DNA of 64,000 nucleotides, taken from contig SVRP01000004.1 of the NCBI GenBank assembly GCA_015064735.1, positions 138,800 to 202,799 of the forward strand, written 5' to 3'. Within the stretch, counting starts at the first letter, position 1. Each line of letters begins with the position of its first letter. Made by a program: the position numbers and the translations under genes. This document shows positions 1-64,000 of the stretch, piece by piece. The notes beneath the pieces were generated by a model that saw only the letters and a list, made by a program, of their open reading frames with translations, made no database searches and was not told the DNA's origin. This DNA is from Oscillospiraceae bacterium (GTDB taxonomy: Bacteria > Bacillota > Clostridia > Oscillospirales > CAG-272).

Positions 1-450
1 ATGCCTGAGATTCCATATAATTCCTTTGCAAAAAAACTTTACAGCACGTATCTTTCGTATCTTCCCAAGGAAAAGGTATCTTTCCCGTTGAAAATGAATG
101 TCGATCCAAGAGGAAGCTTTACCGAACTATTGAGAACCGAAAAATGCGGACAGTTCTCGGTAAACATTTCCAAACCAGGTATTACCAAGGGGCAGCATTG
201 GCATAACACCAAGTGGGAATTTTTCATCGTCGTCAGCGGTCACGGACTTATTCAACAAAGAAAGATCGGATCAGACGAGGTGCTGAATTTTGAGGTATCG
301 GGAGATAAAATAGAGGCTGTTCATATGCTTCCCGGACACACGCACAATATAATAAACCTTTCAGACAAAGAGGATCTTGTAACGGTAATGTGGGCAAATG
401 AGCAGTTTGATCCCACGAGACCCGATACGTTTTTTGAGGTGGTAGAATAA
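1..450 (+). CDS. capF: CapF/WbjC-type bifunctional UDP-sugar reductase, C-terminal cupin part (5' end outside window)
   Basis: This is the C-terminal cupin domain of a CapF/WbjC-like enzyme of capsule and O-antigen UDP-N-acetyl-fucosamine/talosamine synthesis. In the family an N-terminal SDR reductase domain of about 240 residues precedes a zinc cupin domain; only the latter lies in the window. Visible cupin features are GQHWHNTKWEFFIVVSGHG (metal-binding histidines and glutamate) and the closing FDPTRPDTFFEVV. The reading frame is open from base 1, so the Met at base 1 is probably internal and the gene starts upstream. The stop codon overlaps the start of the next gene by one base, which fits the usual capE-capF-capG order. 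Family assignment is strong; the exact nucleotide sugar is inferred. Confidence 0.85.
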   Translation: MPEIPYNSFAKKLYSTYLSYLPKEKVSFPLKMNVDPRGSFTELLRTEKCGQFSVNISKPGITKGQHWHNTKWEFFIVVSGHGLIQQRKIGSDEVLNFEVSGDKIEAVHMLPGHTHNIINLSDKEDLVTVMWANEQFDPTRPDTFFEVVE

Positions 451-1640
451 TGGAAACAAAAATCAAACTTGACTATTCCGACGTCAGCTTTAAAAATGAC
501 GGCAGACTTAAGCTTCTGATAATAGTCGGTACCCGACCTGAGATCATTCGCCTTGCGGCGGTAATAAACAAATGCCGTAAGTATTTTGATACCGTTCTTG
601 CCCATACGGGACAGAACTACGACTATAATCTTAACGGCATATTTTTCAGAGATCTGAAGCTTGCCGATCCCGAGGTATATATGGATGCGGTAGGTGACGA
701 TCTTGGCGCAACCGTTGGCAATATTATCAATTGCTCTTATAAGCTTATGAACGAGATAAAGCCTGATGCGCTTCTCATTCTCGGAGATACAAATTCCTGC
801 TTGTCTGCAATTGCGGCTAAGAGATTGCATATTCCGATCTTCCACATGGAAGCAGGAAATCGATGCAAGGACGAGTGCCTGCCCGAGGAAACTAACAGAC
901 GTATCGTAGACATTATTTCTGACGTGAATCTTGCATATTCCGAGCACGCAAGAAGATACCTTCACGAGTGCGGACTTCCCAAGGAGCGTACTTACGTAAC
1001 AGGTTCTCCCATGGCAGAGGTGCTTCACGAGAACCTTGCGGAGATAGAAGCCAGCGACGTGCTTGACCGTCTTGGGCTTGAACCTAAAAAGTATATCCTT
1101 CTTTCTGCACATAGGGAAGAGAATATAGATACGGAGAAAAACTTTACCAGCCTCTTTACGGCAATAAACGAGTTGGCAAGAAAGTACGATATGCCTATAC
1201 TGTATTCCTGTCACCCAAGAAGCCGTAACAGACTTGAAAAGAGCGGTTTTGTCCTTGATTCCAGAGTTATAAGAAATGAACCTCTCGGATTTCATGATTA
1301 TAACAAGCTTCAGATGAATGCTTACGCGGTGGTTTCCGACAGCGGAACGCTCCCTGAGGAAAGCTCTTTCTTTACAAGTGTGGGACATCCATTCCCCGCA
1401 GTATGTATCAGAACGTCTACAGAGCGCCCCGAAGCACTTGATAAAGCTTGCTTTATACTTGCCGGAATTGATGAAAAGAGCCTGCTGCAGGCAGTATCTA
1501 CGGCTGTAGATATGAACGATAATAGGGATTATGGAATTCCCGTACCAAATTACGTTGAGGAAAACGTTTCTACAAAGGTTGTAAAAATCATCCAGAGCTA
1601 CACAGGCGTAGTAAATAAGATGGTCTGGAGAAAAAACTGA
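450..1640 (+). CDS. capG: UDP-N-acetylglucosamine 2-epimerase family protein (CapG/WbjD type)
   Basis: A 396-aa non-hydrolysing UDP-GlcNAc 2-epimerase fold enzyme. Seen: GTRPEIIRLAAVI near residue 27, HTGQNYDYNLNGIFF near 52, HMEAGNRCKDECLPEE near 132 with the family's catalytic acidic residues, SAHREENID near 215 and a C-terminal SDSGTLPEESSFF. Next to a CapF homologue it most likely converts UDP-N-acetyl-L-talosamine derivatives to UDP-N-acetyl-L-fucosamine in the cytoplasm for capsule or cell-wall polysaccharide, rather than making UDP-ManNAc. Its ATG overlaps the capF stop by one base, indicating translational coupling. The length is normal for the family and nothing looks broken. Confidence 0.88.
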   Translation: METKIKLDYSDVSFKNDGRLKLLIIVGTRPEIIRLAAVINKCRKYFDTVLAHTGQNYDYNLNGIFFRDLKLADPEVYMDAVGDDLGATVGNIINCSYKLMNEIKPDALLILGDTNSCLSAIAAKRLHIPIFHMEAGNRCKDECLPEETNRRIVDIISDVNLAYSEHARRYLHECGLPKERTYVTGSPMAEVLHENLAEIEASDVLDRLGLEPKKYILLSAHREENIDTEKNFTSLFTAINELARKYDMPILYSCHPRSRNRLEKSGFVLDSRVIRNEPLGFHDYNKLQMNAYAVVSDSGTLPEESSFFTSVGHPFPAVCIRTSTERPEALDKACFILAGIDEKSLLQAVSTAVDMNDNRDYGIPVPNYVEENVSTKVVKIIQSYTGVVNKMVWRKN

Positions 1641-1659
1641 GTATAAGGAGGTAATCGTT

Positions 1660-2829
1660 GTGGCATACAGTATAAAAAGTATATTTTTTGCATTAATAAG
1701 AGCGGGTATAAGCAATGGTTGCCTTTCTGAAGAAGAAAGAATTGCTTTTTCTGAAGATATGATTCCGGAGCTGTACGGCGTTGCCAAACAGCACGACCTT
1801 GCTCACGTATTGGGGTATGCTTTAAAAAAAGAAGGTTTTATGCCCGATGAATGGAAGGAAAAATTCGAAAAGAGTCAATTTGAGGCGGTGTATAGATACG
1901 AGCAAATGGAATATGCGCTTGGAGAAATACGAGAAATCTTCGAAAACAATGCTATTTCATTTGTTCCTCTGAAAGGGGCGGTAATACGTGAATATTACCC
2001 CGAACCATGGATGAGAACCAGTTGTGATATTGACGTTCTGATTCATGAGGAGGATATTGATAAGGCAGTATCCCTGCTTACCGAAAATGGGTGGGTTGCT
2101 AAGGATAAATTGAAGGTGCACGATGTGTCGCTGTATTCTCCCTCCGGCGTACATCTGGAGCTTCATTTTAATCTTCACGAGAATATTAAGTGCTTGGATT
2201 TTACTCTTGACCGCGTATGGGAATACAGTTATCCTATCGAAAGTGGAAAATACGAGCACATGCAAAGTAAAGAGTTCCTAATATTTCACCTTTTAGCTCA
2301 TATGTCATATCATTTCATTGCCGGTGGTTGCGGAGTAAGATCTTTAATAGATATTTGGTTAATAGAACAGAATGTGGATTATGATAAGCATATGTTGCAA
2401 AAAATGTGCACGGATGCGAAAATAGATATCTTTTCGGATCGAATTAACGAATTGTCTTTGACGTGGTTTGAGAAAGGCGAATATACAGACATTACAAAAA
2501 ATTTGGAGCGCATAATACTTACAGGCGGAGTATATGGTAGCGGTTGCAATAAGATATCCTTTGACCAAGCTGCAGCCGGTGGAAAGGGAAAGAACATCAT
2601 AAGACGTATTTTTATGCCTTACGAGAGACTCATTTTTATTTTTCCGTCTCTAAAGGGTAAGAAATGGTTAACTCCCGTATACTGGATAGCCCGTTGGTTC
2701 AGGGTCATATTCAAGGGAAGATTAATGCATGCTATTGGCGAAATAAACGAAAACACTGAAAAATCCCGAGAAAATTTAAAGGAAACAGAAGAATTTCTTG
2801 CGGAAATAGGATTAGATTCAATAAACTAA
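1660..2829 (+). CDS. Nucleotidyltransferase family protein (NTP_transf_5-like)
   Basis: A 389-aa protein with the pattern of the uncharacterised nucleotidyltransferase family seen in polysaccharide and some peptide-modification clusters. The core is VPLKGAVIREYYPEPWMR followed by CDIDVLIHEEDIDKAVSLL around residues 101-140, with the paired aspartates of the polymerase-beta superfamily (DID). A helical region and a basic C-terminus follow, with a hydrophobic stretch near RLIFIFPSLKGKKW. The start is GTG with AAGGAGG nine bases upstream. It lies 19 bp after capG and ends at a strong terminator, so it is the last gene of the capsule operon. Substrate is unknown; a role in glycan or phospho-substituent transfer is only inference from context. 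Confidence 0.6.
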   Translation: MAYSIKSIFFALIRAGISNGCLSEEERIAFSEDMIPELYGVAKQHDLAHVLGYALKKEGFMPDEWKEKFEKSQFEAVYRYEQMEYALGEIREIFENNAISFVPLKGAVIREYYPEPWMRTSCDIDVLIHEEDIDKAVSLLTENGWVAKDKLKVHDVSLYSPSGVHLELHFNLHENIKCLDFTLDRVWEYSYPIESGKYEHMQSKEFLIFHLLAHMSYHFIAGGCGVRSLIDIWLIEQNVDYDKHMLQKMCTDAKIDIFSDRINELSLTWFEKGEYTDITKNLERIILTGGVYGSGCNKISFDQAAAGGKGKNIIRRIFMPYERLIFIFPSLKGKKWLTPVYWIARWFRVIFKGRLMHAIGEINENTEKSRENLKETEEFLAEIGLDSIN

Positions 2830-2866
2830 AAAAGTTGCACGGAAATTAATTCCGTGCAACTTTTTT
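2828..2866. terminator. Bidirectional rho-independent terminator
   Basis: A near-perfect hairpin AAAAAGTTGCACGGAA / TTCCGTGCAACTTTTT with an A-run on one side and a T-run on the other. It can end both the capsule operon (plus strand) and the peptide/giant-protein operon (minus strand). The minus-strand peptide stop codon overlaps its T-run. Confidence 0.9.
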
Positions 2867-2996
2867 AGTTAAACCAACTGTCTGGAGCTACTGCCGTATC
2901 ATCGTCCTTAGCCAGCTCATCGGGGGCGGAAAGGGTAATGATATCGGTAACGTTAAGCTCTATTGTTTCGGCAGAAGGAATATCATATTTTTTCAT
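2865..2996 (-). CDS. Small acidic peptide of 43 residues downstream of the giant secreted protein
   Basis: A 43-aa open frame beginning MKKYDIPSAETIELNVTDII and ending in an acidic tail (DELAKDDDTAVAPDSWFN). It has a strong ribosome binding site, AAGGAG eight bases before the ATG, and starts 12 bp after the stop of the 1849-aa gene on the same strand, so the two are probably cotranscribed and coupled. It has no signal peptide or membrane segment. Short MKKYxxPxxExxxL-type peptides of this general form are familiar to me from clostridial genomes as hypothetical proteins, sometimes resembling leader-core precursor peptides. No modification enzyme is adjacent on this strand, so a modified-peptide role is only a guess. 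That the gene is real is well supported by RBS and position; the function is unknown. Confidence 0.65.
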   Translation of the reverse strand: MKKYDIPSAETIELNVTDIITLSAPDELAKDDDTAVAPDSWFN

Positions 2997-3008
2997 ATTC
3001 GTTTCTCC

Positions 3009-6000
3009 TTAACCGTTAGAATTATTAACTGTACTTATAATGGAGTTAACTACGCTGAGGTTTTCACTTGACAATCTGTATTTATCATCGGGATAATTAA
3101 CCGTATCATTATGCATTGCAAGAAGATTGCTTGCTATATCATACATACTTCTTACGTTATTGTCATCGAAGGCAGTATAGAATGTTTCCGCGTTACCGTT
3201 AGCGTATGTTACGGTTACGTATCCTCTTCCTGCAAACTGTACACCGTATGCCTTTGCAGTATCGGGAATACCGATAAGTGCCGCTCTATACGCTTCACCA
3301 CTTCTCTTTGTCTGCTTGATAACGACGATAGCGTTCTTATTGCAATCAAGTGTAGGTGCTGTAAGAACACTGTCAGTGGTAAGCATTGAAACGTTTCCGA
3401 TTATCGTACCGAAGCTTGCGTTGCTTCCAAGGATATCAAAAATCTCATCCGAAACATTTGTTGTAAATCTGACACCGCTTCCGTCCGTAGTACGGATGGC
3501 CGCACCGTCAAGCATGTCAAAGTTGTTAGCATTGAGATATACAGCGCTTATTACTACATCGTCCTTTGCACCGGAATTCTTATAATTGTCGCCGCCTGCA
3601 TATATCTTACCGTTTACGGCAAAGCCTACAAATGTGTTATTTTCCCGTATAAACTCGGGGAATATTATACCGCTGTCTCCGATAGTTGCTGCGATTGCGT
3701 TTGTCGACAGAGTAACACCCTTATCTATAACAGCAGTAGTTCCATTTGCATTATATTCTCTTACGAAATACGAAGAAGATTCTATTTTGCCGTCTCTCTC
3801 TATCCTTACCTTAGATCCGGTTTCAAAGGTAAGGTTACAGCTTCCGTTTGTATGGTCGACTATGGCAGAAATTGCTGCGGTTGCCGACTTGCCGTCGGTA
3901 ACAGGCGCCATGATAATTTCTGTTTCAGAGCCTACCGTCAGGTTTATGTTACCCGAGGTTTGAACTGATATAGCTGCAATATTCTGTGCTGCCGCACCCT
4001 TCTTTACATACATTTCTGTCAGGAGCTTTGTCTTACCTTCAAGGCTTACGTTAGCCGTTCCGCTATCCATAACAACGATTGTACATTCGCTATTGGAACG
4101 GTTAATAAGTGTAGAATTATTAACGGTTATTGTTGCAACGTCGCCGTCTACGTAGTTATCACCCTTTACAGCCTTAAGCAGAGGTCTTGAATATGCAACG
4201 CCCGAGCTTTCGGTATAGCTTGTGTTAGGCGTAAGAATTGCTGTAACGTTATCAAGAGTTATGCTTCCGCAGTTATCTACCCAAAGACCTGCCGCACACT
4301 GGAGAGTACCGTTTTTGATTATAAGATTACCGTAGATATGACGGAACATATACGTGTCTCCTGCGGAGTACATTGTATATCCGTTAAGGTCGATAACAAG
4401 GGTAGTATCCTTGGGGACCACAAGTCCCGTGGTATTGAAGAAATCTCCGTCAAGAGTAATAACCTTAGACGTGCCGGTTCCCTCGTTAAGAGCTGCGGTT
4501 ATGAGATCGGTAAAGCCCAAATGTCCCGTTCCGTTGTTAACGTCCATGTAACGGATACCGCCGTAAACTATTCTCTTCTCATAGTCATAAGCATCATAGG
4601 TTACGCCGTCAATGGTAACAACGTGTGAAGGTACCTTTGACATATAGTACCAACCGTCGGAGATATGCCATATTTTAGTGTAATCCGTTGAAGCATGCTC
4701 CATGAGAATTCCGCCGTGAGGAATATTGAACTCGGAATAGGGATTTCCTCTGTAGAAGGGACAAATTACATTTGAAACAGACGCAGGTGTCTTCATTACA
4801 AAGTAACTGCCTTCCTGAACGTTAACAGTTATACCTATATTTGAGCCGTTACCCTTATAGTGAATAAAGCCTGATACTCTGTCATTTGTAGAGTCTGCGG
4901 CATTGTCGGAAATTATCTTGGAGCCGCTTTCGAGATTCAAGGTAAAGTTTGCTGTGGTGGATGATGTGTAAACGATATGGTTCTGGTAATCGGAACGGAG
5001 GTTGCTGTATGGCTTACTGTTATCTATAAACTCAGAACCGTTTTTAAGTGTAGCGGTATGGTTATAGCTTCCGCCCTTCCAATAAAGTACTACCTTATTT
5101 GCCATAGCATCAGCAGGAAGCTTGGCAACCGAGTTATCAAGAATAATATTTGTCGCAGCCGTGGGATTTACGTAAAGTACCGCTGCCTGCTTTGACTCAG
5201 CAGTAACGTTCTGAAGATTAAGAGTTCCTTTACCAAGCTCAAACACGCCTGCCTTGGGAGCAGTTATGAGATTAAAGTTTTTGAAGAAGCAATCAGAGGT
5301 GATCTTCAATCCGCAATTACCCGAAACAGCATAGCCAAGAGTAAGAGTATGTCCCTTTCCGTCTATTGTAATGCTCTTGGATATAACTATCTGAGAGGTC
5401 TCAGCGGAGGTCATATCGCTCATCATATAGATGGTATCGCCTGCGTTCGCAGCAGCAATAGCCTCGGAAAGAGTTGCGTAGATCGTACCGTTAAGACTGA
5501 ATCCGCTTACATTTCCCTTTATTACGGCGTCAATCTCATCCATTGCTTCGGTAGATGCATCGGGAATCACCGCATCTCCGCCTGCGTAGCTGTTGGTTAC
5601 AGTGAAGGTAGCAGTTGTTGCGTCAGCTACACCGATGATTCCGTTTACAGATACATCGGTACAATCGGCGGGAGCTGTGAGAGCTGCAACGTTGTGACAG
5701 TTATCAACAGTATAGCTAAATCCCTCCATAAGATTGTGAGCGTGTCCGAGAATACCGCCTATCTGAACCTTACGGGAAGCGTTTTCATTATCCGTATACG
5801 CGAACGTACCTGTATTGTAGCAATTACTTATGGTAAGGCTACCGTCGAAGTTGTCATCGGGATACATTGTGTTGGTAGTTGAGTTAGGAGCGTAAAGTCC
5901 TACTATACCGCCTGCGGTAAAGGGAACAAGATCGCCATTCTTTCCGTCTACAATATCCGAGCCGTCAGTAAGTGTAATGCTTCCTGTAAACCTACAGTAG

Positions 6001-8558
6001 TTTATCTTTGAGTTGTATCCTGCCGTAGCTACGATACCGCCTACAAGACCGTGGTTAGCGTCTACCTTTATATCAGCATCAGAGGAGCATCCGTCTATGG
6101 TAGTAGCATATGCCATACCGCATATAGCGCCCACTGCACCAACGTTGTAACGGCTGTCATAGAAATCAACGGTAAGGTCGGACGCGGTTCCGAGGGTCTT
6201 TCCTACGGGAAGCCATGCATTGATCTCACAAGTATTGGTTACGTGGCAGTTGTATATCTTGTTGAAGCCTTCGGTAGCGCTTCCGTCGTTGGGGGCGATT
6301 GCTCTTCCTACTATTCCACCGGTAACGCCTCTGCTGTATATCTTCATATTGTCAAGAGTGAGGTTTTCGATAGTCGCGCCGTAAATCGCTCCAAAAAGAC
6401 CGCCGCACCAGTTGATGTTTACTCCGTATCCGGTCGTAGCGGAAACGACACGGCCGTTTTTGATAGAAAATCCACCGCCGTCGTAATGACCGCCAAAGGC
6501 AGTAGCCGATACGTTGTTGCCCTGTGTGGTATGGTAATATCCAATAGACTTTATTGCGGACTTTGCAAGGTCGATATCACATACTTGCTTAAAGTATTTA
6601 CCCGCAAAGGATACGCTTGAACCGCTTGTAATATTTGCGGAAGCGATCTGCTTGGACATCCAGATAAGGTTGCCGCCGTTTCTTATAATGTAAGGATCAG
6701 CCTGCGTTCCGCTTCCCTCGGGAACAATAGAATGTCCGCCCCACGTGTTGTTGGGCTCATCCTTATTTGCATTCATATCAAATGAGAACTGGTTAACATC
6801 CATAAAGTACTTATCCTTAAGTACAGAATAGTGCTCGATCTGTACCTCGCTTCCGTCCTCAGTGAAATGGAAAAGAGTTACCATTCCAAGGCCCTCGCTA
6901 TCCTTGCCGTATCCATGAACACCCGAGGTCTTTCTACCGCCCATCATAGAAGCGTCTATCATCTGCGTATCAATAAGGAACTGAGAAACGGTATTTCCGT
7001 TAACTCCCTTGCTTTGTGTCATGGTAACACAGTTGTATTCCTGGTGTCCCGAAACAACGATAGCGATATTCTCGTAAAGCGAAACGAACTCGTTCCAAAT
7101 ATCAACGCCGTTGTTGTTATATACCTTGGAGCTTGTACGCTCAGCATCGGTAAGCTGACCGTCACCGTGCATATAGTTATGAGTTGTTACAAGCACCTTG
7201 TAGTCGGGGTTGTTCTTTGCAAGGTTGCCTGCCCACTTGAGGACCTCGTCGGTGGGGTCCCAGTCAAGGTGGATAAAGAGCCATTTTGTGGAGCCTATCG
7301 TCATCTTTCTGTAAGTGTTTCTATAGTCTCCATCGGCATAGGTTCCGCCGCCGTTTGCTTCAGTAAACTGAGAAGTATATATCTCGTCCTTACCGAAATA
7401 ATCATTTATACTTGTACCGCCTGCAAGCTTGTCTACGGTTACGGTAGATCCGTCGGGAAGATAGGTAGTGGATTTGTCCCCCGTCTTATAGTCATGGTTA
7501 CCGTTGATAACAGAATAATCTATCTTACCGTTAAGTACGCCCGCAATGGAATTATATGCGGTTTCCCACTGCTGAGGAATATTTACCTCGGTAATATCGC
7601 CAAGTCCCATGACGTACTTGATATTCTTGTTATCAATGTTGTCAACTATCCACTGGTGCATATTCTTTACCTGAGTGGTTCCGAATGCAGCATCGTTTTC
7701 TATAAGATACTGAATATCGGGTATGAACGCAAAGGAATAGTCGCTGTCAGTTATGCTGGGAGCCTCGCTCCAGAGCTTGCTGTAATCAAGCCAAAGATTG
7801 AGAGAGGAGTTGCTGAGATCCTCAATATCATTGCCTGTATTGTCAAGCACAAAATGACCCATGAGATTAGGATCGTTAAGATCGGGGCCGTTTGCGTAAG
7901 CCGATGCTACCTCAGCTGCAGTTCTCTGTCCTTCAAAAATAGACATGGAATAGATGCTTCCCTTGAATATCTGATCAAGAGAGGGACGCATATCCGCGCC
8001 AATGGCAAGAGGGTAATCTACGGAACGGTCGTCGAAATCTCCGTAGGTATTGTTTATAGTTGCGGTAGGCGTTTCAACAAATGCACCGTTCTTATATCCG
8101 GTTGCCTTTCCTGTTGAAGGATCATAGGATATCGCAATGTGTGTCCACTCGCCGGGATTAACTGCAATTCCGGGGAAGGATATGGACATTGCCGAAGAAA
8201 CGGTAGTGTCGTATACGTCCTTGATCTCTATTCTGGGAATTATATTTCCGCTCTTGGAATAAAGATCAAAATGAATATAAGGGCTGTTCGTACTTCCCGC
8301 ATAGGAGCTAAGCAATGTACCGGGCCTTTTTGAAGTATCCCAGTCTGCGGGCAGATACACCCAAGTTTCGAATGAATGAGGTGCTTCCTCAATGCCTTCA
8401 ATAAAATAGAAATCGTTATCGAAGGTATGTCCGTCAGTGGGCAACGTAGGCTTTGCACTTACGTCCACAGCTGCAGGCGCAGGATCTGTCGCAAGAACGG
8501 GCAAGCATACGCTTACAAGCATAATCACTGACAAAATAACGGCGATTATTTTTTTCAT
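3009..8558 (-). CDS. Giant secreted protein: LamG-like, metallophosphoesterase and beta-helix repeat domains
   Basis: An 1849-aa exported protein. The start was placed at the ATG preceded by AAGGAGG; the open frame extends ten codons further upstream without a ribosome binding site. Order seen: signal peptide MKKIIAVILSVIMLVSVCLP with an Ala cleavage region; a LamG/concanavalin-like domain to about residue 240 (HFDLYSKSGNI, GEWTHIAISYD); a calcineurin-like phosphoesterase at about 275-560 (FIPDIQYL, GLGDITEV, VINGNHDYK, VTTHNYMHGDG, VSGHQEY, the metal ligands of the fold); a GLUG-like beta-helix (GGLFGAIYGATIENLTLDN, GGIVGRA); long pectate-lyase-like repeats; and a C-terminal domain with AAIRTTDGSGVRFTTN. 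No LPXTG motif or transmembrane anchor is visible. It probably acts on an extracellular phosphorylated substrate. It is divergent from an AraC gene and cotranscribed with the 43-aa peptide. Confidence 0.8.
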   Translation of the reverse strand: MKKIIAVILSVIMLVSVCLPVLATDPAPAAVDVSAKPTLPTDGHTFDNDFYFIEGIEEAPHSFETWVYLPADWDTSKRPGTLLSSYAGSTNSPYIHFDLYSKSGNIIPRIEIKDVYDTTVSSAMSISFPGIAVNPGEWTHIAISYDPSTGKATGYKNGAFVETPTATINNTYGDFDDRSVDYPLAIGADMRPSLDQIFKGSIYSMSIFEGQRTAAEVASAYANGPDLNDPNLMGHFVLDNTGNDIEDLSNSSLNLWLDYSKLWSEAPSITDSDYSFAFIPDIQYLIENDAAFGTTQVKNMHQWIVDNIDNKNIKYVMGLGDITEVNIPQQWETAYNSIAGVLNGKIDYSVINGNHDYKTGDKSTTYLPDGSTVTVDKLAGGTSINDYFGKDEIYTSQFTEANGGGTYADGDYRNTYRKMTIGSTKWLFIHLDWDPTDEVLKWAGNLAKNNPDYKVLVTTHNYMHGDGQLTDAERTSSKVYNNNGVDIWNEFVSLYENIAIVVSGHQEYNCVTMTQSKGVNGNTVSQFLIDTQMIDASMMGGRKTSGVHGYGKDSEGLGMVTLFHFTEDGSEVQIEHYSVLKDKYFMDVNQFSFDMNANKDEPNNTWGGHSIVPEGSGTQADPYIIRNGGNLIWMSKQIASANITSGSSVSFAGKYFKQVCDIDLAKSAIKSIGYYHTTQGNNVSATAFGGHYDGGGFSIKNGRVVSATTGYGVNINWCGGLFGAIYGATIENLTLDNMKIYSRGVTGGIVGRAIAPNDGSATEGFNKIYNCHVTNTCEINAWLPVGKTLGTASDLTVDFYDSRYNVGAVGAICGMAYATTIDGCSSDADIKVDANHGLVGGIVATAGYNSKINYCRFTGSITLTDGSDIVDGKNGDLVPFTAGGIVGLYAPNSTTNTMYPDDNFDGSLTISNCYNTGTFAYTDNENASRKVQIGGILGHAHNLMEGFSYTVDNCHNVAALTAPADCTDVSVNGIIGVADATTATFTVTNSYAGGDAVIPDASTEAMDEIDAVIKGNVSGFSLNGTIYATLSEAIAAANAGDTIYMMSDMTSAETSQIVISKSITIDGKGHTLTLGYAVSGNCGLKITSDCFFKNFNLITAPKAGVFELGKGTLNLQNVTAESKQAAVLYVNPTAATNIILDNSVAKLPADAMANKVVLYWKGGSYNHTATLKNGSEFIDNSKPYSNLRSDYQNHIVYTSSTTANFTLNLESGSKIISDNAADSTNDRVSGFIHYKGNGSNIGITVNVQEGSYFVMKTPASVSNVICPFYRGNPYSEFNIPHGGILMEHASTDYTKIWHISDGWYYMSKVPSHVVTIDGVTYDAYDYEKRIVYGGIRYMDVNNGTGHLGFTDLITAALNEGTGTSKVITLDGDFFNTTGLVVPKDTTLVIDLNGYTMYSAGDTYMFRHIYGNLIIKNGTLQCAAGLWVDNCGSITLDNVTAILTPNTSYTESSGVAYSRPLLKAVKGDNYVDGDVATITVNNSTLINRSNSECTIVVMDSGTANVSLEGKTKLLTEMYVKKGAAAQNIAAISVQTSGNINLTVGSETEIIMAPVTDGKSATAAISAIVDHTNGSCNLTFETGSKVRIERDGKIESSSYFVREYNANGTTAVIDKGVTLSTNAIAATIGDSGIIFPEFIRENNTFVGFAVNGKIYAGGDNYKNSGAKDDVVISAVYLNANNFDMLDGAAIRTTDGSGVRFTTNVSDEIFDILGSNASFGTIIGNVSMLTTDSVLTAPTLDCNKNAIVVIKQTKRSGEAYRAALIGIPDTAKAYGVQFAGRGYVTVTYANGNAETFYTAFDDNNVRSMYDIASNLLAMHNDTVNYPDDKYRLSSENLSVVNSIISTVNNSNG

Positions 8559-8599
8559 AAGTTCCTCCTTGTTTTGTAATTTAAACAATCGTGCAGCTT

Positions 8600-8628
8600 A
8601 TTTTATCATATACCTATTGACATATCAA
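8600..8628 (-). promoter_or_regulatory. Promoter of the giant secreted protein gene
   Basis: On the minus strand TTGATA, a 17-base spacer and TAAAAT lie about 40 bases before the start codon. Its -35 box abuts the -35 box of the divergent AraC promoter, so the two promoters face away from each other and share control sequence. Confidence 0.6.
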
Positions 8629-8645
8629 AACATTTTGTGTATAAT
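8617..8645 (+). promoter_or_regulatory. Promoter of the AraC-family regulator gene
   Basis: A perfect TTGACA (8617-8622), 17-base spacer and TATAAT (8640-8645), ending 34 bases before the ATG of the regulator. It is back to back with the minus-strand promoter. Confidence 0.85.
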
Positions 8646-8679
8646 TTATGGCAAGAAGTTTACTTTTGTGAGGAATATA

Positions 8680-9522
8680 ATGAAAATAGTTTACCATAAC
8701 ATTGATCAAACCATAAAAGATGAGTTTTACTACGGTATGTTTGATGAAAGAAGAGAAGGGCAGGAATCTCATTTCCATAAAAACTATGAGATATTATTGG
8801 TTGTAGAAGGCAAAGGGCACTGTAAAATTGGAGAGCTGGAATATGAACTTGAAAAAGGGAATTTGGTATTTATATCTCCATTTCAAATACATAGTTTCCG
8901 GTCATGTGAGGGTGGGAGAATAATGTGCATAGATGTTCATGAGCATATAATACTTACATGCACACAAATAATTGATGGAAAAAGGTTAAAGAAACCGGTA
9001 CAGAAGATTGATAAAGAAATTTTTGATTCGATTGTAAGAGGTTTCCTGTCTACTTTGGGAGAAAAAGAGATAGTATTTAAGCGAATATCCCCTGTGTCGT
9101 TAAGGTTGAAAATAAAAGGATTATGTTACCTTTTGTCTTCCGAGCTGATAGAAATAGGTGATTGGGAAATGCTAACCTCCACTGATTCCGTTATTTTGGA
9201 TATAATCCAATATATATCGGAAAATTTCAAAAAAGATATATCACTGAAAGATATAGCTTGTGAGAAGGGATACAATTACCAATACCTCTCAAGGACGTTT
9301 AACGGTTTTATGGGAATAAATTTTAAGAAGTTTTTGAATTTTTACAGAATTGAATATGCGTATGCGATGATACAGGATACTAATGATTCATTTGCAGACA
9401 TTGCTTTTGAGAGCGGATTTCAAAGCATTCGTTCATTTGATTATGTATGTAAGTCGGTGTATAATTTGTCTCCCTCCGAAATAAGAAAAAAGCAGAAGGA
9501 AGAGCATAAATCTAATATATAA
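8680..9522 (+). CDS. AraC-family transcriptional regulator
   Basis: A 280-aa regulator with an N-terminal cupin sensor (HFHKNYEILLVVEGKGHCKI near residue 30, a glycan-type AraC sensor) and a C-terminal double helix-turn-helix (KDISLKDIACEKGYNYQYLSRTF and DTNDSFADIAFESGFQSIRS). The start is the ATG after GTGAGG that follows the perfect promoter; the longer open frame upstream overlaps the divergent gene and is not needed. Divergent, overlapping promoters make the 1849-aa surface protein its likely target, probably as an activator responding to a small sugar or related ligand. The inducer is unknown. Confidence 0.85.
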   Translation: MKIVYHNIDQTIKDEFYYGMFDERREGQESHFHKNYEILLVVEGKGHCKIGELEYELEKGNLVFISPFQIHSFRSCEGGRIMCIDVHEHIILTCTQIIDGKRLKKPVQKIDKEIFDSIVRGFLSTLGEKEIVFKRISPVSLRLKIKGLCYLLSSELIEIGDWEMLTSTDSVILDIIQYISENFKKDISLKDIACEKGYNYQYLSRTFNGFMGINFKKFLNFYRIEYAYAMIQDTNDSFADIAFESGFQSIRSFDYVCKSVYNLSPSEIRKKQKEEHKSNI

Positions 9523-9629
9523 ATCTCAATTACAGTAAAATATTGCCACATATTCTTTGGATAATTTTATCTGCTGATACAAATAATATTCTTAAAGATA
9601 AAAGATTTTCAAGGAGATTTTATATATTT

Positions 9630-10193
9630 ATGAAAGCCACTGGAATTGTTAGAAGAATAGATGATCTTGGGAGGGTCGTTATACCCAAGGAAATAAGAAG
9701 AACTATGCGGATCCGCGAGGGCGACCCGCTTGAAATATATACGGATCGAGAAGGAGAGGTAATATTTAAAAAATATTCCCCGATAGGAGAACTGTCTTCA
9801 TTTGCCGCACAATATGTTGACACGCTTTATAAAACCTGTGATCTTTCTGTTATAGTAAGCGACAGAGATGCAGTCATAGCCTCTGCGGGAGTATCTAAAA
9901 AGGAGTATTCTGATAAGAAGCTTTCAGAGGGATTGGAGAACGTAATAGAGGGAAGAAGCATGTACGTATGGCGTGAGGGCGCAGAGCGTATCTACGCTAT
10001 CGCTGACGGAACTACGCACTACGTTAACTGTGCTATGCCTATTATAAGTGAGGGGGACGTTGTTGGTTGTGTTGCTTCGCTTGCAGATTCTGATTCTGAC
10101 GGCAAAAGCAAAGGAGATAGTCTTTCCGCTGAAATGGAAGCAAAGCTGATTATGACTGCGGCAGGATTTCTGGGAAGACAACTGGAATCTTGA
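9630..10193 (+). CDS. spoVT: Stage V sporulation protein T (AbrB-type regulator)
   Basis: A 187-aa SpoVT. The N-terminal swapped-hairpin AbrB DNA-binding domain is clear (MKATGIVRRIDDLGRVVIPK, then EIRRTMRIREGDPLEIYTD), followed by a linker and a GAF-like domain of about 120 residues (YKTCDLSVIVSDRDAVIASAG, and the C-terminal LIMTAAGFLGRQLE). In Bacillus SpoVT tunes sigma-G-dependent genes in the forespore and is required for normal spore maturation. The start is the ATG after AAGGAG. The length agrees with the family (about 178 aa). It stands alone, with a terminator after it, and marks the organism as a spore former. Confidence 0.95.
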   Translation: MKATGIVRRIDDLGRVVIPKEIRRTMRIREGDPLEIYTDREGEVIFKKYSPIGELSSFAAQYVDTLYKTCDLSVIVSDRDAVIASAGVSKKEYSDKKLSEGLENVIEGRSMYVWREGAERIYAIADGTTHYVNCAMPIISEGDVVGCVASLADSDSDGKSKGDSLSAEMEAKLIMTAAGFLGRQLES

Positions 10194-10241
10194 ATAAAAG
10201 CCATCTCAATAGTGTAACACTAAAAAGGACGGTTTTGTAAG

Positions 10242-10278
10242 AATACGGTATATTTAGAAAGAGATATGCCGTATTTTT
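10242..10278 (+). terminator. Terminator after spoVT
   Basis: AATACGGTATAT pairs with ATATGCCGTATT (one G-T wobble) around a 10-base loop, followed by TTT. It lies about 50 bases after the spoVT stop. Confidence 0.6.
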
Positions 10279-10290
10279 GAAACAATTAAA

Positions 10291-10326
10291 AAAATCGCAC
10301 CGTGTAAGTTGACACGGTGCGATTTT
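10291..10326. terminator. Second strong hairpin terminator, overlapping the next promoter
   Basis: A perfect 15-bp stem AAAATCGCACCGTGT / ACACGGTGCGATTTT with a six-base loop AAGTTG. The loop and right arm contain the TTGACA of the following promoter, so terminator and promoter share bases. Confidence 0.8.
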
Positions 10327-10337
10327 CGTTATAAAAT
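10309..10337 (+). promoter_or_regulatory. Promoter of the GH116-lacI operon
   Basis: TTGACA (10309-10314), 17-base spacer, TAAAAT (10332-10337), 29 bases before the GH116 start. The -35 box starts in the loop of the preceding terminator hairpin. Confidence 0.65.
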
Positions 10338-10366
10338 ATGTGTAATAAAATTTTATGGAGGCTGTT

Positions 10367-12871
10367 ATGGTTTATAAAAACACAAAAAATATTTCTTTTC
10401 CTCTCGGAGGCATTGGTACAGGTTGTATCGGTCTTGCGGGAAACGGAGAGCTAAAGGACTGGGAAATTTTTAACCGTCCGAACAAACGCACGAGAAACGG
10501 ATATTCTCATTTCGCCATTAAGGCATCCTTTGCAAATAAAACGGTTGCGAAAGTCTTACACGGCGATACCGACGAAAATCTTATGGGAACCTCCTGCGCA
10601 AGCAATGGTCATTCCAGCTTTGGTTACGGTCCGCGTGAAAACTCACTTGCCGGATTTCCTCATTTCAAAAATGTAACCTTCGACGGTAGCTTTCCGACAG
10701 CGAATCTCTCGTTTCGCGACGAAGACTTTCCGGCTATTGTACGCCTTTGCGCGTTCAATCCGCTCATACCACACGATGAATTTAATTCGAGTCTTCCGGC
10801 AGCGTTTTTTGAATGGGAAATAGAAAATATAACAAACGAAAGCATCCGCATTGCTCTTGCCTGTACGGTACGCAATCCTGCTGCATCCTCATCTAACGAA
10901 AAAGTACGTGAGGATAATTTAAGCGGTATATTATTAAGAAGCTCTGACTTGAATGATGACGAAACAGGATATTCCGATCTTTGTATTCTTACCAATCACA
11001 ATGATACCGCTGTTCAAGAATATTGGTACAGAGGCGGATGGGATGGTTGTACGACCTATTGGAAAAACTTTTTGAATCTTGACCGCATGCCAGAAAGATG
11101 TTATTCTGAGCCATCAAAAAAAGATCATGGTACCGTTGTTTCATACGTGGAAATACCCGCTGGCACCAAAGCGAAGATCTGTTTTGTGATTGCATGGAAC
11201 ATACCTGTTTCTTATAACTATTGGAATCCTCGAAAAGAGGAATGTACTACATGGCGCAATTATTACGCGACAAAGTTTCAAAATTCCTTTGAATCCGCAA
11301 AGTATGCGATTGACAATTTCGATCTGCTTCGTGATAAAACCGTGTTGTTCGCGAGCACTTTGCAATCCTGCACACTTCCCACATCGGTTAAGGATGCGAT
11401 CTCGGCAAACCTTTCGGTCCTCAAGACACCCACTGCACTTAGACTTGAGGATGGTTCGTTTTGGGGATGGGAGGGTTGCTCCGAAACAGCAGGATCCTGT
11501 TATGGAACCTGTCAGCACGTTTGGAACTATGCCTATGCGATGCCATATCTGTTTCCAAGGCTTGAACGCTCCATTCGCGAAAACACACTTCAATACGCAC
11601 TTCTTGATAGCGGCGCTACAAGCTTTCGTATAAATCTTCCCTTGAAAAAAGAGATGTCTACCGAGCGCGCCTGTGTTGACGGTCAAATGGGGGAGGTTAT
11701 CAAATGTTACAGAGAATGGAAATTTTCGGGAGACAACGAATGGCTCAAAAAATATTCGGAGAGCATTTTCAAAATGCTTGAATACGCATGGTCGGAGGAA
11801 AATCCCGATCGATGGGACGCGGATATGGACGGTGTTCTAGAGGGACGTCAGCATCATACTCTTGATATGGAGCTTTTCGGTCCCAGCTCATGGCTCCAAG
11901 GCTTTTATCTGCTTGCGCTTGATTGCGGAGCTGAAATGGCAAGAGCCATTGGAGATGAAAAACGCGCGAGCCTCTATTTAAATCTTTATGAAAGAGGCAA
12001 GAAATGGATGAACAGGCATCTTTTTAACGGAGAATATTTTTATCATTCGGTTGATCTTTCTGATAAATCCATACTTGATCGCTATGATGCCACGCAGAAA
12101 TACTGGAATGAGGAAACAAAGGAAATCAAATACCAAGTTGCGGACGGTTGTATAATTGACCAAATGCTTGCGGATTGGCATGCTGTCCTTATTGGAAAAA
12201 ATGGCGTTTTCGACTTTGATAAAAAAAGAACGGCACTTGAAAATCTTTATAAAAATAACTACAAGCATTCCATGCGAAGCGTCGTGAATATGTGGCGCAA
12301 CTTTTCTTTAAATGATGAGGCGGGAACGGTCATATGCACCTATCCCGAAGGCGCAAAGCTCCCCGCAATACCGATTCCTTACTGTGATGAAACAATGACA
12401 GGCTTTGAATATGCTCTTGCCGGGCTCATGATATCTCACGGTTATATTGCCGAGGGTGAAAATATAGTAAAAGCGGTTCGCGATAGATATGACGGTGAAA
12501 AGCGTAACCCGTGGAATGAAATAGAATGCGGAAGCAATTATGCGCGTTCCATGGCGTCTTATGCCTTGATGCCTATATACAGCGGATTTAGCTTTGATAT
12601 GACGAAAAAGCATATCGAATTTGCTCCTGTTCAGAACAACGGAAGATATTTGTTCAGTGCCTGTGAAAGTTGGGGTAGTGTAGAGTTTTGTGAGGGGCAC
12701 TGCGATATTTCTATTTTGGGCAATGCCTTGACATTGAATTCCATAACGATACCTAACATCGAGAAAGTTACAAATGTTAAGGTTGACGGAAAAAACATTG
12801 ATTTTACTGTTATCAACGGTTGTCTCGTTTTGGATCATGTTGAAATACATAAGGAGCTTAGGCTGAGATGA
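10367..12871 (+). CDS. GH116-family glycoside hydrolase (DUF608, glucosylceramidase-like)
   Basis: An 834-aa cytoplasmic protein (no signal peptide) of the GH116/non-lysosomal glucosylceramidase-like family. The N-terminal beta-sandwich begins FPLGGIGTGCIGLAGNGELKD, typical of the family; the C-terminal (alpha/alpha)6 barrel contains LEGRQHHTLDMELFGPSSWL and ADGCIIDQMLADWHAV, the latter holding the aspartate that serves as acid/base in GH116. The ATG chosen has TGGAGG five bases upstream; an in-frame ATG four codons earlier overlaps that site. It overlaps the lacI gene by four bases (ATGA). The likely role is cleavage of an imported beta-glucoside or beta-xyloside; the substrate is inferred. 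Confidence 0.8.
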   Translation: MVYKNTKNISFPLGGIGTGCIGLAGNGELKDWEIFNRPNKRTRNGYSHFAIKASFANKTVAKVLHGDTDENLMGTSCASNGHSSFGYGPRENSLAGFPHFKNVTFDGSFPTANLSFRDEDFPAIVRLCAFNPLIPHDEFNSSLPAAFFEWEIENITNESIRIALACTVRNPAASSSNEKVREDNLSGILLRSSDLNDDETGYSDLCILTNHNDTAVQEYWYRGGWDGCTTYWKNFLNLDRMPERCYSEPSKKDHGTVVSYVEIPAGTKAKICFVIAWNIPVSYNYWNPRKEECTTWRNYYATKFQNSFESAKYAIDNFDLLRDKTVLFASTLQSCTLPTSVKDAISANLSVLKTPTALRLEDGSFWGWEGCSETAGSCYGTCQHVWNYAYAMPYLFPRLERSIRENTLQYALLDSGATSFRINLPLKKEMSTERACVDGQMGEVIKCYREWKFSGDNEWLKKYSESIFKMLEYAWSEENPDRWDADMDGVLEGRQHHTLDMELFGPSSWLQGFYLLALDCGAEMARAIGDEKRASLYLNLYERGKKWMNRHLFNGEYFYHSVDLSDKSILDRYDATQKYWNEETKEIKYQVADGCIIDQMLADWHAVLIGKNGVFDFDKKRTALENLYKNNYKHSMRSVVNMWRNFSLNDEAGTVICTYPEGAKLPAIPIPYCDETMTGFEYALAGLMISHGYIAEGENIVKAVRDRYDGEKRNPWNEIECGSNYARSMASYALMPIYSGFSFDMTKKHIEFAPVQNNGRYLFSACESWGSVEFCEGHCDISILGNALTLNSITIPNIEKVTNVKVDGKNIDFTVINGCLVLDHVEIHKELRLR

Positions 12872-13791
12872 AGCGCTTTTCCAAAATAACGACTACACAG
12901 CTTGCAAGAATTTGCGGTGTATCTCAAGGAACGGTAGATCGCGCGCTCCATAACAGAGAAGGTATCAATCCCGAAACTAAAGCAAGAATTCTTGAAATTG
13001 CAAAAGAATACGATTACCGCCCGAATATTCAAATGGGTGCTCAATCGAACTCTATGCTGATCGGTGTTGTTCTTTTTGACCTTCACAATGAATACTTCTC
13101 TAAGCTTGCTATGAGCTTGGTCAATGAAGCAAGAAGATTTGGATATTCTATTATATTTCAGTTTTCGGGAAAAGAAGTAAAGAATGAGAAAAAAGCACTG
13201 GAATATTTTGATTATATTGATGTAGACGGTATCGTTTTGTTTTCGGTAGGCAGCGACAATGATGAATACAAAAATTATTTATACTCGTTAAAAAAGCCCA
13301 TCGTTTCAATTGGAAACAGACTGTTTGATCTACCGTTTGTGGGAATAGACGATGAGAAGGCAATGTATGATCTATCTCGAAAATTTTCCGAAAATGTGCC
13401 GTCAGGTGATGTTCTGTATTTTGCACCCGTTTTGAAAAAGCAGCTGCATTCAAGCAATGCCCAACGTATGAGATTAAACGGTTTTGTTCGGGCTATGAAA
13501 ACGCTTGATAAAAGCTATCGCATTGTTACGGACGTTGAGGAGCTTTCGAATTTTGGCGGGATTGTTTGCGCTACCGATTACTATGCAATTCAAGCTTTGA
13601 AGCACTTGGGATATCCAAAAAATGTGCAGATTGCGGGGTTTGACAACATATCTATGTTAAAGAACATTACAGTAAAAGTGTTGAGCGTTGAATATTCAAC
13701 AAATAAAATGGCAGAAGAAGCGATAAACTATATTTTGGGAAGAAAGTATACATTTAGAGTGGAGTATAGTTTGCTCTATAACACAGATTGA
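12868..13791 (+). CDS. LacI-family transcriptional repressor
   Basis: A 307-aa LacI/GalR regulator. The N-terminal helix-turn-helix is ITTTQLARICGVSQGTVDRAL with hinge region RILEIAKEYDYRPN; a periplasmic-binding-like sensor domain follows (IGVVLFDLHNEYFSKLAMSL, IDVDGIVLFSVGS, IAGFDNISMLKNITVKVLSV). It is somewhat shorter than the usual 330 residues, with a compact sensor. It is translationally coupled to the GH116 gene, so it most likely controls this operon in response to the sugar released or imported. No clear palindromic operator was found at the GH116 promoter. Confidence 0.88.
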   Translation: MKRFSKITTTQLARICGVSQGTVDRALHNREGINPETKARILEIAKEYDYRPNIQMGAQSNSMLIGVVLFDLHNEYFSKLAMSLVNEARRFGYSIIFQFSGKEVKNEKKALEYFDYIDVDGIVLFSVGSDNDEYKNYLYSLKKPIVSIGNRLFDLPFVGIDDEKAMYDLSRKFSENVPSGDVLYFAPVLKKQLHSSNAQRMRLNGFVRAMKTLDKSYRIVTDVEELSNFGGIVCATDYYAIQALKHLGYPKNVQIAGFDNISMLKNITVKVLSVEYSTNKMAEEAINYILGRKYTFRVEYSLLYNTD

Positions 13792-13892
13792 TTTCTTGTG
13801 TTTGCCTATAAAATACTTGCGAGGAAAATGGGAGGGAGAATATTTGTATTTTCTCTCCCTCACTATCGGTGAGTTAACCATATTTAATTAAA

Positions 13893-13934
13893 ACTGTCTC
13901 TCAGAGTACAGCTCTATTTGAGACAGCTTTTTTA
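13893..13934 (+). terminator. Terminator after the lacI gene
   Basis: CTGTCTC pairs with GAGACAG across a partly paired interior, followed by CTTTTTT. A second GAGGGAGA/TCTCCCTC hairpin without a T-run lies just before it (about 13831-13860). Confidence 0.65.
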
Positions 13935-13972
13935 TTGTATCCTGAAAAGCCCTGCCATGCGGTGGATATTTA

Positions 13973-14001
13973 TTGACATAAAAGAATTATTATGATAGAA
14001 T
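13973..14001 (+). promoter_or_regulatory. Promoter of feoAB
   Basis: TTGACA (13973-13978), 17-base spacer, TAGAAT (13996-14001). The start codon of feoA is 84 bases downstream. No convincing Fur box was recognised, although the spacer is AT-rich. Confidence 0.75.
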
Positions 14002-14034
14002 AAATGTATAGCCATATTTGTTGTGAGGTCATAT

Positions 14035-14067
14035 ATTGATAATGAAAGCGTTTGCTTTTTTATCAAT
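14035..14067 (+). other. Hairpin in the feoA leader
   Basis: ATTGATAA pairs perfectly with TTATCAAT, and the inner GAAAGC/GCTTTT extends the stem around a GTTT loop. It sits just before the feoA ribosome binding site (AGAGAGGA). It may stabilise or attenuate the transcript; function unknown. Confidence 0.5.
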
Positions 14068-14085
14068 ATTAGAGAGGACAATAAT

Positions 14086-14352
14086 ATGAATAGGGAAGCT
14101 GTATTAAGTTCTCTTGGCATAGGGGAGGTTTTGAAAATTTCCCATGTGGACGGGGAAGAGGCGATAAGGCAACGGCTTTACGATATAGGTATGGTAAACG
14201 GTACTGTTGTAAAATGCATAGCGGTCAGTCCTCTTGGAGATCCGAGGGCCTATGAGATAAGAGGCGCTGTAATAGCCTTGCGAAAAAAAGATGCCGCAAA
14301 TATATACGGAATAACAGTTGAAACGGAAAACTCATCGGAGGTAATTCCATGA
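14086..14352 (+). CDS. feoA: Ferrous iron transport protein A
   Basis: An 88-aa SH3-like FeoA protein. Features: GEVLKISHVDGEEAIRQRLY, then DIGMVNGTVVKCIAVSPLGD and YEIRGAVIALRKKDA, the typical FeoA order (length usually 75-85 aa). It is the small cytoplasmic partner of FeoB. The ATG follows AGAGAGGA; the upstream extension of the frame crosses the leader hairpin and was not used. It overlaps feoB by four bases (ATGA). It is intact, although its partner FeoB is interrupted. Confidence 0.92.
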   Translation: MNREAVLSSLGIGEVLKISHVDGEEAIRQRLYDIGMVNGTVVKCIAVSPLGDPRAYEIRGAVIALRKKDAANIYGITVETENSSEVIP

Positions 14353-15344
14353 GTGTAAGATGTGATAATAACCTTGTCCGTACCGTTGCTCTTGCCGGAA
14401 ATCCAAATGTAGGAAAAAGCACCTTGTTTAATCTTCTTACAGGAATGCATCAGCATACCGGAAATTGGACGGGAAAAACCGTCGGTACTGCAACAGGAGA
14501 ATGCAAAAGAAAAGACAAAGTTATACGGCTTATTGATCTTCCGGGAACGTATTCTTTGAATTCACATTCAGAAGAGGAAGAAATTGCAAAAATCTATATA
14601 GAAAGCGGAGAGGCAGACGAGGTCGCAGTAGTGTGTGATGCTACCTGTCTTGAAAGAAATTTAATACTTGTTCTTCAAATTTTGGCGATTACATCAAGCG
14701 TTATTGTTTGTGTTAATCTACTGGATGAGGCAAGGAAGAAGGGAATAAAGGTTGATACTAAGGCACTGTCCAAAATTTTAGGCGTCCCCGTATTCGGTAT
14801 AAGCGCAAGGAAAAAAGATGGAACGGATGCTCTCGTTGAGTATTTTTTAAATGAAAAAGAAGAGTACAATCCGATAATTGTTGAAGAAGATGTTGTTAAG
14901 CAAGCAGAGCAGATATCAAAGCAGTGCGTTATATATAAGAAAAGTGATTACACATTTCGGGATAGACATATAGACAGAATACTCACCAGCAAAGTGTTTG
15001 GATTTCCAATCATGTTTATATTGTTGGCGATTATATTTTGGATAACTATTGAGGGAGCAAATTACCCTTCAAAATTGCTTTCAAATCTATTGTTTGCATT
15101 TGAATCAGAGCTTATGGGATTTTTCAATCTTATAAATGCTCCTGTATGGCTTAGCGGAATGTTAGTTCACGGTGTTTACCGAACTGTTGCGTGGGTAGTA
15201 TCTGTAATGCTTCCACCAATGGCAATTTTCTTTCCATTGTTTACATTGCTTGAGGATTTTGGATATCTTCCGAGAGTAGCGTTTAACCTGGATAAATGTT
15301 TCGGAAAATGCGGTGCGTGCGGAAAGCAAGCTCTAACCATGTGA
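14349..15344 (+). pseudogene. feoB: feoB, N-terminal part (gene split by the 11-kb element)
   Basis: The first 331 codons of a FeoB ferrous iron transporter. The G domain is complete: G1 GNPNVGKST near residue 19, G3 DLPGTYS, G4 NLLD and G5 region GISARKKDG, followed by a helical GDI-like region and the first membrane helices (FGFPIMFILLAIIFWITIEG, then VSVMLPPMAIFFPLFTLLED). It ends GKCGACGKQALTM and a TGA created by the junction with the element, exactly where FeoB proteins normally continue CMGFGCNAAGV. The missing codons resume at 26491 on the same strand. In this state the gene can yield only a G-domain protein with a truncated channel. It is listed as pseudogene for lack of a better term; it may be reversible. 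Confidence 0.9.
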
Positions 15345-15358
15345 AAAGGGAAAGGGAG
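15326..15358 (+). other. attL: left junction of the feoB element
   Basis: The feoB-side arm AAGCTCTAAC, core CATGTG and element-side arm AAAAGGGAAAGGGAG. The element-side bases TGAAAAGGGAAAG are the imperfect inverse complement of the bases at the right end. The stop codon of the feoB fragment (TGA, 15342-15344) is formed by core plus element. Confidence 0.8.
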
Positions 15359-15363
15359 AATAT

Positions 15364-16113
15364 ATGAGAAAAACGGTGTATGAGATTAAGAACGAAAAAA
15401 TAAAAAAGGGAACAGTCTTTGCTCTTGTGTCTGATCTTCACGGAGCAGATCCTGCCCTTATAATAAAAATGCTTCAAAAGGAGACCCCCGATTACATACT
15501 TTTGCCGGGAGATATACTTGAAGAGCTTAATGGTGTGTGCGATGAAAAATATAATAACGGCATGAAGCTTCTTACTGAATCTGCGAAGATTGCCCCCACC
15601 TTTTATTCCATGGGAAATCACGAGGACGGTGCTACACGTTCGTGGAGTATGAAATGGAAAAAAACAGTAAAGAGCCGTGAATACAATGAAAAATGTGTTG
15701 AAGACATAAATCGAAGCGGAGCTCATTTTCTAGCGGACGGTTATACGGTTTACGATGGTATTGCTTTTGGAGGATTGCTTACGGGTCTTATTTTTGAGGG
15801 CAGGAAACCTAGGACAGGATGGCTCGAGGGATTTTACAAATTACCGGAGCCAAAAATACTTTTGTGTCATCATCCCGAATATTATGAGGAGTATTTGAAA
15901 GACAAGGATATAGATCTTATTGTAAGCGGTCATGCTCACGGCGGTCAATGGAGAATTTTCGGAAGGGGTCTGTTTGCACCGGGACAAGGATTATTTCCTA
16001 AATACACAAAGGGACTTTACGATAACAAATTCGTTATCAGTACAGGATTAAAAAAGGGAAGCATTCCGCGATTTTTTAATCCCACAGAAATAGTCTTTAT
16101 AAAAACAGTATAG
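15364..16113 (+). CDS. Metallophosphoesterase (YkuE/YaeI-like)
   Basis: A 249-aa calcineurin-like phosphoesterase with all metal-binding blocks: VSDLHGADP, LLPGDILEE, SMGNHED, CHHPEYYEEYL and VSGHAHGGQWRIFGRGLFAP. The GHAHGGQ-type ending resembles the YkuE/LpxG-like membrane-associated group, but no signal peptide or helix is present, so it is probably cytoplasmic. It starts 20 bp inside the element with GGGAG before the ATG and has no visible promoter of its own, so feoAB transcription through attL probably drives it. A strong terminator follows. The substrate is unknown. Confidence 0.8.
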   Translation: MRKTVYEIKNEKIKKGTVFALVSDLHGADPALIIKMLQKETPDYILLPGDILEELNGVCDEKYNNGMKLLTESAKIAPTFYSMGNHEDGATRSWSMKWKKTVKSREYNEKCVEDINRSGAHFLADGYTVYDGIAFGGLLTGLIFEGRKPRTGWLEGFYKLPEPKILLCHHPEYYEEYLKDKDIDLIVSGHAHGGQWRIFGRGLFAPGQGLFPKYTKGLYDNKFVISTGLKKGSIPRFFNPTEIVFIKTV

Positions 16114-16151
16114 AAAACAGCGTTCTCGACATCTGTTGAGAACGCTGTTTT
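16114..16151. terminator. Bidirectional terminator between phosphoesterase and alpha-galactosidase
   Basis: A perfect 14-bp stem AAAACAGCGTTCTC / GAGAACGCTGTTTT around a 10-base loop, placed between two convergent genes. It should end the feoA-feoB'-phosphoesterase transcript. Confidence 0.85.
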
Positions 16152-16152
16152 C

Positions 16153-18102
16153 TCATATTTTCTTATAGGTAAATATCTTGGCTACGCGAGCTTCTGTAAT
16201 TGTAACGGTAAATCCTTTTTCGCAAAGCTCCTTGCCAGAGAGACAGAAATCTCCGCCGTCAAGGTCTGTGAATAAATAATTTTTTGACTTGTCTATATTG
16301 CGAAGCTTAAAGGCAGCCGTAAGGTACGAGCTGTTTTCTCTTTTAAATATCTGTATCATACCTTCATCATCAAGCGTCCACTGAGTAGCACACCATGCAG
16401 ACAGATCTCTCTTTGGCTCTGTAAGATGATAAATATCTCCAAGGAAATATTTTCTTATGGAGAGGTATTCCTCACAATGCTTTTTAAACCACGACACGTG
16501 CTCGTCTGTGTCGCCGAAATTCTCGGTGGAGCTGTAGAGGTAATTGCTTGTCATAGCAGGTCCGTATGCACTTCTTATGGTATATGTATCATAAATTCTA
16601 CCCGGACTTGTTGCGCTGAAAGGAGTCCAAAGAGAGAAGTTCATGTTATGAGCTTGTGTAACCTCAGGATCGGGATTTGCAGGACATTGAGCATCGCTTC
16701 TCCAAAGAGGAACACTTCGCTTGAGTGTCTCTATATCTATTCTGTTTCCGCCGCTTGCGCAGTTATCAATCATAAGCTTGGGGAATCGTTCAAGAAGAGT
16801 ATCCCACAGGCGGTATAGACCCATAATATGCTTTATTTCGGTAATGCCTTTACGGTTTTCCGTGTCTTTGCTCCTCCAATAAGGAAGAGGTCTGAAGTTA
16901 AAGTCCTGTCGATACCAATCAATTTTTAGAGTATCTATTTTTTCTGTCAGCAGAGCAAGACAGTAATTGAAGGCTTCTTCATTTCCGAGATCAAGCAGAA
17001 AATTTCTGGTTCCTTCTTGAGAAATGAGATATTCTGGGTGCTCCTTTACAAGATCGGTACGCAAGCGTACACGTTCGGGTTCAAACCAAAGAATGAAGTT
17101 TCTTCCGCTTTCTTTAATTTTGTTTGATACGTCTACAAGTCCGTTCTTGTGAACAAATGGACTTATGGTAAGGTCTCCTACATGATCTGCCCAGTCTCCT
17201 TCATATTCGTTGGAAGTAGGCAAGGTATCCTTTCCTGCCCAACCTGCGTCTATCCAAACATTTTCCACGGGAATTTCGTACTTGTCGAGCAAGGATATTC
17301 TGTCAATGATCTTATCGCTTTCAAGACCTCCCCAAAAGCCCGCGCAGAGAGGAAGGTGATCAATGCGATCTGTAAGTGGGGAAAACTCATTCTTTATGAG
17401 GTCTCTCCACAAATTCTGCGACTCCTCAACAGTAGCCTCATAAGGAAGAATAACTACAGATGATGTGCGAATCTTTTCACCCGGGAAGAGTACAAATTCG
17501 GTATCCTCGATCTTGCTTTTGAAGCGTACGGCATTTTCTTCACGAGATATCTGTGCATTCCATTGACCGGTCCAGCCTACAGCCACGATATATCCCTTTC
17601 CTCTCTCATGTATATTGAAGAATGGTGCTGTACCTTCGCTTGAACGACCGCCTATTGGAGCGTATTTGAAGCTTTTTGAATTGTTGAGCAAAAAATTTTT
17701 ATTATGTCCTCCGCCGTTTAAATGGGAATAAAAATCCGTCTCGTCTCGTCCCTCTGAACCATAGGGATTAAGAACGTAGGTGTTCTGTTCAATGCTTGGA
17801 AACCAAGGGGAAGGGCCTGTTGGGGGACAATACGAAAAGGGAAGCTCCACATCACAGTCCCAAAGCTCTGTTATAAGCTCGGTATTTTCTGTTCCGATAT
17901 TTTCAAGATAGTTTACCCATTCGTATGCGCCGCTTCTTTTATGTTTTTTGGCTATATTTGTGAATTTTAATCCACTATCAAAGTAATAGGTAGTAATAAG
18001 CTCATATTCGTTTTCGCTGACGTCAACCCTTTTTGAACATTTGTGAGCAGGGATGCCGCCGTACATGAATGAAAATATATTACGGTTTTTCAGAAAGTCC
18101 AT
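16153..18102 (-). CDS. Alpha-galactosidase (GH36-like)
   Basis: A 649-aa enzyme of the GH36/GH27 clan D. Seen: an N-terminal beta-sandwich; NVWIDAGWAGKD at about 280; ILWFEPERVR; LKIDWYRQDFNF, whose aspartate is the expected nucleophile; DNCASGGNRIDIETLKRSVP; and WRSDAQCPANP with the expected acid/base aspartate. There is no signal peptide, so it would hydrolyse imported alpha-galactosides such as raffinose-type sugars. The ATG chosen has TGGAGG six bases upstream. It is divergent from an AraC gene. It is about 70 residues shorter than typical 720-aa GH36 enzymes; a small C-terminal beta-domain remains. Confidence 0.85.
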   Translation of the reverse strand: MDFLKNRNIFSFMYGGIPAHKCSKRVDVSENEYELITTYYFDSGLKFTNIAKKHKRSGAYEWVNYLENIGTENTELITELWDCDVELPFSYCPPTGPSPWFPSIEQNTYVLNPYGSEGRDETDFYSHLNGGGHNKNFLLNNSKSFKYAPIGGRSSEGTAPFFNIHERGKGYIVAVGWTGQWNAQISREENAVRFKSKIEDTEFVLFPGEKIRTSSVVILPYEATVEESQNLWRDLIKNEFSPLTDRIDHLPLCAGFWGGLESDKIIDRISLLDKYEIPVENVWIDAGWAGKDTLPTSNEYEGDWADHVGDLTISPFVHKNGLVDVSNKIKESGRNFILWFEPERVRLRTDLVKEHPEYLISQEGTRNFLLDLGNEEAFNYCLALLTEKIDTLKIDWYRQDFNFRPLPYWRSKDTENRKGITEIKHIMGLYRLWDTLLERFPKLMIDNCASGGNRIDIETLKRSVPLWRSDAQCPANPDPEVTQAHNMNFSLWTPFSATSPGRIYDTYTIRSAYGPAMTSNYLYSSTENFGDTDEHVSWFKKHCEEYLSIRKYFLGDIYHLTEPKRDLSAWCATQWTLDDEGMIQIFKRENSSYLTAAFKLRNIDKSKNYLFTDLDGGDFCLSGKELCEKGFTVTITEARVAKIFTYKKI

Positions 18103-18162
18103 ATTTGCCTCCAATTATATTAAATACATGAATAGTATATCACACAAAAACACAATTTTCTA

Positions 18163-18192
18163 TTGACTTTTCACCAAAAAACATGTTATAAT
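18163..18192 (+). promoter_or_regulatory. Promoter of the element's AraC regulator
   Basis: TTGACT (18163-18168), 18-base spacer, TATAAT (18187-18192), 22 bases before the start codon. A weaker divergent TGTGATATACT extended -10 on the minus strand (about 18131-18145) may serve the alpha-galactosidase. Confidence 0.75.
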
Positions 18193-18214
18193 CATCATGA
18201 ATAGAGGTGAGAAT

Positions 18215-19042
18215 ATGACGGAAAGAAAAAAAGATATTTTTTATTCTCAGATAGCCCCCTTTGAAATGAGAGCGGCATACGTGGAGAATTCCGATTTGGA
18301 TAAAGGCAGAGATACGGGCTCCCACGTTCACCCCGAATGTGAGATATATATAAATCTAACGGGAGACGTATCCTTTATGGTGGAAAATCGTATATACCCG
18401 ATCTTCACGGGAAGTGTGGTAATAAGCCGTCCATACGAATATCACCATTGTATATATCATAGCAATGAGCCTCACAAGCATTTCTGGATCCTTTTTAAGC
18501 CAAACGGCAACGACCGTTTGTTTGAAAAATTTTTTGACCGTCCTTTGGGAGAGAAGAATCTATTGACAGTTTCTTCCGAAAGACAGAAGGAACTATTTGA
18601 TCTTTGCTTTAAACTAAGTGGCGAAACGCTTTCGGAGCTTGAACGGTATTATTTGTTTTTTAAGCTTATTTATATTCTTAACGATGCTGATAGCCCTGAG
18701 ATTCTTGAGGATATATACACCAAGGATATGGCGTTTGCATTAAGCTTTATAGACAAGTGCTTTTGCGATTCAATAACTATTTCGGATATTGCTCAAAGCG
18801 CACACGTAAGCATAAATACGTTGGAGCGACATTTTTGGGAAACATTGCATATGACCCCATCATCGTATTTGAAAAAAAAGCGTCTTGCCAATGCAGCAGA
18901 AATGCTTTACAACGGACACACGGTAACCGAAGCATGTCAGGAAAGCGGATTTGCCGATTATTCAAGCTTTATAGCAACCTTTAAAAAGAATTACGGAATG
19001 ACACCTCTGAAATATAAAAAGCATATTGAAAATCATAAATAA
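18215..19042 (+). CDS. AraC-family transcriptional regulator
   Basis: A 275-aa AraC regulator with an N-terminal cupin (DTGSHVHPECEIYINLTGDV, SRPYEYHHCIYHSNEPHKHFW) and a C-terminal DNA-binding domain (ITISDIAQSAHVSINTLERHF and HTVTEACQESGFADYSSFIA). The start is the second ATG, preceded by AGAGGTGAG; the ATG six codons earlier is upstream of that site. Divergence from the alpha-galactosidase gene points to sugar-dependent control of that gene. It lies inside the feoB element and has no evident link to recombination, so it is not a good candidate for an excision factor. Confidence 0.87.
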   Translation: MTERKKDIFYSQIAPFEMRAAYVENSDLDKGRDTGSHVHPECEIYINLTGDVSFMVENRIYPIFTGSVVISRPYEYHHCIYHSNEPHKHFWILFKPNGNDRLFEKFFDRPLGEKNLLTVSSERQKELFDLCFKLSGETLSELERYYLFFKLIYILNDADSPEILEDIYTKDMAFALSFIDKCFCDSITISDIAQSAHVSINTLERHFWETLHMTPSSYLKKKRLANAAEMLYNGHTVTEACQESGFADYSSFIATFKKNYGMTPLKYKKHIENHK

Positions 19043-19080
19043 AAAATATCCATCGACATTTTTGCCGATGGATATTTTTT
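19041..19080. terminator. Bidirectional terminator
   Basis: AAAAAATATCCATCG pairs with CGATGGATATTTTTT around ACATTTTTGC. It lies between the convergent AraC and isocitrate dehydrogenase genes and ends both transcripts. Confidence 0.9.
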
Positions 19081-19082
19081 GT

Positions 19083-20297
19083 TTAAGCCAATTTAGCCTC
19101 AAGTCTTTCACGTATAGCCTTGATGAAGCCAATAGAGTTAACAGCAGTAGCTGTGTAACCTTCGCTTACAAGACCGACGAGGTCCTTTGTCATGATGCCG
19201 TCGTTAAGGGTATCGATACAAGCCTCCTCAAGCTTGTTGGCAAAATCAACGAGATCTGAGAGTCCGTCAAGCTCGCCTCTCTTACGGAGCGCACCGGACC
19301 ATGCGTAGATTGTCGCCATGGGGTTTGTAGAAGTATCCTCTCCCTTGAGATAACGGTAGTAGTGGCGTGTAACTGTGCCGTGCGCCGCTTCATATTCGTA
19401 CTTTCCGTCGGGAGATACGAGAACAGAGGTCATCATTGCAAGAGAACCGAATGCGGTGGAAACCATATCAGACATAACGTCTCCGTCATAGTTCTTGCAA
19501 GCCCAGATATAACCGCCCTCGCTTCTTATTACGCGCGCAACTGCATCGTCAATAAGAGTGTAGAAGTATGTAATACCTGCTTCATCGAACTTTTCCTTAT
19601 ATTCGTTATCGAATATTTCCTGGAAGGTCAGCTTGAAGGTCTGGTCGTACTTCTTTGAAATGGTATCCTTGGTAGCAAACCAAAGATCCTGTTTGGTATC
19701 AAGAGCATACTGGAAACAGGAGTGCGCGAATGAGCGAATGGAACTGTCCTTGTTATACTGACCCTGAAGAACTCCTCCGCATTCAAAGTCATAAATGGTC
19801 TCTCTGAATTTGGTTCCGTCCTTAGCAGTAAAGAGAAGCTCTGCCTTTCCTTCAGCGGGAACACGGTACTCGGTAGCCTTGTAAACGTCGCCGTATGCGT
19901 GACGTGCAATCGTTATGGGCTTCTTCCAATTGCGTACTGCGGGCTTGATCGAGTCGATGAGTATGGGTGCTCTGAAAACTGTACCGTCAAGAATTGCGCG
20001 GATAGTTCCGTTGGGGCTCTTCCACATCTCGGAGAGATTGTACTCCTCAACTCTTTGCTTGTTAGGTGTAATTGTTGCGCACTTAACAGCAACTCCGTAC
20101 TTAAGAGTAGCGTTTGCGCTGTCGATGGTAACCTGGTCTTTAGTCTTTTCGCGTTCTACAAGACCGAGATCATAATATTCTGTTTTAAGATCAACAAAGG
20201 GAGTAAGAAGCTCGTCCTTTATCATCTGCCACAGAATTCTTGTCATTTCGTCGCCATCCATTTCAACGAGGGGCGTTTTCATTTGAATTTTTTTCAT
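19083..20297 (-). CDS. icd: NADP-dependent isocitrate dehydrogenase (eukaryotic-type)
   Basis: A 404-aa isocitrate dehydrogenase of the short NADP-dependent type found in eukaryotes and many Clostridia. Markers: [13 protein letters not shown] at the N-terminus, [36 protein letters not shown] (isocitrate binding), [28 protein letters not shown] (metal-binding aspartates) and [15 protein letters not shown]. It turns isocitrate into 2-oxoglutarate, feeding glutamate synthesis. The start has GGAGGT nine bases upstream; an ATG two codons earlier is too close to that site. It is the last gene of the four-gene operon headed by aconitase, which makes its substrate. It is complete. Confidence 0.93.
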
Positions 20298-20347
20298 GTT
20301 CATTACCTCCGAACTGTTTGAAAAAATTTATTTAAATTCTTATGAAT

Positions 20348-22366
20348 TTACATTGTAACTACTTCTATAATGCTGTGAATATCAATGCGGTCTATCCGAA
20401 CGTACGCTCTTCCGTTTTTGTAAATGAAGGGAAGAGAACGGTTCTCAGGCTGAAGCATAAGCTTTATGGGCTTTTGCGGCAACTCTATTGAGATACAAGT
20501 GTCTAATACGGGCGGGATATAGTCGTCGGTAGCAGAATAAGGGTTATCATGGCTACCTCCGGCATTTACGAGCTGGATCATAAGCTTTTCGTCCTTTAAA
20601 AGCGGAACGATTTCAAGTCTTCCCAAAACAGATTCTACCTTCACAAGAGGAGTATAGAGTCTTTCTGTAATCTTCTTCATGAGTGTACGGTGCAAGTACT
20701 GAGTGCCATTCAGATATTGAGAGCCTATATCAAATCCGATAGCAGTGATCCTTCCGTTTCCGTACGGTATCTCAACAGCAAGAGATGCTTTAGGAGAGCG
20801 GATATTGGTATGAACGTATGCCACCGATTCTCCATTATCCGAGGATAATTCGCAAGGTGAGAACAAGGCGCCGAACTCATTTCCGTCTAACGTGAAAAAG
20901 TATGACTTATACTCGGCAGGAGCGTTCTTGCCATGACCGTTGTCGCCGCCGTTATCATATGCCTTTTCGCCCTCTCCAAAGAATTCGGGCATATTGGTAA
21001 CGTTAAGCGGGATACCTGCGTTTGCAAAGAAATAACAGGTGTTTTTGCCTGAAATAACAAGATTTCCGCCATTTTTTGCATACTCAAGAAGCATATCAAC
21101 GGTATCATCGGCAAGACCGCAGTAAAGCTCGGGAACGACTATCATTTTATACGGCTCGCACCCCTTTTCCAAGGTATGCTCACAGACTATTTCCAAGGAC
21201 TGTCCGATATCGCAAAGCAGAGCGGTCATTCCCATGATCTTTTCATATCCTGTTCGAGAATAGAGACGTTTCGATTCGCGCTTTCTGTCATAAGTTGAAA
21301 GAAGAAGAGCAGCCTCGTGTACTGGTGTTCCACGGAAGCAGTAGGGCTCGCGCTCTCTCATAAATTCTGAAAGCTTTGTGAGAGATCTGACTTCTTTGAG
21401 GTTAGGCGAACCGTCCTTGAACTGCATGATATAGTTCTGGTATGCCCCGCCAAGAGAAATTACCGCTGCTGCCTCCTGAAGTATCTGATTTACATGCTTT
21501 GCCGCACATGCCGAGCGGTCTCCTACACGTATACGGAAATTCCAAGACATAAGGTCCCACGGGTGATTTTGCTGAGCCAATGCGCGCGCCGCATATCTTG
21601 CTGAATGCAAAGAATTATTAGGATTAAGGTCTCCCGAAAGAAAATCTACGTTTGCACATATCTTTTCAGGCATGTGGTCGCTAAATGACCAATTTGATGC
21701 TATTTGAACATCGGGATATTTTGCATGCAGAGTATCTACATAATGCCTTACGTAACGGCGGAAAAGCTCGCGATGATATTCACGGTATTCGTCGTAATAA
21801 GGGTCATCAGGATTTGCAGGCAGTCTGCCACCGAGATCAATACCTGTTTCCTTTTCAAAAGCGGTAAGGGATTCCGGGCGAAAATCAGGCTTTGCGCACC
21901 AGCAATCTCCGTCAATCCAAAAGCCGTCAACTCCGTACTTTTCTATGATTTCCGAAAGCTGAGGAATAAGTATCTCATCAACGTATTTGCCGTCTGTACG
22001 GGTCGTTCCCGAGTATAGGGAGCCGTCCGCCATCATAGCCGTTTCTTCGGGATGCTCGGAGCAATATTTAATGTCGTATACCCCCGAATAGTGCAGGTAA
22101 AGCGCAACGTTTTCTTCTTTTGTAACTTTTCTCCAAAGCGCGAGAGGATCACCTTCAAATTCGGGCATAGCATTTCCAAGCGTTGATGGATAGGATGCCC
22201 ATCCGGGATGTCCCTTACAGTCTATCTGGATAAAATCAGGCTTTATAAGACGGCATATTTCGCGTATGTCCTCTTCCTTTAAGGTGGCTCCGATTACAAA
22301 ACCGTCCGACGGTTGAGCATGAAAGTCAAAGTGAAGCCCGAAAAAGCTGTCTTTACGTTTTTTCAT
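20348..22366 (-). CDS. Putative glycoside hydrolase with TIM barrel and trimerisation-like domain
   Basis: A 672-aa cytoplasmic protein that looks like a clan-A or fucosidase-like glycosidase. A TIM barrel is suggested by FFGLHFDFHAQPSDG, PDFIQIDCKGHPGWASYP, YGVDGFWIDGDCWCAKPDF and VQIASNWSFSDHMPE. A flavodoxin-like beta-galactosidase trimerisation-type domain follows (MIVVPELYCGLADDTVDMLL, NGGNLVISGKN), then a beta-sandwich end. The aspartates of FWIDGDCW are the best candidates for catalysis. Resemblance to GH151/GH29-like alpha-fucosidases or GH42-like enzymes is noted, but I cannot fix the family. It is 17 bp after the sugar isomerase gene in the operon with aconitase and isocitrate dehydrogenase. 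Its ribosome binding site is weak. Confidence 0.6.
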   Translation of the reverse strand: MKKRKDSFFGLHFDFHAQPSDGFVIGATLKEEDIREICRLIKPDFIQIDCKGHPGWASYPSTLGNAMPEFEGDPLALWRKVTKEENVALYLHYSGVYDIKYCSEHPEETAMMADGSLYSGTTRTDGKYVDEILIPQLSEIIEKYGVDGFWIDGDCWCAKPDFRPESLTAFEKETGIDLGGRLPANPDDPYYDEYREYHRELFRRYVRHYVDTLHAKYPDVQIASNWSFSDHMPEKICANVDFLSGDLNPNNSLHSARYAARALAQQNHPWDLMSWNFRIRVGDRSACAAKHVNQILQEAAAVISLGGAYQNYIMQFKDGSPNLKEVRSLTKLSEFMREREPYCFRGTPVHEAALLLSTYDRKRESKRLYSRTGYEKIMGMTALLCDIGQSLEIVCEHTLEKGCEPYKMIVVPELYCGLADDTVDMLLEYAKNGGNLVISGKNTCYFFANAGIPLNVTNMPEFFGEGEKAYDNGGDNGHGKNAPAEYKSYFFTLDGNEFGALFSPCELSSDNGESVAYVHTNIRSPKASLAVEIPYGNGRITAIGFDIGSQYLNGTQYLHRTLMKKITERLYTPLVKVESVLGRLEIVPLLKDEKLMIQLVNAGGSHDNPYSATDDYIPPVLDTCISIELPQKPIKLMLQPENRSLPFIYKNGRAYVRIDRIDIHSIIEVVTM

Positions 22367-22383
22367 GATGATTTACCCAACAT

Positions 22384-23211
22384 TTACATTGAAATAGCTT
22401 TTTTGATCTTTTCAATTGCAATCGCGTGGAACTGCTCCGTGGAAAGTTCGCCGTAATTAAGAGCCTCGCCGTTTTTGCCTATTTTATTTCCTTTGGAAAG
22501 TTCGCTCATAAGATAGCCGTTATAGCCTGTCTTTTCTATTCGTTCCATGATGTTGTGCCAATCCGCAATACCGTCAGTAGGAAGAAGATGAAGGTCATCA
22601 TAGAACGTTATTTCGTCTCCGCGGACACCGAGATTGTCGTTAAAGTGAGTATGACAAAGCTTTTCGCCGTAAAGAGCTAGCATATCTCTATGCTCATTGT
22701 AGCACATTTCGTGTCCGGTATCGAGGCAGAAGCCGACAGAGGGCTCGTTCCAGAAGGTTTTCATTATAGCCGCGATATATTCTTCACCCTCAACGTTCTC
22801 AAAACCAAGCTTGACGTTGAGTTTGTTAGCTACCTCGATAACACGCGCATAGTTATCAAGTCCTACCTGAGTGGGAGTGTGATCCTTAAAGCCGATAAAG
22901 GGATGTATTACCATAACGGGAATATCAAATTTTGCGCAGTCCTCAACACAACGGATAAGCTCGTTAGTTACAAAATCACCCTGCTCGCCGCCGTCCCAAA
23001 GGTATTTTACCTTGTGAGTACCGCTAAAGGGGGAATGAATAGACTGTTGGAAAAGTCCAAGCTGAGCCGCTTTGTTGGAAATCTGTTCCTGACGCTCTAT
23101 CGAATACCATCCTGCGTGAAAGCCTTCGAATCCTACGTTCTTGATTATTTCGAGTTCGTCCAAAATGTCAACTCCGCCAACGGGAGAAGTACCGAGTTTA
23201 AAGTTTTCCAT
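22384..23211 (-). CDS. Sugar phosphate isomerase/epimerase family protein (xylose isomerase-like TIM barrel)
   Basis: A 275-aa AP-endonuclease-2/xylose-isomerase-like TIM barrel. Seen: FEGFHAGWYSIERQ, SIHSPFSGTHKV, VMVIHPFIGFKDH, LGFENVEGEEYIAA (metal-binding glutamate), VGFCLDTGHEMCYN, LCHTHFNDNLG and a closing glutamate in GYLMSELSKGN. Members epimerise or isomerise keto-sugars, inositol or related compounds. The ATG chosen follows AAGGAG. It is sandwiched between the aconitase gene (40 bp upstream) and the glycosidase gene (17 bp downstream), so it probably works on the sugar that the glycosidase frees. The substrate is not determinable. Confidence 0.8.
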   Translation of the reverse strand: MENFKLGTSPVGGVDILDELEIIKNVGFEGFHAGWYSIERQEQISNKAAQLGLFQQSIHSPFSGTHKVKYLWDGGEQGDFVTNELIRCVEDCAKFDIPVMVIHPFIGFKDHTPTQVGLDNYARVIEVANKLNVKLGFENVEGEEYIAAIMKTFWNEPSVGFCLDTGHEMCYNEHRDMLALYGEKLCHTHFNDNLGVRGDEITFYDDLHLLPTDGIADWHNIMERIEKTGYNGYLMSELSKGNKIGKNGEALNYGELSTEQFHAIAIEKIKKAISM

Positions 23212-23251
23212 AATCAAAATCTCCTTGAATTTTTTATTTTTAATTAATTGC

Positions 23252-25495
23252 TTAATTGCTGTGCTTTTTGTAGTAGTTCATAAGGCATCCGCAGAGAATT
23301 ATTTCCTTTTCATCCTCGGTAAGGCCCTTGACGTAAAGTGTAATATCCTCAACGCTTCCGTTTGCCTTGATGACCTTTGCGGCGAATTCTTCCTTGCCGT
23401 CAATGAGAGCCTGACGGATACCGCCTACGAACACGTAATCGCCCTCAGTATAGGGGAACTCAGCATCCTCTGCAAGAGTAAAGGGAAGAATACCCCAGTT
23501 GATACAGTTCGAACGATAGCGCTTTGTAGCAAACTCATAGCATATATTTGCGAAACCGCCAAGAACCTTCTGACAGGAAGCGGCCTGCTCACGCGCAGAA
23601 CCGTCTCCCGGCTTGTTTGCAAATACGCAAGAGCCAAACTGGGTATTGTTTATAAGCTCGTCTGCATTTCCTACTGCAGAAAGAACCCCGATAAGCTCTT
23701 CAGGCTTCTTATCCGATCTTCTGTCAGCCTCGGTTGCCGCAATAGCCTTGGAGCGTCCAACATATTCGGGAACACGACGGGAAAGGGCAAACTCTGAAAG
23801 ACGAAGGGGATTCGAACGGTAGGACGAGGTCTCACCTGAGGGAATAAGCTCGTCAGTGGTTGTTACGGGATCACGGATAACGGCAGCCAACTTAACAAGA
23901 AGATTATCGGCAAGCTCGTACTGTGTGGGCCAGTCGGTTATGTTGGGGCCGAGAATAAGCTCAACAGAGGGATCTGCTTTGCCGAACCCGTAGTAAACTC
24001 TTTTACCGTATACCGTCTTATCGAAATGATACTCATGAGGAGTATAATCATAATCAACGTCGGTAGCCGCAGTAATAACACCGCCGTTTCGAGCTGTTGC
24101 CGCAATACTTCTCGCATCCATGAGCGCAACACCCGAAAGCTGACCCTCGCCGGGCTTAGAGCCTTCGCGGTTGGGGAAGTTTCTCGTGGTGTGACGGAGA
24201 GAGAGACCGTTGTTTGCGGGAACGTCTCCAGCCCCAAAGCAAGGACCGCAGAACGAGGGTTTAATTACAGCGCCCGCCTGCAAAAGCTCTGCCGTAACGC
24301 CTATTTTCGTAAGCTCAAGTGATACGGGAACACTGGTGGGATATACAGAAAGTGAGAAATATCCGTTTCCTGTGCTTTGATTCTTAAGAATTGCCGATGC
24401 TTCGTCAATGCTGTCGAACATACCACCGGAGCAGCCGGCTATTATACCTTGGTCAGCGTATACCTTCCCGTCCTTTACCTTGGAACGGAGACCGAGATTA
24501 CATTTGCCGAACTTTTTCTTTGCTTCTTCCTCGACCTTGGCGAGAATTTCATCCGCATTTTCTACAAACTCATGAATGGTGTATGCGTTGGAAGGGTGGA
24601 AGGGAAGCGCAATCATAGATTCCATCTTAGAAAGGTCTATTTCAATCATGGAGTCATAGTATGCAACATTACCGGGTGCAAGTTTCTTGTACTCCTCGGG
24701 TCTGCCGTGTGCTACGTAATGTTCCTTGGTAATGTCGTCTGTTTCCCAAATAGAGGAAAGGCAGGTCGTTTCGGTAGTCATAACGTCGATTCCGTTACGG
24801 AAATCAATGGGGAGATTCTTTACACCCGGGCCGACAAATTCAAGAACCTTGTTCTTTACAAATCCGTTAGCAAAGGTAGCTCCTACGAGAGCGATAGCTA
24901 CGTCGTGAGGTCCGATACCTTTTTTGGGAGCGCCCGTAAGATAAACGAGAACCACCTCCGGAGCCTTTATATCGTAGGTATTCTTTAGAAGCTGCTTAAC
25001 AAGCTCGGGACCGCCTTCGCCTACACCCATAGTTCCAAGAGAACCGTATCGGGTATGAGAGTCGGAGCCGAGAATCATTTTACCGCAGCCGGTAAGCTCC
25101 TCGCGGGCATAGGAGTGAATTACACTCTGGTTTGCGGGAACGTAGATTCCGCCGTATTTTTTTGCGGCGGAGAGACCAAAAACGTGGTCATCCTCGTTTA
25201 TTGTTCCGCCAACAGCGCAAAGAGAGTTGTGGCAGTTTGTCATTGCGTAGGGGATTGGAAATTCCTTCAGACCGCTTGCTCTTGCTGTCTGAATAATTCC
25301 AACGTATGTAATATCGTGGGAAACGAGAGCATCAAAGCGGATCTTCATTTCCGCTTCACCGATTTTTGCAGTATTATGCGCATTCAAAATAGAATAAGCA
25401 ATAGTGTTTTGTCTTGCCTCTGCCGGGGATAGGGAAGCCTTATCGGTTACCTTACCGTCTACGAGGAAGACACCGTGATCCGTAAGCTTGATCAT
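23252..25495 (-). CDS. acn: Aconitate hydratase family protein
   Basis: A 747-aa aconitase-superfamily hydratase. The three cluster cysteines lie in IAGCSGGMFDS and SFCGPCFGAGD, the arrangement for a [4Fe-4S] cluster; substrate region MILGSDSHTRYGSLGTMGVG and the swivel domain (LPFTLAEDAEFPYTEGD, SNCINWGILPF) are present. It should interconvert citrate and isocitrate, although related hydratases can act on other acids. It heads a minus-strand operon that ends with isocitrate dehydrogenase. It has a perfect promoter with an overlapping palindrome. An iron-sulfur enzyme located in the element that interrupts an iron transporter is notable. It is complete and of normal length for this clostridial group. 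Confidence 0.88.
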   Translation of the reverse strand: MIKLTDHGVFLVDGKVTDKASLSPAEARQNTIAYSILNAHNTAKIGEAEMKIRFDALVSHDITYVGIIQTARASGLKEFPIPYAMTNCHNSLCAVGGTINEDDHVFGLSAAKKYGGIYVPANQSVIHSYAREELTGCGKMILGSDSHTRYGSLGTMGVGEGGPELVKQLLKNTYDIKAPEVVLVYLTGAPKKGIGPHDVAIALVGATFANGFVKNKVLEFVGPGVKNLPIDFRNGIDVMTTETTCLSSIWETDDITKEHYVAHGRPEEYKKLAPGNVAYYDSMIEIDLSKMESMIALPFHPSNAYTIHEFVENADEILAKVEEEAKKKFGKCNLGLRSKVKDGKVYADQGIIAGCSGGMFDSIDEASAILKNQSTGNGYFSLSVYPTSVPVSLELTKIGVTAELLQAGAVIKPSFCGPCFGAGDVPANNGLSLRHTTRNFPNREGSKPGEGQLSGVALMDARSIAATARNGGVITAATDVDYDYTPHEYHFDKTVYGKRVYYGFGKADPSVELILGPNITDWPTQYELADNLLVKLAAVIRDPVTTTDELIPSGETSSYRSNPLRLSEFALSRRVPEYVGRSKAIAATEADRRSDKKPEELIGVLSAVGNADELINNTQFGSCVFANKPGDGSAREQAASCQKVLGGFANICYEFATKRYRSNCINWGILPFTLAEDAEFPYTEGDYVFVGGIRQALIDGKEEFAAKVIKANGSVEDITLYVKGLTEDEKEIILCGCLMNYYKKHSN

Positions 25496-25535
25496 AATTG
25501 TTCTCCTTGGTCAAATATAATTATTATACAACATC

Positions 25536-25554
25536 ATATTATACAATATAATAT
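25536..25554. promoter_or_regulatory. Perfect palindrome over the aconitase -10 box (candidate operator)
   Basis: ATATTATA CAA TATAATAT is an exact inverted repeat of 8 bp arms. It covers the -10 hexamer and part of the spacer of the minus-strand promoter, a position suited to a repressor. AT-richness makes a chance palindrome possible. Confidence 0.4.
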
Positions 25555-25566
25555 AGGAAAAGTCAA
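25538..25566 (-). promoter_or_regulatory. Promoter of the aconitase-isocitrate dehydrogenase operon
   Basis: On the minus strand TTGACT, a 17-base spacer and a perfect TATAAT, about 43 bases before the aconitase start codon. It reads away from the recombinase gene. Confidence 0.85.
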
Positions 25567-25595
25567 TACAAAGTTAAATATTTGAAGGAGTATTT

Positions 25596-26477
25596 ATGAT
25601 ATACAAAGCCGGATTATACATGAGACTTTCAAAGGATGACGGTCAACGGGAAAGTAGCGGTATAGAGAGTCAGAGATTTTTGCTTCGTGATTTTGCTAAA
25701 AGGGAAAATATAGAAATAATTGACGAATATGTTGATGACGGATATAGCGGTACGCGGTATGACCGTCCTGCCTTTGAAAGAATGCTTTCAGATATAGAAA
25801 ATAAGAAAATAAATACTGTAATTGTTAAGGATTTATCCAGGCTTGGAAGAAATTACATAGTTACAGGAGAGCTTACCGAAATCTATTTTCCCGAGCATTT
25901 TGTAAGACTTATTTCAATTAATGACGGATATGATTCAAATCTTGGAAACGACGATATGGCTCCGTTCCGCCATGTTGTCAATGAGATGTATGCAAGAGAT
26001 ATATCAAGAAAAATAAGATCCGCTCTATATGCGAAAATGAAGGAAGGACAGTACATTGGAAGCTTTGCTCCGTACGGATACAAGAAAAGTAAGAAAAACA
26101 AAAACGTTCTTGTTATTGATACGGTAGCGGCAGAGGTTGTAAAAAAAATATTTCAAATGAAAGCGGACGGATACACTACAAAAGAAATTGCAAAAAAGTT
26201 AAATGATGAGAAAACGCTAGTTCCGCTTGATTACAGAAATGCTTTGTTGGGGAAGGAAATATCACGACTGAGTTGGACTCAAAGCGGTGTGTGTAAAATC
26301 TTACGGAATCAGATATATTTAGGGCATACACTTCAGGGAAAAAGTATTAAACCCAGTATAAAATCAAACAAAGTTTGTTCAAGGGAGCGTACTCGGTGGA
26401 TTATCGTAGAGAACACTCATGAAGCAATAGTATCTCAAGAGCTTTTTGATTTAGTAAATCATATGAAAAACAAATAA
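25596..26477 (+). CDS. Serine site-specific recombinase, short form without zinc ribbon
   Basis: A 293-aa serine recombinase related to TnpX/TndX-type large integrases. The catalytic domain starts YKAGLYMRLSKDDGQRES with nucleophile Ser12, followed by GIESQRFLLRDFA, DDGYSGTRYDRPAFERML and VKDLSRLGRNYIVTG. The recombinase DNA-binding domain follows (EGQYIGSFAPYGYKK, GYTTKEIAKKLNDE, WTQSGVCKILRNQIYLGHT). It stops at HEAIVSQELFDLVNHMKNK, where related proteins continue into a zinc ribbon and coiled coil of about 200 residues. The stop codon is 12 bp from the right junction core. GAAGGAG precedes the ATG. It is the obvious enzyme for excising or inserting the feoB element, unless the short C-terminus inactivates it. 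Confidence 0.88.
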   Translation: MIYKAGLYMRLSKDDGQRESSGIESQRFLLRDFAKRENIEIIDEYVDDGYSGTRYDRPAFERMLSDIENKKINTVIVKDLSRLGRNYIVTGELTEIYFPEHFVRLISINDGYDSNLGNDDMAPFRHVVNEMYARDISRKIRSALYAKMKEGQYIGSFAPYGYKKSKKNKNVLVIDTVAAEVVKKIFQMKADGYTTKEIAKKLNDEKTLVPLDYRNALLGKEISRLSWTQSGVCKILRNQIYLGHTLQGKSIKPSIKSNKVCSRERTRWIIVENTHEAIVSQELFDLVNHMKNK

Positions 26478-26508
26478 ATTTGCTCTTTTCATGTGTATGG
26501 GGTTTGGA
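26478..26508 (+). other. attR: right junction of the feoB element
   Basis: Element-side arm TTTGCTCTTTT, core CATGTG and feoB-side arm TATGGGGTTTGGA. With attL it defines a deduced attP (TTTGCTCTTTTCATGTGAAA continuing AGGGAAA), which is close to palindromic around a central TG, and a deduced attB inside the feoB codons. Confidence 0.8.
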
Positions 26509-27336
26509 TGTAATGCCGCCGGGGTAGTTGGATGTAGGATAATAGATTCAAAAAGAGAAAGACTTATTGCTATGCTTACCAATGCTCTGGTTCCGTGTAA
26601 CGGAAGATTTCCTACTCTTATCGCGCTTATTTCTATTTTTATAATCACATCGCAAGGTTTGATCGGCTCGGTGGCAGCGGCTTTGATATTATCAGGGTTC
26701 ATAATACTTTCTGTGCTTGTAACCGTTATGTGCAGTAAGCTTTTATCGGCTACGATTCTTAAAGGGGAGCCTTCGTCATTCGTTCTTGAATTGCCACCCT
26801 ACCGCACTCCACAGTTTGGCAGAGTAATAGTTCGTTCTATGCTCGACAGAACGCTTTTTGTGCTAGGGCGCTCGGTAGCATTTGCCGCTCCTGCGGGACT
26901 TGTCTTGTGGTTGATTGCAAATATAACGGTAGGAGATAATAGTATTCTCGTTCACATGGCAGATTTTTTAGAGCCATTTGGAATAATACTCGGGCTCGAC
27001 GGCGCGATAATTCTTGCTTTTATTTTAGCTTTACCGGCAAATGAAATCTTTTTGCCTATTGTCTTGATGATTTATAATTCAGGGCATGCACTGACCGAAT
27101 ATTCGGGATATGAGGAGCTTTTTTCCGTACTCAGCGCAAACGGTTGGACTATTGTTACTGCCATTTGTGTGATTTTGTTTACAATATTTCATTTTCCGTG
27201 CGCTACGACTGTTATGACTATAAAAAAAGAATCCGGAAAGCTTCGGTATGCGGTTACTGCGGTGGTATTACCTACACTTGTTGGAATATTTTTGTGTTTT
27301 ATTTTTAATTTGTTTTTCAAAATCCTATTGAATTGA
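26491..27336 (+). pseudogene. feoB: feoB, C-terminal part (gene split by the 11-kb element)
   Basis: The last 280 codons of FeoB, beginning CMGFGCNAAGVVGCRIIDS and RERLIAMLTNALVPCNGRFP, the conserved gate region of FeoB. Membrane helices follow (FPTLIALISIFIITSQGLIG, LILSGFIILSVLVTVMCSKL, FAAPAGLVLWLIANITVG, ILGLDGAIILAFILALPANE, a second gate, and VVLPTLVGIFLCFIFNLFFK). The ATG at 26491 is the core Met and lacks any ribosome binding site, so this half is probably silent while the element is inserted. It joins in frame to the fragment ending at 15344. No internal stop or frameshift is present, which argues for recent or reversible interruption. Confidence 0.9.
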
Positions 27337-27356
27337 CATACGATTTGTGATACAAT
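27328..27356 (+). promoter_or_regulatory. Promoter of the PTS-type permease gene
   Basis: TTGAAT (27328-27333), 17-base spacer, TACAAT (27351-27356) with a TGTGA extension before the -10 box. It overlaps the last codons of feoB. Confidence 0.55.
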
Positions 27357-27430
27357 AAGTTTACAGAGTAATTTACACACTAAAGGAAGGTAAAAACAAG
27401 AAGAAATTACACAAATGAGAGGAGCACAAA

Positions 27431-28498
27431 ATGAAGGAAACAGTAAAAAAATATTTGCACAGATACTTTATTGAAGCAATGGGCGCAATGGCATTGGGGC
27501 TTTTTGCGTCCTTGCTCATAGGAACTATCTTTAATGCCATTGGTATGATACCTCACATGGAATTTATGGGTAAGATAGGCGCATACGCTCAGGCAATGGC
27601 AGGAGCGGTAATGGCGGCGGCTATGGCGTATTCCCTAAAGGCACATCCCTTGGTGATTTTCACGGCAGCGGCAGTAGGACATGCTGCAAATACGCTCGGT
27701 AAGGCGGGAGGCCCTCTTGCGGTTTTCTTTATCACAATAGTAGCTGTTGAAATAGGAATGCTTGTGTCAAAAAAAACGAAGATTGATATAATAGTTACAC
27801 CCTTTGTAACACTTTTTACAGGTGGCGCACTCGCACTTCTGGTTGCGCCTCATATAGGAACATTAGTAGGATTTATAAGTAAGTTTATAGGTTGGGCGGC
27901 ACTTCAGGCTCCCCTTGTTGCAGGTATAATAATATCCGTGGTTATTGGAATCGCATTGACTCTTCCTATTTCGTCGGCGGCTATATGCGCGGGGCTCACG
28001 CTTACGGGAAGTGCACTGGTTGATAATTCGGAGGGACTTGCCATAGCGGGAGCGGCGGCTGTTGCAGGCTGTTGCGCACAGATGGTTGGATTTGCCGTTA
28101 TAAGCTTTCGAGAAAATAAGTGGAGCGGTCTGCTATCCCAGGGAATAGGCACTAGTATGCTTCAGATGCCTAATATAATAAAGCATCCTCAGATATGGAT
28201 AGCTCCCACACTTGCTTCCGCAATAACGGGTCCCTTGGCTGTTTGCGTATTTGACCTTCGTATGTACGGTGCGGCAATTAATTCGGGAATGGGTACTTGC
28301 GGTCTTTTAGGCCCCATTGGACTTATCCTCGGTTGGTTTGATCCTACATACGGATATACGGGAAGTGTTGGCGTAATACATTGGATAGGACTTGCTCTTA
28401 TTTGCTTTATTCTTCCTGCTGTCCTTTCATTTTTATTTAATGAAATTCTTCGTATGATCGGTTTTGTTAAAGACGGATATATGAAGCTTGACACTTGA
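27431..28498 (+). CDS. PTS_EIIC_2-family membrane permease
   Basis: A 355-aa integral membrane protein with about ten hydrophobic segments, matching the PTS_EIIC_2 (PF13303) type: KKYLHRYFIEAMGAMALGLF at the start, AQAMAGAVMAAAMAYSLKAH, AVGHAANTLGKAGGPLAVFF, LPISSAAICAGLTLTGSALV and MYGAAINSGMGTCGLLGPIG. These are annotated as phosphotransferase EIIC proteins but often stand alone, without EIIA or EIIB genes, as here. The transported substrate is unknown. It follows the feoB 3' end by about 94 bp with its own promoter, and a hairpin follows it. Confidence 0.8.
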   Translation: MKETVKKYLHRYFIEAMGAMALGLFASLLIGTIFNAIGMIPHMEFMGKIGAYAQAMAGAVMAAAMAYSLKAHPLVIFTAAAVGHAANTLGKAGGPLAVFFITIVAVEIGMLVSKKTKIDIIVTPFVTLFTGGALALLVAPHIGTLVGFISKFIGWAALQAPLVAGIIISVVIGIALTLPISSAAICAGLTLTGSALVDNSEGLAIAGAAAVAGCCAQMVGFAVISFRENKWSGLLSQGIGTSMLQMPNIIKHPQIWIAPTLASAITGPLAVCVFDLRMYGAAINSGMGTCGLLGPIGLILGWFDPTYGYTGSVGVIHWIGLALICFILPAVLSFLFNEILRMIGFVKDGYMKLDT

Positions 28499-28514
28499 AT
28501 AAGATAAATAAACG

Positions 28515-28543
28515 ACATCCCCACATAAAATCTGTGGGGATGT
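28515..28543. terminator. Hairpin between the permease and spoIIR
   Basis: A perfect 11-bp stem ACATCCCCACA / TGTGGGGATGT with a seven-base loop between convergent genes. It lacks a good T-run on either side, so it is a weak or processing terminator. Confidence 0.5.
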
Positions 28544-28572
28544 TGCCTGCATATATTATTCGAATTGTAAAA

Positions 28573-29178
28573 TTACTTTTTAAAGGTATTTTCAATTACC
28601 TCTAAGACGCGGAAACGTATTTTATAGGTTGGTCTCTGTGTTTCGGTTATAATGCTATATTGGTCTTTATTCAGACCTACCGAGACGAAGGCTTGTTCGG
28701 GAGCGGATTTACTTGCCGCTGACAGACACATTGGAGGGTAGAGGACACACCACCAATTCTGCCCCTCTCCCTCACCAATGATAATTCTAAGAGATAGATA
28801 GGTGCCTGACGGGAAACAGAAGCTTTCATAATTTCTTGTGGGATATTCCTCGTCTCCAAAGTCAATAGATACCGAATAACGGTATCCCTCGTCGGCAATA
28901 ATTTTTTCGGCTGTTTTCTGTATTTTAGGCAGCTCATTTTGAAGCTTTTCTACGGCTTCATCTTTTGTTTTGCAATCGGCAAACATATTGCCGCTTTCCT
29001 TAAGTACAGCATCTCTGACCTTCAATTTCAGCTCCTGATCTGCGTCGGAGTCGGAATTTGCAAGCACGTGCAGTCGCAACACGCTGTCATATACTTCATT
29101 TTCACCGTGTACGGGCATAAGACCGAGAAAAAGAGAGAGAAAACAAATCGCCAAAATTAAAATAGTAAGCTTTTGCAT
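28573..29178 (-). CDS. spoIIR: Stage II sporulation protein R
   Basis: A 201-aa SpoIIR, the forespore signal protein that triggers SpoIIGA-dependent processing of pro-sigma-E in the mother cell. Seen: N-terminal signal/membrane segment MQKLTILILAICFLSLFLGL, then YDSVLRLHVLANSDSDADQE and LKLKVRDAVLKE, the family hallmark, and WWCVLYPPMCL in the C-terminal half. The start chosen has AAAGGAG ten bases upstream. It is at the 3' end of a minus-strand block that begins with hisS, after an MltG-like fragment gene, 75 bp away. Confidence 0.93.
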   Translation of the reverse strand: MQKLTILILAICFLSLFLGLMPVHGENEVYDSVLRLHVLANSDSDADQELKLKVRDAVLKESGNMFADCKTKDEAVEKLQNELPKIQKTAEKIIADEGYRYSVSIDFGDEEYPTRNYESFCFPSGTYLSLRIIIGEGEGQNWWCVLYPPMCLSAASKSAPEQAFVSVGLNKDQYSIITETQRPTYKIRFRVLEVIENTFKK

Positions 29179-29252
29179 AAATAAAAAGCTCCTTTCTGAA
29201 ATGTTCAATGAATCATTCCGCAAAAAGGGGCTTTTTATTCATGCTTTTTTAA

Positions 29253-29612
29253 TTATTTTATTTTTTTTAAAAATTCGTTTACAATCGCTCGGTATCCCAT
29301 ATCCGATCTCAGAATTATCTCTCCTTGAAAGCTTTCAAGAGCCTCGCGTTCTCCTTTGGCTTTTACGTACATGGTAAATACAGAGGGATTATTTATTATT
29401 CCGCCTTTTTGCAATTCATGTGATATGCTTTTGACAGACGTTGGAGAGGAGATATGGATTTTTAGACTCACATTTTTTTTCATAAATGCAAACATATCGT
29501 TTACCACCGATATAACAAGAGCCGATAAAAGAAGGGAAACAAGAATTATGACCGAAACCACCGCAAAGGCGAAGCGGTACAATTTATTTTGTGATTTATT
29601 TTTGCCGAGCAT
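29253..29612 (-). CDS. Small membrane-anchored protein with MltG/YceG N-terminal-like (LysM-like) domain
   Basis: A 119-aa protein with one membrane helix (FAFAVVSVIILVSLLLSALV) and an outside domain that matches the start of MltG lytic transglycosylases: SVKSISHELQKGGIINNPSV, FTMYVKAKGE and a final SDMGYRAIVNEFLKK. The catalytic YceG domain is absent. Such stand-alone proteins occur in clostridial sporulation-linked loci, but their function is not known to me. It lies between a CPBP protease gene and spoIIR on the same strand. The role could be protein or peptidoglycan binding at the membrane. Confidence 0.6.
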   Translation of the reverse strand: MLGKNKSQNKLYRFAFAVVSVIILVSLLLSALVISVVNDMFAFMKKNVSLKIHISSPTSVKSISHELQKGGIINNPSVFTMYVKAKGEREALESFQGEIILRSDMGYRAIVNEFLKKIK

Positions 29613-29642
29613 GACTACCTCGCAAATCTGTTTTTCTTGCCG

Positions 29643-30644
29643 CTATATCCATGAAATTATAAGAGCAAGTATGTAGATTGCGAAGCAAGCAATGGCGGAT
29701 GGTGTTTTTATAACGTCGATGTATGATTTCCTTTTAATTTTTGGATTCTTGATAACCGGCTGTCGGTATTCTGCTAAGGAACCTTTATAGAGATAATTCT
29801 TATAAAGCCTTGCAGCCTCCGAACAAAAAACTATAGCTGCAACGAGAAACAGCAGAACAGCAAGAATTACGAACAGCTTGGGACTTGTGGTTATTCTGTA
29901 AAGGTTACCCATATAGGATTGCCCGAAAATTCCGAAAATATTATAAAGAAAATGAGTAAGTATTGCTCCAAACAGCGATTTTGTAGCATATAGTGTCAGC
30001 GCAAGGATAATTCCCGAGAAAATATAAACGGGAAGATTGTGTAGATTGAAATGGAGCAGAGCAAAGAACAGAGAACTGAAAACTATCGCTCGTGTTACGC
30101 CACCCTTTTCATACTCACTGCAAAGGATTCCACGGTAAATGAATTCCTCTCCGATAGCGGGGAGAACCGCGTATGCCATTACAAGATAAATTTTGCTCGG
30201 TATGGTGCCCTCACTTTTTGAAATAAACGTGTCGTAAAGAGAAAAGTTATTCGAAAGACTTTCCAGACCGCCTATGAGTAAGCTGATAATAAGACCGCCC
30301 ATTGCCATAACGACTGTGGCAGAAACTATCAATATAAGATGTCGGGGCTTAAATGCTTTGAGCCTTAAGGTCTGCATATATTTTTCTCCACTGAACATAC
30401 ACCAAATTGCGCCCGGGAGAATAAAAATCATCATTTGCAGAATAACAACGCTGAAATACTCGTTTTCTCTGTTGACTAAGGTTATGTCTATAATTTTTGA
30501 GAAAAGAAGCATTACATAGGTGGCAAGAACGAGGACGGTAGGATGAAGAATTATGGTATGATTTCTAAATTTAGCATATATTCCCTCAAGTTTACTACCG
30601 TTTTTTTTAAGAAAGGACTTACGCTTGTTATTGTTTTCATTCAT
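29643..30644 (-). CDS. CPBP-family intramembrane metalloprotease
   Basis: A 333-aa multi-pass membrane protein with the CPBP (Rce1/Abi-type) motifs: EEFIYRGILCSEYE (the EExxxR glutamates and arginine), FALLHFNLHNLP (FxxxH) and LYNIFGIFG (third motif near HFLYN). About eight helices are visible. CPBP enzymes cleave membrane-proximal substrates or process peptides; no substrate is evident. Its ATG overlaps the stop of the cyclo-ligase gene by four bases, and the MltG-like gene follows after 30 bp, so it belongs to this operon. Confidence 0.88.
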   Translation of the reverse strand: MNENNNKRKSFLKKNGSKLEGIYAKFRNHTIILHPTVLVLATYVMLLFSKIIDITLVNRENEYFSVVILQMMIFILPGAIWCMFSGEKYMQTLRLKAFKPRHLILIVSATVVMAMGGLIISLLIGGLESLSNNFSLYDTFISKSEGTIPSKIYLVMAYAVLPAIGEEFIYRGILCSEYEKGGVTRAIVFSSLFFALLHFNLHNLPVYIFSGIILALTLYATKSLFGAILTHFLYNIFGIFGQSYMGNLYRITTSPKLFVILAVLLFLVAAIVFCSEAARLYKNYLYKGSLAEYRQPVIKNPKIKRKSYIDVIKTPSAIACFAIYILALIISWI

Positions 30645-31231
30645 ATATCAAATGCTCCTTTCTCGGTTATTATTTTGTCTACCTTTATGTCAAAACTATC
30701 CGTGGGCAGGGTATCTGTATAAAGAAAGCTGTAAATTGCGAGAATTGAAAAACCAACAAATTCGGATAAAAATCTGTCATAGTATCCGCCACCGTAGCCC
30801 AATCTGTTCCCGTTGGAATCGTAGGCAAGAGCGGGAACTATGCATAGGGTGTCCGTGTCGCTTTTTGTAAGAGGTGCCGATTTGTGGGGTTCTTTGATGC
30901 CATAAGCTCCGGTTACCGTATTATCAAGGGAAGATAAGGTGTGAAAACTCATCTTAGAGTTTCCCTTATCAGTTATAGGAAACGCAACCTGCTTTCCGTC
31001 GGATAATGCTTTCTCGGCAATTGGAAGAATATTCGGCTCACTTCCGTAAGGAAAATAGCAGAGTACGGTTTTGGCTTTTTTAAATTCCTGAGAATTTATT
31101 ATATTGTCGCAAAGCGCGATGTCAAGCAACTGCTTATCTGTCTCCGAAACAGAGGTACGAAGCTTTCGAAACGCAGAACGTAGCTCCTTCTTTTTTTCAT
31201 GTATAGTATCAGGCATGGATGGTTGCTTCAT
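30641..31231 (-). CDS. 5-formyltetrahydrofolate cyclo-ligase
   Basis: A 196-aa 5-FTHF cyclo-ligase (MTHFS/YgfA), which converts 5-formyl-THF to 5,10-methenyl-THF with ATP. Seen: KKELRSAFRKLRTSVSE near the N-terminus, VLCYFPYGSEPNI, FPITDKGNSKMSFH and the diagnostic GNRLGYGGGYYDRFL. The gene overlaps the DJ-1 gene by 23 bases if the first ATG is used; an ATG five codons later (MPDTIHEKKKEL) would shorten the overlap. It is coupled to the downstream CPBP gene by ATGA. Confidence 0.9.
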   Translation of the reverse strand: MKQPSMPDTIHEKKKELRSAFRKLRTSVSETDKQLLDIALCDNIINSQEFKKAKTVLCYFPYGSEPNILPIAEKALSDGKQVAFPITDKGNSKMSFHTLSSLDNTVTGAYGIKEPHKSAPLTKSDTDTLCIVPALAYDSNGNRLGYGGGYYDRFLSEFVGFSILAIYSFLYTDTLPTDSFDIKVDKIITEKGAFDI

Positions 31232-31748
31232 AAAGGTCGTTTGCCTTTTTGTCTCCGCAGAGAATCCTTACAATGGCAATTCCCATGTCGTAGGCAACTC
31301 CCATTCCTGCCGCTGTAATTATTTTGCCGTCGCGGACTACCTTGCTTTCGGATATTTTTGCGCCGATTAGACGTTCCTCGAATCCGGGATAACAAATGGC
31401 TTCCTTACCGTTAAGTAAACCCATATCTCCGAGAATTGAGGGAGCGGCGCATATAGCGGCAATATAGGAACCGTCTCTTACCGCTTTGTTTATTGCGTTT
31501 ATAACTACAGGGCTGTTTGCCAGATTAAGTGTTCCGGGCATCCCTCCCGGAAGAAAGATCATTTCTGCGTTGTTGTCGGAATAATCTGCATCGGTCATAT
31601 CTGCAATTACTTTAATACCGTGTGCACCGACAATTTCACTTTTTCCTATTCCCACGGTTTTGACAGTAAGACCTGCACGTCGCATAAGATCAAGAGGGCA
31701 AATTGCTTCAACCTCCTCAAATCCGTCAGCAAGAAACATATATATCAT
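31209..31748 (-). CDS. DJ-1/PfpI family protein
   Basis: A 179-aa DJ-1-type protein: MFLADGFEEVEAICPLDLMR at the start with the conserved glutamate, AEMIFLPGGMPGTLNLANSP, and YIAAICAAPSILGDMGLLNG holding the nucleophilic-elbow cysteine (AAICAAP). It ends ANDLYEATIHA. Members act as glyoxalase or deglycase, or in stress protection; which is unresolved. The start chosen has AAAGGG eight bases upstream; the open frame runs further upstream into hisS. It lies 20 bp after hisS. Confidence 0.88.
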   Translation of the reverse strand: MIYMFLADGFEEVEAICPLDLMRRAGLTVKTVGIGKSEIVGAHGIKVIADMTDADYSDNNAEMIFLPGGMPGTLNLANSPVVINAINKAVRDGSYIAAICAAPSILGDMGLLNGKEAICYPGFEERLIGAKISESKVVRDGKIITAAGMGVAYDMGIAIVRILCGDKKANDLYEATIHA

Positions 31749-31768
31749 ATTACAAACCCTTTCAAGTA

Positions 31769-33073
31769 TCAGTTGTTTTTTAGAAAACTGCAAAGCTCAT
31801 CAAGGGGAATGGTGATTTCTTCGCGAGTTTCAAGATTTTTAACCTTGACCGTATAGTCATTAAGCTCGCTTGCCCCCATTATGACCACGTGGGTGTACTC
31901 ACCCTTCACGGCATAATCTATCTGCTTACCAAACTTCTTTGAGCCGAGGTACAGCGAGGAAACGATACCGTTGCTGCGAAGCATATCTGTTATATCGAGA
32001 TATTTCTCGTAAGGCACATCGTCAAATCTTGTAACAAGAACCTTAACACCTGTAATAAAAGACTTAGGCACGAGATCATGAGTGAAGAGAAAGTTCTCAA
32101 GGGTAACGTCTCCCATTCCGTATCCAACACCTGAAATCTTTGCGTTCTTTACGAAAAGACCTACAAGGTTGTCGTATCTTCCACCGCCAAACATAGCTCT
32201 GTTGTTTTCGGGCGCATTGTCAAAGACCTCAAATACTGTGCCGGTATAGTAATCAAGTCCTCTGATGATCCCAAAATCAAATACGCAATACTTGTCAAGT
32301 CCTGTATTTTTCAGTGCTTCGAAAAGTAGACGAAGCTCCTGGGATCCGACGGAATCGGGACAAATAGCAGTTGCTTCGGTAACGTCCATTTCATAAAGGG
32401 CATCGATGCGTGCTATTTGTTCTGCGGTCAATCCAAGAGCGGAAAGATCCTTTTCATACACATCTCGGGGGACCTTGTTCTTGCGGTCTATAACCTTTGA
32501 TACAAGACGGCTCGTTTCTTCGTCTGTGTTGGCAATCGCGGTTACAACGTCGTTAAAGAAGCGGCGGTTGTTTATACGGACGGTGAACATAGACTCGTCT
32601 GCACCAAAGGACTTCATTACGTTGATAGCGCTTATAATGATTTCAAGATCCGCTTCATAAGTATCGCATCCGAAAATATCAACGTTAAGCTGCCAGAATT
32701 CGCGCAGACGTCCACGCTGAGTTGCCTCGTATCTGTACATATTGGGTATGGAAAACCAACGAAGGGGAAAGGAGAGTTCTCCCATTTTAGAGGCAACCAT
32801 TCTTGCAACGGTGGGAGTCATCTCGGGGCGGATTGCCAGATGTCGATTGCCCTTATCTACGAAATTATAGGTTTGCTTATTCGCTATTTCCTCTCCGCTT
32901 TTTGCGGCATAAAGCTCAAGAGATTCGAGCATAGGACCGTTGTATTCTTCAAAAGCGGCTGTTTCAAGCGTAGAACGTATTTTACCAAAAAACCAATTGC
33001 GCAGACGCATATCGTCCGGGAAAAAGTCTCTTGTTCCTTTATAGGGTTGTGTGGAGAGAAGCTGTGCGCACAT
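31769..33073 (-). CDS. hisS: Histidine--tRNA ligase
   Basis: A 434-aa class II histidyl-tRNA synthetase. Motif 2 region RWFSIPNMYRYEATQRGRLRE follows RPEMTPTVARMVAS; the histidine-A motif is RGLDYYTGTVFEV; motif 3 includes GGGRYDNLVGLF and GVGYGMGDVTLENF. The C-terminal anticodon-binding domain follows (VLVTRFDDVPYEKY). A ribosome binding site AAAGGA precedes the ATG. A perfect promoter lies 47 bases upstream. The short leader leaves no room for a T-box. Confidence 0.96.
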   Translation of the reverse strand: MCAQLLSTQPYKGTRDFFPDDMRLRNWFFGKIRSTLETAAFEEYNGPMLESLELYAAKSGEEIANKQTYNFVDKGNRHLAIRPEMTPTVARMVASKMGELSFPLRWFSIPNMYRYEATQRGRLREFWQLNVDIFGCDTYEADLEIIISAINVMKSFGADESMFTVRINNRRFFNDVVTAIANTDEETSRLVSKVIDRKNKVPRDVYEKDLSALGLTAEQIARIDALYEMDVTEATAICPDSVGSQELRLLFEALKNTGLDKYCVFDFGIIRGLDYYTGTVFEVFDNAPENNRAMFGGGRYDNLVGLFVKNAKISGVGYGMGDVTLENFLFTHDLVPKSFITGVKVLVTRFDDVPYEKYLDITDMLRSNGIVSSLYLGSKKFGKQIDYAVKGEYTHVVIMGASELNDYTVKVKNLETREEITIPLDELCSFLKNN

Positions 33074-33119
33074 AATAAAAAATCCTTTCTTAAGGTGTAA
33101 ACCTGAATATATCTTTATT

Positions 33120-33148
33120 ATTATACCACACTAAGCTCTGTTTGTCAA
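33120..33148 (-). promoter_or_regulatory. Promoter of hisS
   Basis: On the minus strand a perfect TTGACA, 17-base spacer and perfect TATAAT, 47 bases before the ATG. Confidence 0.88.
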
Positions 33149-33236
33149 TTGTTGCGGTAATTTTTTTATAGCAATCGTGTTTACAGATCTCCTTTAAAAA
33201 AGTAAACAAAAGTTGAAAAAATTTTTTAAAAACCTA

Positions 33237-33265
33237 TTGAATTTTTTTTAAATATATTATATAAT
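33237..33265 (+). promoter_or_regulatory. Promoter of pgm
   Basis: TTGAAT (33237-33242), 17-base spacer, TATAAT (33260-33265), 39 bases before the ATG in a very AT-rich stretch. Confidence 0.75.
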
Positions 33266-33304
33266 ATAATTCTTAAGTTTTATAGCGTATTTCGAGGTGT
33301 AAAC

Positions 33305-34987
33305 ATGGCATATCTTTCAAAGTATCGCAGTTGGTGCGAAAGTAAAAAAATTGATTCCCAAACAAAGGCGGAGCTTCTCTCTATTGCAGAAAATGAAAAA
33401 GAAATTAAAGAGCGCTTTTTCTGTGAGCTTGCGTTTGGCACAGGTGGACTCAGAGGTGTTATCGGTGCGGGAACAAACCGAATTAACAAATATATTGTTC
33501 GTAAGACTACGAAAGGATATGCGGAATTTATAAAGAAGTGCGGTTCCGACGCAATGGCAAGAGGAGTAGTTATTGCTCACGATAATCGCCGCCACAGCAT
33601 TGAATTTTCAGAGGAGACGGCAGGCGTACTTGCGGCAAACGGTATAAAAGCATATTTGTTTGACTCGCTTCGTCCTACTCCCGAGCTTTCATTTGCTGTA
33701 AGAGAGCTTAACGCTTTTGGCGGAGTTGTTATAACCGCATCTCACAATCCCCCCGAGTATAACGGATATAAGCTCTACGATGAAAGAGGATGTCAGCTCG
33801 TTTCAGAGATAAACGACCTCGTAATTGCTGAAATCGAAAAGATTGCGGATCCTCTTGAGGTAGAAGCTCTTTCTGTTGAGGAAGCAGGAGAGCTTATTGT
33901 AAGACTTGGCGCGGATCTTGATGAAAAATATTACAATGCCGTAATGTCGGTATCCTTGAATCCCGATATAGATAAAAAGGGCTTGAAGATAGTTTACTCT
34001 CCCCAGCACGGAACGGGTAACGTACCTGTAAGAACCGTTCTTGACAGACTCGGATACGAGGTCATTCCCGTAGAGGAGCAGTGCTTTGCCGATACCGAAT
34101 TCAGCAACACACCTAACCCAAATCCCGAAACCGATGCAGCGTACGAGCTTGCGTTCAAGTATGCTAAGACATCTGATGCAGATATAGTTATTACTACCGA
34201 CCCTGACTGCGATAGACTTGGTGTTGCAGTTAAGAAGGACGGGGAATACGTAAGAATGACCGGCAATCAAAGCGCGGCTGTTCTTCTTGAATACATTCTT
34301 TCTCAGAGAAAGATAAAGGGAACTCTCCCCCACAACGGTGTAATGGTAAATACTATCGTTACATCAGATCTTGGCGACAGAGTTTGCGCAAAGTACGGTG
34401 TGTCCGTTGATAAGACTCTTACCGGATTTAAGTATATAGGCGAAAAGATCCATCGCTATGAAACTGACGGCGATAAGACCTTTGTGTTTGGATATGAGGA
34501 AAGCTACGGATGCCTTATTTCGGATTGCGTAAGAGATAAGGATGCCGTTCAGGCATCTATGATGCTTTGCGAGGCTGCGGCTTACTTCAGAAAAGAGGGA
34601 AAGACTCTTCTTGATGTTCTTGAGGAAATATACGCGGAGCATGGCTTCTTCCTTGATGCTCTTGATAATTTCTTCTTCAAGGGTGTTGATGGAAGCGAGA
34701 AGATCGCAAATCTTGTTGACGGACTTCGTAATAATTGTCCCAAGACTGCGGGAGACGTTGCCGTGGTTGATATGGAGGACTATAAGTCCGACAGAATGAA
34801 AAACCTCGGATTCCCAAGCTCAAACGTATTGAGATTTATTCTTGCTGACGGAAGCTGGGTAGCAGTTCGTCCCAGCGGAACAGAACCTAAGTGTAAGTTC
34901 TATTTCAGCGTTGTAGCAGAAAACAGAGCAAAAGCAGAGGTAAAGCTTGCCGCAATGAAGGAAACCTTCGAGGCAGCTTGTCGATAA
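33305..34987 (+). CDS. pgm: Phosphoglucomutase/phosphomannomutase
   Basis: A 560-aa alpha-D-phosphohexomutase of the long (PGM2-like) group. Sites: GTGGLRGVIGAGTNRIN near residue 45, the phosphoserine loop VITASHNPPEYNGYKLY, the metal loop TTDPDCDRLGVAV, sugar-binding FGYEESYGCL and the phosphate-binding RPSGTEPKCKFYFSV near the end. It interconverts glucose 1- and 6-phosphate (or the mannose equivalents) and so supplies precursors for glycogen and cell-surface glycans. It has its own promoter and a strong terminator, so it is monocistronic. Confidence 0.92.
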   Translation: MAYLSKYRSWCESKKIDSQTKAELLSIAENEKEIKERFFCELAFGTGGLRGVIGAGTNRINKYIVRKTTKGYAEFIKKCGSDAMARGVVIAHDNRRHSIEFSEETAGVLAANGIKAYLFDSLRPTPELSFAVRELNAFGGVVITASHNPPEYNGYKLYDERGCQLVSEINDLVIAEIEKIADPLEVEALSVEEAGELIVRLGADLDEKYYNAVMSVSLNPDIDKKGLKIVYSPQHGTGNVPVRTVLDRLGYEVIPVEEQCFADTEFSNTPNPNPETDAAYELAFKYAKTSDADIVITTDPDCDRLGVAVKKDGEYVRMTGNQSAAVLLEYILSQRKIKGTLPHNGVMVNTIVTSDLGDRVCAKYGVSVDKTLTGFKYIGEKIHRYETDGDKTFVFGYEESYGCLISDCVRDKDAVQASMMLCEAAAYFRKEGKTLLDVLEEIYAEHGFFLDALDNFFFKGVDGSEKIANLVDGLRNNCPKTAGDVAVVDMEDYKSDRMKNLGFPSSNVLRFILADGSWVAVRPSGTEPKCKFYFSVVAENRAKAEVKLAAMKETFEAACR

Positions 34988-34993
34988 ATGCAT

Positions 34994-35032
34994 AACGGTA
35001 ACCGAAAATTTTCGGTTACCGTTAATTTTTTT
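34994..35032. terminator. Terminator after pgm
   Basis: A perfect 15-bp stem AACGGTAACCGAAAA / TTTTCGGTTACCGTT with almost no loop, followed by AATTTTTTT. Confidence 0.88.
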
Positions 35033-35042
35033 AAAAAATCTA

Positions 35043-35071
35043 TTCCATTTGCTTGAGCTTTGTGATATAAT
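35043..35071 (+). promoter_or_regulatory. Promoter of dxs
   Basis: TTCCAT, 17-base spacer, TATAAT with an extended -10 (TGTGATATAAT, 35061-35071), 41 bases before the ATG. The 13-mer TTTGTGATATAAT recurs exactly upstream of the gene at 52900. Confidence 0.6.
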
Positions 35072-35112
35072 ATTCTGGATATAAACTAATCTTTTTCAGA
35101 AAGGACGAAATT

Positions 35113-37014
35113 ATGGACGGTAATTGCGAAAAGAATTCAATAAAATACCTTTCCGGCATAGCTTCGCCCGAGGATCTTAAAAAGATACCTAAAGAGGACC
35201 TTCCGATTCTTGCAGATGAGATAAGAAGCGAGCTTGTACGCGTAACCACTAAAAATGGGGGACACCTTGCGTCCAATCTAGGTGTTGTGGAAATGACTAT
35301 GGCTATTCATAGGGTTTTTGATGCTCCCAAGGATCATATTGTATTTGACGTAGGACACCAAAGCTACGTACATAAGATGCTTACGGGCAGATATGACCGT
35401 ATGGATACACTTCGTACGTCGGGCGGTATAAGCGGCTTTACAAACAGAGCTGAAAGTGAGTTTGACTGCTTTGGAGCGGGTCATAGCTCTACGTCTCTGT
35501 CAGCTGCTCTTGGCTTTGCTATTTCCGATAAGCTTTCAGGCTCGGATGCGTATACCGTCGCAGTTATAGGAGACGGCGCGTATACGGGTGGAATGATACA
35601 CGAGGCACTTAATAATTGCCGAAAGGACCTCAATCTCATTATTATAATGAATGAGAACGAGATGTCCATTTCAAAAAATATAGGCAGCTTTGCGAAAAAT
35701 CTTGCAAAGCTTAGAAATAAATCGGGATATTTCAGAACAAAAAGAGCGACGGGTAATTTTTTACGTAAGATTCCATTGCTCGGCAAGTTCCTTTTCTGGT
35801 TTATAAGAGGAGTGAAAAAGGCATTCAAGAACGTGCTTTACGGCTCCAATTATTTTGAGAGTATGGGGCTTACCTATCTCGGACCTATCGACGGAAACGA
35901 CTGCGAGGCTGTAGAAAAGCTTTTGATCGAAGCCAAAAAACTTAACGAAAGCGTTGTAGTTCATATCAAGACTAAAAAGGGAAAGGGCTACGAGCCTGCC
36001 GAGAACTCACCCAGTGAATACCACGGAATGTCGCCTTGCTCGGCAGAGTGCGTCGGGGATACCTTTTCCACGGTTATGGGAGAAGAAATTACAAGGCTTG
36101 CCGAAAATGACACAAAGGTGTGTGCCGTTACGGCGGCAATGTGCGACGGAACGGGCTTGAATTGCTTTAGAGAAAGCTATCCCGATAGATTTTTCGACGT
36201 GGGAATCGCCGAGGAGCATGCTCTCACGTTCTCAGCGGGTCTTTCCGCCAACGGAATGCGTCCCTTTGCGGCAATTTATTCAACCTTCCTGCAAAGAGGA
36301 TTTGATAACATTGTCCACGATATCGCACTTCAAAAGTTGCCTTGTGTTATATGCGTAGACAGAGCAGGACTGAACGCGGGAGACGGAGCGACACATCACG
36401 GTATTTTTGACGTGGCATTTCTCTCCGAAATCCCCAATATGACTATTTATACCCCTATTACTTTTGAAGCTCTAAGACTTTCAATTAAAGAGGCATACGC
36501 AAGTAATTCTCCCGTGGCAATAAGATATCCTAACGGTTGTGAAAAGCAAGAGGTGATAAATGCGTTTTATTCCGAAACGGTTAACAGACCCTTGTCAGCA
36601 GCGCGTGATTTTGACAAAACAGATAATATCGATACTGTTATTATTACACACGGAAGAATAGTTCTTGAAGCTATGAAGGCTAAGGTGGAGCTTGCCAAAA
36701 AGGGAATATCGGTAGGAATTATTCTGCTTGAAAAGATAAAGCCCTACGGAGAGTGCGCCGAAAACGTAAAGGAGCTTATGCCCGAAAAAACAAAGGCTGT
36801 TTTGTTCCTTGAAGAGGAGATACGAAGCGGTGGCATGGGAATGAACCTTTCTGACGTTATGATAAGAAAGGGAATGCTTGAAAATATCAAGTACTCAATC
36901 GTTGCCACAGACGATAGCTTTGTTGAAAAGCGAGAGGTAGGACAGCATATCTATGACGCCGCGGGAGTTGATGCCCGGAGTGTAGAAAAAGAAATTTTAA
37001 GAATATTGCAGTAG
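35113..37014 (+). CDS. dxs: 1-deoxy-D-xylulose-5-phosphate synthase
   Basis: A 633-aa DXS, the thiamine diphosphate enzyme that starts the MEP isoprenoid pathway from pyruvate and glyceraldehyde 3-phosphate. Seen: HLASNLGVVEMTMAIHRVFD, DVGHQSYVHKMLTGR, the TPP site IGDGAYTGGMIHEALNN, GIAEEHALTFSAGLSANG with the catalytic glutamate, and DRAGLNAGDGATHHGIFDVA. The C-terminal transketolase domain is intact. It stands alone between two terminators. Confidence 0.96.
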   Translation: MDGNCEKNSIKYLSGIASPEDLKKIPKEDLPILADEIRSELVRVTTKNGGHLASNLGVVEMTMAIHRVFDAPKDHIVFDVGHQSYVHKMLTGRYDRMDTLRTSGGISGFTNRAESEFDCFGAGHSSTSLSAALGFAISDKLSGSDAYTVAVIGDGAYTGGMIHEALNNCRKDLNLIIIMNENEMSISKNIGSFAKNLAKLRNKSGYFRTKRATGNFLRKIPLLGKFLFWFIRGVKKAFKNVLYGSNYFESMGLTYLGPIDGNDCEAVEKLLIEAKKLNESVVVHIKTKKGKGYEPAENSPSEYHGMSPCSAECVGDTFSTVMGEEITRLAENDTKVCAVTAAMCDGTGLNCFRESYPDRFFDVGIAEEHALTFSAGLSANGMRPFAAIYSTFLQRGFDNIVHDIALQKLPCVICVDRAGLNAGDGATHHGIFDVAFLSEIPNMTIYTPITFEALRLSIKEAYASNSPVAIRYPNGCEKQEVINAFYSETVNRPLSAARDFDKTDNIDTVIITHGRIVLEAMKAKVELAKKGISVGIILLEKIKPYGECAENVKELMPEKTKAVLFLEEEIRSGGMGMNLSDVMIRKGMLENIKYSIVATDDSFVEKREVGQHIYDAAGVDARSVEKEILRILQ

Positions 37015-37032
37015 AAAATAAAACGGTATTAG

Positions 37033-37060
37033 CAAAAGCGGCAGAAATGCCGCTTTTGTT
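37033..37060 (+). terminator. Terminator after dxs
   Basis: CAAAAGCGGCA pairs with TGCCGCTTTTG around a GAAA tetraloop, then TTGTTG. It is immediately downstream of the dxs stop. Confidence 0.75.
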
Positions 37061-37083
37061 GTTGATAAAAAAACAAAAAACTC

Positions 37084-37112
37084 TTTACAAATGGCAAAAA
37101 ATGTGTTACAAT
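37084..37112 (+). promoter_or_regulatory. Promoter of the collagen-like/LRR lipoprotein gene
   Basis: TTTACA (37084-37089), 17-base spacer, TACAAT (37107-37112). The predicted transcription start falls at the first bases of the 119-nt hairpin, leaving a leader of about 190 nt. Confidence 0.65.
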
Positions 37113-37116
37113 GATT

Positions 37117-37235
37117 TTGCCACACAAGTGAATAATGTCAGTATAGGGAAAGTATGCTTATTTTTACCTTGGTAAAAACGCATACTCTTGTTTCGCATAC
37201 TTTCTTACTGATATATCGAAACACTTGTGTGGCAA
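37117..37235 (+). ncRNA. 119-nt nested hairpin in the leader (structured RNA or MITE-like)
   Basis: Outer arms TTGCCACACAAGTG (37117-37130) and CACTTGTGTGGCAA (37222-37235) pair perfectly over 14 bp. Inside, TCAGTA pairs with TACTGA, and AAAGTATGC (37149-37157) pairs with GCATACTTT (37195-37203). A second GCATACT copy at 37180-37186 competes for the same partner, closing an inner TTTTTACC/GGTAAAAA hairpin. The layout suits a regulatory RNA that can switch folds, but a miniature inverted-repeat element is an alternative. Confidence 0.6.
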
Positions 37236-37242
37236 CAATCGG

Positions 37243-37294
37243 AGTTGTGCGTTTTTCGTGCGTATGACTTCGGTTGTACGCACTTTTATTTTTT
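37243..37294 (+). terminator. UUCG-capped leader terminator with overlapping antiterminator
   Basis: GTGCGTATGAC and GTTGTACGCAC (37258-37283) form an 11-bp stem (two G-U wobbles) capped by C(UUCG)G, followed by TTTTATTTTTT. AGTTGTGCG (37243-37251) can instead pair over nine positions with CGTATGACT (37261-37269), which would open the terminator. It is placed just before the GGAGGA ribosome binding site. Confidence 0.6.
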
Positions 37295-37305
37295 GGAGGA
37301 AAGAC

Positions 37306-40080
37306 ATGAAAAAGTTTTTGGCGGTTCTTTTGGTTATTTCTATGCTTGTCGTGTCTCTTGCATCTTGTGTAGGTGAAAAGGGTGAGCAGGGTATCCAAGG
37401 AGAAAAAGGAGAACAAGGTGAACAGGGCGAGAAAGGCGAACCGGGCATCCAAGGTGAAAAGGGAGACAAGGGCGACACAGGAGCACAGGGAATACAGGGC
37501 GTTTCCGGAATAACCCCGTTGATTCAAGTAAATGAGAGTACAAATATGTGGGAAATATCCTACGATAACGGGACCACATGGACGTCTCTCAACGTTCCCG
37601 CAACGGGTGAAAAAGGTGAGCAGGGTGAACAAGGTGAAAAGGGTAACGACGGAAATGGAATTCTTGAGGCTGAGATCATTGACGATGAGCTTTGGATAAC
37701 CTATACGAACGATCCCGAAAATCCTGTTAATTTGGGTAAGATATGTACTCATCAATGGAGCGAGGCTGAAACGTACATAGATCCAACGTGTACACATAAC
37801 GGATTGGCGGTGAAGGAGTGTCTGGATTGCAAGAAGCTTGGACTTGAGAGAATATCGCAAACACCTCACAAATACGGGAGTGATAATATATGTACTGTAT
37901 GTGGATATGACGGTAGTGCTGCCATCGATGGGTTGTTATATGAATTGAATTCTGACAGACAAAGTTATTCGGTTGTAGGAATAGGAACGTGCGAGGATTC
38001 GGATATTTATATTCCGAGAACATACAATAATAAGCCTGTAACGAGCATAGGCAATAAAGCGTTCTACGGTTGCCACGAAATTACGAGTATAACGATCCCT
38101 GACAGTGTAACGAGCATAGGAAGTTTTGCGTTTCACGATTGTTATAGACTAACGAGTATAACGATCCCAAACAGCGTAACAAGCATAGGATCTTGCACGT
38201 TTTTTGGTTGCGATAGCCTAACGGATTTAGCTGTGGCGGAAGGGAACACAAAATATCATTCCGAGGGGGATTGTATAATAGAAACAGGTAAAAAAACATT
38301 GGTTTTTGGTTGCAAGAATAGTGTAATTCCTACCGACGGAAGTGTATTAAATATAGGATATAATGCATTCTCTGGTTGCTTCGGACTAACGAGTATAACG
38401 ATTCCTGATAGCATAATGAGCATAGGCAATTATGCGTTCGAATATTGTAGCGGACTTATAAGTGTAGAAATACCAGACAGCGTAACGAACATAGGTGATT
38501 TGGCATTCTATGGTTGTTCCGGACTAACGAGCGTAACCATAGGCAACAGAGTAACGAACATAGGTGATAGTGCATTTTATGGTTGTATCGGACTAACGAA
38601 TATAACGATCCCTGATAGTGTAACGAGCATAGGAAGTTTTGCGTTTCACGATTGTGAAGGACTTACAAGCATAACTATACCTTTTGTTGGCGCGATCCTT
38701 GGCGGGACTGATAATACTAATTTCGGTTATATATTTGGCGCTGTAGATGGTTTTGATAATAAAAACTACATACCTGATTCTTTGAAAACGGTTGTAATTA
38801 CCGGCGGTAATAGCATAGGTATGTATGCATTCTACGGTTGCTCTGGACTAACGAGCGTAACGATACCCGACAGCGTAACGAGCATAGGTAGTTCTGCGTT
38901 CTCTGGTTGCAGCAACCTAACGTATACGGAATATAATAACGGAAAATATCTTGGAAACAGCGAAAATCCATACGTAGTATTGGTAGATGTTATAGATACC
39001 TCTGTAACAAGCTTTACAATACCGAATACAACTAAAATTATATATGATTCTGCGTTCTATGATTGCAGTAGTCTAACGAGCATAGAGATACCCGATAGCG
39101 TAACGAGCATAGGCGATCATGCGTTCTCCGGTTGCAGTAATCTAACTGGCGTAACGATAGGTAAGAATGTAACTAGCATAGGCGATTACGCGTTTGACGA
39201 TTGCACCAGCCTCACGAGCATAGAGATACCCGACAGCGTAACGAGCATAGGTAGTTCCGCGTTCTCTGGTTGCAGCAACCTAACGTATACGGAATATAAT
39301 AACGGAAAATATCTTGGAAACAGTGCAAATCCGTACGTAGTATTAGTAGACGTTATAGACACATCTGTAACAAGTTTTGCAATACCAAATACCACGAAAA
39401 TTATATATTATTATGCCTTCAAAGATTGCAGTAACCTAACGAGCATAACGATCCCCAACAGCGTAACGAGCATAGGCAATTGGGCGTTCTCCGGCTGTAG
39501 AGGACTAACGAGTATAACGATCCCCGACAGTGTAACGAGCATAGGTGATCAAGCTTTTTCATATTGCGATGAACTTACGTATATAGTGGTGGCGGAAGGA
39601 AATGTAAAATATCATTCTGAAGGTAATTGTATAATAGAAACGGAGAGCAAAACATTGATTGTAGGCTGTAAGAATAGTGTGATTCCTGACAATGGAAGCG
39701 TAACGAACATAGGCGATTGGGCTTTTTACTATTGTTCTGGACTTACGAGTATAACGATACCTAGTAGCATAACGAGTATAGGCAATTGGGCGTTCTATTA
39801 TTGCACCAGACTTAAGAGCGTAACGATACCCGATAGTGTGACGAGTATAGGCGATTGGGCATTCTACGGTTGCACGAGCCTTACGAGTATAACGGTACCC
39901 GATAGTGTGACGAGCGTAGGCAAATCTGCGTTCTCTAAATGCTCCGGACTAACGAGTATAAACTACAATGGCACAAAGGAGCAATGGGCAAATATATATA
40001 AGGGTGGTGATTGGAACAGTAGAACCGGCGAATACACCGTAACCTGCACCAACGGCACGCTTACAAAGGCGGAAAGCTGA
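37306..40080 (+). CDS. Surface lipoprotein with collagen-like repeats and BspA-type leucine-rich repeats
   Basis: A 924-aa lipoprotein. The signal peptide [20 protein letters not shown] ends at a lipobox (LASC, lipidated Cys at about 21). Next comes a collagen-like Gly-X-Y tract of about 45 residues ([15 protein letters not shown] pattern), a linker with a second short Gly-X-Y run, a zinc-finger-like segment with CxxC pairs ([16 protein letters not shown]), then some 20 BspA/TpLRR repeats of about 23 residues (consensus [20 protein letters not shown]). A block of about 125 residues, starting near [13 protein letters not shown], is duplicated almost exactly. It is probably a surface adhesin or ligand-binding protein. 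Its ATG follows GGAGGA and a long structured leader. Confidence 0.85.
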
Positions 40081-40099
40081 TAAAATCCAATACGAATAC

Positions 40100-40133
40100 A
40101 AAGAACACCTACTCATTGAGCAGGTGTTCTTTT
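40100..40133. terminator. Bidirectional terminator between the LRR lipoprotein and spoVB
   Basis: AAAGAACACCT pairs with AGGTGTTCTTT, with an inner CTCA/TGAG extension. It includes the last codons and stop of the minus-strand spoVB gene. Confidence 0.8.
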
Positions 40134-41681
40134 GTCTTTCAATACACGTTCTTTCTCGGAAAATCTAAAGGTTTTAGTAAGGACAAGCAGGATCAGGTAT
40201 ATTCCTACGGACATGGCGATATATGAGGTAAGTATCGGTGCGCTGATCATGCTTCCGACGATACATTTACCGAAAAATTTAGTGACGGCGATTGAGAAGA
40301 TTATACACGCAAGGGGCTTTACGACAATATCGAAAATTTTCAGCTTTATTTTCGTTACCTTAAGCAATCTGGCGATACTTAATGCGGCGTTTACTATTTC
40401 TGTAAAATACACGGTTATTATGTATCCGTTTATGCCCATTCTAGGCAGTAAGATCCAAACCAGAATTACGGACAAAAGAGCATCGGCAATATTTACACCC
40501 ATGCAATAGACCTGCTCCCCAAGACCTTTCAGTATTCCGTCCACTGACGTATCAAGGTACATTACGGGAATGAGGGGGGATATCATAAGTATGAATCTTG
40601 CGGAATCTGTATGAGGGTATACGGTATTAGCAAGCTCATGGGAAAAGACGGTCATAATTCCCGCAGTACCTATTGCGTATATAAGCACCGAGCGAAAGAC
40701 GCGGTTTATGATTCTGTGTATTCTGTCGGTGTCTCCCACTGCCGCTGATTCGGCAACCTCGGGAACAAGCAGTCCCGCAAACGAGCCCGAAAGAGCTGAG
40801 GGGAAAAGCACGAGGGGAAATACCATGCTTTGGACTATGCCGTACGCGGCAAGAGACATATCCCGTGAGCTTCCGCTTCTTTGAAGACCCCATGGGATAA
40901 GCATATGTTCAATAGTAATAAGTCCCGACCTCATATATGCGCTGAATGCCACGGGGAGTGCGGTATTAAGTATATTTTTCCATATCCTGCCCGCCTCGGA
41001 TGATGTAACCTTTTTACCGTTTGTATTTTTCTTTTCTATTACGTATAGCAAATACTGAACGGCAAGAGAAATTATCTCCGATGCCGTTCCACCGAGCACT
41101 ATGGCGATGCATGCGCTTTCTACGTCCGACGTACCGAGAACGGAAAAAAGAAATATGCAAACGAATATGCGCAATCCCTGTCCAAGAACTGTTACAATTG
41201 CGTTTTTATATACTCTGCGAATAGCTGTAAAGTACCCACCGAGGACCGACGAAAGGGCGATGGGGGGAAGAGAAAATGCTAAAATCCTTAAAGGGCGGAC
41301 GGTCCTTTCGTCGAGTAGAAGCTTTACTCCGATAGCAGGAGCGAATACGTAAAGAATTATCGCTGCCCCTATACTGAAGCAAAGGGCGTACGTAACGCAT
41401 TTTTTTACAATGCAACGTATTTTGTAGGTTTTAACAGAGGAAGTGTCTGATTGCTCTCCCAAGGCTTCGGCAATCAATCTGGTGGAAGCAAGACTGATTC
41501 CCGACGTGGCAACTGTTACGGCAAATCCGTATACGGTGGTGATCAGTGTAAAAACTCCCATAGCAACAGCACCGATTTTATTGGATATGTATACGTTAAA
41601 GCTGACGGCAACCGAGCGTATAAGAATAGATACAGCTGTTATCAAAAGACCGTTGAAAATAAATTTTTTAAATCTGTTCAT
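40113..41681 (-). CDS. spoVB: SpoVB/MurJ-like oligosaccharide flippase
   Basis: A 522-aa membrane protein of the MOP flippase superfamily with about 14 helices. It starts MNRFKKFIFNGLLITAVSIL and contains ISNKIGAVAMGVFTLITTVY, GISLASTRLIAEALGE and FPLVLFPSALSGSFAGLLVP, as in SpoVB, the protein needed for spore cortex synthesis; related YtgP/MurJ members flip lipid II. The start is the ATG preceded by AAAGGTG; a GTG two codons upstream overlaps that site. It is divergent from polA. The SpoVB versus MurJ distinction is not certain from sequence alone. Confidence 0.75.
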   Translation of the reverse strand: MNRFKKFIFNGLLITAVSILIRSVAVSFNVYISNKIGAVAMGVFTLITTVYGFAVTVATSGISLASTRLIAEALGEQSDTSSVKTYKIRCIVKKCVTYALCFSIGAAIILYVFAPAIGVKLLLDERTVRPLRILAFSLPPIALSSVLGGYFTAIRRVYKNAIVTVLGQGLRIFVCIFLFSVLGTSDVESACIAIVLGGTASEIISLAVQYLLYVIEKKNTNGKKVTSSEAGRIWKNILNTALPVAFSAYMRSGLITIEHMLIPWGLQRSGSSRDMSLAAYGIVQSMVFPLVLFPSALSGSFAGLLVPEVAESAAVGDTDRIHRIINRVFRSVLIYAIGTAGIMTVFSHELANTVYPHTDSARFILMISPLIPVMYLDTSVDGILKGLGEQVYCMGVNIADALLSVILVWILLPRMGINGYIITVYFTEIVNAALSIARLLKVTKIKLKIFDIVVKPLACIIFSIAVTKFFGKCIVGSMISAPILTSYIAMSVGIYLILLVLTKTFRFSEKERVLKDKRTPAQ

Positions 41682-41706
41682 AAGCACCTTTCAAAGCATC
41701 TGCTTC

Positions 41707-41736
41707 TTGACAAAGCGTATTATTTAGTGGTATACT
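41707..41736 (+). promoter_or_regulatory. Promoter of polA
   Basis: TTGACA (41707-41712), 18-base spacer, TATACT (41731-41736), 61 bases before the ATG. Confidence 0.75.
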
Positions 41737-41797
41737 ATAAAATATGATATACAAGCATAAAATATAGATGCATTGGCTATTATGCAGGGGGATTTTT

Positions 41798-44323
41798 ATG
41801 AAAAAGATGTTGGTTATCGACGGCAACAGCATACTTAACAGAGCATTCTACGGAATCAAGCTCCTTACCAATAAGGACGGGCTCTATACAAATGCTGTTT
41901 ACGGAATGATAAATATAATACAAAAGCATATCGAGGGTATAAAGCCCGATTACTGCGCGGTTGCCTTCGACCTTAAAGCGCCTACGTTTCGTCATAAGAG
42001 ATATGACGGCTATAAAGCGAACAGAAAGGGTATGCCGGAGGAGCTTGCGGTTCAGCTTCCTTACGCTAAGGAGTGCATGTCTGACATGGGACTTAAGGTC
42101 ATTACATGCGAGGGATACGAGGCGGATGATATTCTTGGAACTCTTTCTGAAAAAATGAGCGATGAGGGTGTTTTCGTATACATTCTTACGGGCGACCGCG
42201 ACTCACTCCAATTAATCGACGATAAGGTTTCTGTGCTTCTTGTAAAAACGAAAGATACTCTTACGGTAGACAGAGCAGAATTTGTAAATATGTACGGGAT
42301 TGAGCCTGATTGCTTTGTTGACGTTAAGGCTCTTATGGGGGATTCGTCGGATAACATTCCGGGTGTACCCGGAATAGGAGAGAAAACGGCTCTGAAGCTC
42401 ATATCCGACTATCATGATATTGACAGACTTTATGAGGAATATGAAAGATCTTCTCTTACAGACGGAGTTAAGAAAAAGCTCTCAGAGGGCAGAGAAAGCG
42501 CGTATCTTTCAAAGGAGCTTGCAACAATTTGCAAAGAAGCGCCAATTGACACTGAGCCTTCAAGCTATGAGTATGCGGGCGTAAATAAAAAAGAGCTTTT
42601 GGGGCTTTTCCTTAAGCTGGATTTTACGGGTCTTATTAAAAGATTTGGACTTGATGAAATTGAATACGAGGAATCTTCTGACCGTTCACAGGAGTGCGAA
42701 TTTTGCGCATGTGCTGTTGATGGTACTTCTGATTTGCAGGGAGATATACTTTTTGTCGGAGTAAATGGGGACATTCTGTCGCTATACGACGGGAAGAATA
42801 TCTACAAGTGTGGCTTGAATGAAATAAGCGCACAGGTAAAAGAAATATTGACTGCAAAAAAGCTTATTTGCTTCGATGTTAAAAATTTATATAAAATTTT
42901 AAAGAAGCAGGGGATTTCATTCATTTCTTGCAACTTTGACTGTATGCTTGCCGCATATGTTCTTGATTCGGGCAGGGGAAATTATTCTCTCGACGATCTT
43001 TTTGTGAGATATATGAATATATCCGTCCCGGAAAATACAGACAAGGCATTGCTTGTTTGCAAACTTTATGCACCTCTTTTGAAGGAAATAGAAGACGGAA
43101 AATTTACCTATTTGCTTAACGAGATAGAAATCCCTCTCGCCTTTGTTCTTGCCGATATGGAGCTTGCGGGTTTTAAGATAGATTGCTCGGGAATTGAAGA
43201 ATACGGCAGAGAGCTTCTTGCAGCGGAAGAGGCTCTGAAGGAAAGAATATACGTTTATGCGGGAGAAAAATTTAATATAGGCTCGCCTAAGCAGCTCGGT
43301 GAGGTTCTTTTTGAGAAAATGGGCTTGCCGAGCTACAGAAAGACGAAAACGGGATATTCTACCGATGCCGAGACGCTCCAGAAGCTGTTGAACAAGCATC
43401 CTATCATTGAGGATATACTTGATTACAGGCAGGTTGCAAAGCTTCGCTCTACCTATGCAGACGGACTTGTAAAGGCGGCTGATACAGACGGCAGAATTCA
43501 CTGTAACCTTAACCAGACGGGAACTGCGACCGGCAGACTTTCTTCTTCTGAGCCAAATCTTCAAAATATCCCGGTGAGGACCGAGCTTGGACGTAAATTC
43601 AGAAAATACTTTGTCCCCGAAAACAGCGACTACGTGCTTATAGATGCGGACTATTCGCAGATAGAGCTCAGGCTGCTTGCTCATATTGCAAATGACGAGA
43701 CTCTCATTAATGCATTCGTTTCGGGAGATGATATTCACGCCATGACTGCTTCAAAGGTGTTTTCTGTGCCGCTTGGTGAGGTTACGCCTGATTTAAGAAA
43801 AAAGGCTAAAGCTGTAAACTTCGGAATCATGTACGGAATCGGTGAGTATTCATTATCGGAGGATCTGGGTATATCCAGAAAAGCCGCAAAGGAGTATATT
43901 GACGGATATTTTGCCAATTTTCCTCAGATAAATGAATATCTTGACGGGATAAAGGATGAGGCTAAGAGAGACGGATTCGTTACAACTGTTTTAGGCAGAA
44001 GAAGATATATACCCGAGCTTGCTTCGTCGAATAAAAATTTACAGCACTTCGGAGAAAGAGTCGCCATGAACAGTCCTATACAAGGTACGGCGGCTGATAT
44101 TATAAAGCTTGCTATGATAAACGTACACCATATGCTTAAGGAGGGCGGATATGATGCAAGACTTGTTATGCAGGTTCATGACGAGCTTATAATCGAAGCA
44201 AATAAAAATTGCGCTGACGAGGTGAAAAAACTTCTTATTGATTGCATGGAAAATGCAGTTTCACTTTCTGTTCCCATGTCTGTCGAGGCGAATGTGGGAG
44301 ACACTTGGTATGATGCCAAGTAA
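41798..44323 (+). CDS. polA: DNA polymerase I
   Basis: An 841-aa DNA polymerase I. The N-terminal 5'-3' exonuclease is complete (VIDGNSILNRAFYGI, DLKAPTFRHKRYDGYKANRK, EGYEADDILGTLS, GDSSDNIPGVPGIGEKTAL). The middle 3'-5' exonuclease-like domain lacks a recognisable DxE metal motif, as in many Firmicutes, so proofreading is probably absent. Polymerase motifs: A DADYSQIELRLLAHIA, B KKAKAVNFGIMYGIGEYSL, C MQVHDELIIEA. The ATG chosen follows CAGGGGGA. The gene ends 183 bp before the hydrogenase operon. Confidence 0.96.
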   Translation: MKKMLVIDGNSILNRAFYGIKLLTNKDGLYTNAVYGMINIIQKHIEGIKPDYCAVAFDLKAPTFRHKRYDGYKANRKGMPEELAVQLPYAKECMSDMGLKVITCEGYEADDILGTLSEKMSDEGVFVYILTGDRDSLQLIDDKVSVLLVKTKDTLTVDRAEFVNMYGIEPDCFVDVKALMGDSSDNIPGVPGIGEKTALKLISDYHDIDRLYEEYERSSLTDGVKKKLSEGRESAYLSKELATICKEAPIDTEPSSYEYAGVNKKELLGLFLKLDFTGLIKRFGLDEIEYEESSDRSQECEFCACAVDGTSDLQGDILFVGVNGDILSLYDGKNIYKCGLNEISAQVKEILTAKKLICFDVKNLYKILKKQGISFISCNFDCMLAAYVLDSGRGNYSLDDLFVRYMNISVPENTDKALLVCKLYAPLLKEIEDGKFTYLLNEIEIPLAFVLADMELAGFKIDCSGIEEYGRELLAAEEALKERIYVYAGEKFNIGSPKQLGEVLFEKMGLPSYRKTKTGYSTDAETLQKLLNKHPIIEDILDYRQVAKLRSTYADGLVKAADTDGRIHCNLNQTGTATGRLSSSEPNLQNIPVRTELGRKFRKYFVPENSDYVLIDADYSQIELRLLAHIANDETLINAFVSGDDIHAMTASKVFSVPLGEVTPDLRKKAKAVNFGIMYGIGEYSLSEDLGISRKAAKEYIDGYFANFPQINEYLDGIKDEAKRDGFVTTVLGRRRYIPELASSNKNLQHFGERVAMNSPIQGTAADIIKLAMINVHHMLKEGGYDARLVMQVHDELIIEANKNCADEVKKLLIDCMENAVSLSVPMSVEANVGDTWYDAK

Positions 44324-44404
44324 TCTTTATCGGATTTTTGAACATTATTTTCAAAAAAATGTTGCATATGTGGATTTTTTTTATAAGAATTTTTCAAAAA
44401 GTCG

Positions 44405-44433
44405 TAGACAATTGACAGCGTTTGTAGTATAAT
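44405..44433 (+). promoter_or_regulatory. Candidate promoter of the hydrogenase operon
   Basis: TAGACA (44405-44410), 17-base spacer, TATAAT (44428-44433), 73 bases before the first ATG. A TTTGTGATAAGAT sequence resembling the extended -10 of other promoters here follows at 44439. No Rex-type palindrome was recognised. Confidence 0.5.
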
Positions 44434-44506
44434 GTAATTTGTGATAAGATGTTAACTCTTATTTTGCGATTTTAGTATCTACTTTTATCTATGCGAGGGA
44501 TAGCGA

Positions 44507-44860
44507 ATGAAAATACAGCAGATAGCAGAACTTCTTGATGCGAAAATACTCTGCGGAGCAGACCGTTTGGACGGTATAGTAAAATCAGCATGCGGTTGCG
44601 ATATGATGAGCGATGTACTTGCTTTTGTAAAGGATCAGGCAGTGCTTCTTACGGGACTTTGCAATCCACAGGTTGTGAGAACGGCGGAAATGATGGATAT
44701 GAAATGCATTGTTTTTGTACGCGGTAAGATGCCACCCGAAAGTGTAGTTGCGTTGGCTGACGATTCCGGTATAGTTGTAATGGCAACCGATGAGAGAATG
44801 TATGTTGCTTGCGGAAAGTTGTATGCTAACGGTCTTGCAGGAGGAGGAACTGAGTCGTAA
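44507..44860 (+). CDS. DRTGG-domain protein (first copy)
   Basis: A 117-aa protein of the DRTGG-like domain type (MKIQQIAELLDAKILCGADR, ACGCDMMSDVLAFVKDQAVLL, then ADDSGIVVMATDERMYVACG). Stand-alone copies recur beside [FeFe] hydrogenase and anti-sigma-like ATPase genes in Clostridia; the domain is also found in phosphotransacetylase and may bind a ligand. It starts the operon and overlaps the HATPase gene by one base. No catalytic residues are apparent. Confidence 0.75.
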   Translation: MKIQQIAELLDAKILCGADRLDGIVKSACGCDMMSDVLAFVKDQAVLLTGLCNPQVVRTAEMMDMKCIVFVRGKMPPESVVALADDSGIVVMATDERMYVACGKLYANGLAGGGTES

Positions 44861-45279
44861 TGGATAAGGTGAATTTTCATTTTGAAATAGACGGAGATAA
44901 TTTTACCTCTGCCGGAGAGGCTTCCGTTCGGATAAAAAAACTTCTTCGTGAAATGGGGTTTAATCCGGAGGTCATACGTAGAGTATCGGTTGCAATGTAC
45001 GAGGGCGAAATAAACATGGTAATACATGCAAACGGCGGAACTGCTGATGTAGATGTCTACGTTGACAGAATAGAAATTACACTTGCTGACTGCGGTCCCG
45101 GAATTTCCAATATTGAGCTTGCAATGCAAGAGGGGTATTCCACTGCTCCCGACAATATCCGTTCTCTCGGATTTGGAGCCGGAATGGGATTACCTAATAT
45201 GAAGCGTTATACAGATGACATGAGAATTGAATCAGAGGTAGGAAAGGGAACTACCGTTTATATGACGGTAAATGTCTGA
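44860..45279 (+). CDS. Anti-sigma-factor-type ATP-binding protein (HATPase, RsbW-like)
   Basis: A 139-aa GHKL ATPase domain resembling RsbW/SpoIIAB. Motifs: VSVAMYEGEINMVIHANGGT (N box), ITLADCGPGISNIELAMQEG (G1) and LGFGAGMGLPNMKRYTDD (G2 with lid). There is no histidine phosphoacceptor. It may phosphorylate or sequester a partner protein. Positioned after a DRTGG protein and before a sensor-type hydrogenase, it probably forms part of a signalling module that reports hydrogen or redox state. Partner unknown. Confidence 0.85.
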   Translation: MDKVNFHFEIDGDNFTSAGEASVRIKKLLREMGFNPEVIRRVSVAMYEGEINMVIHANGGTADVDVYVDRIEITLADCGPGISNIELAMQEGYSTAPDNIRSLGFGAGMGLPNMKRYTDDMRIESEVGKGTTVYMTVNV

Positions 45280-45303
45280 TATTACCTCAGAAAAGAGGTT
45301 GCT

Positions 45304-46563
45304 ATGTCTATAAATAAGCATTCCGTAACTCTTGATCTGGAAAGGTGCAAGGGGTGTACAAACTGCATAAAAAGATGCCCGACAGAGGCGATACGGGTAA
45401 GAGACGGTCATGCGATCATTCTCGAAGACAGATGTATTGACTGCGGAGAGTGTATTCGCGTATGCCCGTATCAGGCAAAAAAAGCTACATACGACAAATT
45501 TGAAAGCTTTGCCGATTATAAATATAAGATTGCGCTGCCCGCACCTGCTCTTTACGGACAGTTTGAAGATCTTGATGACGTTGATTACGTTCTTACCGCT
45601 CTCATTGAGTGTGGGTTTGATGCTGTTTTTGAAGTGTCAAAGGCAGCTGAAATAATAACCGAATATACCCGCAGATATATGAAAATGAACAACATACCCA
45701 AGCCTGTGATCAGTTCCGCATGCCCTGCAATGGTAAGGCTTATTACATTGAGATTTCCTTATTTGAAGGAGAATCTTATGCCGATTATGCCTCCAATTGA
45801 GTATGCCGCAAGACTTGCAAGACAGCAGGCACTTGAGACCCATCCTCAGCTTAATGACGATGATATATGCGTTCTGTTTATTTCTCCTTGTCCGGCTAAG
45901 GTAAGCTACGTAAGAAATCCCATTGGCGTTGAAAAGAGCGCGGTAACAGGTGTTGTTTCGGTAAATGATTTTTATTTTAAAATAAGATCTAAGCTTAAGG
46001 ATATAAAAAACCCCATGCCGTTGTCTCAGACGGGAATTATCGGCTTGAATTGGGCAGGCTCCGGTGGAGAAGCTACGTCTTTGCTTTCTGAGAAATATCT
46101 TGCAGCCGACGGTGTTGAAAATTGCATAAAGGTTTTGGATGAAATCGAAAACGGAACTCTGCATAATCTTGAGTTTGTTGAGCTGAATGCTTGTATTGGC
46201 GGATGCGTAGGCGGAACACTCAACGTAGAAAACCCCTTTATTGCCAAGGCGCGCATCAGATCATTGCGCAAGTATCTGCCGATTTCGAGAAACAGAATGC
46301 GTGATGATTCCGGATTGTGTGATGAGGTTTTGTGGACAAAGCCTATCGAAAACGAATCCTATGAAAGTCTTTCTGAGGACAGATTAACGGCAATTGCAAA
46401 AATGTCTCAGATTGAACAGATATATAAGGAGCTCCCTCATCTTGATTGCGGTTCATGCGGCGCACCAAACTGCCACGCGTTGGCGGAGGACATTATCAAG
46501 GGGGATGCGAAAATAACCGACTGTCTTATAACCTTGAGAGATCGGAGAGATAAACAAAAATAA
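45304..46563 (+). CDS. Sensor-like [FeFe]-hydrogenase homologue (group D type)
   Basis: A 419-aa protein with an N-terminal 2[4Fe-4S] ferredoxin domain (CKGCTNCIKRCPTEAI and CIDCGECIRVCPYQA), a [FeFe]-hydrogenase large-subunit domain and a C-terminal [4Fe-4S] motif (CGSCGAPNCHALAED...C). The H-cluster cysteines are retained in variant motifs: SSACPAMVR for TSCCPxW, ISPCPAKVSY for MPCxxK, and NACIGGCVGG for the last motif. The departure from catalytic consensus and the neighbours (HATPase, DRTGG, PHP) fit the putative sensory group D. It probably senses hydrogen or redox state and signals to the HATPase. That role is inference. Confidence 0.8.
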   Translation: MSINKHSVTLDLERCKGCTNCIKRCPTEAIRVRDGHAIILEDRCIDCGECIRVCPYQAKKATYDKFESFADYKYKIALPAPALYGQFEDLDDVDYVLTALIECGFDAVFEVSKAAEIITEYTRRYMKMNNIPKPVISSACPAMVRLITLRFPYLKENLMPIMPPIEYAARLARQQALETHPQLNDDDICVLFISPCPAKVSYVRNPIGVEKSAVTGVVSVNDFYFKIRSKLKDIKNPMPLSQTGIIGLNWAGSGGEATSLLSEKYLAADGVENCIKVLDEIENGTLHNLEFVELNACIGGCVGGTLNVENPFIAKARIRSLRKYLPISRNRMRDDSGLCDEVLWTKPIENESYESLSEDRLTAIAKMSQIEQIYKELPHLDCGSCGAPNCHALAEDIIKGDAKITDCLITLRDRRDKQK

Positions 46564-46584
46564 CGAGGGTTGGAGGCGTAATAT

Positions 46585-46911
46585 ATGACTGTTGAGAGAT
46601 TTGCCGAGAAATTTGGATATGAAGCATTATGTATGCCTGACCCGGACAGAGAAATAGAGAACGGATATGCGGGAGATCTTTTGAGTTGGGTTATGGGAAG
46701 ACTTCAAGAGGGAAGCGCTTGGGTTACTATAATGTCCAACATAAACATTGTGGCGGTTGCATCTCTTGCTGATCCTGCATGCATTATTCTTTCCGAGGGA
46801 GTTGATCCTGATGACGGAGTTGTAATGCGAGCTCAATCACAAGGGATCAACATACTGAGAACACAAAAAGCAACCTTTGCTACGTGTTCGGATATATACT
46901 CTGTTTTATGA
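46585..46911 (+). CDS. DRTGG-domain protein (second copy)
   Basis: A 108-aa DRTGG-like protein: MTVERFAEKFGYEALCMPDP, WVTIMSNINIVAVASLADP and DDGVVMRAQSQGINILRTQK. It is shorter than and clearly diverged from the copy at the start of the operon. It overlaps the PHP gene by four bases (ATGA). Function unknown; ligand binding in the signalling module is plausible. Confidence 0.72.
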   Translation: MTVERFAEKFGYEALCMPDPDREIENGYAGDLLSWVMGRLQEGSAWVTIMSNINIVAVASLADPACIILSEGVDPDDGVVMRAQSQGINILRTQKATFATCSDIYSVL

Positions 46912-47642
46912 CAAAGTATTTTTACGATTTACATATTCACTCTTGCCTGTCTCCATGTGCGGACGATGATATGACTCCAAACAATATAGCAGGAATGTCT
47001 GCTATAAAGGGGTTGAATATTATCGCTCTTACCGATCATAACTCCTGCAAAAACTGTCCTGCTTTTTTTGAAGCGTGCCGTAGTCAGGGACTGATTCCGA
47101 TAGCGGGAATGGAGCTATCAACCGCGGAAGATATCCATCTGGTTTGTCTGTTTCCCGAATTGGATGATGCTATGAGCTTTGACAAGGAAATAGAAGAACA
47201 TTTGGCAAACATAGAAAACAGACCGGATATCTTTGGAAATCAGCTTATACTTGACGGAGATGATGAGAAGATCGGCGAGGAAAAGCGTCTGCTTATATCC
47301 GCAACTGATCTGTGGCTGTCGGATGCGTTGGAGTTGGTTCGGAGGCATAATGGGTATGTTCATCCCGCGCATATAAACAGGGAATCTAACGGTATTGTTG
47401 CAATACTTGGAGATATACCGGAGGAATACGGATTTCGTTGTTATGAATTTAACGGAAAAGACGATGTTCCTGAATATAAAGATAGGTTTAGATTTATATC
47501 CGATGAAAAAATTCTGATTTGCTCGGATGCTCACCATTTGTGGGATATAAATGAAGCAGAAAATTGTTTACTTATTGACGATGAACCTTACAGCTCATCG
47601 CTTGTTAGACGCAGATTTTTTGAACACCTGGAACAGATGTAG
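46908..47642 (+). CDS. PHP-domain metal-dependent phosphoesterase
   Basis: A 244-aa PHP protein: YFYDLHIHSCLSPCADDDM, IALTDHNSCKNCPAF, then GMELSTAEDIHLVCLFPE, HPAHINRES and a late ICSDAHHLWD provide the metal-binding His and Asp residues. It is in the group annotated as PHP phosphoesterases near hydrogenase genes; the substrate (nucleotide or histidinol-phosphate-like) is unknown. Translation starts at the ATGA overlap with the previous gene; an earlier in-frame ATG inside that gene has no better site. Confidence 0.82.
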   Translation: MTKYFYDLHIHSCLSPCADDDMTPNNIAGMSAIKGLNIIALTDHNSCKNCPAFFEACRSQGLIPIAGMELSTAEDIHLVCLFPELDDAMSFDKEIEEHLANIENRPDIFGNQLILDGDDEKIGEEKRLLISATDLWLSDALELVRRHNGYVHPAHINRESNGIVAILGDIPEEYGFRCYEFNGKDDVPEYKDRFRFISDEKILICSDAHHLWDINEAENCLLIDDEPYSSSLVRRRFFEHLEQM

Positions 47643-47708
47643 AAAAATTATTTAGATTTAAACAAATATTAAAATATTAAATAAAAAGAAAACGGAGGAA
47701 TTTTTCTA

Positions 47709-48203
47709 ATGAAAAAGAATTTGACCACAGTAATGTTTCGTGGTACAAAAGCTCAGGAAGAACAGCTTGACGCTGTAATTGAGCAGCACAAGGGTATGCC
47801 CGGCGCGCTCATGCCTGTCCTTCAAAAGGCTCAGGATATCTACGGATATCTTCCTTACGAGGTTCAGCGCATGGTTGCATTGAAGATGGGTGTTCCCATG
47901 GAAGAGGTCTACGGTGTAAGTACGTTCTATTCACAGTTCGTTCTTAACCCCAAGGGTGAGGTTGCTATAGCGGTCTGCCTTGGTACGGCTTGTTACGTAA
48001 AGGGAAGCGGTGAGATACTCGACAAAATCACTCAGATTCTCGGATTGCCCGCAGGTTCTACTACTCCTGACGGAAAGTACTCGCTTGAAGCAACGAGATG
48101 TATCGGTGCGTGCGGTCTTGCTCCCGTTCTCACAATAAACAATGAGGTTTACGGAAGACTTGTTCCTTCAGATATGGAAGGTATACTTGAAAAGTATAAA
48201 TAA
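47709..48203 (+). CDS. hydC: NuoE-like subunit of NAD-linked [FeFe] hydrogenase (HydC/HndA)
   Basis: A 164-aa thioredoxin-like [2Fe-2S] ferredoxin subunit (24-kDa/NuoE family). Ligand cysteines: CLGTACYVKGS and ATRCIGACGLAPVLTIN. KAQDIYGYLPYEVQRMVALK and GVSTFYSQFVLNPKG are family-typical. In trimeric or tetrameric electron-bifurcating hydrogenases it links NADH oxidation at NuoF to the H-cluster subunit. It starts with GGAGG about ten bases before the ATG, 66 bp after the PHP gene. Confidence 0.92.
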   Translation: MKKNLTTVMFRGTKAQEEQLDAVIEQHKGMPGALMPVLQKAQDIYGYLPYEVQRMVALKMGVPMEEVYGVSTFYSQFVLNPKGEVAIAVCLGTACYVKGSGEILDKITQILGLPAGSTTPDGKYSLEATRCIGACGLAPVLTINNEVYGRLVPSDMEGILEKYK

Positions 48204-48208
48204 GTCTC

Positions 48209-48754
48209 ATGAAAGAATTATCTCTTAATATTCTTGATGTTGCAAAAAACTCAGTAAGAGCCGGAGCATCGCTTATAGGAATTCGTCTTGTTACAGACAG
48301 TAATGGGATATTGACTATAACTATATCGGATAATGGTTGCGGAATGAGTGAGGAGACCGTCAAATCGGTTACTGATCCTTTCTTTACCACAAGAACTACT
48401 CGCAAAGTGGGACTTGGTTTACCCCTTTTAAAGATGGCTGCAGAACAAACAGGCGGTTCGTTGAGCCTTTCCTCGTCAACCGAGGAAGGGAAAAGCGGAA
48501 CAATTCTTACGGCTGTTTTTGATACAAAAAGTATCGACTGTATGCCTATGGGAGATATAGTTTCTACGGTTTGTATTCTGATCGCGGGCAGTCCCGATAT
48601 AGACTTTGAGTTTTCGGATGTCTCTCCGAAAAGAGAAGTAGAACTTAAGACTATTGCGCTTCGTGAGGTTTTGGGCGATGTTTCCTTGGCAGAACCTGAG
48701 GTTCAGCAATGGATGACGGAATATTTAAAAGATCAATACTCGGAAGAAAAATAA
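48209..48754 (+). CDS. ATP-binding (histidine-kinase-like ATPase) protein
   Basis: A 181-aa GHKL ATPase protein: LSLNILDVAKNSVRAGASL (N box), ITISDNGCGMSEETVKSV (G1), DPFFTTRTTRKVGLGLPLL (F and G2 boxes) and GTILTAVFDTKSID. No dimerisation/phosphoacceptor domain is present. This second ATPase lies between two hydrogenase subunit genes, 5 bp after hydC. It is a standard companion of such operons in Clostridia. Possible targets are the sensor hydrogenase or a sigma/anti-sigma partner elsewhere; none is visible here. Confidence 0.85.
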   Translation: MKELSLNILDVAKNSVRAGASLIGIRLVTDSNGILTITISDNGCGMSEETVKSVTDPFFTTRTTRKVGLGLPLLKMAAEQTGGSLSLSSSTEEGKSGTILTAVFDTKSIDCMPMGDIVSTVCILIAGSPDIDFEFSDVSPKREVELKTIALREVLGDVSLAEPEVQQWMTEYLKDQYSEEK

Positions 48755-48781
48755 AAACATATAAAACGGAGGAATAAGATT

Positions 48782-49156
48782 ATGAAGAGTTTGGCTGAAC
48801 TTGCTGCAATCAGAGAAAAGATGCAGAGTAAGGTCATAATCCGTGAGGGTCAGGCAGCAACGAGAGTCGTTGTTGGAATGGCTACCTGCGGAATTGCGGC
48901 AGGCGCAAGACCTGTTCTCAATGCGTTTGTTGATGGCATAAACAAAGAGGGACTTACAGAAAAGGTAACCATAACCCAGACCGGTTGTATCGGTATCTGT
49001 CAGTACGAGCCCGTAGTTGAGGTTTACGAGGAAGGTAAGGAAAAGGTAACCTACGTTAAGCTTGATGCTGCAAAGGCAAATGAAATAGTTGAAAAGCACC
49101 TTAAGGGCGGAAAGGTCGTTACTGAGTATACGATCGGCGCTTATAAGAGCTTATAA
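48782..49156 (+). CDS. hndB: (2Fe-2S) ferredoxin-domain hydrogenase subunit (HndB-like)
   Basis: A 124-aa thioredoxin-like [2Fe-2S] subunit: VVVGMATCGIAAGARPVLNA and TQTGCIGICQYEPVVEVYEE hold the four cysteines. It is the fourth, small subunit seen in tetrameric NADH/NADP-linked [FeFe] hydrogenases such as HndABCD. It probably relays electrons between the NuoE and NuoF subunits. GGAGG lies ten bases upstream of the ATG. Distance to nuoF is 32 bp. Confidence 0.9.
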   Translation: MKSLAELAAIREKMQSKVIIREGQAATRVVVGMATCGIAAGARPVLNAFVDGINKEGLTEKVTITQTGCIGICQYEPVVEVYEEGKEKVTYVKLDAAKANEIVEKHLKGGKVVTEYTIGAYKSL

Positions 49157-49188
49157 TAATTTGATTTTAACAAAGAAAGGAAAAAGAT

Positions 49189-51006
49189 ATGTTTAGATCA
49201 CATGTTTTGATTTGTGGCGGTACAGGCTGTACTTCTTCCGGAAGTGTTAAAATCATGGAAGCAATGAACGCCGAAGTCGCTGCTATGGGACTTGCTGATG
49301 AAGTAAAGGTAGTTGGTACCGGATGCTTTGGTCTTTGCGCACTTGGTCCTATTATGATCGTTTATCCCGAAGGAACCTTTTACAGCAACGTAAAAATTGA
49401 GGACGTTCACGAGATAGTTGAAGAACACCTTCTTAAGGGTCGTCCTGTTGAAAGACTCGTATATCACGAGGAGAAATCCGAGGATGTAACTAAGGCTATG
49501 TCGCTTTCCGAGACTGCTTTCTATAAAAAGCAGAAGAGAGTTGCGCTTCGTAACTGCGGTGTTATCAACCCCGAAAACATCGATGAATACATAGCAATGG
49601 ACGGTTATCGTGCTCTCGGTAAGGTCCTTACCGAAATGACACCCGATGAGGTTATACAGACAATTCTTGATTCCGGTCTTCGCGGACGCGGAGGCGGCGG
49701 ATTCCCCACAGGTCTTAAGTGGAAGTTTGCTTCGGGCAACCGCGGAAACGTAAAGAAGTACGTTGCATGTAATGCCGACGAGGGAGACCCCGGAGCATTC
49801 ATGGACCGTTCTATTCTTGAGGGAGACCCCCACGCTGTTCTTGAGGCAATGGCAATAGCGGGTTATGCTATCGGCGCTGATGAAGGATATATTTACGTTC
49901 GTGCAGAGTATCCTATCGCAATTCACAGACTTGAGGTTGCTATCAACCAGGCTCGTGAGTACGGTCTCCTTGGAGAGGATATTTTCGGTACAGGCTTTAA
50001 CTTCGATATTAAGCTCCGCTTCGGTGCAGGCGCATTTGTATGTGGAGAAGAGACCGCTCTTATGACCTCTATCGAGGGTAACAGAGGTGAGCCTCGTCCC
50101 CGTCCTCCTTTCCCTGCAGTAAAGGGACTTTTCGGACAGCCTACTATTCTCAATAACGTAGAAACCTATGCAAATATTTGTCAGATAATCCTTAACGGTC
50201 CCGAATGGTTTAGCTCTATGGGTACTGAGAAGTCAAAGGGAACCAAGGTGTTCGCTCTTGGAGGTAAGATTGTAAATACCGGTCTTGTTGAAGTTCCTAT
50301 GGGAACTACTCTCCGTGAGGTTATTGAGGAAATCGGTGGAGGTATCCCCGGCGGTAAGAAGTTTAAGGCTGCTCAGACCGGAGGACCTTCCGGCGGATGT
50401 ATTCCCGCATCTCTTATCGACACTCCCATTGATTACGATAACCTTATAGCAATCGGCTCTATGATGGGTTCTGGCGGACTTATCGTTATGGATGAAAACA
50501 CATGTATGGTAGACCTTGCCAGATTCTTCCTTGACTTTACTGTTGATGAATCCTGCGGTAAGTGTACTCCTTGCCGTATAGGTACAAGAAGACTTCTTGA
50601 GATCCTTGATAAGATTATTGCCGGAAACGGTGAGCTTGAAGACCTCGACAGACTTGAGGAGCTTGCAAATTACATAAAGAGCGCATCTCTCTGCGGACTT
50701 GGACAGACTGCTCCTAACCCTGTTCTTTCTACGCTTCGTTACTTCAGAGACGAGTATGTTGCTCATATAGTTGACAAGAAGTGTCCTGCCGGTGTATGTA
50801 AGAGCTTGCTTCAGTTCAAGATTGACGCTGATAAGTGTATTGGATGCGGAATGTGCGCAAAGAACTGTCCTGCTGATGCTATTACCAGAACAGATTATAT
50901 TGCACCCGGACACAAGCTCGCTTCCTTTGCAATTGATCCTAAGAAGTGTGTTAAGTGCGGCGCTTGTATGGAAAAGTGTAAGCCCCACGCAATTTACAAG
51001 GACTAA
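49189..51006 (+). CDS. hydB: NADH-binding NuoF-like hydrogenase subunit (HydB/HndC)
   Basis: A 605-aa flavoprotein subunit. An N-terminal [2Fe-2S] domain (LICGGTGCTSSGSVKIME, GCFGLCALGPIMIVYP) precedes the NuoF core: SGLRGRGGGGFPTGLKWKFA for NADH, VACNADEGDPGAFMDRSILE for FMN, and the [4Fe-4S] motif ESCGKCTPCRIGTRRLLEI. Two C-terminal [4Fe-4S] clusters follow (CIGCGMCAKNCPADAI, CVKCGACMEKCKPHAI). This is the standard HydB/HndC design. It oxidises or reduces NAD(P)(H) and exchanges electrons with ferredoxin, the site of flavin-based bifurcation in characterised enzymes. Confidence 0.95.
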   Translation: MFRSHVLICGGTGCTSSGSVKIMEAMNAEVAAMGLADEVKVVGTGCFGLCALGPIMIVYPEGTFYSNVKIEDVHEIVEEHLLKGRPVERLVYHEEKSEDVTKAMSLSETAFYKKQKRVALRNCGVINPENIDEYIAMDGYRALGKVLTEMTPDEVIQTILDSGLRGRGGGGFPTGLKWKFASGNRGNVKKYVACNADEGDPGAFMDRSILEGDPHAVLEAMAIAGYAIGADEGYIYVRAEYPIAIHRLEVAINQAREYGLLGEDIFGTGFNFDIKLRFGAGAFVCGEETALMTSIEGNRGEPRPRPPFPAVKGLFGQPTILNNVETYANICQIILNGPEWFSSMGTEKSKGTKVFALGGKIVNTGLVEVPMGTTLREVIEEIGGGIPGGKKFKAAQTGGPSGGCIPASLIDTPIDYDNLIAIGSMMGSGGLIVMDENTCMVDLARFFLDFTVDESCGKCTPCRIGTRRLLEILDKIIAGNGELEDLDRLEELANYIKSASLCGLGQTAPNPVLSTLRYFRDEYVAHIVDKKCPAGVCKSLLQFKIDADKCIGCGMCAKNCPADAITRTDYIAPGHKLASFAIDPKKCVKCGACMEKCKPHAIYKD

Positions 51007-51024
51007 GAAAGGAGACTTGTGGAT

Positions 51025-52767
51025 ATGGAAACAATTAACGTTAAAATTAACGGCGTAGACTATGCCGTTCCGAAGGGTTCTACTGTTCTTGAAGCAGCAA
51101 GAGCCGCAAATATAGATATTCCCACCCTTTGCTATATGAAGGATATAAATGAAATAGGCGCATGCCGTCTCTGCCTTGTGGAGGTATCTGAGGGCGGAAG
51201 ACCTTTCCGTCTTGTAACTGCATGTGTGTATCCGGCAACAGATGGAATGGTAGTACTTACCAACACACCCAGAATAAATAAATCCAGAAAGACTAACCTT
51301 GAGCTTCTTCTTTCCAATCATGACCGTAAGTGCTTGTCTTGCGTACGCAGCACAACCTGTGAGCTTCAAAAGCTCTGCCTTGAATACGGTGTTGATGAGG
51401 ACAAGTTCAAGGGAATCAAGAACGAATATAAGATTGATGATTCTACTCCCATTATTCGTGATAACAACAAGTGTATACTTTGCCGCCGTTGTGTTGCTGC
51501 ATGTAAGAATATGCAGGAAATAGGCGTTATCGGCGCAAACGACCGTGGATTTGATACTCATATCGGATCTATCTTTGAAAAGGCTCTTTCCGAAACCAGC
51601 TGTATAAACTGCGGACAGTGTATCGTTGCATGTCCCGTTGGCGCTCTTTACGAGAGAGACGACACAGATAAGATTCTTGATGCAATTGCAGATCCCAATA
51701 AGCATGTGCTTATTTGTACTGCTCCTTCTGTCAGAGCTCAGATTGGCGAATGCTTTGGATACGAGCCCGGCACCGATTGCGAGGGTAAGATGGTTGCAGC
51801 ACTCAAGGCACTTGGCTTTGACGGCGTATTCGATATGAATCTCACCGCTGACCTTACCATTATGGAGGAGGCGACCGAATTCCTTGGCCGCGTAAAGAAC
51901 GGTGGAGCGCTTCCTATGATCACATCTTGCTCTCCCGGATGGATCAAGTACTGCGAGCACTACTATCCTGAATTCACTGAGAATCTTTCTACCTGTAAGT
52001 CTCCTCAGCAGATGTTCGGCGCACTTGCAAAGACATATTATGCTGAAAAGATGGGTTGGAAACCTGAAGATATCTTCTTTGTTTCTGCAATTCCTTGTAC
52101 AGCAAAGAAGTTTGAGGTAGGCAGACCCGGACAGTCTGCCGCAGGTGTTCCCGACGTTGACGTTGCAATTACCACCAGAGAAGTTGGCAGAATGATCTCT
52201 AAAGCAGGAATTGATTTCAGAGCTTTGGCAGATGCAGCATTCGATGAGCCCTTTGCAGTCGGAAGTAGCGCAGGCGCAATCTTTGGAGCAACCGGTGGTG
52301 TTATGGAGGCTGCTCTTCGTACCGCTGCTGAGGTAATAGAGGGCAAGCCTCTTACCGAGCTTGACTTTAATGACGTCAGAGGTGTTGAGGGCGTTAAGCT
52401 TGCATCTTATAAGCTTGGCGATATAACCCTTAACGTAGCAGTCGCTTCCGGTACGGCAAACGCCAAGAAGGTTCTTGACGCAGTTAAGTCGGGCGAGCTT
52501 GATGTTCAGTTTATCGAGATTATGGCATGTCCCGGCGGATGTGTAAACGGCGGCGGTCAGCCTATTCAGCCTGCAACTGTAAGAATGACGACTGATCTTA
52601 GAGCAGTAAGAGCAGCAGTTCTTTATAATGACGATAAGAATTGTGATCTCCGTAAGTCTCACGAGAACTCTGCTGTAAAGAAGCTTTATGACGAGTACTT
52701 TGGAGAACCCAACAGCCACAAGGCTCACGAGATCCTTCACACTCACTACGTAAAGCGCGGACTTTAA
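51025..52767 (+). CDS. hydA: [FeFe] hydrogenase catalytic subunit (HydA/HndD, NAD-linked)
   Basis: A 580-aa group A [FeFe] hydrogenase. N-terminal [2Fe-2S] domain (IPTLCYMKDINEIGACRLCL), His-ligated cluster (NHDRKCLSCVRSTTCELQKLC region), two [4Fe-4S] sites (CILCRRCVAACKNMQ, CINCGQCIVACPVGAL), then the H-cluster domain: ITSCSPGWIKYCEHYYPE, IPCTAKKFEVGRPGQ and EIMACPGGCVNGGGQP. The second Cys of the TSCCP motif, used in proton transfer in monomeric enzymes, is Ser, as I recall for other NAD(P)-linked forms. The final domain YFGEPNSHKAHEILHTHY is typical. GTG at 51019 or ATG at 51025 are both possible starts; ATG has better spacing. It produces H2 from NADH and ferredoxin. Confidence 0.96.
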   Translation: METINVKINGVDYAVPKGSTVLEAARAANIDIPTLCYMKDINEIGACRLCLVEVSEGGRPFRLVTACVYPATDGMVVLTNTPRINKSRKTNLELLLSNHDRKCLSCVRSTTCELQKLCLEYGVDEDKFKGIKNEYKIDDSTPIIRDNNKCILCRRCVAACKNMQEIGVIGANDRGFDTHIGSIFEKALSETSCINCGQCIVACPVGALYERDDTDKILDAIADPNKHVLICTAPSVRAQIGECFGYEPGTDCEGKMVAALKALGFDGVFDMNLTADLTIMEEATEFLGRVKNGGALPMITSCSPGWIKYCEHYYPEFTENLSTCKSPQQMFGALAKTYYAEKMGWKPEDIFFVSAIPCTAKKFEVGRPGQSAAGVPDVDVAITTREVGRMISKAGIDFRALADAAFDEPFAVGSSAGAIFGATGGVMEAALRTAAEVIEGKPLTELDFNDVRGVEGVKLASYKLGDITLNVAVASGTANAKKVLDAVKSGELDVQFIEIMACPGGCVNGGGQPIQPATVRMTTDLRAVRAAVLYNDDKNCDLRKSHENSAVKKLYDEYFGEPNSHKAHEILHTHYVKRGL

Positions 52768-52771
52768 TTTA

Positions 52772-52821
52772 AATAATTACCCCAAAACGTCAAAAAGTCG
52801 TTTTGGGGTAATTATTTTTAA
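52772..52821. terminator. Terminator of the hydrogenase operon
   Basis: A perfect 18-bp stem AATAATTACCCCAAAACG / CGTTTTGGGGTAATTATT around a nine-base loop, followed by TTTT. Confidence 0.9.
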
Positions 52822-52845
52822 AAATAGTATTTTCATTTGCTTTAA

Positions 52846-52858
52846 TTTGTGATATAAT
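52846..52858 (+). promoter_or_regulatory. Extended -10 promoter of the 770-aa protein gene
   Basis: TTTGTGATATAAT with a TGTG extension; no good -35 box at the right distance. The same 13-mer occurs at the dxs promoter (35059-35071). Confidence 0.5.
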
Positions 52859-52899
52859 TAATATGTTTATTTGTATTTTATGAAAAGGAGGATTTCCAA

Positions 52900-55212
52900 A
52901 TGAAAAAAACTATAGCTTTTACTTTATCAATTGTTATGTTGATTAGTTTTTTTGTTTTTTTTGGATATGCGGAATCCCCCGAGAAGGAATATGAAATTCT
53001 CGAAGGAGAAACAGTTACATTTGATGGAAACTATAACAAAGCAGAAAATAAAATAGAAATACACGGTAATATTAATTATGACGTTCTTGTTTCGCATAGA
53101 GATTGTAAAATAGAAGTGTATAAACTGCTTCCAAATCAAAGCATAGATGACATTGCTTTCGGTAGTGATGAAACACTTGTTGCAAGCATGGATATAGCGG
53201 TAAAATTTTCCTTTTCATTTGCAATTAAATCGTCTGCAGATAGATTTTACAAATATGTTGTCGTTTTGTGTACTCCAAACGGAAAACGAATCGAGGTATC
53301 GCAACCCAAGTATTTGACGGTTGTATCCGAATATAACTATGCCGACAACGGAAAGAAGTATTTTAAAGGTATATCTAACGATAAAAATAATACGTCTGTG
53401 TACAGTGATATCGGTGCAGGAACTGCTATAATTCCTGTATATTACGATAGACTTTTAAATAACATGTCAAATGGATATTTGTTCCCGCATGAGGATGACT
53501 ACTGTTATTTTGATAGGGAATATATAGATGAGCTTAATGCAACCGTGCGTTCATATTCTGCGAGCGGTGCAAGGGTATATTTACAGCTTTTGTTACTCTC
53601 CAAGGACTCATCAAAGGGAGGTAGCAAAGGGGAAGAAACAAAGTATTTTATGCCGGACATTTATTCATCGGAAACAGTTTCTCTTATATGCACATATGTC
53701 AGTTATCTTACAACAAATTTTGACAAATATACAGAAGGAAAAATCAGCGGATTTATTGTTGGAGAAAATATAGATATAAAAAATTGTAATTATACGGAAG
53801 AAACGGATTTAAATGAATATGCACGAAAATATGCGTACTATTTAACGGTTGTTTCTAATACTGCAATTGATTTAAACCCGATTTTGGATATTGTAGTTCC
53901 GATAAGTGCAAACAACTCCTTTTCTGAAGGGGGGCAGTTATCTCAAGGGGATTTTTCATCGGCGGAGCTTATTGAGGCGGTATCCAAAGAACTTAGCGAG
54001 ACTTGCTCTAAACCGGTAAAATTCAGTCTTCTTGTGGATACTTATAAGACAGCGTTGGGTGAAAGCATGGATGAAAGCGGAAATAGAATATTTGCCCCCA
54101 TACAAAATGAAGGTGCAGAGCTTATCGGGGTTGATAATATTGACCTTGTTATAAAGTTTACCGAAGCGCTTACAAATACAAAAAAATACGTTTCTGCTCC
54201 AAATAACATAATACTAAAATGGAGCATTCCGGACACGGTAGGCGGTAATTTGCTGTCCTCTACTTATCCGTATATGTATTACTCATTGATCATGAAAAAT
54301 AAGGTGTCAGCTTTTGTAGTTTCTTTTGATAATGCGCAAGTCCAAAGCTTTGATGCTATTGAAAAGTTGATGCGTAATATTGATACATCCGAAGGATTAA
54401 CGGAAAGCAGAAAACTTTTGCCGATGTTAGGGATTAAAAGTTGGGATAAAATTATCAAAGGCTTTGGCGAATATAATGAAAATAATCTTGTTGCAAAAAA
54501 GCGGTATTCCTCTGAAAATTTTAATCCAAATGAAAAAGCTTTTACCGGTTCATTTTCCTATATTAGTTTTGTTCACGAAAGTATCAAAAATTTTTATGAC
54601 GGATCATTTTCAAAGGGAATAAAATCCGCTTACGGAATAGACGGTCGCAGAGTGCTGAACCAAAGGGTTGCTCAAACGGATAGAGATTTACATACGGATT
54701 TGTTTTGCCTTTTTGAATATGAAGAAAATTATGCATATACACCGGTACTGAAAATCAATGTTGGGATTTCAGATTCCGCAGAGATTATCGGAGCCTTATA
54801 TGAGGTAAAAGCAGTTATCGGAAACGGTTCTGCAAGTGTTGAACGTACTTGCATAGTAAAATCAGGTACCATTCACGAAGTTTGGCTTGATATGAGTGGT
54901 TTTAACAAATCAAATAAGGCAGAATATATAAGGATAAGTACCAGAAGCATAACAGGCACTTCGAGCGAGTACTCGCTGTTGGTTTATGATGTTTGCGGAT
55001 ACAGTGCTGTAAACAGCAGTGAGGAACTACAGACACTTATAAGCGAGGAGCGAGCGCGAATAAGAGAGCAGTATGATACAGAGGTCGAAGAAGGAAAAAA
55101 CACCTCTCTGTATAAAATTGTGTTTATCATATTGATAATTGCTATTCTTGCGATAGGAATATTATTTGTCTTTTTGAGAAGAGACGATGATGAGAATTTT
55201 AAACCGGACTAA
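52900..55212 (+). CDS. Secreted, C-terminally membrane-anchored protein of unknown function (possible DUF5722-like)
   Basis: A 770-aa protein with signal peptide (MKKTIAFTLSIVMLISFFVF) and a C-terminal transmembrane anchor (IVFIILIIAILAIGILFVFL) followed by an acidic-basic tail. The interior has a beta-sandwich-like start (residues 30-140), a region suggestive of a TIM-barrel glycosidase-like fold (GTAIIPVYYDRLLNNMSNG, ARVYLQLLLLSKDS, KISGFIVGENIDIKN, LDIVVPISANN) and a jelly-roll-like segment near the C-terminus. The barrel part resembles DUF5722 proteins from memory, with low certainty. GENID could be a catalytic-site remnant. It is followed 6 bp later by the dnaE leader, so it may be cotranscribed with dnaE. 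I do not recognise a specific function. Confidence 0.55.
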   Translation: MKKTIAFTLSIVMLISFFVFFGYAESPEKEYEILEGETVTFDGNYNKAENKIEIHGNINYDVLVSHRDCKIEVYKLLPNQSIDDIAFGSDETLVASMDIAVKFSFSFAIKSSADRFYKYVVVLCTPNGKRIEVSQPKYLTVVSEYNYADNGKKYFKGISNDKNNTSVYSDIGAGTAIIPVYYDRLLNNMSNGYLFPHEDDYCYFDREYIDELNATVRSYSASGARVYLQLLLLSKDSSKGGSKGEETKYFMPDIYSSETVSLICTYVSYLTTNFDKYTEGKISGFIVGENIDIKNCNYTEETDLNEYARKYAYYLTVVSNTAIDLNPILDIVVPISANNSFSEGGQLSQGDFSSAELIEAVSKELSETCSKPVKFSLLVDTYKTALGESMDESGNRIFAPIQNEGAELIGVDNIDLVIKFTEALTNTKKYVSAPNNIILKWSIPDTVGGNLLSSTYPYMYYSLIMKNKVSAFVVSFDNAQVQSFDAIEKLMRNIDTSEGLTESRKLLPMLGIKSWDKIIKGFGEYNENNLVAKKRYSSENFNPNEKAFTGSFSYISFVHESIKNFYDGSFSKGIKSAYGIDGRRVLNQRVAQTDRDLHTDLFCLFEYEENYAYTPVLKINVGISDSAEIIGALYEVKAVIGNGSASVERTCIVKSGTIHEVWLDMSGFNKSNKAEYIRISTRSITGTSSEYSLLVYDVCGYSAVNSSEELQTLISEERARIREQYDTEVEEGKNTSLYKIVFIILIIAILAIGILFVFLRRDDDENFKPD

Positions 55213-55230
55213 TAAGTTATGGAGGGAAGC

Positions 55231-58200
55231 GTGGCAGAATTTGTTCATTTGCATTTGCATAGTGAGTACAGTTTACTTGACGGTGCATGCAAGATTTCTG
55301 AAATACCGCAAAGAGCTATAGAATGCGGTCATACCGCTGTTGCGCTTACCGACCACGGTGCAATGTATGGAGCTGTTGATTTTTACCGTGCATGCAAGAG
55401 TGCGGGAATAAAGCCTATCATTGGATGCGAGGTATACGTTTCTGTTGGCTCTCGTTTTGATAAATCCTCAGGCAATGGCGAGGGAAAGTATAATCATCTT
55501 GTTTTGCTATGCAAAAGCGATATTGGTTATAAAAATCTTATTGCTATGGTTTCTAAAGGATATACCGAGGGGTTCTATTCAAAGCCAAGAGTAGACATGG
55601 AGCTTTTGAAGCAATATTCTGAGGGATTAGTATGTCTTTCCGGGTGTCTTGCCGGAAGAATTCCGTCTCTTATCCTCAGGGGAGATTATCAAAGTGCTGT
55701 TGACTATGCCAAAGAGCTTACGGGTATATTTGGCAAGGAAGACTTCTACATTGAAATACAGAATCACGGGCTTACCGAGCAACAGCAGGTATTACCAGAA
55801 TTATGCCGTCTTGCAAATGAGTGCGGTTTGAAGCTTGTAGCAACAAATGACTGCCACTATTTAAGACGCGAAAACGCGCAGACACAGGCAATATTAATGT
55901 GCGTCCAGACAAACTCTCAAATATCCGACGGTAGACCGATTGGCTTTGAAACCGACGAGTTTTATTACAAGACAGATGCAGAAATGAAGGCACTGTTTAA
56001 AAAATATGAAGGTGCTATAGAGAATACTCTTGAAATTGCGGATAAATGTAATTTTGAATTCGTATTTGATCAGCCTAGATTGCCAACATATTCAACACCA
56101 AACGGTGCAAGTGCGGATAAATATCTCCGTGAAATTACCTTGCTTGGCTTTGAGCGGAGAAAAAAAGAGGGAACACTCGTTGTTCCCGACGGAAGAGAAA
56201 CGGAATATCTTGAAAGAATAGAATATGAGCTTTCTGTAATTTCTCAAATGGGATATTCTGATTATTTTTTGATAGTTCAGGATTATGTGGGATATGCAAA
56301 GTCAAAGGGAATACCCGTAGGACCCGGAAGAGGCTCGGGGGCGGGAAGCCTTGTGGCTTTTTTGATAGGAATAACCGATGTCGATTCTATAAAATTTGGT
56401 CTGCTTTTTGAGAGATTTCTCAACCCCGAACGCGTCAGCATGCCCGATATCGACATAGATTTTTGTTATAACCGCAGAGATGAGGTTATAGCCTATATGT
56501 ACGAGAAGTACGGAACAGATAGAGTATCTCAGATAATTGCTTTTGGAACGCTTGCCGCGAGAGCTGCCATAAGAGATGTAGGAAGAGCACTTGGTATGTC
56601 TTATTCAGAGGTAGATGCTGTTGCGAGAGCTGTTCCTCAGGAGCATGGAGTTACACTCAAGGACGCATTGAAGCGAAAGGCACTGAAGGATCAGTACGAT
56701 GCTTCGGAAAGCGTACGCAGGCTTGTAGATACGGCTATCCAAATAGAGGGAATGCCGAGAAATATTACCGTTCACGCGGCAGGACTTGTCGTTACTGATC
56801 GGCCGATATCTCAATATGTTCCTCTTGCTGTAAGTAATGACGCAATAGTTACGCAATTCGATATGGATACCATAGCCGAGCTTGGGCTGCTGAAATTTGA
56901 CTTTCTTGGACTTAGATATTTAACCATAATTGATGATGCTTGCGCTACAATTCGAGAAAAACATCCCGATTTTGATATAAGAAATATTCCTCTCGACGAT
57001 AAAGAAACATATAAAATGATATCCAAGGGAGGAACTCTTGGTTTGTTTCAGCTTGAGTCAGCAGGAATGCGTCAGATGCTTACAGAGTTAAAGCCCGATT
57101 GCTTTGATGATATTATAGCGGCTATTGCGCTTTACCGTCCGGGACCTATGGATTCTATACCGCAGTATATTGAAGCAAGACATAATTCAAATAAAATAAA
57201 ATATGCTCACCCTATGCTTGAACCGATACTGCGTACGACCTATGGATGTACGGTATATCAAGAGCAGGTAATGAGCGTGTTCAGAGTTATTGCAGGATAC
57301 ACATACGGACATGCCGATATCGTAAGACGCGCAATGTCAAAGAAGAAAGCCGATGTCTTAATGGCTGAAAGAGAGAGCTTTTTGGACGGAGCAGCTAAAA
57401 ACGGTATATCATCGGACATCGCAGAAGATTTGTTTGACGATATGGCTGATTTTGCCAATTATGCTTTTAACAAGAGCCACGCGGCGGCATACGCGATAAT
57501 ATCTTACCGCACAGCATATCTTAAGAAGCATTACCCCTGTGAATATATGGCATCGCTTATGACCTCTGTTTTGGGAAATCTGTCCAAGCTTGCTGAATAT
57601 ATTTCTGAATGTACAAAGTACGGTATTAGGGTTCTACCGCCCGACGTAAACGAGAGTCATTTGAATTTTCATCCTAAGGATGGAAATATTGTTTTTGGAC
57701 TTCTTGCGCTCAAAGGTGTCGGTCGGCAGTTTGTAGAAGCGCTTATAAGTGAGCGAAACCGCGGCGAATTTAAGGACCTTGAGGATTTTGTTCGTCGAAT
57801 GGCAGAGTACGATCTTAATAAGCGCATGGTAGAATCTCTTATAAAATCCGGAGCGTTTGATCGCCTTGGCGTTTACCGTTCACAGCTTCTGTCATCTTAC
57901 GAGACCTTGATTGACAAGACACTTCAAAAGGATAGAAACAATATAGAGGGTCAGCTTGATATGTTTTCAAATGTGGATATGAATGTTCCCAGATTTGAAT
58001 ATCCTAATCTAAGAGATTTTTCACTACGTGAAAAGCTTATGCTTGAAAAAGAATGCTCAGGCATGTATTTTTCCGGGCATCCCATAGACGGTTACAGCGA
58101 GAATATGGAATTTCTCAATACAAAGGGGATCTTTGATATAATCAACAATCCGAATATCTGCGATAAAGAGCCTGTTTCGGTTTGTGGTATCGTTTCTTCT

Positions 58201-58734
58201 TTGACTCCTAAGGTAACAAAGAAAAATGACAGAATGATGTTTTTCAAAATTGAAGACAGATATGGCGAAATCGAATGCATAGCATTTCCGACCCAGTACC
58301 AAAAATATTCTCAATATATCAGATTAGAAGCTCCCGTATATATTAAAGGAGTGATTTCCTTGCGTGATGAGGAGGACGATAGCGCTAAAATTATCGTAAA
58401 CGAGATAACTGAATTGGTTGAAAATTCAAAATTCAATGCAACCGTAACGTCAAACGTAACAGGCGCAGAGACAATTCGTGCTGCTGTTAAAAAGAAAGAA
58501 ACAGTTAATGTACAGAATTGTAAGAAGGTTTATCTCCGTGTGCCTAATATGAACGGAGAAGAATATGGTAAATCAAGAAATCTTGTTGATATATTTGACG
58601 GAAACGTACAAGTAGTATTTTTTGACAGCATGACATCAGAGTACAAAATCTACGGAGCGGGTATTGCGCTATCAGATTTTGTTGTCAAGGAGTTAAAAAA
58701 AATACTTGGAGACGATAATGTAGTCCTCAGATAA
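55231..58734 (+). CDS. dnaE: DNA polymerase III subunit alpha
   Basis: An 1167-aa DnaE-type replicative polymerase. PHP domain (FVHLHLHSEYSLLDGACKIS, LTDHGAMYGAVDFY), polymerase core with GPGRGSGAGSLVAFLIGITD and the catalytic aspartates in SMPDIDIDFCYNRRDEVI, tandem HhH (around 800) and a C-terminal OB fold (VCGIVSSLTPKVTKKNDRMM). The GTG start at 55231 is preceded by GGAGGG four bases away; an ATG four codons upstream coincides with that site. The product matches the DnaE1/DnaE class, not PolC (no internal exonuclease). Confidence 0.95.
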   Translation: MAEFVHLHLHSEYSLLDGACKISEIPQRAIECGHTAVALTDHGAMYGAVDFYRACKSAGIKPIIGCEVYVSVGSRFDKSSGNGEGKYNHLVLLCKSDIGYKNLIAMVSKGYTEGFYSKPRVDMELLKQYSEGLVCLSGCLAGRIPSLILRGDYQSAVDYAKELTGIFGKEDFYIEIQNHGLTEQQQVLPELCRLANECGLKLVATNDCHYLRRENAQTQAILMCVQTNSQISDGRPIGFETDEFYYKTDAEMKALFKKYEGAIENTLEIADKCNFEFVFDQPRLPTYSTPNGASADKYLREITLLGFERRKKEGTLVVPDGRETEYLERIEYELSVISQMGYSDYFLIVQDYVGYAKSKGIPVGPGRGSGAGSLVAFLIGITDVDSIKFGLLFERFLNPERVSMPDIDIDFCYNRRDEVIAYMYEKYGTDRVSQIIAFGTLAARAAIRDVGRALGMSYSEVDAVARAVPQEHGVTLKDALKRKALKDQYDASESVRRLVDTAIQIEGMPRNITVHAAGLVVTDRPISQYVPLAVSNDAIVTQFDMDTIAELGLLKFDFLGLRYLTIIDDACATIREKHPDFDIRNIPLDDKETYKMISKGGTLGLFQLESAGMRQMLTELKPDCFDDIIAAIALYRPGPMDSIPQYIEARHNSNKIKYAHPMLEPILRTTYGCTVYQEQVMSVFRVIAGYTYGHADIVRRAMSKKKADVLMAERESFLDGAAKNGISSDIAEDLFDDMADFANYAFNKSHAAAYAIISYRTAYLKKHYPCEYMASLMTSVLGNLSKLAEYISECTKYGIRVLPPDVNESHLNFHPKDGNIVFGLLALKGVGRQFVEALISERNRGEFKDLEDFVRRMAEYDLNKRMVESLIKSGAFDRLGVYRSQLLSSYETLIDKTLQKDRNNIEGQLDMFSNVDMNVPRFEYPNLRDFSLREKLMLEKECSGMYFSGHPIDGYSENMEFLNTKGIFDIINNPNICDKEPVSVCGIVSSLTPKVTKKNDRMMFFKIEDRYGEIECIAFPTQYQKYSQYIRLEAPVYIKGVISLRDEEDDSAKIIVNEITELVENSKFNATVTSNVTGAETIRAAVKKKETVNVQNCKKVYLRVPNMNGEEYGKSRNLVDIFDGNVQVVFFDSMTSEYKIYGAGIALSDFVVKELKKILGDDNVVLR

Positions 58735-58738
58735 CACA

Positions 58739-59116
58739 TTAATCTGAATAAGCTTCTATTACGGAATAAAGTTCCTTTTTTGAAAATACTTCAAATCCCT
58801 CTCGAAGCAGAGCTTGGTCTTTGCTCGGGAGGGTTTTTATATGCGTATCTATGACCTGTATAAGCGCCCCGTCGTCCGAGTTGAATATTCCTATAATTCC
58901 GTTATATTCTTTGATGATCCATTTTTTATCTGAAGGCTCTATGCTGTTTACATCATTATTCGTATCATATACATAAATCGTTTCTGCTGATGCGGTATAT
59001 GATAAATTTTGCTCCTGATGCAGTCTTGCGGTAAGTTGGTAAACAGATACTGAAAGGCAGATAAATAACAAAAATGCAATGGCTGTAATTATGAGATAAT
59101 TTCTTTTTATATTCAT
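58739..59116 (-). CDS. BofC C-terminal-domain-like membrane protein
   Basis: A 125-aa protein with one membrane segment (YLIITAIAFLLFICLSVSVY) and an outside domain matching the BofC C-terminal domain: KKWIIKEYNGIIGIFNSDDG, VIDTHIKTLPSKDQALLREG and the ending KKELYSVIEAYSD. In Bacillus BofC inhibits SpoIVB signalling in sporulation; in Clostridia these short homologues have no assigned target. The ATG follows CGGAGA; the frame extends upstream without a good site. It is convergent with dnaE (4 bp apart) and divergent from the PBP gene. Confidence 0.75.
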   Translation of the reverse strand: MNIKRNYLIITAIAFLLFICLSVSVYQLTARLHQEQNLSYTASAETIYVYDTNNDVNSIEPSDKKWIIKEYNGIIGIFNSDDGALIQVIDTHIKTLPSKDQALLREGFEVFSKKELYSVIEAYSD

Positions 59117-59210
59117 AGCAAATCTCCGTTTTTTTATTATTGTCAGCATTAATATGACTAATTATTCCAATAAAACGTAATAATAGTACAAGAAAGGCGG
59201 GGAACTGTAT

Positions 59211-61661
59211 ATGAAAAAAAGAAAAAATTTGGTTGTTTTACTTGTTTTGAAGATTGCTTGTGTTATTTTAACAGCGGTTTCAGTTATAACACTTACCGTG
59301 AGCTGGTCGTTGTCTTTATATGTTGACAGAAGAATTGAAAAAAGCATAGACGAAAATATTTTTGACCTTCTTGGTGTTGGAAGCGAGGCAACGTTTTATT
59401 TCTATGAACGCGATTCGGAAAACGGTTTGATTGTTGAAAAGGAATTGGGGGAATCGCTATACGGCGGTTACAGATATTTACATGCTGATTTTGATAGTAT
59501 GCCTAAAGATCTTATAAATGCATTTGTAAGTATTGAGGACAAGGATTTCTATAATCATAACGGGGTAGATTGGGGAAGAACCCTGTCGGCAGGTGCAAAT
59601 TTTTTTCTGAATTTTAACGATAGCTTCGGTGGCTCGACTATTACGCAGCAGCTTATAAAGAACGTAACCGATAAAGATGAGTATTCTTTCCAAAGAAAAA
59701 TACAGGAAATTTTCTGGGCATTAGATCTCGAAACCAAAATGACTAAAAATGAAATAATGGAAATGTATCTTAATATTATAAATCTTTCCCAAGGTTGTTA
59801 TGGAGTGGGCGCTGCTGCAAAATACTATTTTTCCAAGGATATTTCAGAATTGAATCTCAATGAGTGCGCATGTATTGCAGCAATAACTAACAGTCCATCA
59901 TATTATGATCCCATAAGGAATCCGGAAAATAATAAAAAACGTAAAGATCTCATTATAGAACAGATGTACCGCCAAGGATATATAGATGAAAGCGCGTATC
60001 TTCAAAATAAAGGCTTCGATGTTATCTTAAATGTCAGCCAAGGAGAGGATCCGAATAAAATAAATTCATGGTATATAGATATGGTTGTTGAGGATGTTAT
60101 TCAGGACCTTATGAAAGAATACGGATATAGCCGTGAGACAGCTAATATGGTGGTTTATACGGGGGGACTCAAGGTATATACGGCGGTAGATCCTGATATT
60201 CAGAAAACACTTGAAAAATATTACTCAAAGGAATCAAATTTCGGAAGCGGTGCTGATCTTGAAAATAAACTTCAGTCATCAATGATAATTATTGATAACA
60301 ATAGTGGAGATATACTTGGCGTTGCGGGTGCCATAGGAGAAAAGAATGCTAACAGAGTGCAGAATTTTGCCACTCAAACACTTCGACCGGCAGGATCGGT
60401 TATAAAGCCATTGTCTGTGTATGCTCCCGCTTTGGAAAAAGGGATTATAAAATGGTCATCGGTTTACGATGACGTCCCTGTAAGCTTTGGAAAGGTTGGC
60501 AGTAACAACTATACCGCATGGCCTAAAAACTCAAACGGTGAATATCGGGGGTTAACAAATATTAACTATGCGATATCCAATTCTGTAAACACTGTAACGG
60601 TCAAGGTGCTTGAGGATTTGGGGGTGGAGCAATCTTTTGATTTTCTTTACAATGATTTGGACATAAAAAGTCTTATAAAATCAGGTGTGGATAATACCGG
60701 AATGGGAATCACAGATATGGATATCGCATCGTTAGCGCTGGGACAGCAGAATTACGGCGTTACGGTAAGAGAAATAACGGCAGCATACTCTGTCTTTTCA
60801 AATAACGGTGTATATAATTCATGCAAGTCCTATTATAAGGTAACCGACGGAAACGGGAATATTATATTAGAAAAAGGATATAAAGGAAAGGCTGTACTGT
60901 CCGAGGAAAATGCGGCAATTATGGGTAAAATGCTGGAAAATGTAGTAAAAAACGGTACTGCAAATAATGTAACGCTAAAGGATAGAGTATCGTGTGCGGG
61001 AAAGACAGGAACGACCCAAAATAATTATGACAGATGGTTTATAGGATATACACCGCAATATACGGCAGGCGTATGGTACGGATATGAATATCCCAAAAGC
61101 CTAAGTGGAGCAAATATATGCATAAATACGTGGGATAACGTTATGACCGAAATATATAATATAAAATCTTTTTCTTCAAATACGGCATTTGAATATTCAC
61201 CCAACATAGTTGAAGCTGAATACTGTGCGGATTCGGGTAGACTTATGACAGAAGCTTGTAAAAAAGACCCGAGAGGCAGCAGAAAAGAAATAGGATGGTT
61301 CATAAAGGGAACTGAGCCGACCGAATACTGTGATTGCCACGTATTGGTTGCTTATGACATAGAGAGCGGTGGTGTTTCCCTTGAAAATATGTGCAAATAC
61401 GGAATGGTGGAATACGTTGGAATGATAACTGCAAACAGAAGCTTTCCAACGCAGATATATGTAACAGACGCACAGTATGTATACAAAAAAATAGGCGAGG
61501 ATATCTTGCCTGAATCCTCGCCTGAGCTTCCGTTTTTTAATAATATGATAAATAAAGGGGAATATTGCGGATTGAGTAAAACCACCGAACAGTTTAACCG
61601 TCTGTGCAGAGCTCACTTTAACTATTTTGAGTGGTTGGAAAAGAAAGAAAATATTGAATGA
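59211..61661 (+). CDS. Class A penicillin-binding protein (PBP1A-type)
   Basis: An 816-aa bifunctional peptidoglycan synthase. N-terminal basic cytoplasmic tail and membrane anchor (VLKIACVILTAVSVITLTVS), glycosyltransferase domain (SIEDKDFYNHNGVDWGRTLS, FGGSTITQQLIKNVTDKDEY, RKIQEIFWALDLETKMTKNE) and transpeptidase domain with catalytic SxxK in RPAGSVIKPLSVY, SxN in ISNSVNTVT and KTGTTQNNYDRWFIGYTPQY. It ends with an extra domain carrying several cysteines (CADSG, CDCHV). The start follows AGGCGGGGAA. It converges with the deoR gene, 1 bp apart. Confidence 0.93.
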   Translation: MKKRKNLVVLLVLKIACVILTAVSVITLTVSWSLSLYVDRRIEKSIDENIFDLLGVGSEATFYFYERDSENGLIVEKELGESLYGGYRYLHADFDSMPKDLINAFVSIEDKDFYNHNGVDWGRTLSAGANFFLNFNDSFGGSTITQQLIKNVTDKDEYSFQRKIQEIFWALDLETKMTKNEIMEMYLNIINLSQGCYGVGAAAKYYFSKDISELNLNECACIAAITNSPSYYDPIRNPENNKKRKDLIIEQMYRQGYIDESAYLQNKGFDVILNVSQGEDPNKINSWYIDMVVEDVIQDLMKEYGYSRETANMVVYTGGLKVYTAVDPDIQKTLEKYYSKESNFGSGADLENKLQSSMIIIDNNSGDILGVAGAIGEKNANRVQNFATQTLRPAGSVIKPLSVYAPALEKGIIKWSSVYDDVPVSFGKVGSNNYTAWPKNSNGEYRGLTNINYAISNSVNTVTVKVLEDLGVEQSFDFLYNDLDIKSLIKSGVDNTGMGITDMDIASLALGQQNYGVTVREITAAYSVFSNNGVYNSCKSYYKVTDGNGNIILEKGYKGKAVLSEENAAIMGKMLENVVKNGTANNVTLKDRVSCAGKTGTTQNNYDRWFIGYTPQYTAGVWYGYEYPKSLSGANICINTWDNVMTEIYNIKSFSSNTAFEYSPNIVEAEYCADSGRLMTEACKKDPRGSRKEIGWFIKGTEPTEYCDCHVLVAYDIESGGVSLENMCKYGMVEYVGMITANRSFPTQIYVTDAQYVYKKIGEDILPESSPELPFFNNMINKGEYCGLSKTTEQFNRLCRAHFNYFEWLEKKENIE

Positions 61662-61662
61662 A

Positions 61663-62448
61663 TCAGTTATTATCTTTTTTTTCGTAAAGGAACGCTCCAT
61701 CTCCCTCGGATATGAGCGATAGTCCGTGCTTTTCAATTAATTCGTGGGATAGTGGAGCATCCGTAACAGTATAATTCACATCGCTTAACAGGAAAACACG
61801 GTATGCAGAGCTTTTGTTAAATTTGGAAGAATCACAAAGAAAAACAGATTTTCTCGTGCCGCTTTTCATAGCTGACCGTAGGCTGGTTTCTTCTTCTGAA
61901 TAGTCAGAAATTAATCCGTTTGAATCAATGGAAGAGGAAGAGAAGAATAAAATATCTGCGTTAAACCTGCCTACCGTTTCTTCGGCAACCGATCCAACAA
62001 AAGCCATGGAGTTTTTCAGTAATCTACCGCCGGTAGAGAATACTTTAATATCGTTCTCTGAAAGAAGATTGCATAGGTAATATCCGTTTGTTACGACAGT
62101 AATATTGTCATTCTTTTGTATATATGCCGAGAGATGAGAAACTGTTGTGGAGGCATCGGCAAAGACAAGTGATCCGGGAGTGATCAGTGTTGCAGCCAAC
62201 TTACAAATATGTGCTTTTTCTCTTGCCTTTGTCCCTTTTCTGAATGAAATTGGAGTATCGGCTTTATCATTGGCAAGCATAGCGCCACCATAGCTTCTCT
62301 TTATGTATCCTTGCTTTTCAAGAAAATCAAGATCCCTCCTTATTGTGGGTTGACTGGCATAAAGCCGTTCTCCGAGAGATCTTACCTCCGCAAAGCCTTC
62401 TTGCTTCAAAATTTGAAGTATTTCGTGATGACGTTTATTTTTTAGCAT
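61663..62448 (-). CDS. DeoR-family transcriptional regulator
   Basis: A 261-aa DeoR regulator: N-terminal helix-turn-helix (HHEILQILKQEGFAEVRSLG, ASQPTIRRDLDFLEKQGYIK, RSYGGA) and a C-terminal sugar-phosphate sensor (GSLVFADASTTVSHLSAYIQ, VVTNGYYLCNLL, FSTGGRLLKNSMAFVG, FLCDSSKF). The ATG with GGAGG eight bases upstream was chosen over one two codons earlier. It is divergent from a HAD-phosphatase gene, and both promoters lie next to repeated GAGCGTT elements, so it probably represses that gene and itself. Confidence 0.88.
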   Translation of the reverse strand: MLKNKRHHEILQILKQEGFAEVRSLGERLYASQPTIRRDLDFLEKQGYIKRSYGGAMLANDKADTPISFRKGTKAREKAHICKLAATLITPGSLVFADASTTVSHLSAYIQKNDNITVVTNGYYLCNLLSENDIKVFSTGGRLLKNSMAFVGSVAEETVGRFNADILFFSSSSIDSNGLISDYSEEETSLRSAMKSGTRKSVFLCDSSKFNKSSAYRVFLLSDVNYTVTDAPLSHELIEKHGLSLISEGDGAFLYEKKDNN

Positions 62449-62462
62449 CGACATATCCTCCG

Positions 62463-62520
62463 ATGAGCGTTATTGAGCGTTTTTAAAAAACAAAGCCGTA
62501 TATTGACATATAACGCTCAT
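62463..62520. promoter_or_regulatory. Candidate DeoR operator: inverted and direct GAGCGTT repeats
   Basis: ATGAGCGTTAT (62463-62473) is the exact inverse complement of ATAACGCTCAT (62510-62520), and a second direct copy TGAGCGTT lies at 62474-62481. One site lies in the spacer of the HAD-gene promoter, the other two close to the deoR start. Confidence 0.6.
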
Positions 62521-62531
62521 TCGTGTATAAT
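62503..62531 (+). promoter_or_regulatory. Promoter of the HAD phosphatase-glycerol-1-phosphate dehydrogenase operon
   Basis: Perfect TTGACA (62503-62508), 17-base spacer, perfect TATAAT (62526-62531). An AACGCTC operator copy lies in the spacer. Confidence 0.88.
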
Positions 62532-62583
62532 TATATACGCAACAGTAATTTTTGTCAATATTTTTTAAACGGAGGAATGTAAA

Positions 62584-63294
62584 ATGATTAAACTTGTTGC
62601 ATTCGATTTGGACGGCACCTTGACCCAGCACAAAACAAAGCTGGATGAAAAAAACAGAGACGTACTTAACCGTCTCTCTAAAAAATATTCTCTTTGTATG
62701 GTAGGAGCGGGACAGTGCTTGAGGATTTTTAATCAAATGGATCAGTTTCCCCTCGATATAATCGGTAACTACGGACTTCAGTATGCCGAGTATAATAATA
62801 ATACTCACTCGTTGGATATAGTAAGAGACCTTACTTTCCCTTGCGACAGAAAATCTGTAGATGAGAGAGTTACAATGCTCAGAAACAAGTACGGTTTTAC
62901 CGAATTTGCAGGAGAAAGCGTAGAGTATCATCCTTCGGGTTGTGTAACATTTGCGATTCTCGGAACTAAGGCGAAGGCAGAAGATAAGCTTGCCTTTGAC
63001 CCCGACAGAGCAAAGCGACGCAAGATTTATGACGAGGTCTGTGAGGTTTTCTCCGAATATATTGTTTTTGTTGGTGGCTCATCTTCCTTTGATATGGCAC
63101 CGAAGCCTTATAATAAATATTACGCTCTCGACCTTTACTGCAAGGAAAAGGGCTATGCTCACGATGAGGTAATCTTTGTAGGTGATGACTACGGAATGGG
63201 TGGAAATGACGAGTCTGTATATAAGTCGGATTTCGGATTTATATGCGTTGACGACTATCGCAAGCTTGAAGAGTACCTTTCTGATATTCTTTAA
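62584..63294 (+). CDS. HAD-IIB family phosphatase/phosphomannomutase-like
   Basis: A 236-aa HAD hydrolase. Motif I LVAFDLDGTLTQHKT (Asp nucleophile and DxDGT), VGAGQCLRIFNQMDQFP, FVGGSSSFDMAPKPYNKYYA with the conserved lysine and metal motif VGDDYGMGGNDESVY. The type IIB cap and KYxxF-like segments resemble eukaryotic phosphomannomutase. It could dephosphorylate or mutate a sugar phosphate. The spacing of 14 bp to the next gene and the DeoR control suggest a shared small-sugar pathway. Confidence 0.8.
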   Translation: MIKLVAFDLDGTLTQHKTKLDEKNRDVLNRLSKKYSLCMVGAGQCLRIFNQMDQFPLDIIGNYGLQYAEYNNNTHSLDIVRDLTFPCDRKSVDERVTMLRNKYGFTEFAGESVEYHPSGCVTFAILGTKAKAEDKLAFDPDRAKRRKIYDEVCEVFSEYIVFVGGSSSFDMAPKPYNKYYALDLYCKEKGYAHDEVIFVGDDYGMGGNDESVYKSDFGFICVDDYRKLEEYLSDIL

Positions 63295-63308
63295 TTCGGA
63301 GGCTGGAC

Positions 63309-64000
63309 ATGGAAATAAAAGAATTACTTCTTGGACGGGAAGTTTGTGAGTGCGGAAAATCTCACAAATGTCCTATTGATTACGTTATTATATCCGAAAA
63401 TGCTTTTGACAGTATTCCCGAAATTATCGCAGAATACAAGAGAATTTTGCTTGTAGCTGACAGAAACACCTATGCTGCCTGCGGAGATGCGGTTAAGGAA
63501 AAGCTTGATTGCAGATTGGCTGATACGCTTGTTTACGCAACAAACGACGTGCTTGTACCTAACGAGGTTGCTCTTGATGAGCTTCGTTCTCACGTAACCG
63601 AAAATACAGACCTTATTATCGGTATTGGCTCGGGGGTTATAAACGACCTTTGTAAGCAGGTAAGCTTTGAACATAAGCTCCCTTATTATATAGTTGCGAC
63701 CGCACCTTCTATGGACGGATATGCTTCAAAAGGCTCTGCGCTTATTTTGGAAGGTATGAAAGTAACACTCAATGCCGATGTACCCAAAGCAATTATTGCT
63801 GACGTAAATGTGCTTAAAAATGCTCCTTTTGATATGATACAGTCGGGATACGGTGATATCATAGGTAAGTATTCCTGCTTGAACGACTGGAAGCTTGCCA
63901 GTGTCGTCAACGGAGAATATCTGTGCGAATACGTAATGGATGCAACATACGAAGCAGTCGAGAAAACGGTGCGTCTTGCTGATGGACTTGTAGAACGCGA
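63309..64000 (+). CDS. sn-glycerol-1-phosphate dehydrogenase-like protein (AraM/EgsA type), partial
   Basis: The first 230 codons of an iron- or zinc-type dehydrogenase cut by the window edge. Seen: IIGIGSGVINDLCKQVSF (NAD binding), VATAPSMDGYASKGSAL and GYGDIIGKYSCLNDWKLA, hallmark of the glycerol-1-phosphate dehydrogenase family; in Bacillus AraM reduces dihydroxyacetone phosphate to sn-glycerol 1-phosphate. CGGAGG precedes the ATG. Forming an operon with the HAD phosphatase under a DeoR repressor, it may act in glycerol or glycolipid metabolism. The 3' end is outside the window. Confidence 0.82.
   Translation, partial: MEIKELLLGREVCECGKSHKCPIDYVIISENAFDSIPEIIAEYKRILLVADRNTYAACGDAVKEKLDCRLADTLVYATNDVLVPNEVALDELRSHVTENTDLIIGIGSGVINDLCKQVSFEHKLPYYIVATAPSMDGYASKGSALILEGMKVTLNADVPKAIIADVNVLKNAPFDMIQSGYGDIIGKYSCLNDWKLASVVNGEYLCEYVMDATYEAVEKTVRLADGLVER

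Follow-up and report, generated by a model that had tools for sequence, protein, structure and literature searches.

A split feoB gene in an Oscillospiraceae genome points to an insertion of great age that may still be reversible

Results and discussion

The two halves of feoB join exactly through a short core

In the 64,000-nucleotide stretch of contig SVRP01000004.1 analysed here (the window), the ferrous iron transporter gene feoB lies in two pieces with an 11-kb segment between them. Is this gene dead, does it work in two pieces, or can it be restored by excision of the segment? The pieces follow feoA (14086..14352, forward strand; its ATG start is our choice within a longer listed open reading frame), for which tblastn finds matches ahead of feoB in relatives. 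The N-terminal half (14349..15344, forward strand, 331 aa) ends in CGKQALTM followed by TGA, and the C-terminal half (26491..27336, forward strand, 281 aa) begins with MCMGFGCNAAG; Pfam assigns FeoB_N and part of a Gate domain to the former, and FeoB_C and Gate to the latter. Beyond them lies a membrane protein gene (27431..28498, forward strand) whose homologue follows feoB in relatives by gene order; we take it to be PTS EIIC-like, and no NCBIfam family was assigned to it.

The break lies at window positions 15341/26491, and 11,152 bp separate the two ATG codons. The hexamer CATGTG is present at both junctions, attL (CTAACCATGTGAAAAGGGAAA, 15333..15353, forward strand) and attR (ATTTGCTCTTTTCATGTGTATGG, 26478..26500, forward strand); when it is counted once, the halves join in frame to 331 + 280 = 611 aa. 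The joined protein reads GKQALTM and then CMGFGCNAAGVVGCRIIDS, in agreement with intact FeoB of the same genus, and neither half contains an internal stop in the source genome (G000). The exact split, the 611-codon gene that joining would give and the openness of both halves, all put forward in an initial annotation of this DNA, are thus borne out. The virtual attP, CTCTTTTCA-TG-TGAAAAGGG, has matches at 10 of 13 arm positions around the TG. Such a dyad is unlikely to be due to chance, as in the whole window just 2 of 4,128 positions centred on TG reach that level, in a comparison for which centre and arm length were picked after inspection of the sequence. In sequence, these junctions look as short-core recombination within a dyad attP would leave them.

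The recombinase is shortened and several enclosed genes are widespread in the genus

The initial annotation had also placed a serine recombinase at one end of the segment. The position stands, as the gene (REC, 25596..26477, forward strand) ends 13 nt from the right junction, but the enzyme is a shortened one. Its 293 residues contain only the Pfam domains Resolvase (PF00239, 1.5e-25) and Recombinase (PF07508, 1.9e-22), and it stops ahead of the zinc ribbon seen in five scanned relatives; DUF4368, which occurs together with the zinc ribbon in the three scanned nearest relatives, is likewise missing. Elsewhere G000 encodes another large serine recombinase (LSR) of 535 aa.

The segment opens with a metallophosphoesterase gene (15364..16113, forward strand, by Pfam); 22 of the 30 genomes of the genus have a homologue. 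Pfam further identifies a melibiase-family enzyme (16153..18114, reverse strand), an AraC-family regulator (18197..19042, forward strand), a fucosidase-like glycosidase (20348..22366, reverse strand), whose homologue adjoins the gene for NADP-isocitrate dehydrogenase (ICDH) in genome G002, and a xylose-isomerase-like TIM-barrel protein (22384..23217, reverse strand). ICDH itself (19083..20303, reverse strand) and an aconitase-family hydratase (23252..25495, reverse strand) each have one match in the source genome. ICDH homologues occur in 24 of 30 genus genomes, with a single match in each; the hydratase scores above the cut-off of NCBIfam model NF008503, and the aconitate hydratase models score below theirs. 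Of the eight proteins encoded between the junctions, none was assigned by Pfam to a phage, conjugation, transfer or replication family. The largest gap between listed genes is 100 nt, which leaves no obvious place among them for a directionality-factor gene, overlapping small reading frames being possible. Several enclosed genes are widespread in the genus, unlike typical mobile cargo. An exact serine-recombinase junction is borne out, but not an ordinary mobile element: ICDH and the aconitase-family gene have one match each in G000, and phosphoesterase and ICDH occur widely in the genus.

REC is divergent from the hydratase gene. We considered TTATACAA as a promoter motif common to both genes and rejected it, since three genomes without a REC gene beyond it (G013, G015 and G017) also have it ahead of the hydratase; for this reason we read it as probably the hydratase promoter.

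The same split occurs in a second, non-sister species

A second species, represented by a separate assembly (G020), has feoB split at the same codon, with the left junction identical over 21 nt and the phosphoesterase again the first gene inside. Synonymous sites between G000 and G020 are near saturation, and yet these 21 nt are identical. The left-junction pattern gave one hit in the GTDB collection, on this G020 contig (the window's own genome is possibly outside the collection searched). G020 also has a contig with the hydratase and REC in the same divergent arrangement, on which the first 64 aa of REC are visible (61% identical to REC of G000), and a contig with the feoB C-terminal half followed by DUF554 and EIIC genes.

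The uninterrupted feoB expected in relatives was found as well: the gene is whole in seven genus genomes, six of which were checked across the junction, and the flanking neighbours on both sides are the same in relatives. In eight further relatives within the genus the ICDH-hydratase pair sits at the feoB locus and feoB is absent, so feoB is dispensable in these genomes. Phosphoesterase, ICDH and hydratase genes occur together in G013 and G002, on stretches with no match to REC. G017 and G022, which have intact feoB, hold the phosphoesterase and the ICDH-hydratase pair at two unrelated places and not as one block.

A tree of ICDH plus hydratase rejects the grouping of G000 with G020 (AU test, P = 8e-61) and places nearest to them G013 (100%) and G015 (71%). 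As both of these carry the pair at this locus without feoB, the split probably predates both divergences. On feoB data alone, descent of the two split genes from one ancestor separate from the remaining genes is not rejected (P = 0.10), and monophyly of the intact genes is weakly rejected (P = 0.031, both by AU test). An AbrB tree was poorly supported and was left out of the conclusions.

Selection on the feoB halves

Between G000 and G013, dS is 1.16 for ICDH and 1.50 for the hydratase. In simulations of neutral evolution, none of 2,000 runs was free of stops at 0.2 or more changes per site; at 0.5 changes per site the mean was 31 stops, again with no stop-free run in 2,000. In G000, pN/pS is 0.29-0.42 for the N-terminal half and 0.30-0.36 for the C-terminal half, similar to pairs of intact genes (0.22-0.43 and 0.11-0.33), and the feoB branch (0.56) is close to those of the intact genes of G017 and G022 (0.52 and 0.49). 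These values indicate that the G000 halves are under purifying selection. The G020 feoB branch is about twice as long as those of its sisters, and its C-terminal half, with pN/pS of 0.43-0.49, exceeds the intact range and looks to be under less constraint.

The feoB codon is a recurrent target of large serine recombinases

The same codon of feoB is broken at seven other places, six of them with LSRs of two types. In a tree of 59 of 60 candidate recombinases (L034, too short, was left out), REC clusters at 93% with its nearest relatives, four LSRs seated in feoB of G151, G203, G586 and the IMG/VR contig L236; an earlier 30-row tree, in which the G623 recombinase was absent, placed REC with feoB-seated LSRs and L014 with weak support. 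The second type, of 466-467 aa, is found in feoB of G562 and G623. All six feoB-seated LSRs are full-length, and the zinc ribbon is present in all five that were scanned (those of G203, G586, L236, G562 and G623). Some of these insertions contain genes which we take to be of phage or mobile type. The break in G206, where the contig ends, is a candidate insertion. G372, whose frame length had suggested a broken feoB, has a single in-frame stop past the junction and no insertion, and was excluded from the count. Comparison across genomes, which the window alone could not offer, marks this feoB codon as a site hit repeatedly by recombinases within the order. In this search for relatives, the N-terminal half has no relative in the viral collection; the sole hit there of the junction pattern, L237, is phage-like DNA in which no feoB reading frame was seen, and is therefore regarded as a chance match.

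A probable old insertion that may still be excised

In relatives the gene is cut in the same way, whole or missing, which points to an insertion of great age that could still be reversible. Our preferred reading, to which we give a probability of about 0.45, is an ancient, tamed LSR insertion whose excision still restores feoB at a rate sufficient for selection to maintain the gene. In an ancestor within the genus, a circle would have entered feoB through a serine recombinase acting at the TG of CATGTG, in a codon used by many LSR elements. Of the integrase, the catalytic and recombinase domains are what is now left, and the segment holds genes of core type (phosphoesterase, ICDH and aconitase-family hydratase). 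Trees and gene order suggest that some lineages deleted both feoB halves while the genes stayed at the locus, and that the intact feoB of G017 and G022, with the genes elsewhere, is as expected after precise excision; G000 and G020 still have the recombinase along with the two halves. Acting by itself or together with a second LSR of the cell, REC most likely excises the block in some cells and restores FeoB; the block could reinsert, and selection on the excised cells would keep the halves open. Loss of the C-terminal region may, speculatively, allow REC to act both ways without a directionality factor. This reading is supported by the exact junctions, the attP dyad, the split in G020, the grouping of REC, the tree of ICDH plus hydratase, the simulations, and the pN/pS values and feoB branch length of G000. 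Against it count the truncation of REC, the lack of a gap for a directionality-factor gene among the listed genes, a circle that would carry away the only detected ICDH and aconitase-family genes, the long branch and raised C-half pN/pS of G020, the AU tests on feoB by itself, and a further, uninterrupted FeoB (836 aa) encoded by G000 together with the eight genomes that do without feoB; the two unrelated places of these genes in G017 and G022 count against reinsertion as one block.

Several of these points also fit a serious alternative, which we hold quite possible: an old LSR element has lost the DNA-binding half of its integrase, and feoB is dead or dying in both species. The truncated REC, the loss of feoB where the ICDH-hydratase pair occupies the locus, the second FeoB and the faster evolution of feoB and raised C-half pN/pS in G020 speak for it. 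It must explain the open halves as a lag, or by a split younger than the trees suggest, against simulations that gave no stop-free run from 0.2 changes per site upwards, G000 pN/pS values resembling those of intact genes, and a left junction and gene order common to two non-sister species. Open halves under purifying selection in G000 would also arise if both were translated and assembled into a working transporter with no need of excision. Translational coupling is conceivable for the C-terminal half, which has an in-frame ATG 13 nt past the REC stop codon, but no Shine-Dalgarno-like sequence was seen ahead of it on inspection, the break falls within the first Gate domain at a highly conserved motif, and the recombinase is left without a role; we consider such a two-piece protein improbable.

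That the whole segment moves between cells as an ordinary integrated element, with REC complemented by another LSR, is suggested by the full-length relatives at the same codon (G151, G203, G586 and L236) and by the 535-aa LSR of G000. This is very improbable in view of the absence of phage, conjugation and replication families from the eight enclosed proteins, the one ICDH match in each of 24 genomes, and the occurrence of phosphoesterase, ICDH and hydratase together in G013 and G002 where REC has no match. The source genome was assembled as 31 contigs, so an assembly join between unrelated contigs could be imagined; as a separate assembly has an identical left junction and relatives share the neighbours to either side, it is hardly credible. 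A bolder form of the preferred reading, an excisable insertion kept by selection, is in our view doubtful: the shortened, domesticated recombinase would make a reversible, factor-free feoB switch that has lasted through a large part of the history of the genus, anchored by single-copy metabolic genes that select for reintegration. In one state the block would sit in feoB, with this FeoB off and the genes for ICDH and the aconitase-family hydratase secure on the chromosome; in the other, feoB would be whole and the block a circle.

Comparison with known gene-intervening elements

The split metabolic genes nifD, fdxN and hupL of cyanobacteria are interrupted by segments that carry their own recombinase, as feoB is here, and REC matches the NCBIfam XisF model at 71 bits, far under the cut-off of 375; the present case differs in having no known terminal cell type in which the circle could be lost. 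The skin (sigK), SPbeta (spsM) and gin (gerE) elements interrupt genes of sporulating Firmicutes, and gin has no phage genes (PMC5595907). As with feoB here, the break in the host gene is exact, the halves join in frame and the intervening DNA encodes a serine recombinase. Excision restores those genes, whereas here it is predicted; the interrupted gene is an iron transporter and not a sporulation or terminal-cell gene; core metabolism genes are enclosed, the recombinase has only 293 aa, a directionality factor was not found among the listed genes, and the split is common to two non-sister species. The LSR insertions of G151, G203, G586, L236, G562 and G623 share the feoB codon but have full-length recombinases. 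An LSR survey predicts most LSR clusters to be specific for a few target gene clusters, and its main text does not mention feoB (Durrant et al. 2022, PMC10083194); islands whose attachment site is dusA have been shown to carry feoB (PMC6070778). An interruption of feoB of this kind was not described in the literature searched, a scope that left out most subscription papers.

If the preferred reading is true, iron uptake in Clostridia would join sporulation and nitrogen fixation among the functions in which excision reconstitutes a gene, and a captured LSR would have been kept by its host; how a switch works with single-copy metabolic genes on the circle would then be the question. Even if excision is dead, LSRs of two types have repeatedly targeted one codon of feoB, and annotation would report such a site as two broken genes.

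Structure of the split feoB gene

The initial annotation had proposed that feoB is split so that it could be restored exactly, with a serine recombinase gene at one end, and both proposals hold. The N half (14349-15344) and the C half (26491-27336) lie on the same strand, 11.15 kb apart, and each is an open frame; CATGTG is present at both sides of the break, and merging the halves with this motif used once gives 611 codons whose sequence at the join matches the intact FeoB of the genus. The recombinase gene (REC, 293 amino acids, 25596-26477, forward strand) stops 13 nt upstream of the C-half ATG; full-length recombinases stop 12 nt (genome G586) and 16 nt (IMG/VR contig L236) upstream of theirs. 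Serine recombinases cross over at a central dinucleotide. The outer junction flanks form a TG-centred dyad in which 10 of 13 arm positions agree, a fit reached by 2 of the window's 4,128 positions centred on TG, with centre and arm length picked after inspection of the sequence.

Distribution across the genus

Relatives show three states: split, full-length, or no orthologue. Of 30 genus genomes, 8 gave a match to the N half (E 1e-60) and 13 to the C half (E 1e-12); nine of the latter show ≥54% identity, and the rest are distant paralogues. Uninterrupted feoB in relatives, suggested earlier as a check, was found as a full-length frame in seven genomes (G001, G007, G012, G017, G019, G022 and G025), called from frame length only in G019 and from sequence in the other six. 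Twenty-one genomes have no orthologue of this feoB, many assemblies being incomplete. Two genomes have a split gene, the window's own (G000) and G020 (Clostridia bacterium RGIG5324, sheep colon); in G020 the break falls at the same codon, and 21 nt at the left junction are identical. The G020 contigs read feoA-feoBN-phosphoesterase, ICDH (NADP-isocitrate dehydrogenase)-hydratase-REC and feoBC-DUF554-EIIC; its C half and REC run into contig ends, and the right junction lies outside the assembled sequence. The window's junctions are exact, and a second species has the same split and has retained REC with it.

The ICDH-hydratase pair is at the feoB locus, recognised by an adjoining DUF554 or EIIC gene or phosphoesterase-AbrB pair, in eight genomes (G002, G005, G009, G013, G015, G023, G026 and G027) in which feoB was not found; G013 retains feoA upstream of the phosphoesterase gene. 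The pair lies away from the locus in all four intact-feoB genomes with informative contigs, adjoining a RadA-like gene in G001 and G025 and an EF-G gene in G017 and G022 (names by our reading); its position could not be judged in G007, G012 and G019. The RadA-like gene adjoins the pair in G018 as well, a genome without feoB. Two G013 contigs, C60 and C75 (L164, L166), both carry AbrB-DtxR-feoA-phosphoesterase with equal protein starts, reflecting duplication or assembly redundancy. Beside the phosphoesterase gene in G015 (L167, 1363-3627), a single 754-aa open frame covers matches to a large serine recombinase (LSR) and to an AbrB/SpoVT-like protein, possibly a fusion of recombinase and regulator or an AbrB gene that has taken up an insertion.

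Age of the split

The split is old. A tree built from ICDH plus hydratase places G000 with G013, and G020 with G015 (71% support), adjoining G017/G022; with ICDH only, G015 instead groups with G017/G022. AU tests on the two proteins reject both a G000+G020 grouping (P = 8e-61) and a group of all intact-feoB genomes plus G018 (P = 4e-5). Evidence from the feoB tree is weaker: a single clade of all intact genes of the genus gives P = 0.031, and placing the two split genes together is not rejected (P = 0.10). We infer that the split predates the divergence of G000 and of G020 from their nearest relatives. In the simplest history, feoB would have been interrupted once, lost several times and restored at least once, in G017/G022; possibly, their intact gene is instead a replacement by the feoB of another strain.

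Recurrent insertion into feoB

FeoB is a recurrent LSR target. Among 395 family genomes, 32 had a feoB match and three were broken at the window's codon (G000, G151, G206); among 394 order genomes the counts were 55 and four (G000, G586, G562, G623). Breaks were called by frame length for all listed matches and by sequence for those fetched; G563 and G505, at contig ends, could not be judged. With G203, which entered through the recombinase search rather than these draws, six further genomes are broken at this codon (G586, L099; G562, L100/L102/L160; G623, L159; G151, L065/L066; G203, L203; G206, L103), five of them with LSRs, of two types. In G206 no recombinase was seen up to the contig end.

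The G203 LSR, the best non-self match to REC in the 395 family genomes (54% identity), adjoins an N half truncated at the window's codon. In L236 (1319-4791) one LSR abuts the feoB C half and a different one lies about 40 codons further in, perhaps marking a second target site inside the gene. In a tree of 59 recombinases, the feoB-seated LSRs of G203, L236, G151 and G586 cluster at 100% and join REC at 93%. The second type (466-467 aa) occurs in G562, where about 40 kb with genes that we read as phage-tail-like separates the halves, and in G623 (L159, 2592-12555), whose halves lie about 7.7 kb apart in opposite orientation, as if inverted after insertion. In G151 the LSR lies mid-block in about 22 kb of metabolic-type genes (by our labels, an oligopeptide-type ABC transporter, Gfo/Idh-type dehydrogenases and a glucosamine-6-phosphate deaminase-like gene), a metabolic island like the window's segment.

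Segment content and the shortened recombinase

The segment differs from ordinary mobile cargo. It encodes a metallophosphoesterase, a melibiase-family enzyme, an AraC regulator, ICDH, a fucosidase-like enzyme, a TIM-barrel protein, an aconitase-family hydratase and REC; Pfam results for these eight proteins held no phage, conjugation or replication families. Homologues of the phosphoesterase and of ICDH occur in 22 and 24 of 30 genus genomes, and ICDH and the hydratase have a single match apiece in G000 (95% complete).

REC is shortened to a catalytic and a Recombinase domain. Against the PDB sequences, the alignment with TnpX covers its catalytic domain, and that with the SPbeta integrase YokA covers residues 8-285. 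The zinc ribbon occurs in all five feoB-seated LSRs scanned, and DUF4368 in all three scanned from REC's own group. The REC branch (0.51) falls within its group's range from the common node (0.40-0.80), and pN/pS is 0.34 over the first 65 codons of REC, which are all that can be seen of it in G020.

The segment would work like the skin, SPbeta and gin elements. Those split sporulation genes, whereas feoB is not one, and REC, unlike full-length LSRs, is without the regions that define them. For these reasons, and because excision is only predicted, we would regard the segment as a variant of this kind rather than a member.

Selection and the fate of the split gene

We compared pN/pS because synonymous sites are near saturation, although it increases as sequences diverge and gives a rough comparison here. 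The G000 halves are still under selection: against six intact genes the N half gives 0.29-0.42 and the C half 0.30-0.36 (0.22-0.43 and 0.11-0.33 among intact pairs), and the G000 feoB branch, 0.56, compares with 0.49 and 0.52 from the common ancestor to G022 and G017. In neutral simulations of both halves, stop-free runs numbered 0 of 2,000 at 0.2, 0.3 and 0.5 changes per site, 1 at 0.1, 28 at 0.05 and 348 at 0.02. The dS between G000 and G013 is 1.16 for ICDH, 1.50 for the hydratase and 2.06 for AbrB; if the G000 branch accounts for about half of this and the split is older than G013, selection acted on the split gene. The evidence is less clear in G020, whose branch is 0.79 against 0.40-0.44 in its sisters and whose C-half pN/pS against intact genes, 0.43-0.49, exceeds the intact range.

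We tentatively favour, at a probability of roughly 45%, continual restoration of FeoB through occasional excision of the segment; more speculatively, loss of its C-terminal part might let REC act in both directions. The strongest objections to excision are that REC is without zinc ribbon and DUF4368, that a directionality factor was not seen, and that single-copy genes would ride on the circle. The raised G020 C-half pN/pS, and the hydratase being single-copy besides ICDH, led us to put less weight on excision and more on a fossil insertion, which is a credible if doubtful account of the locus. That FeoB is instead a two-piece protein seems improbable.

Elsewhere in the window are two very long surface-type proteins (labels by our reading), one of 1,859 aa that includes a phosphoesterase-like part (3009-8588) and one of 951 aa with leucine-rich-type repeats (37225-40080).
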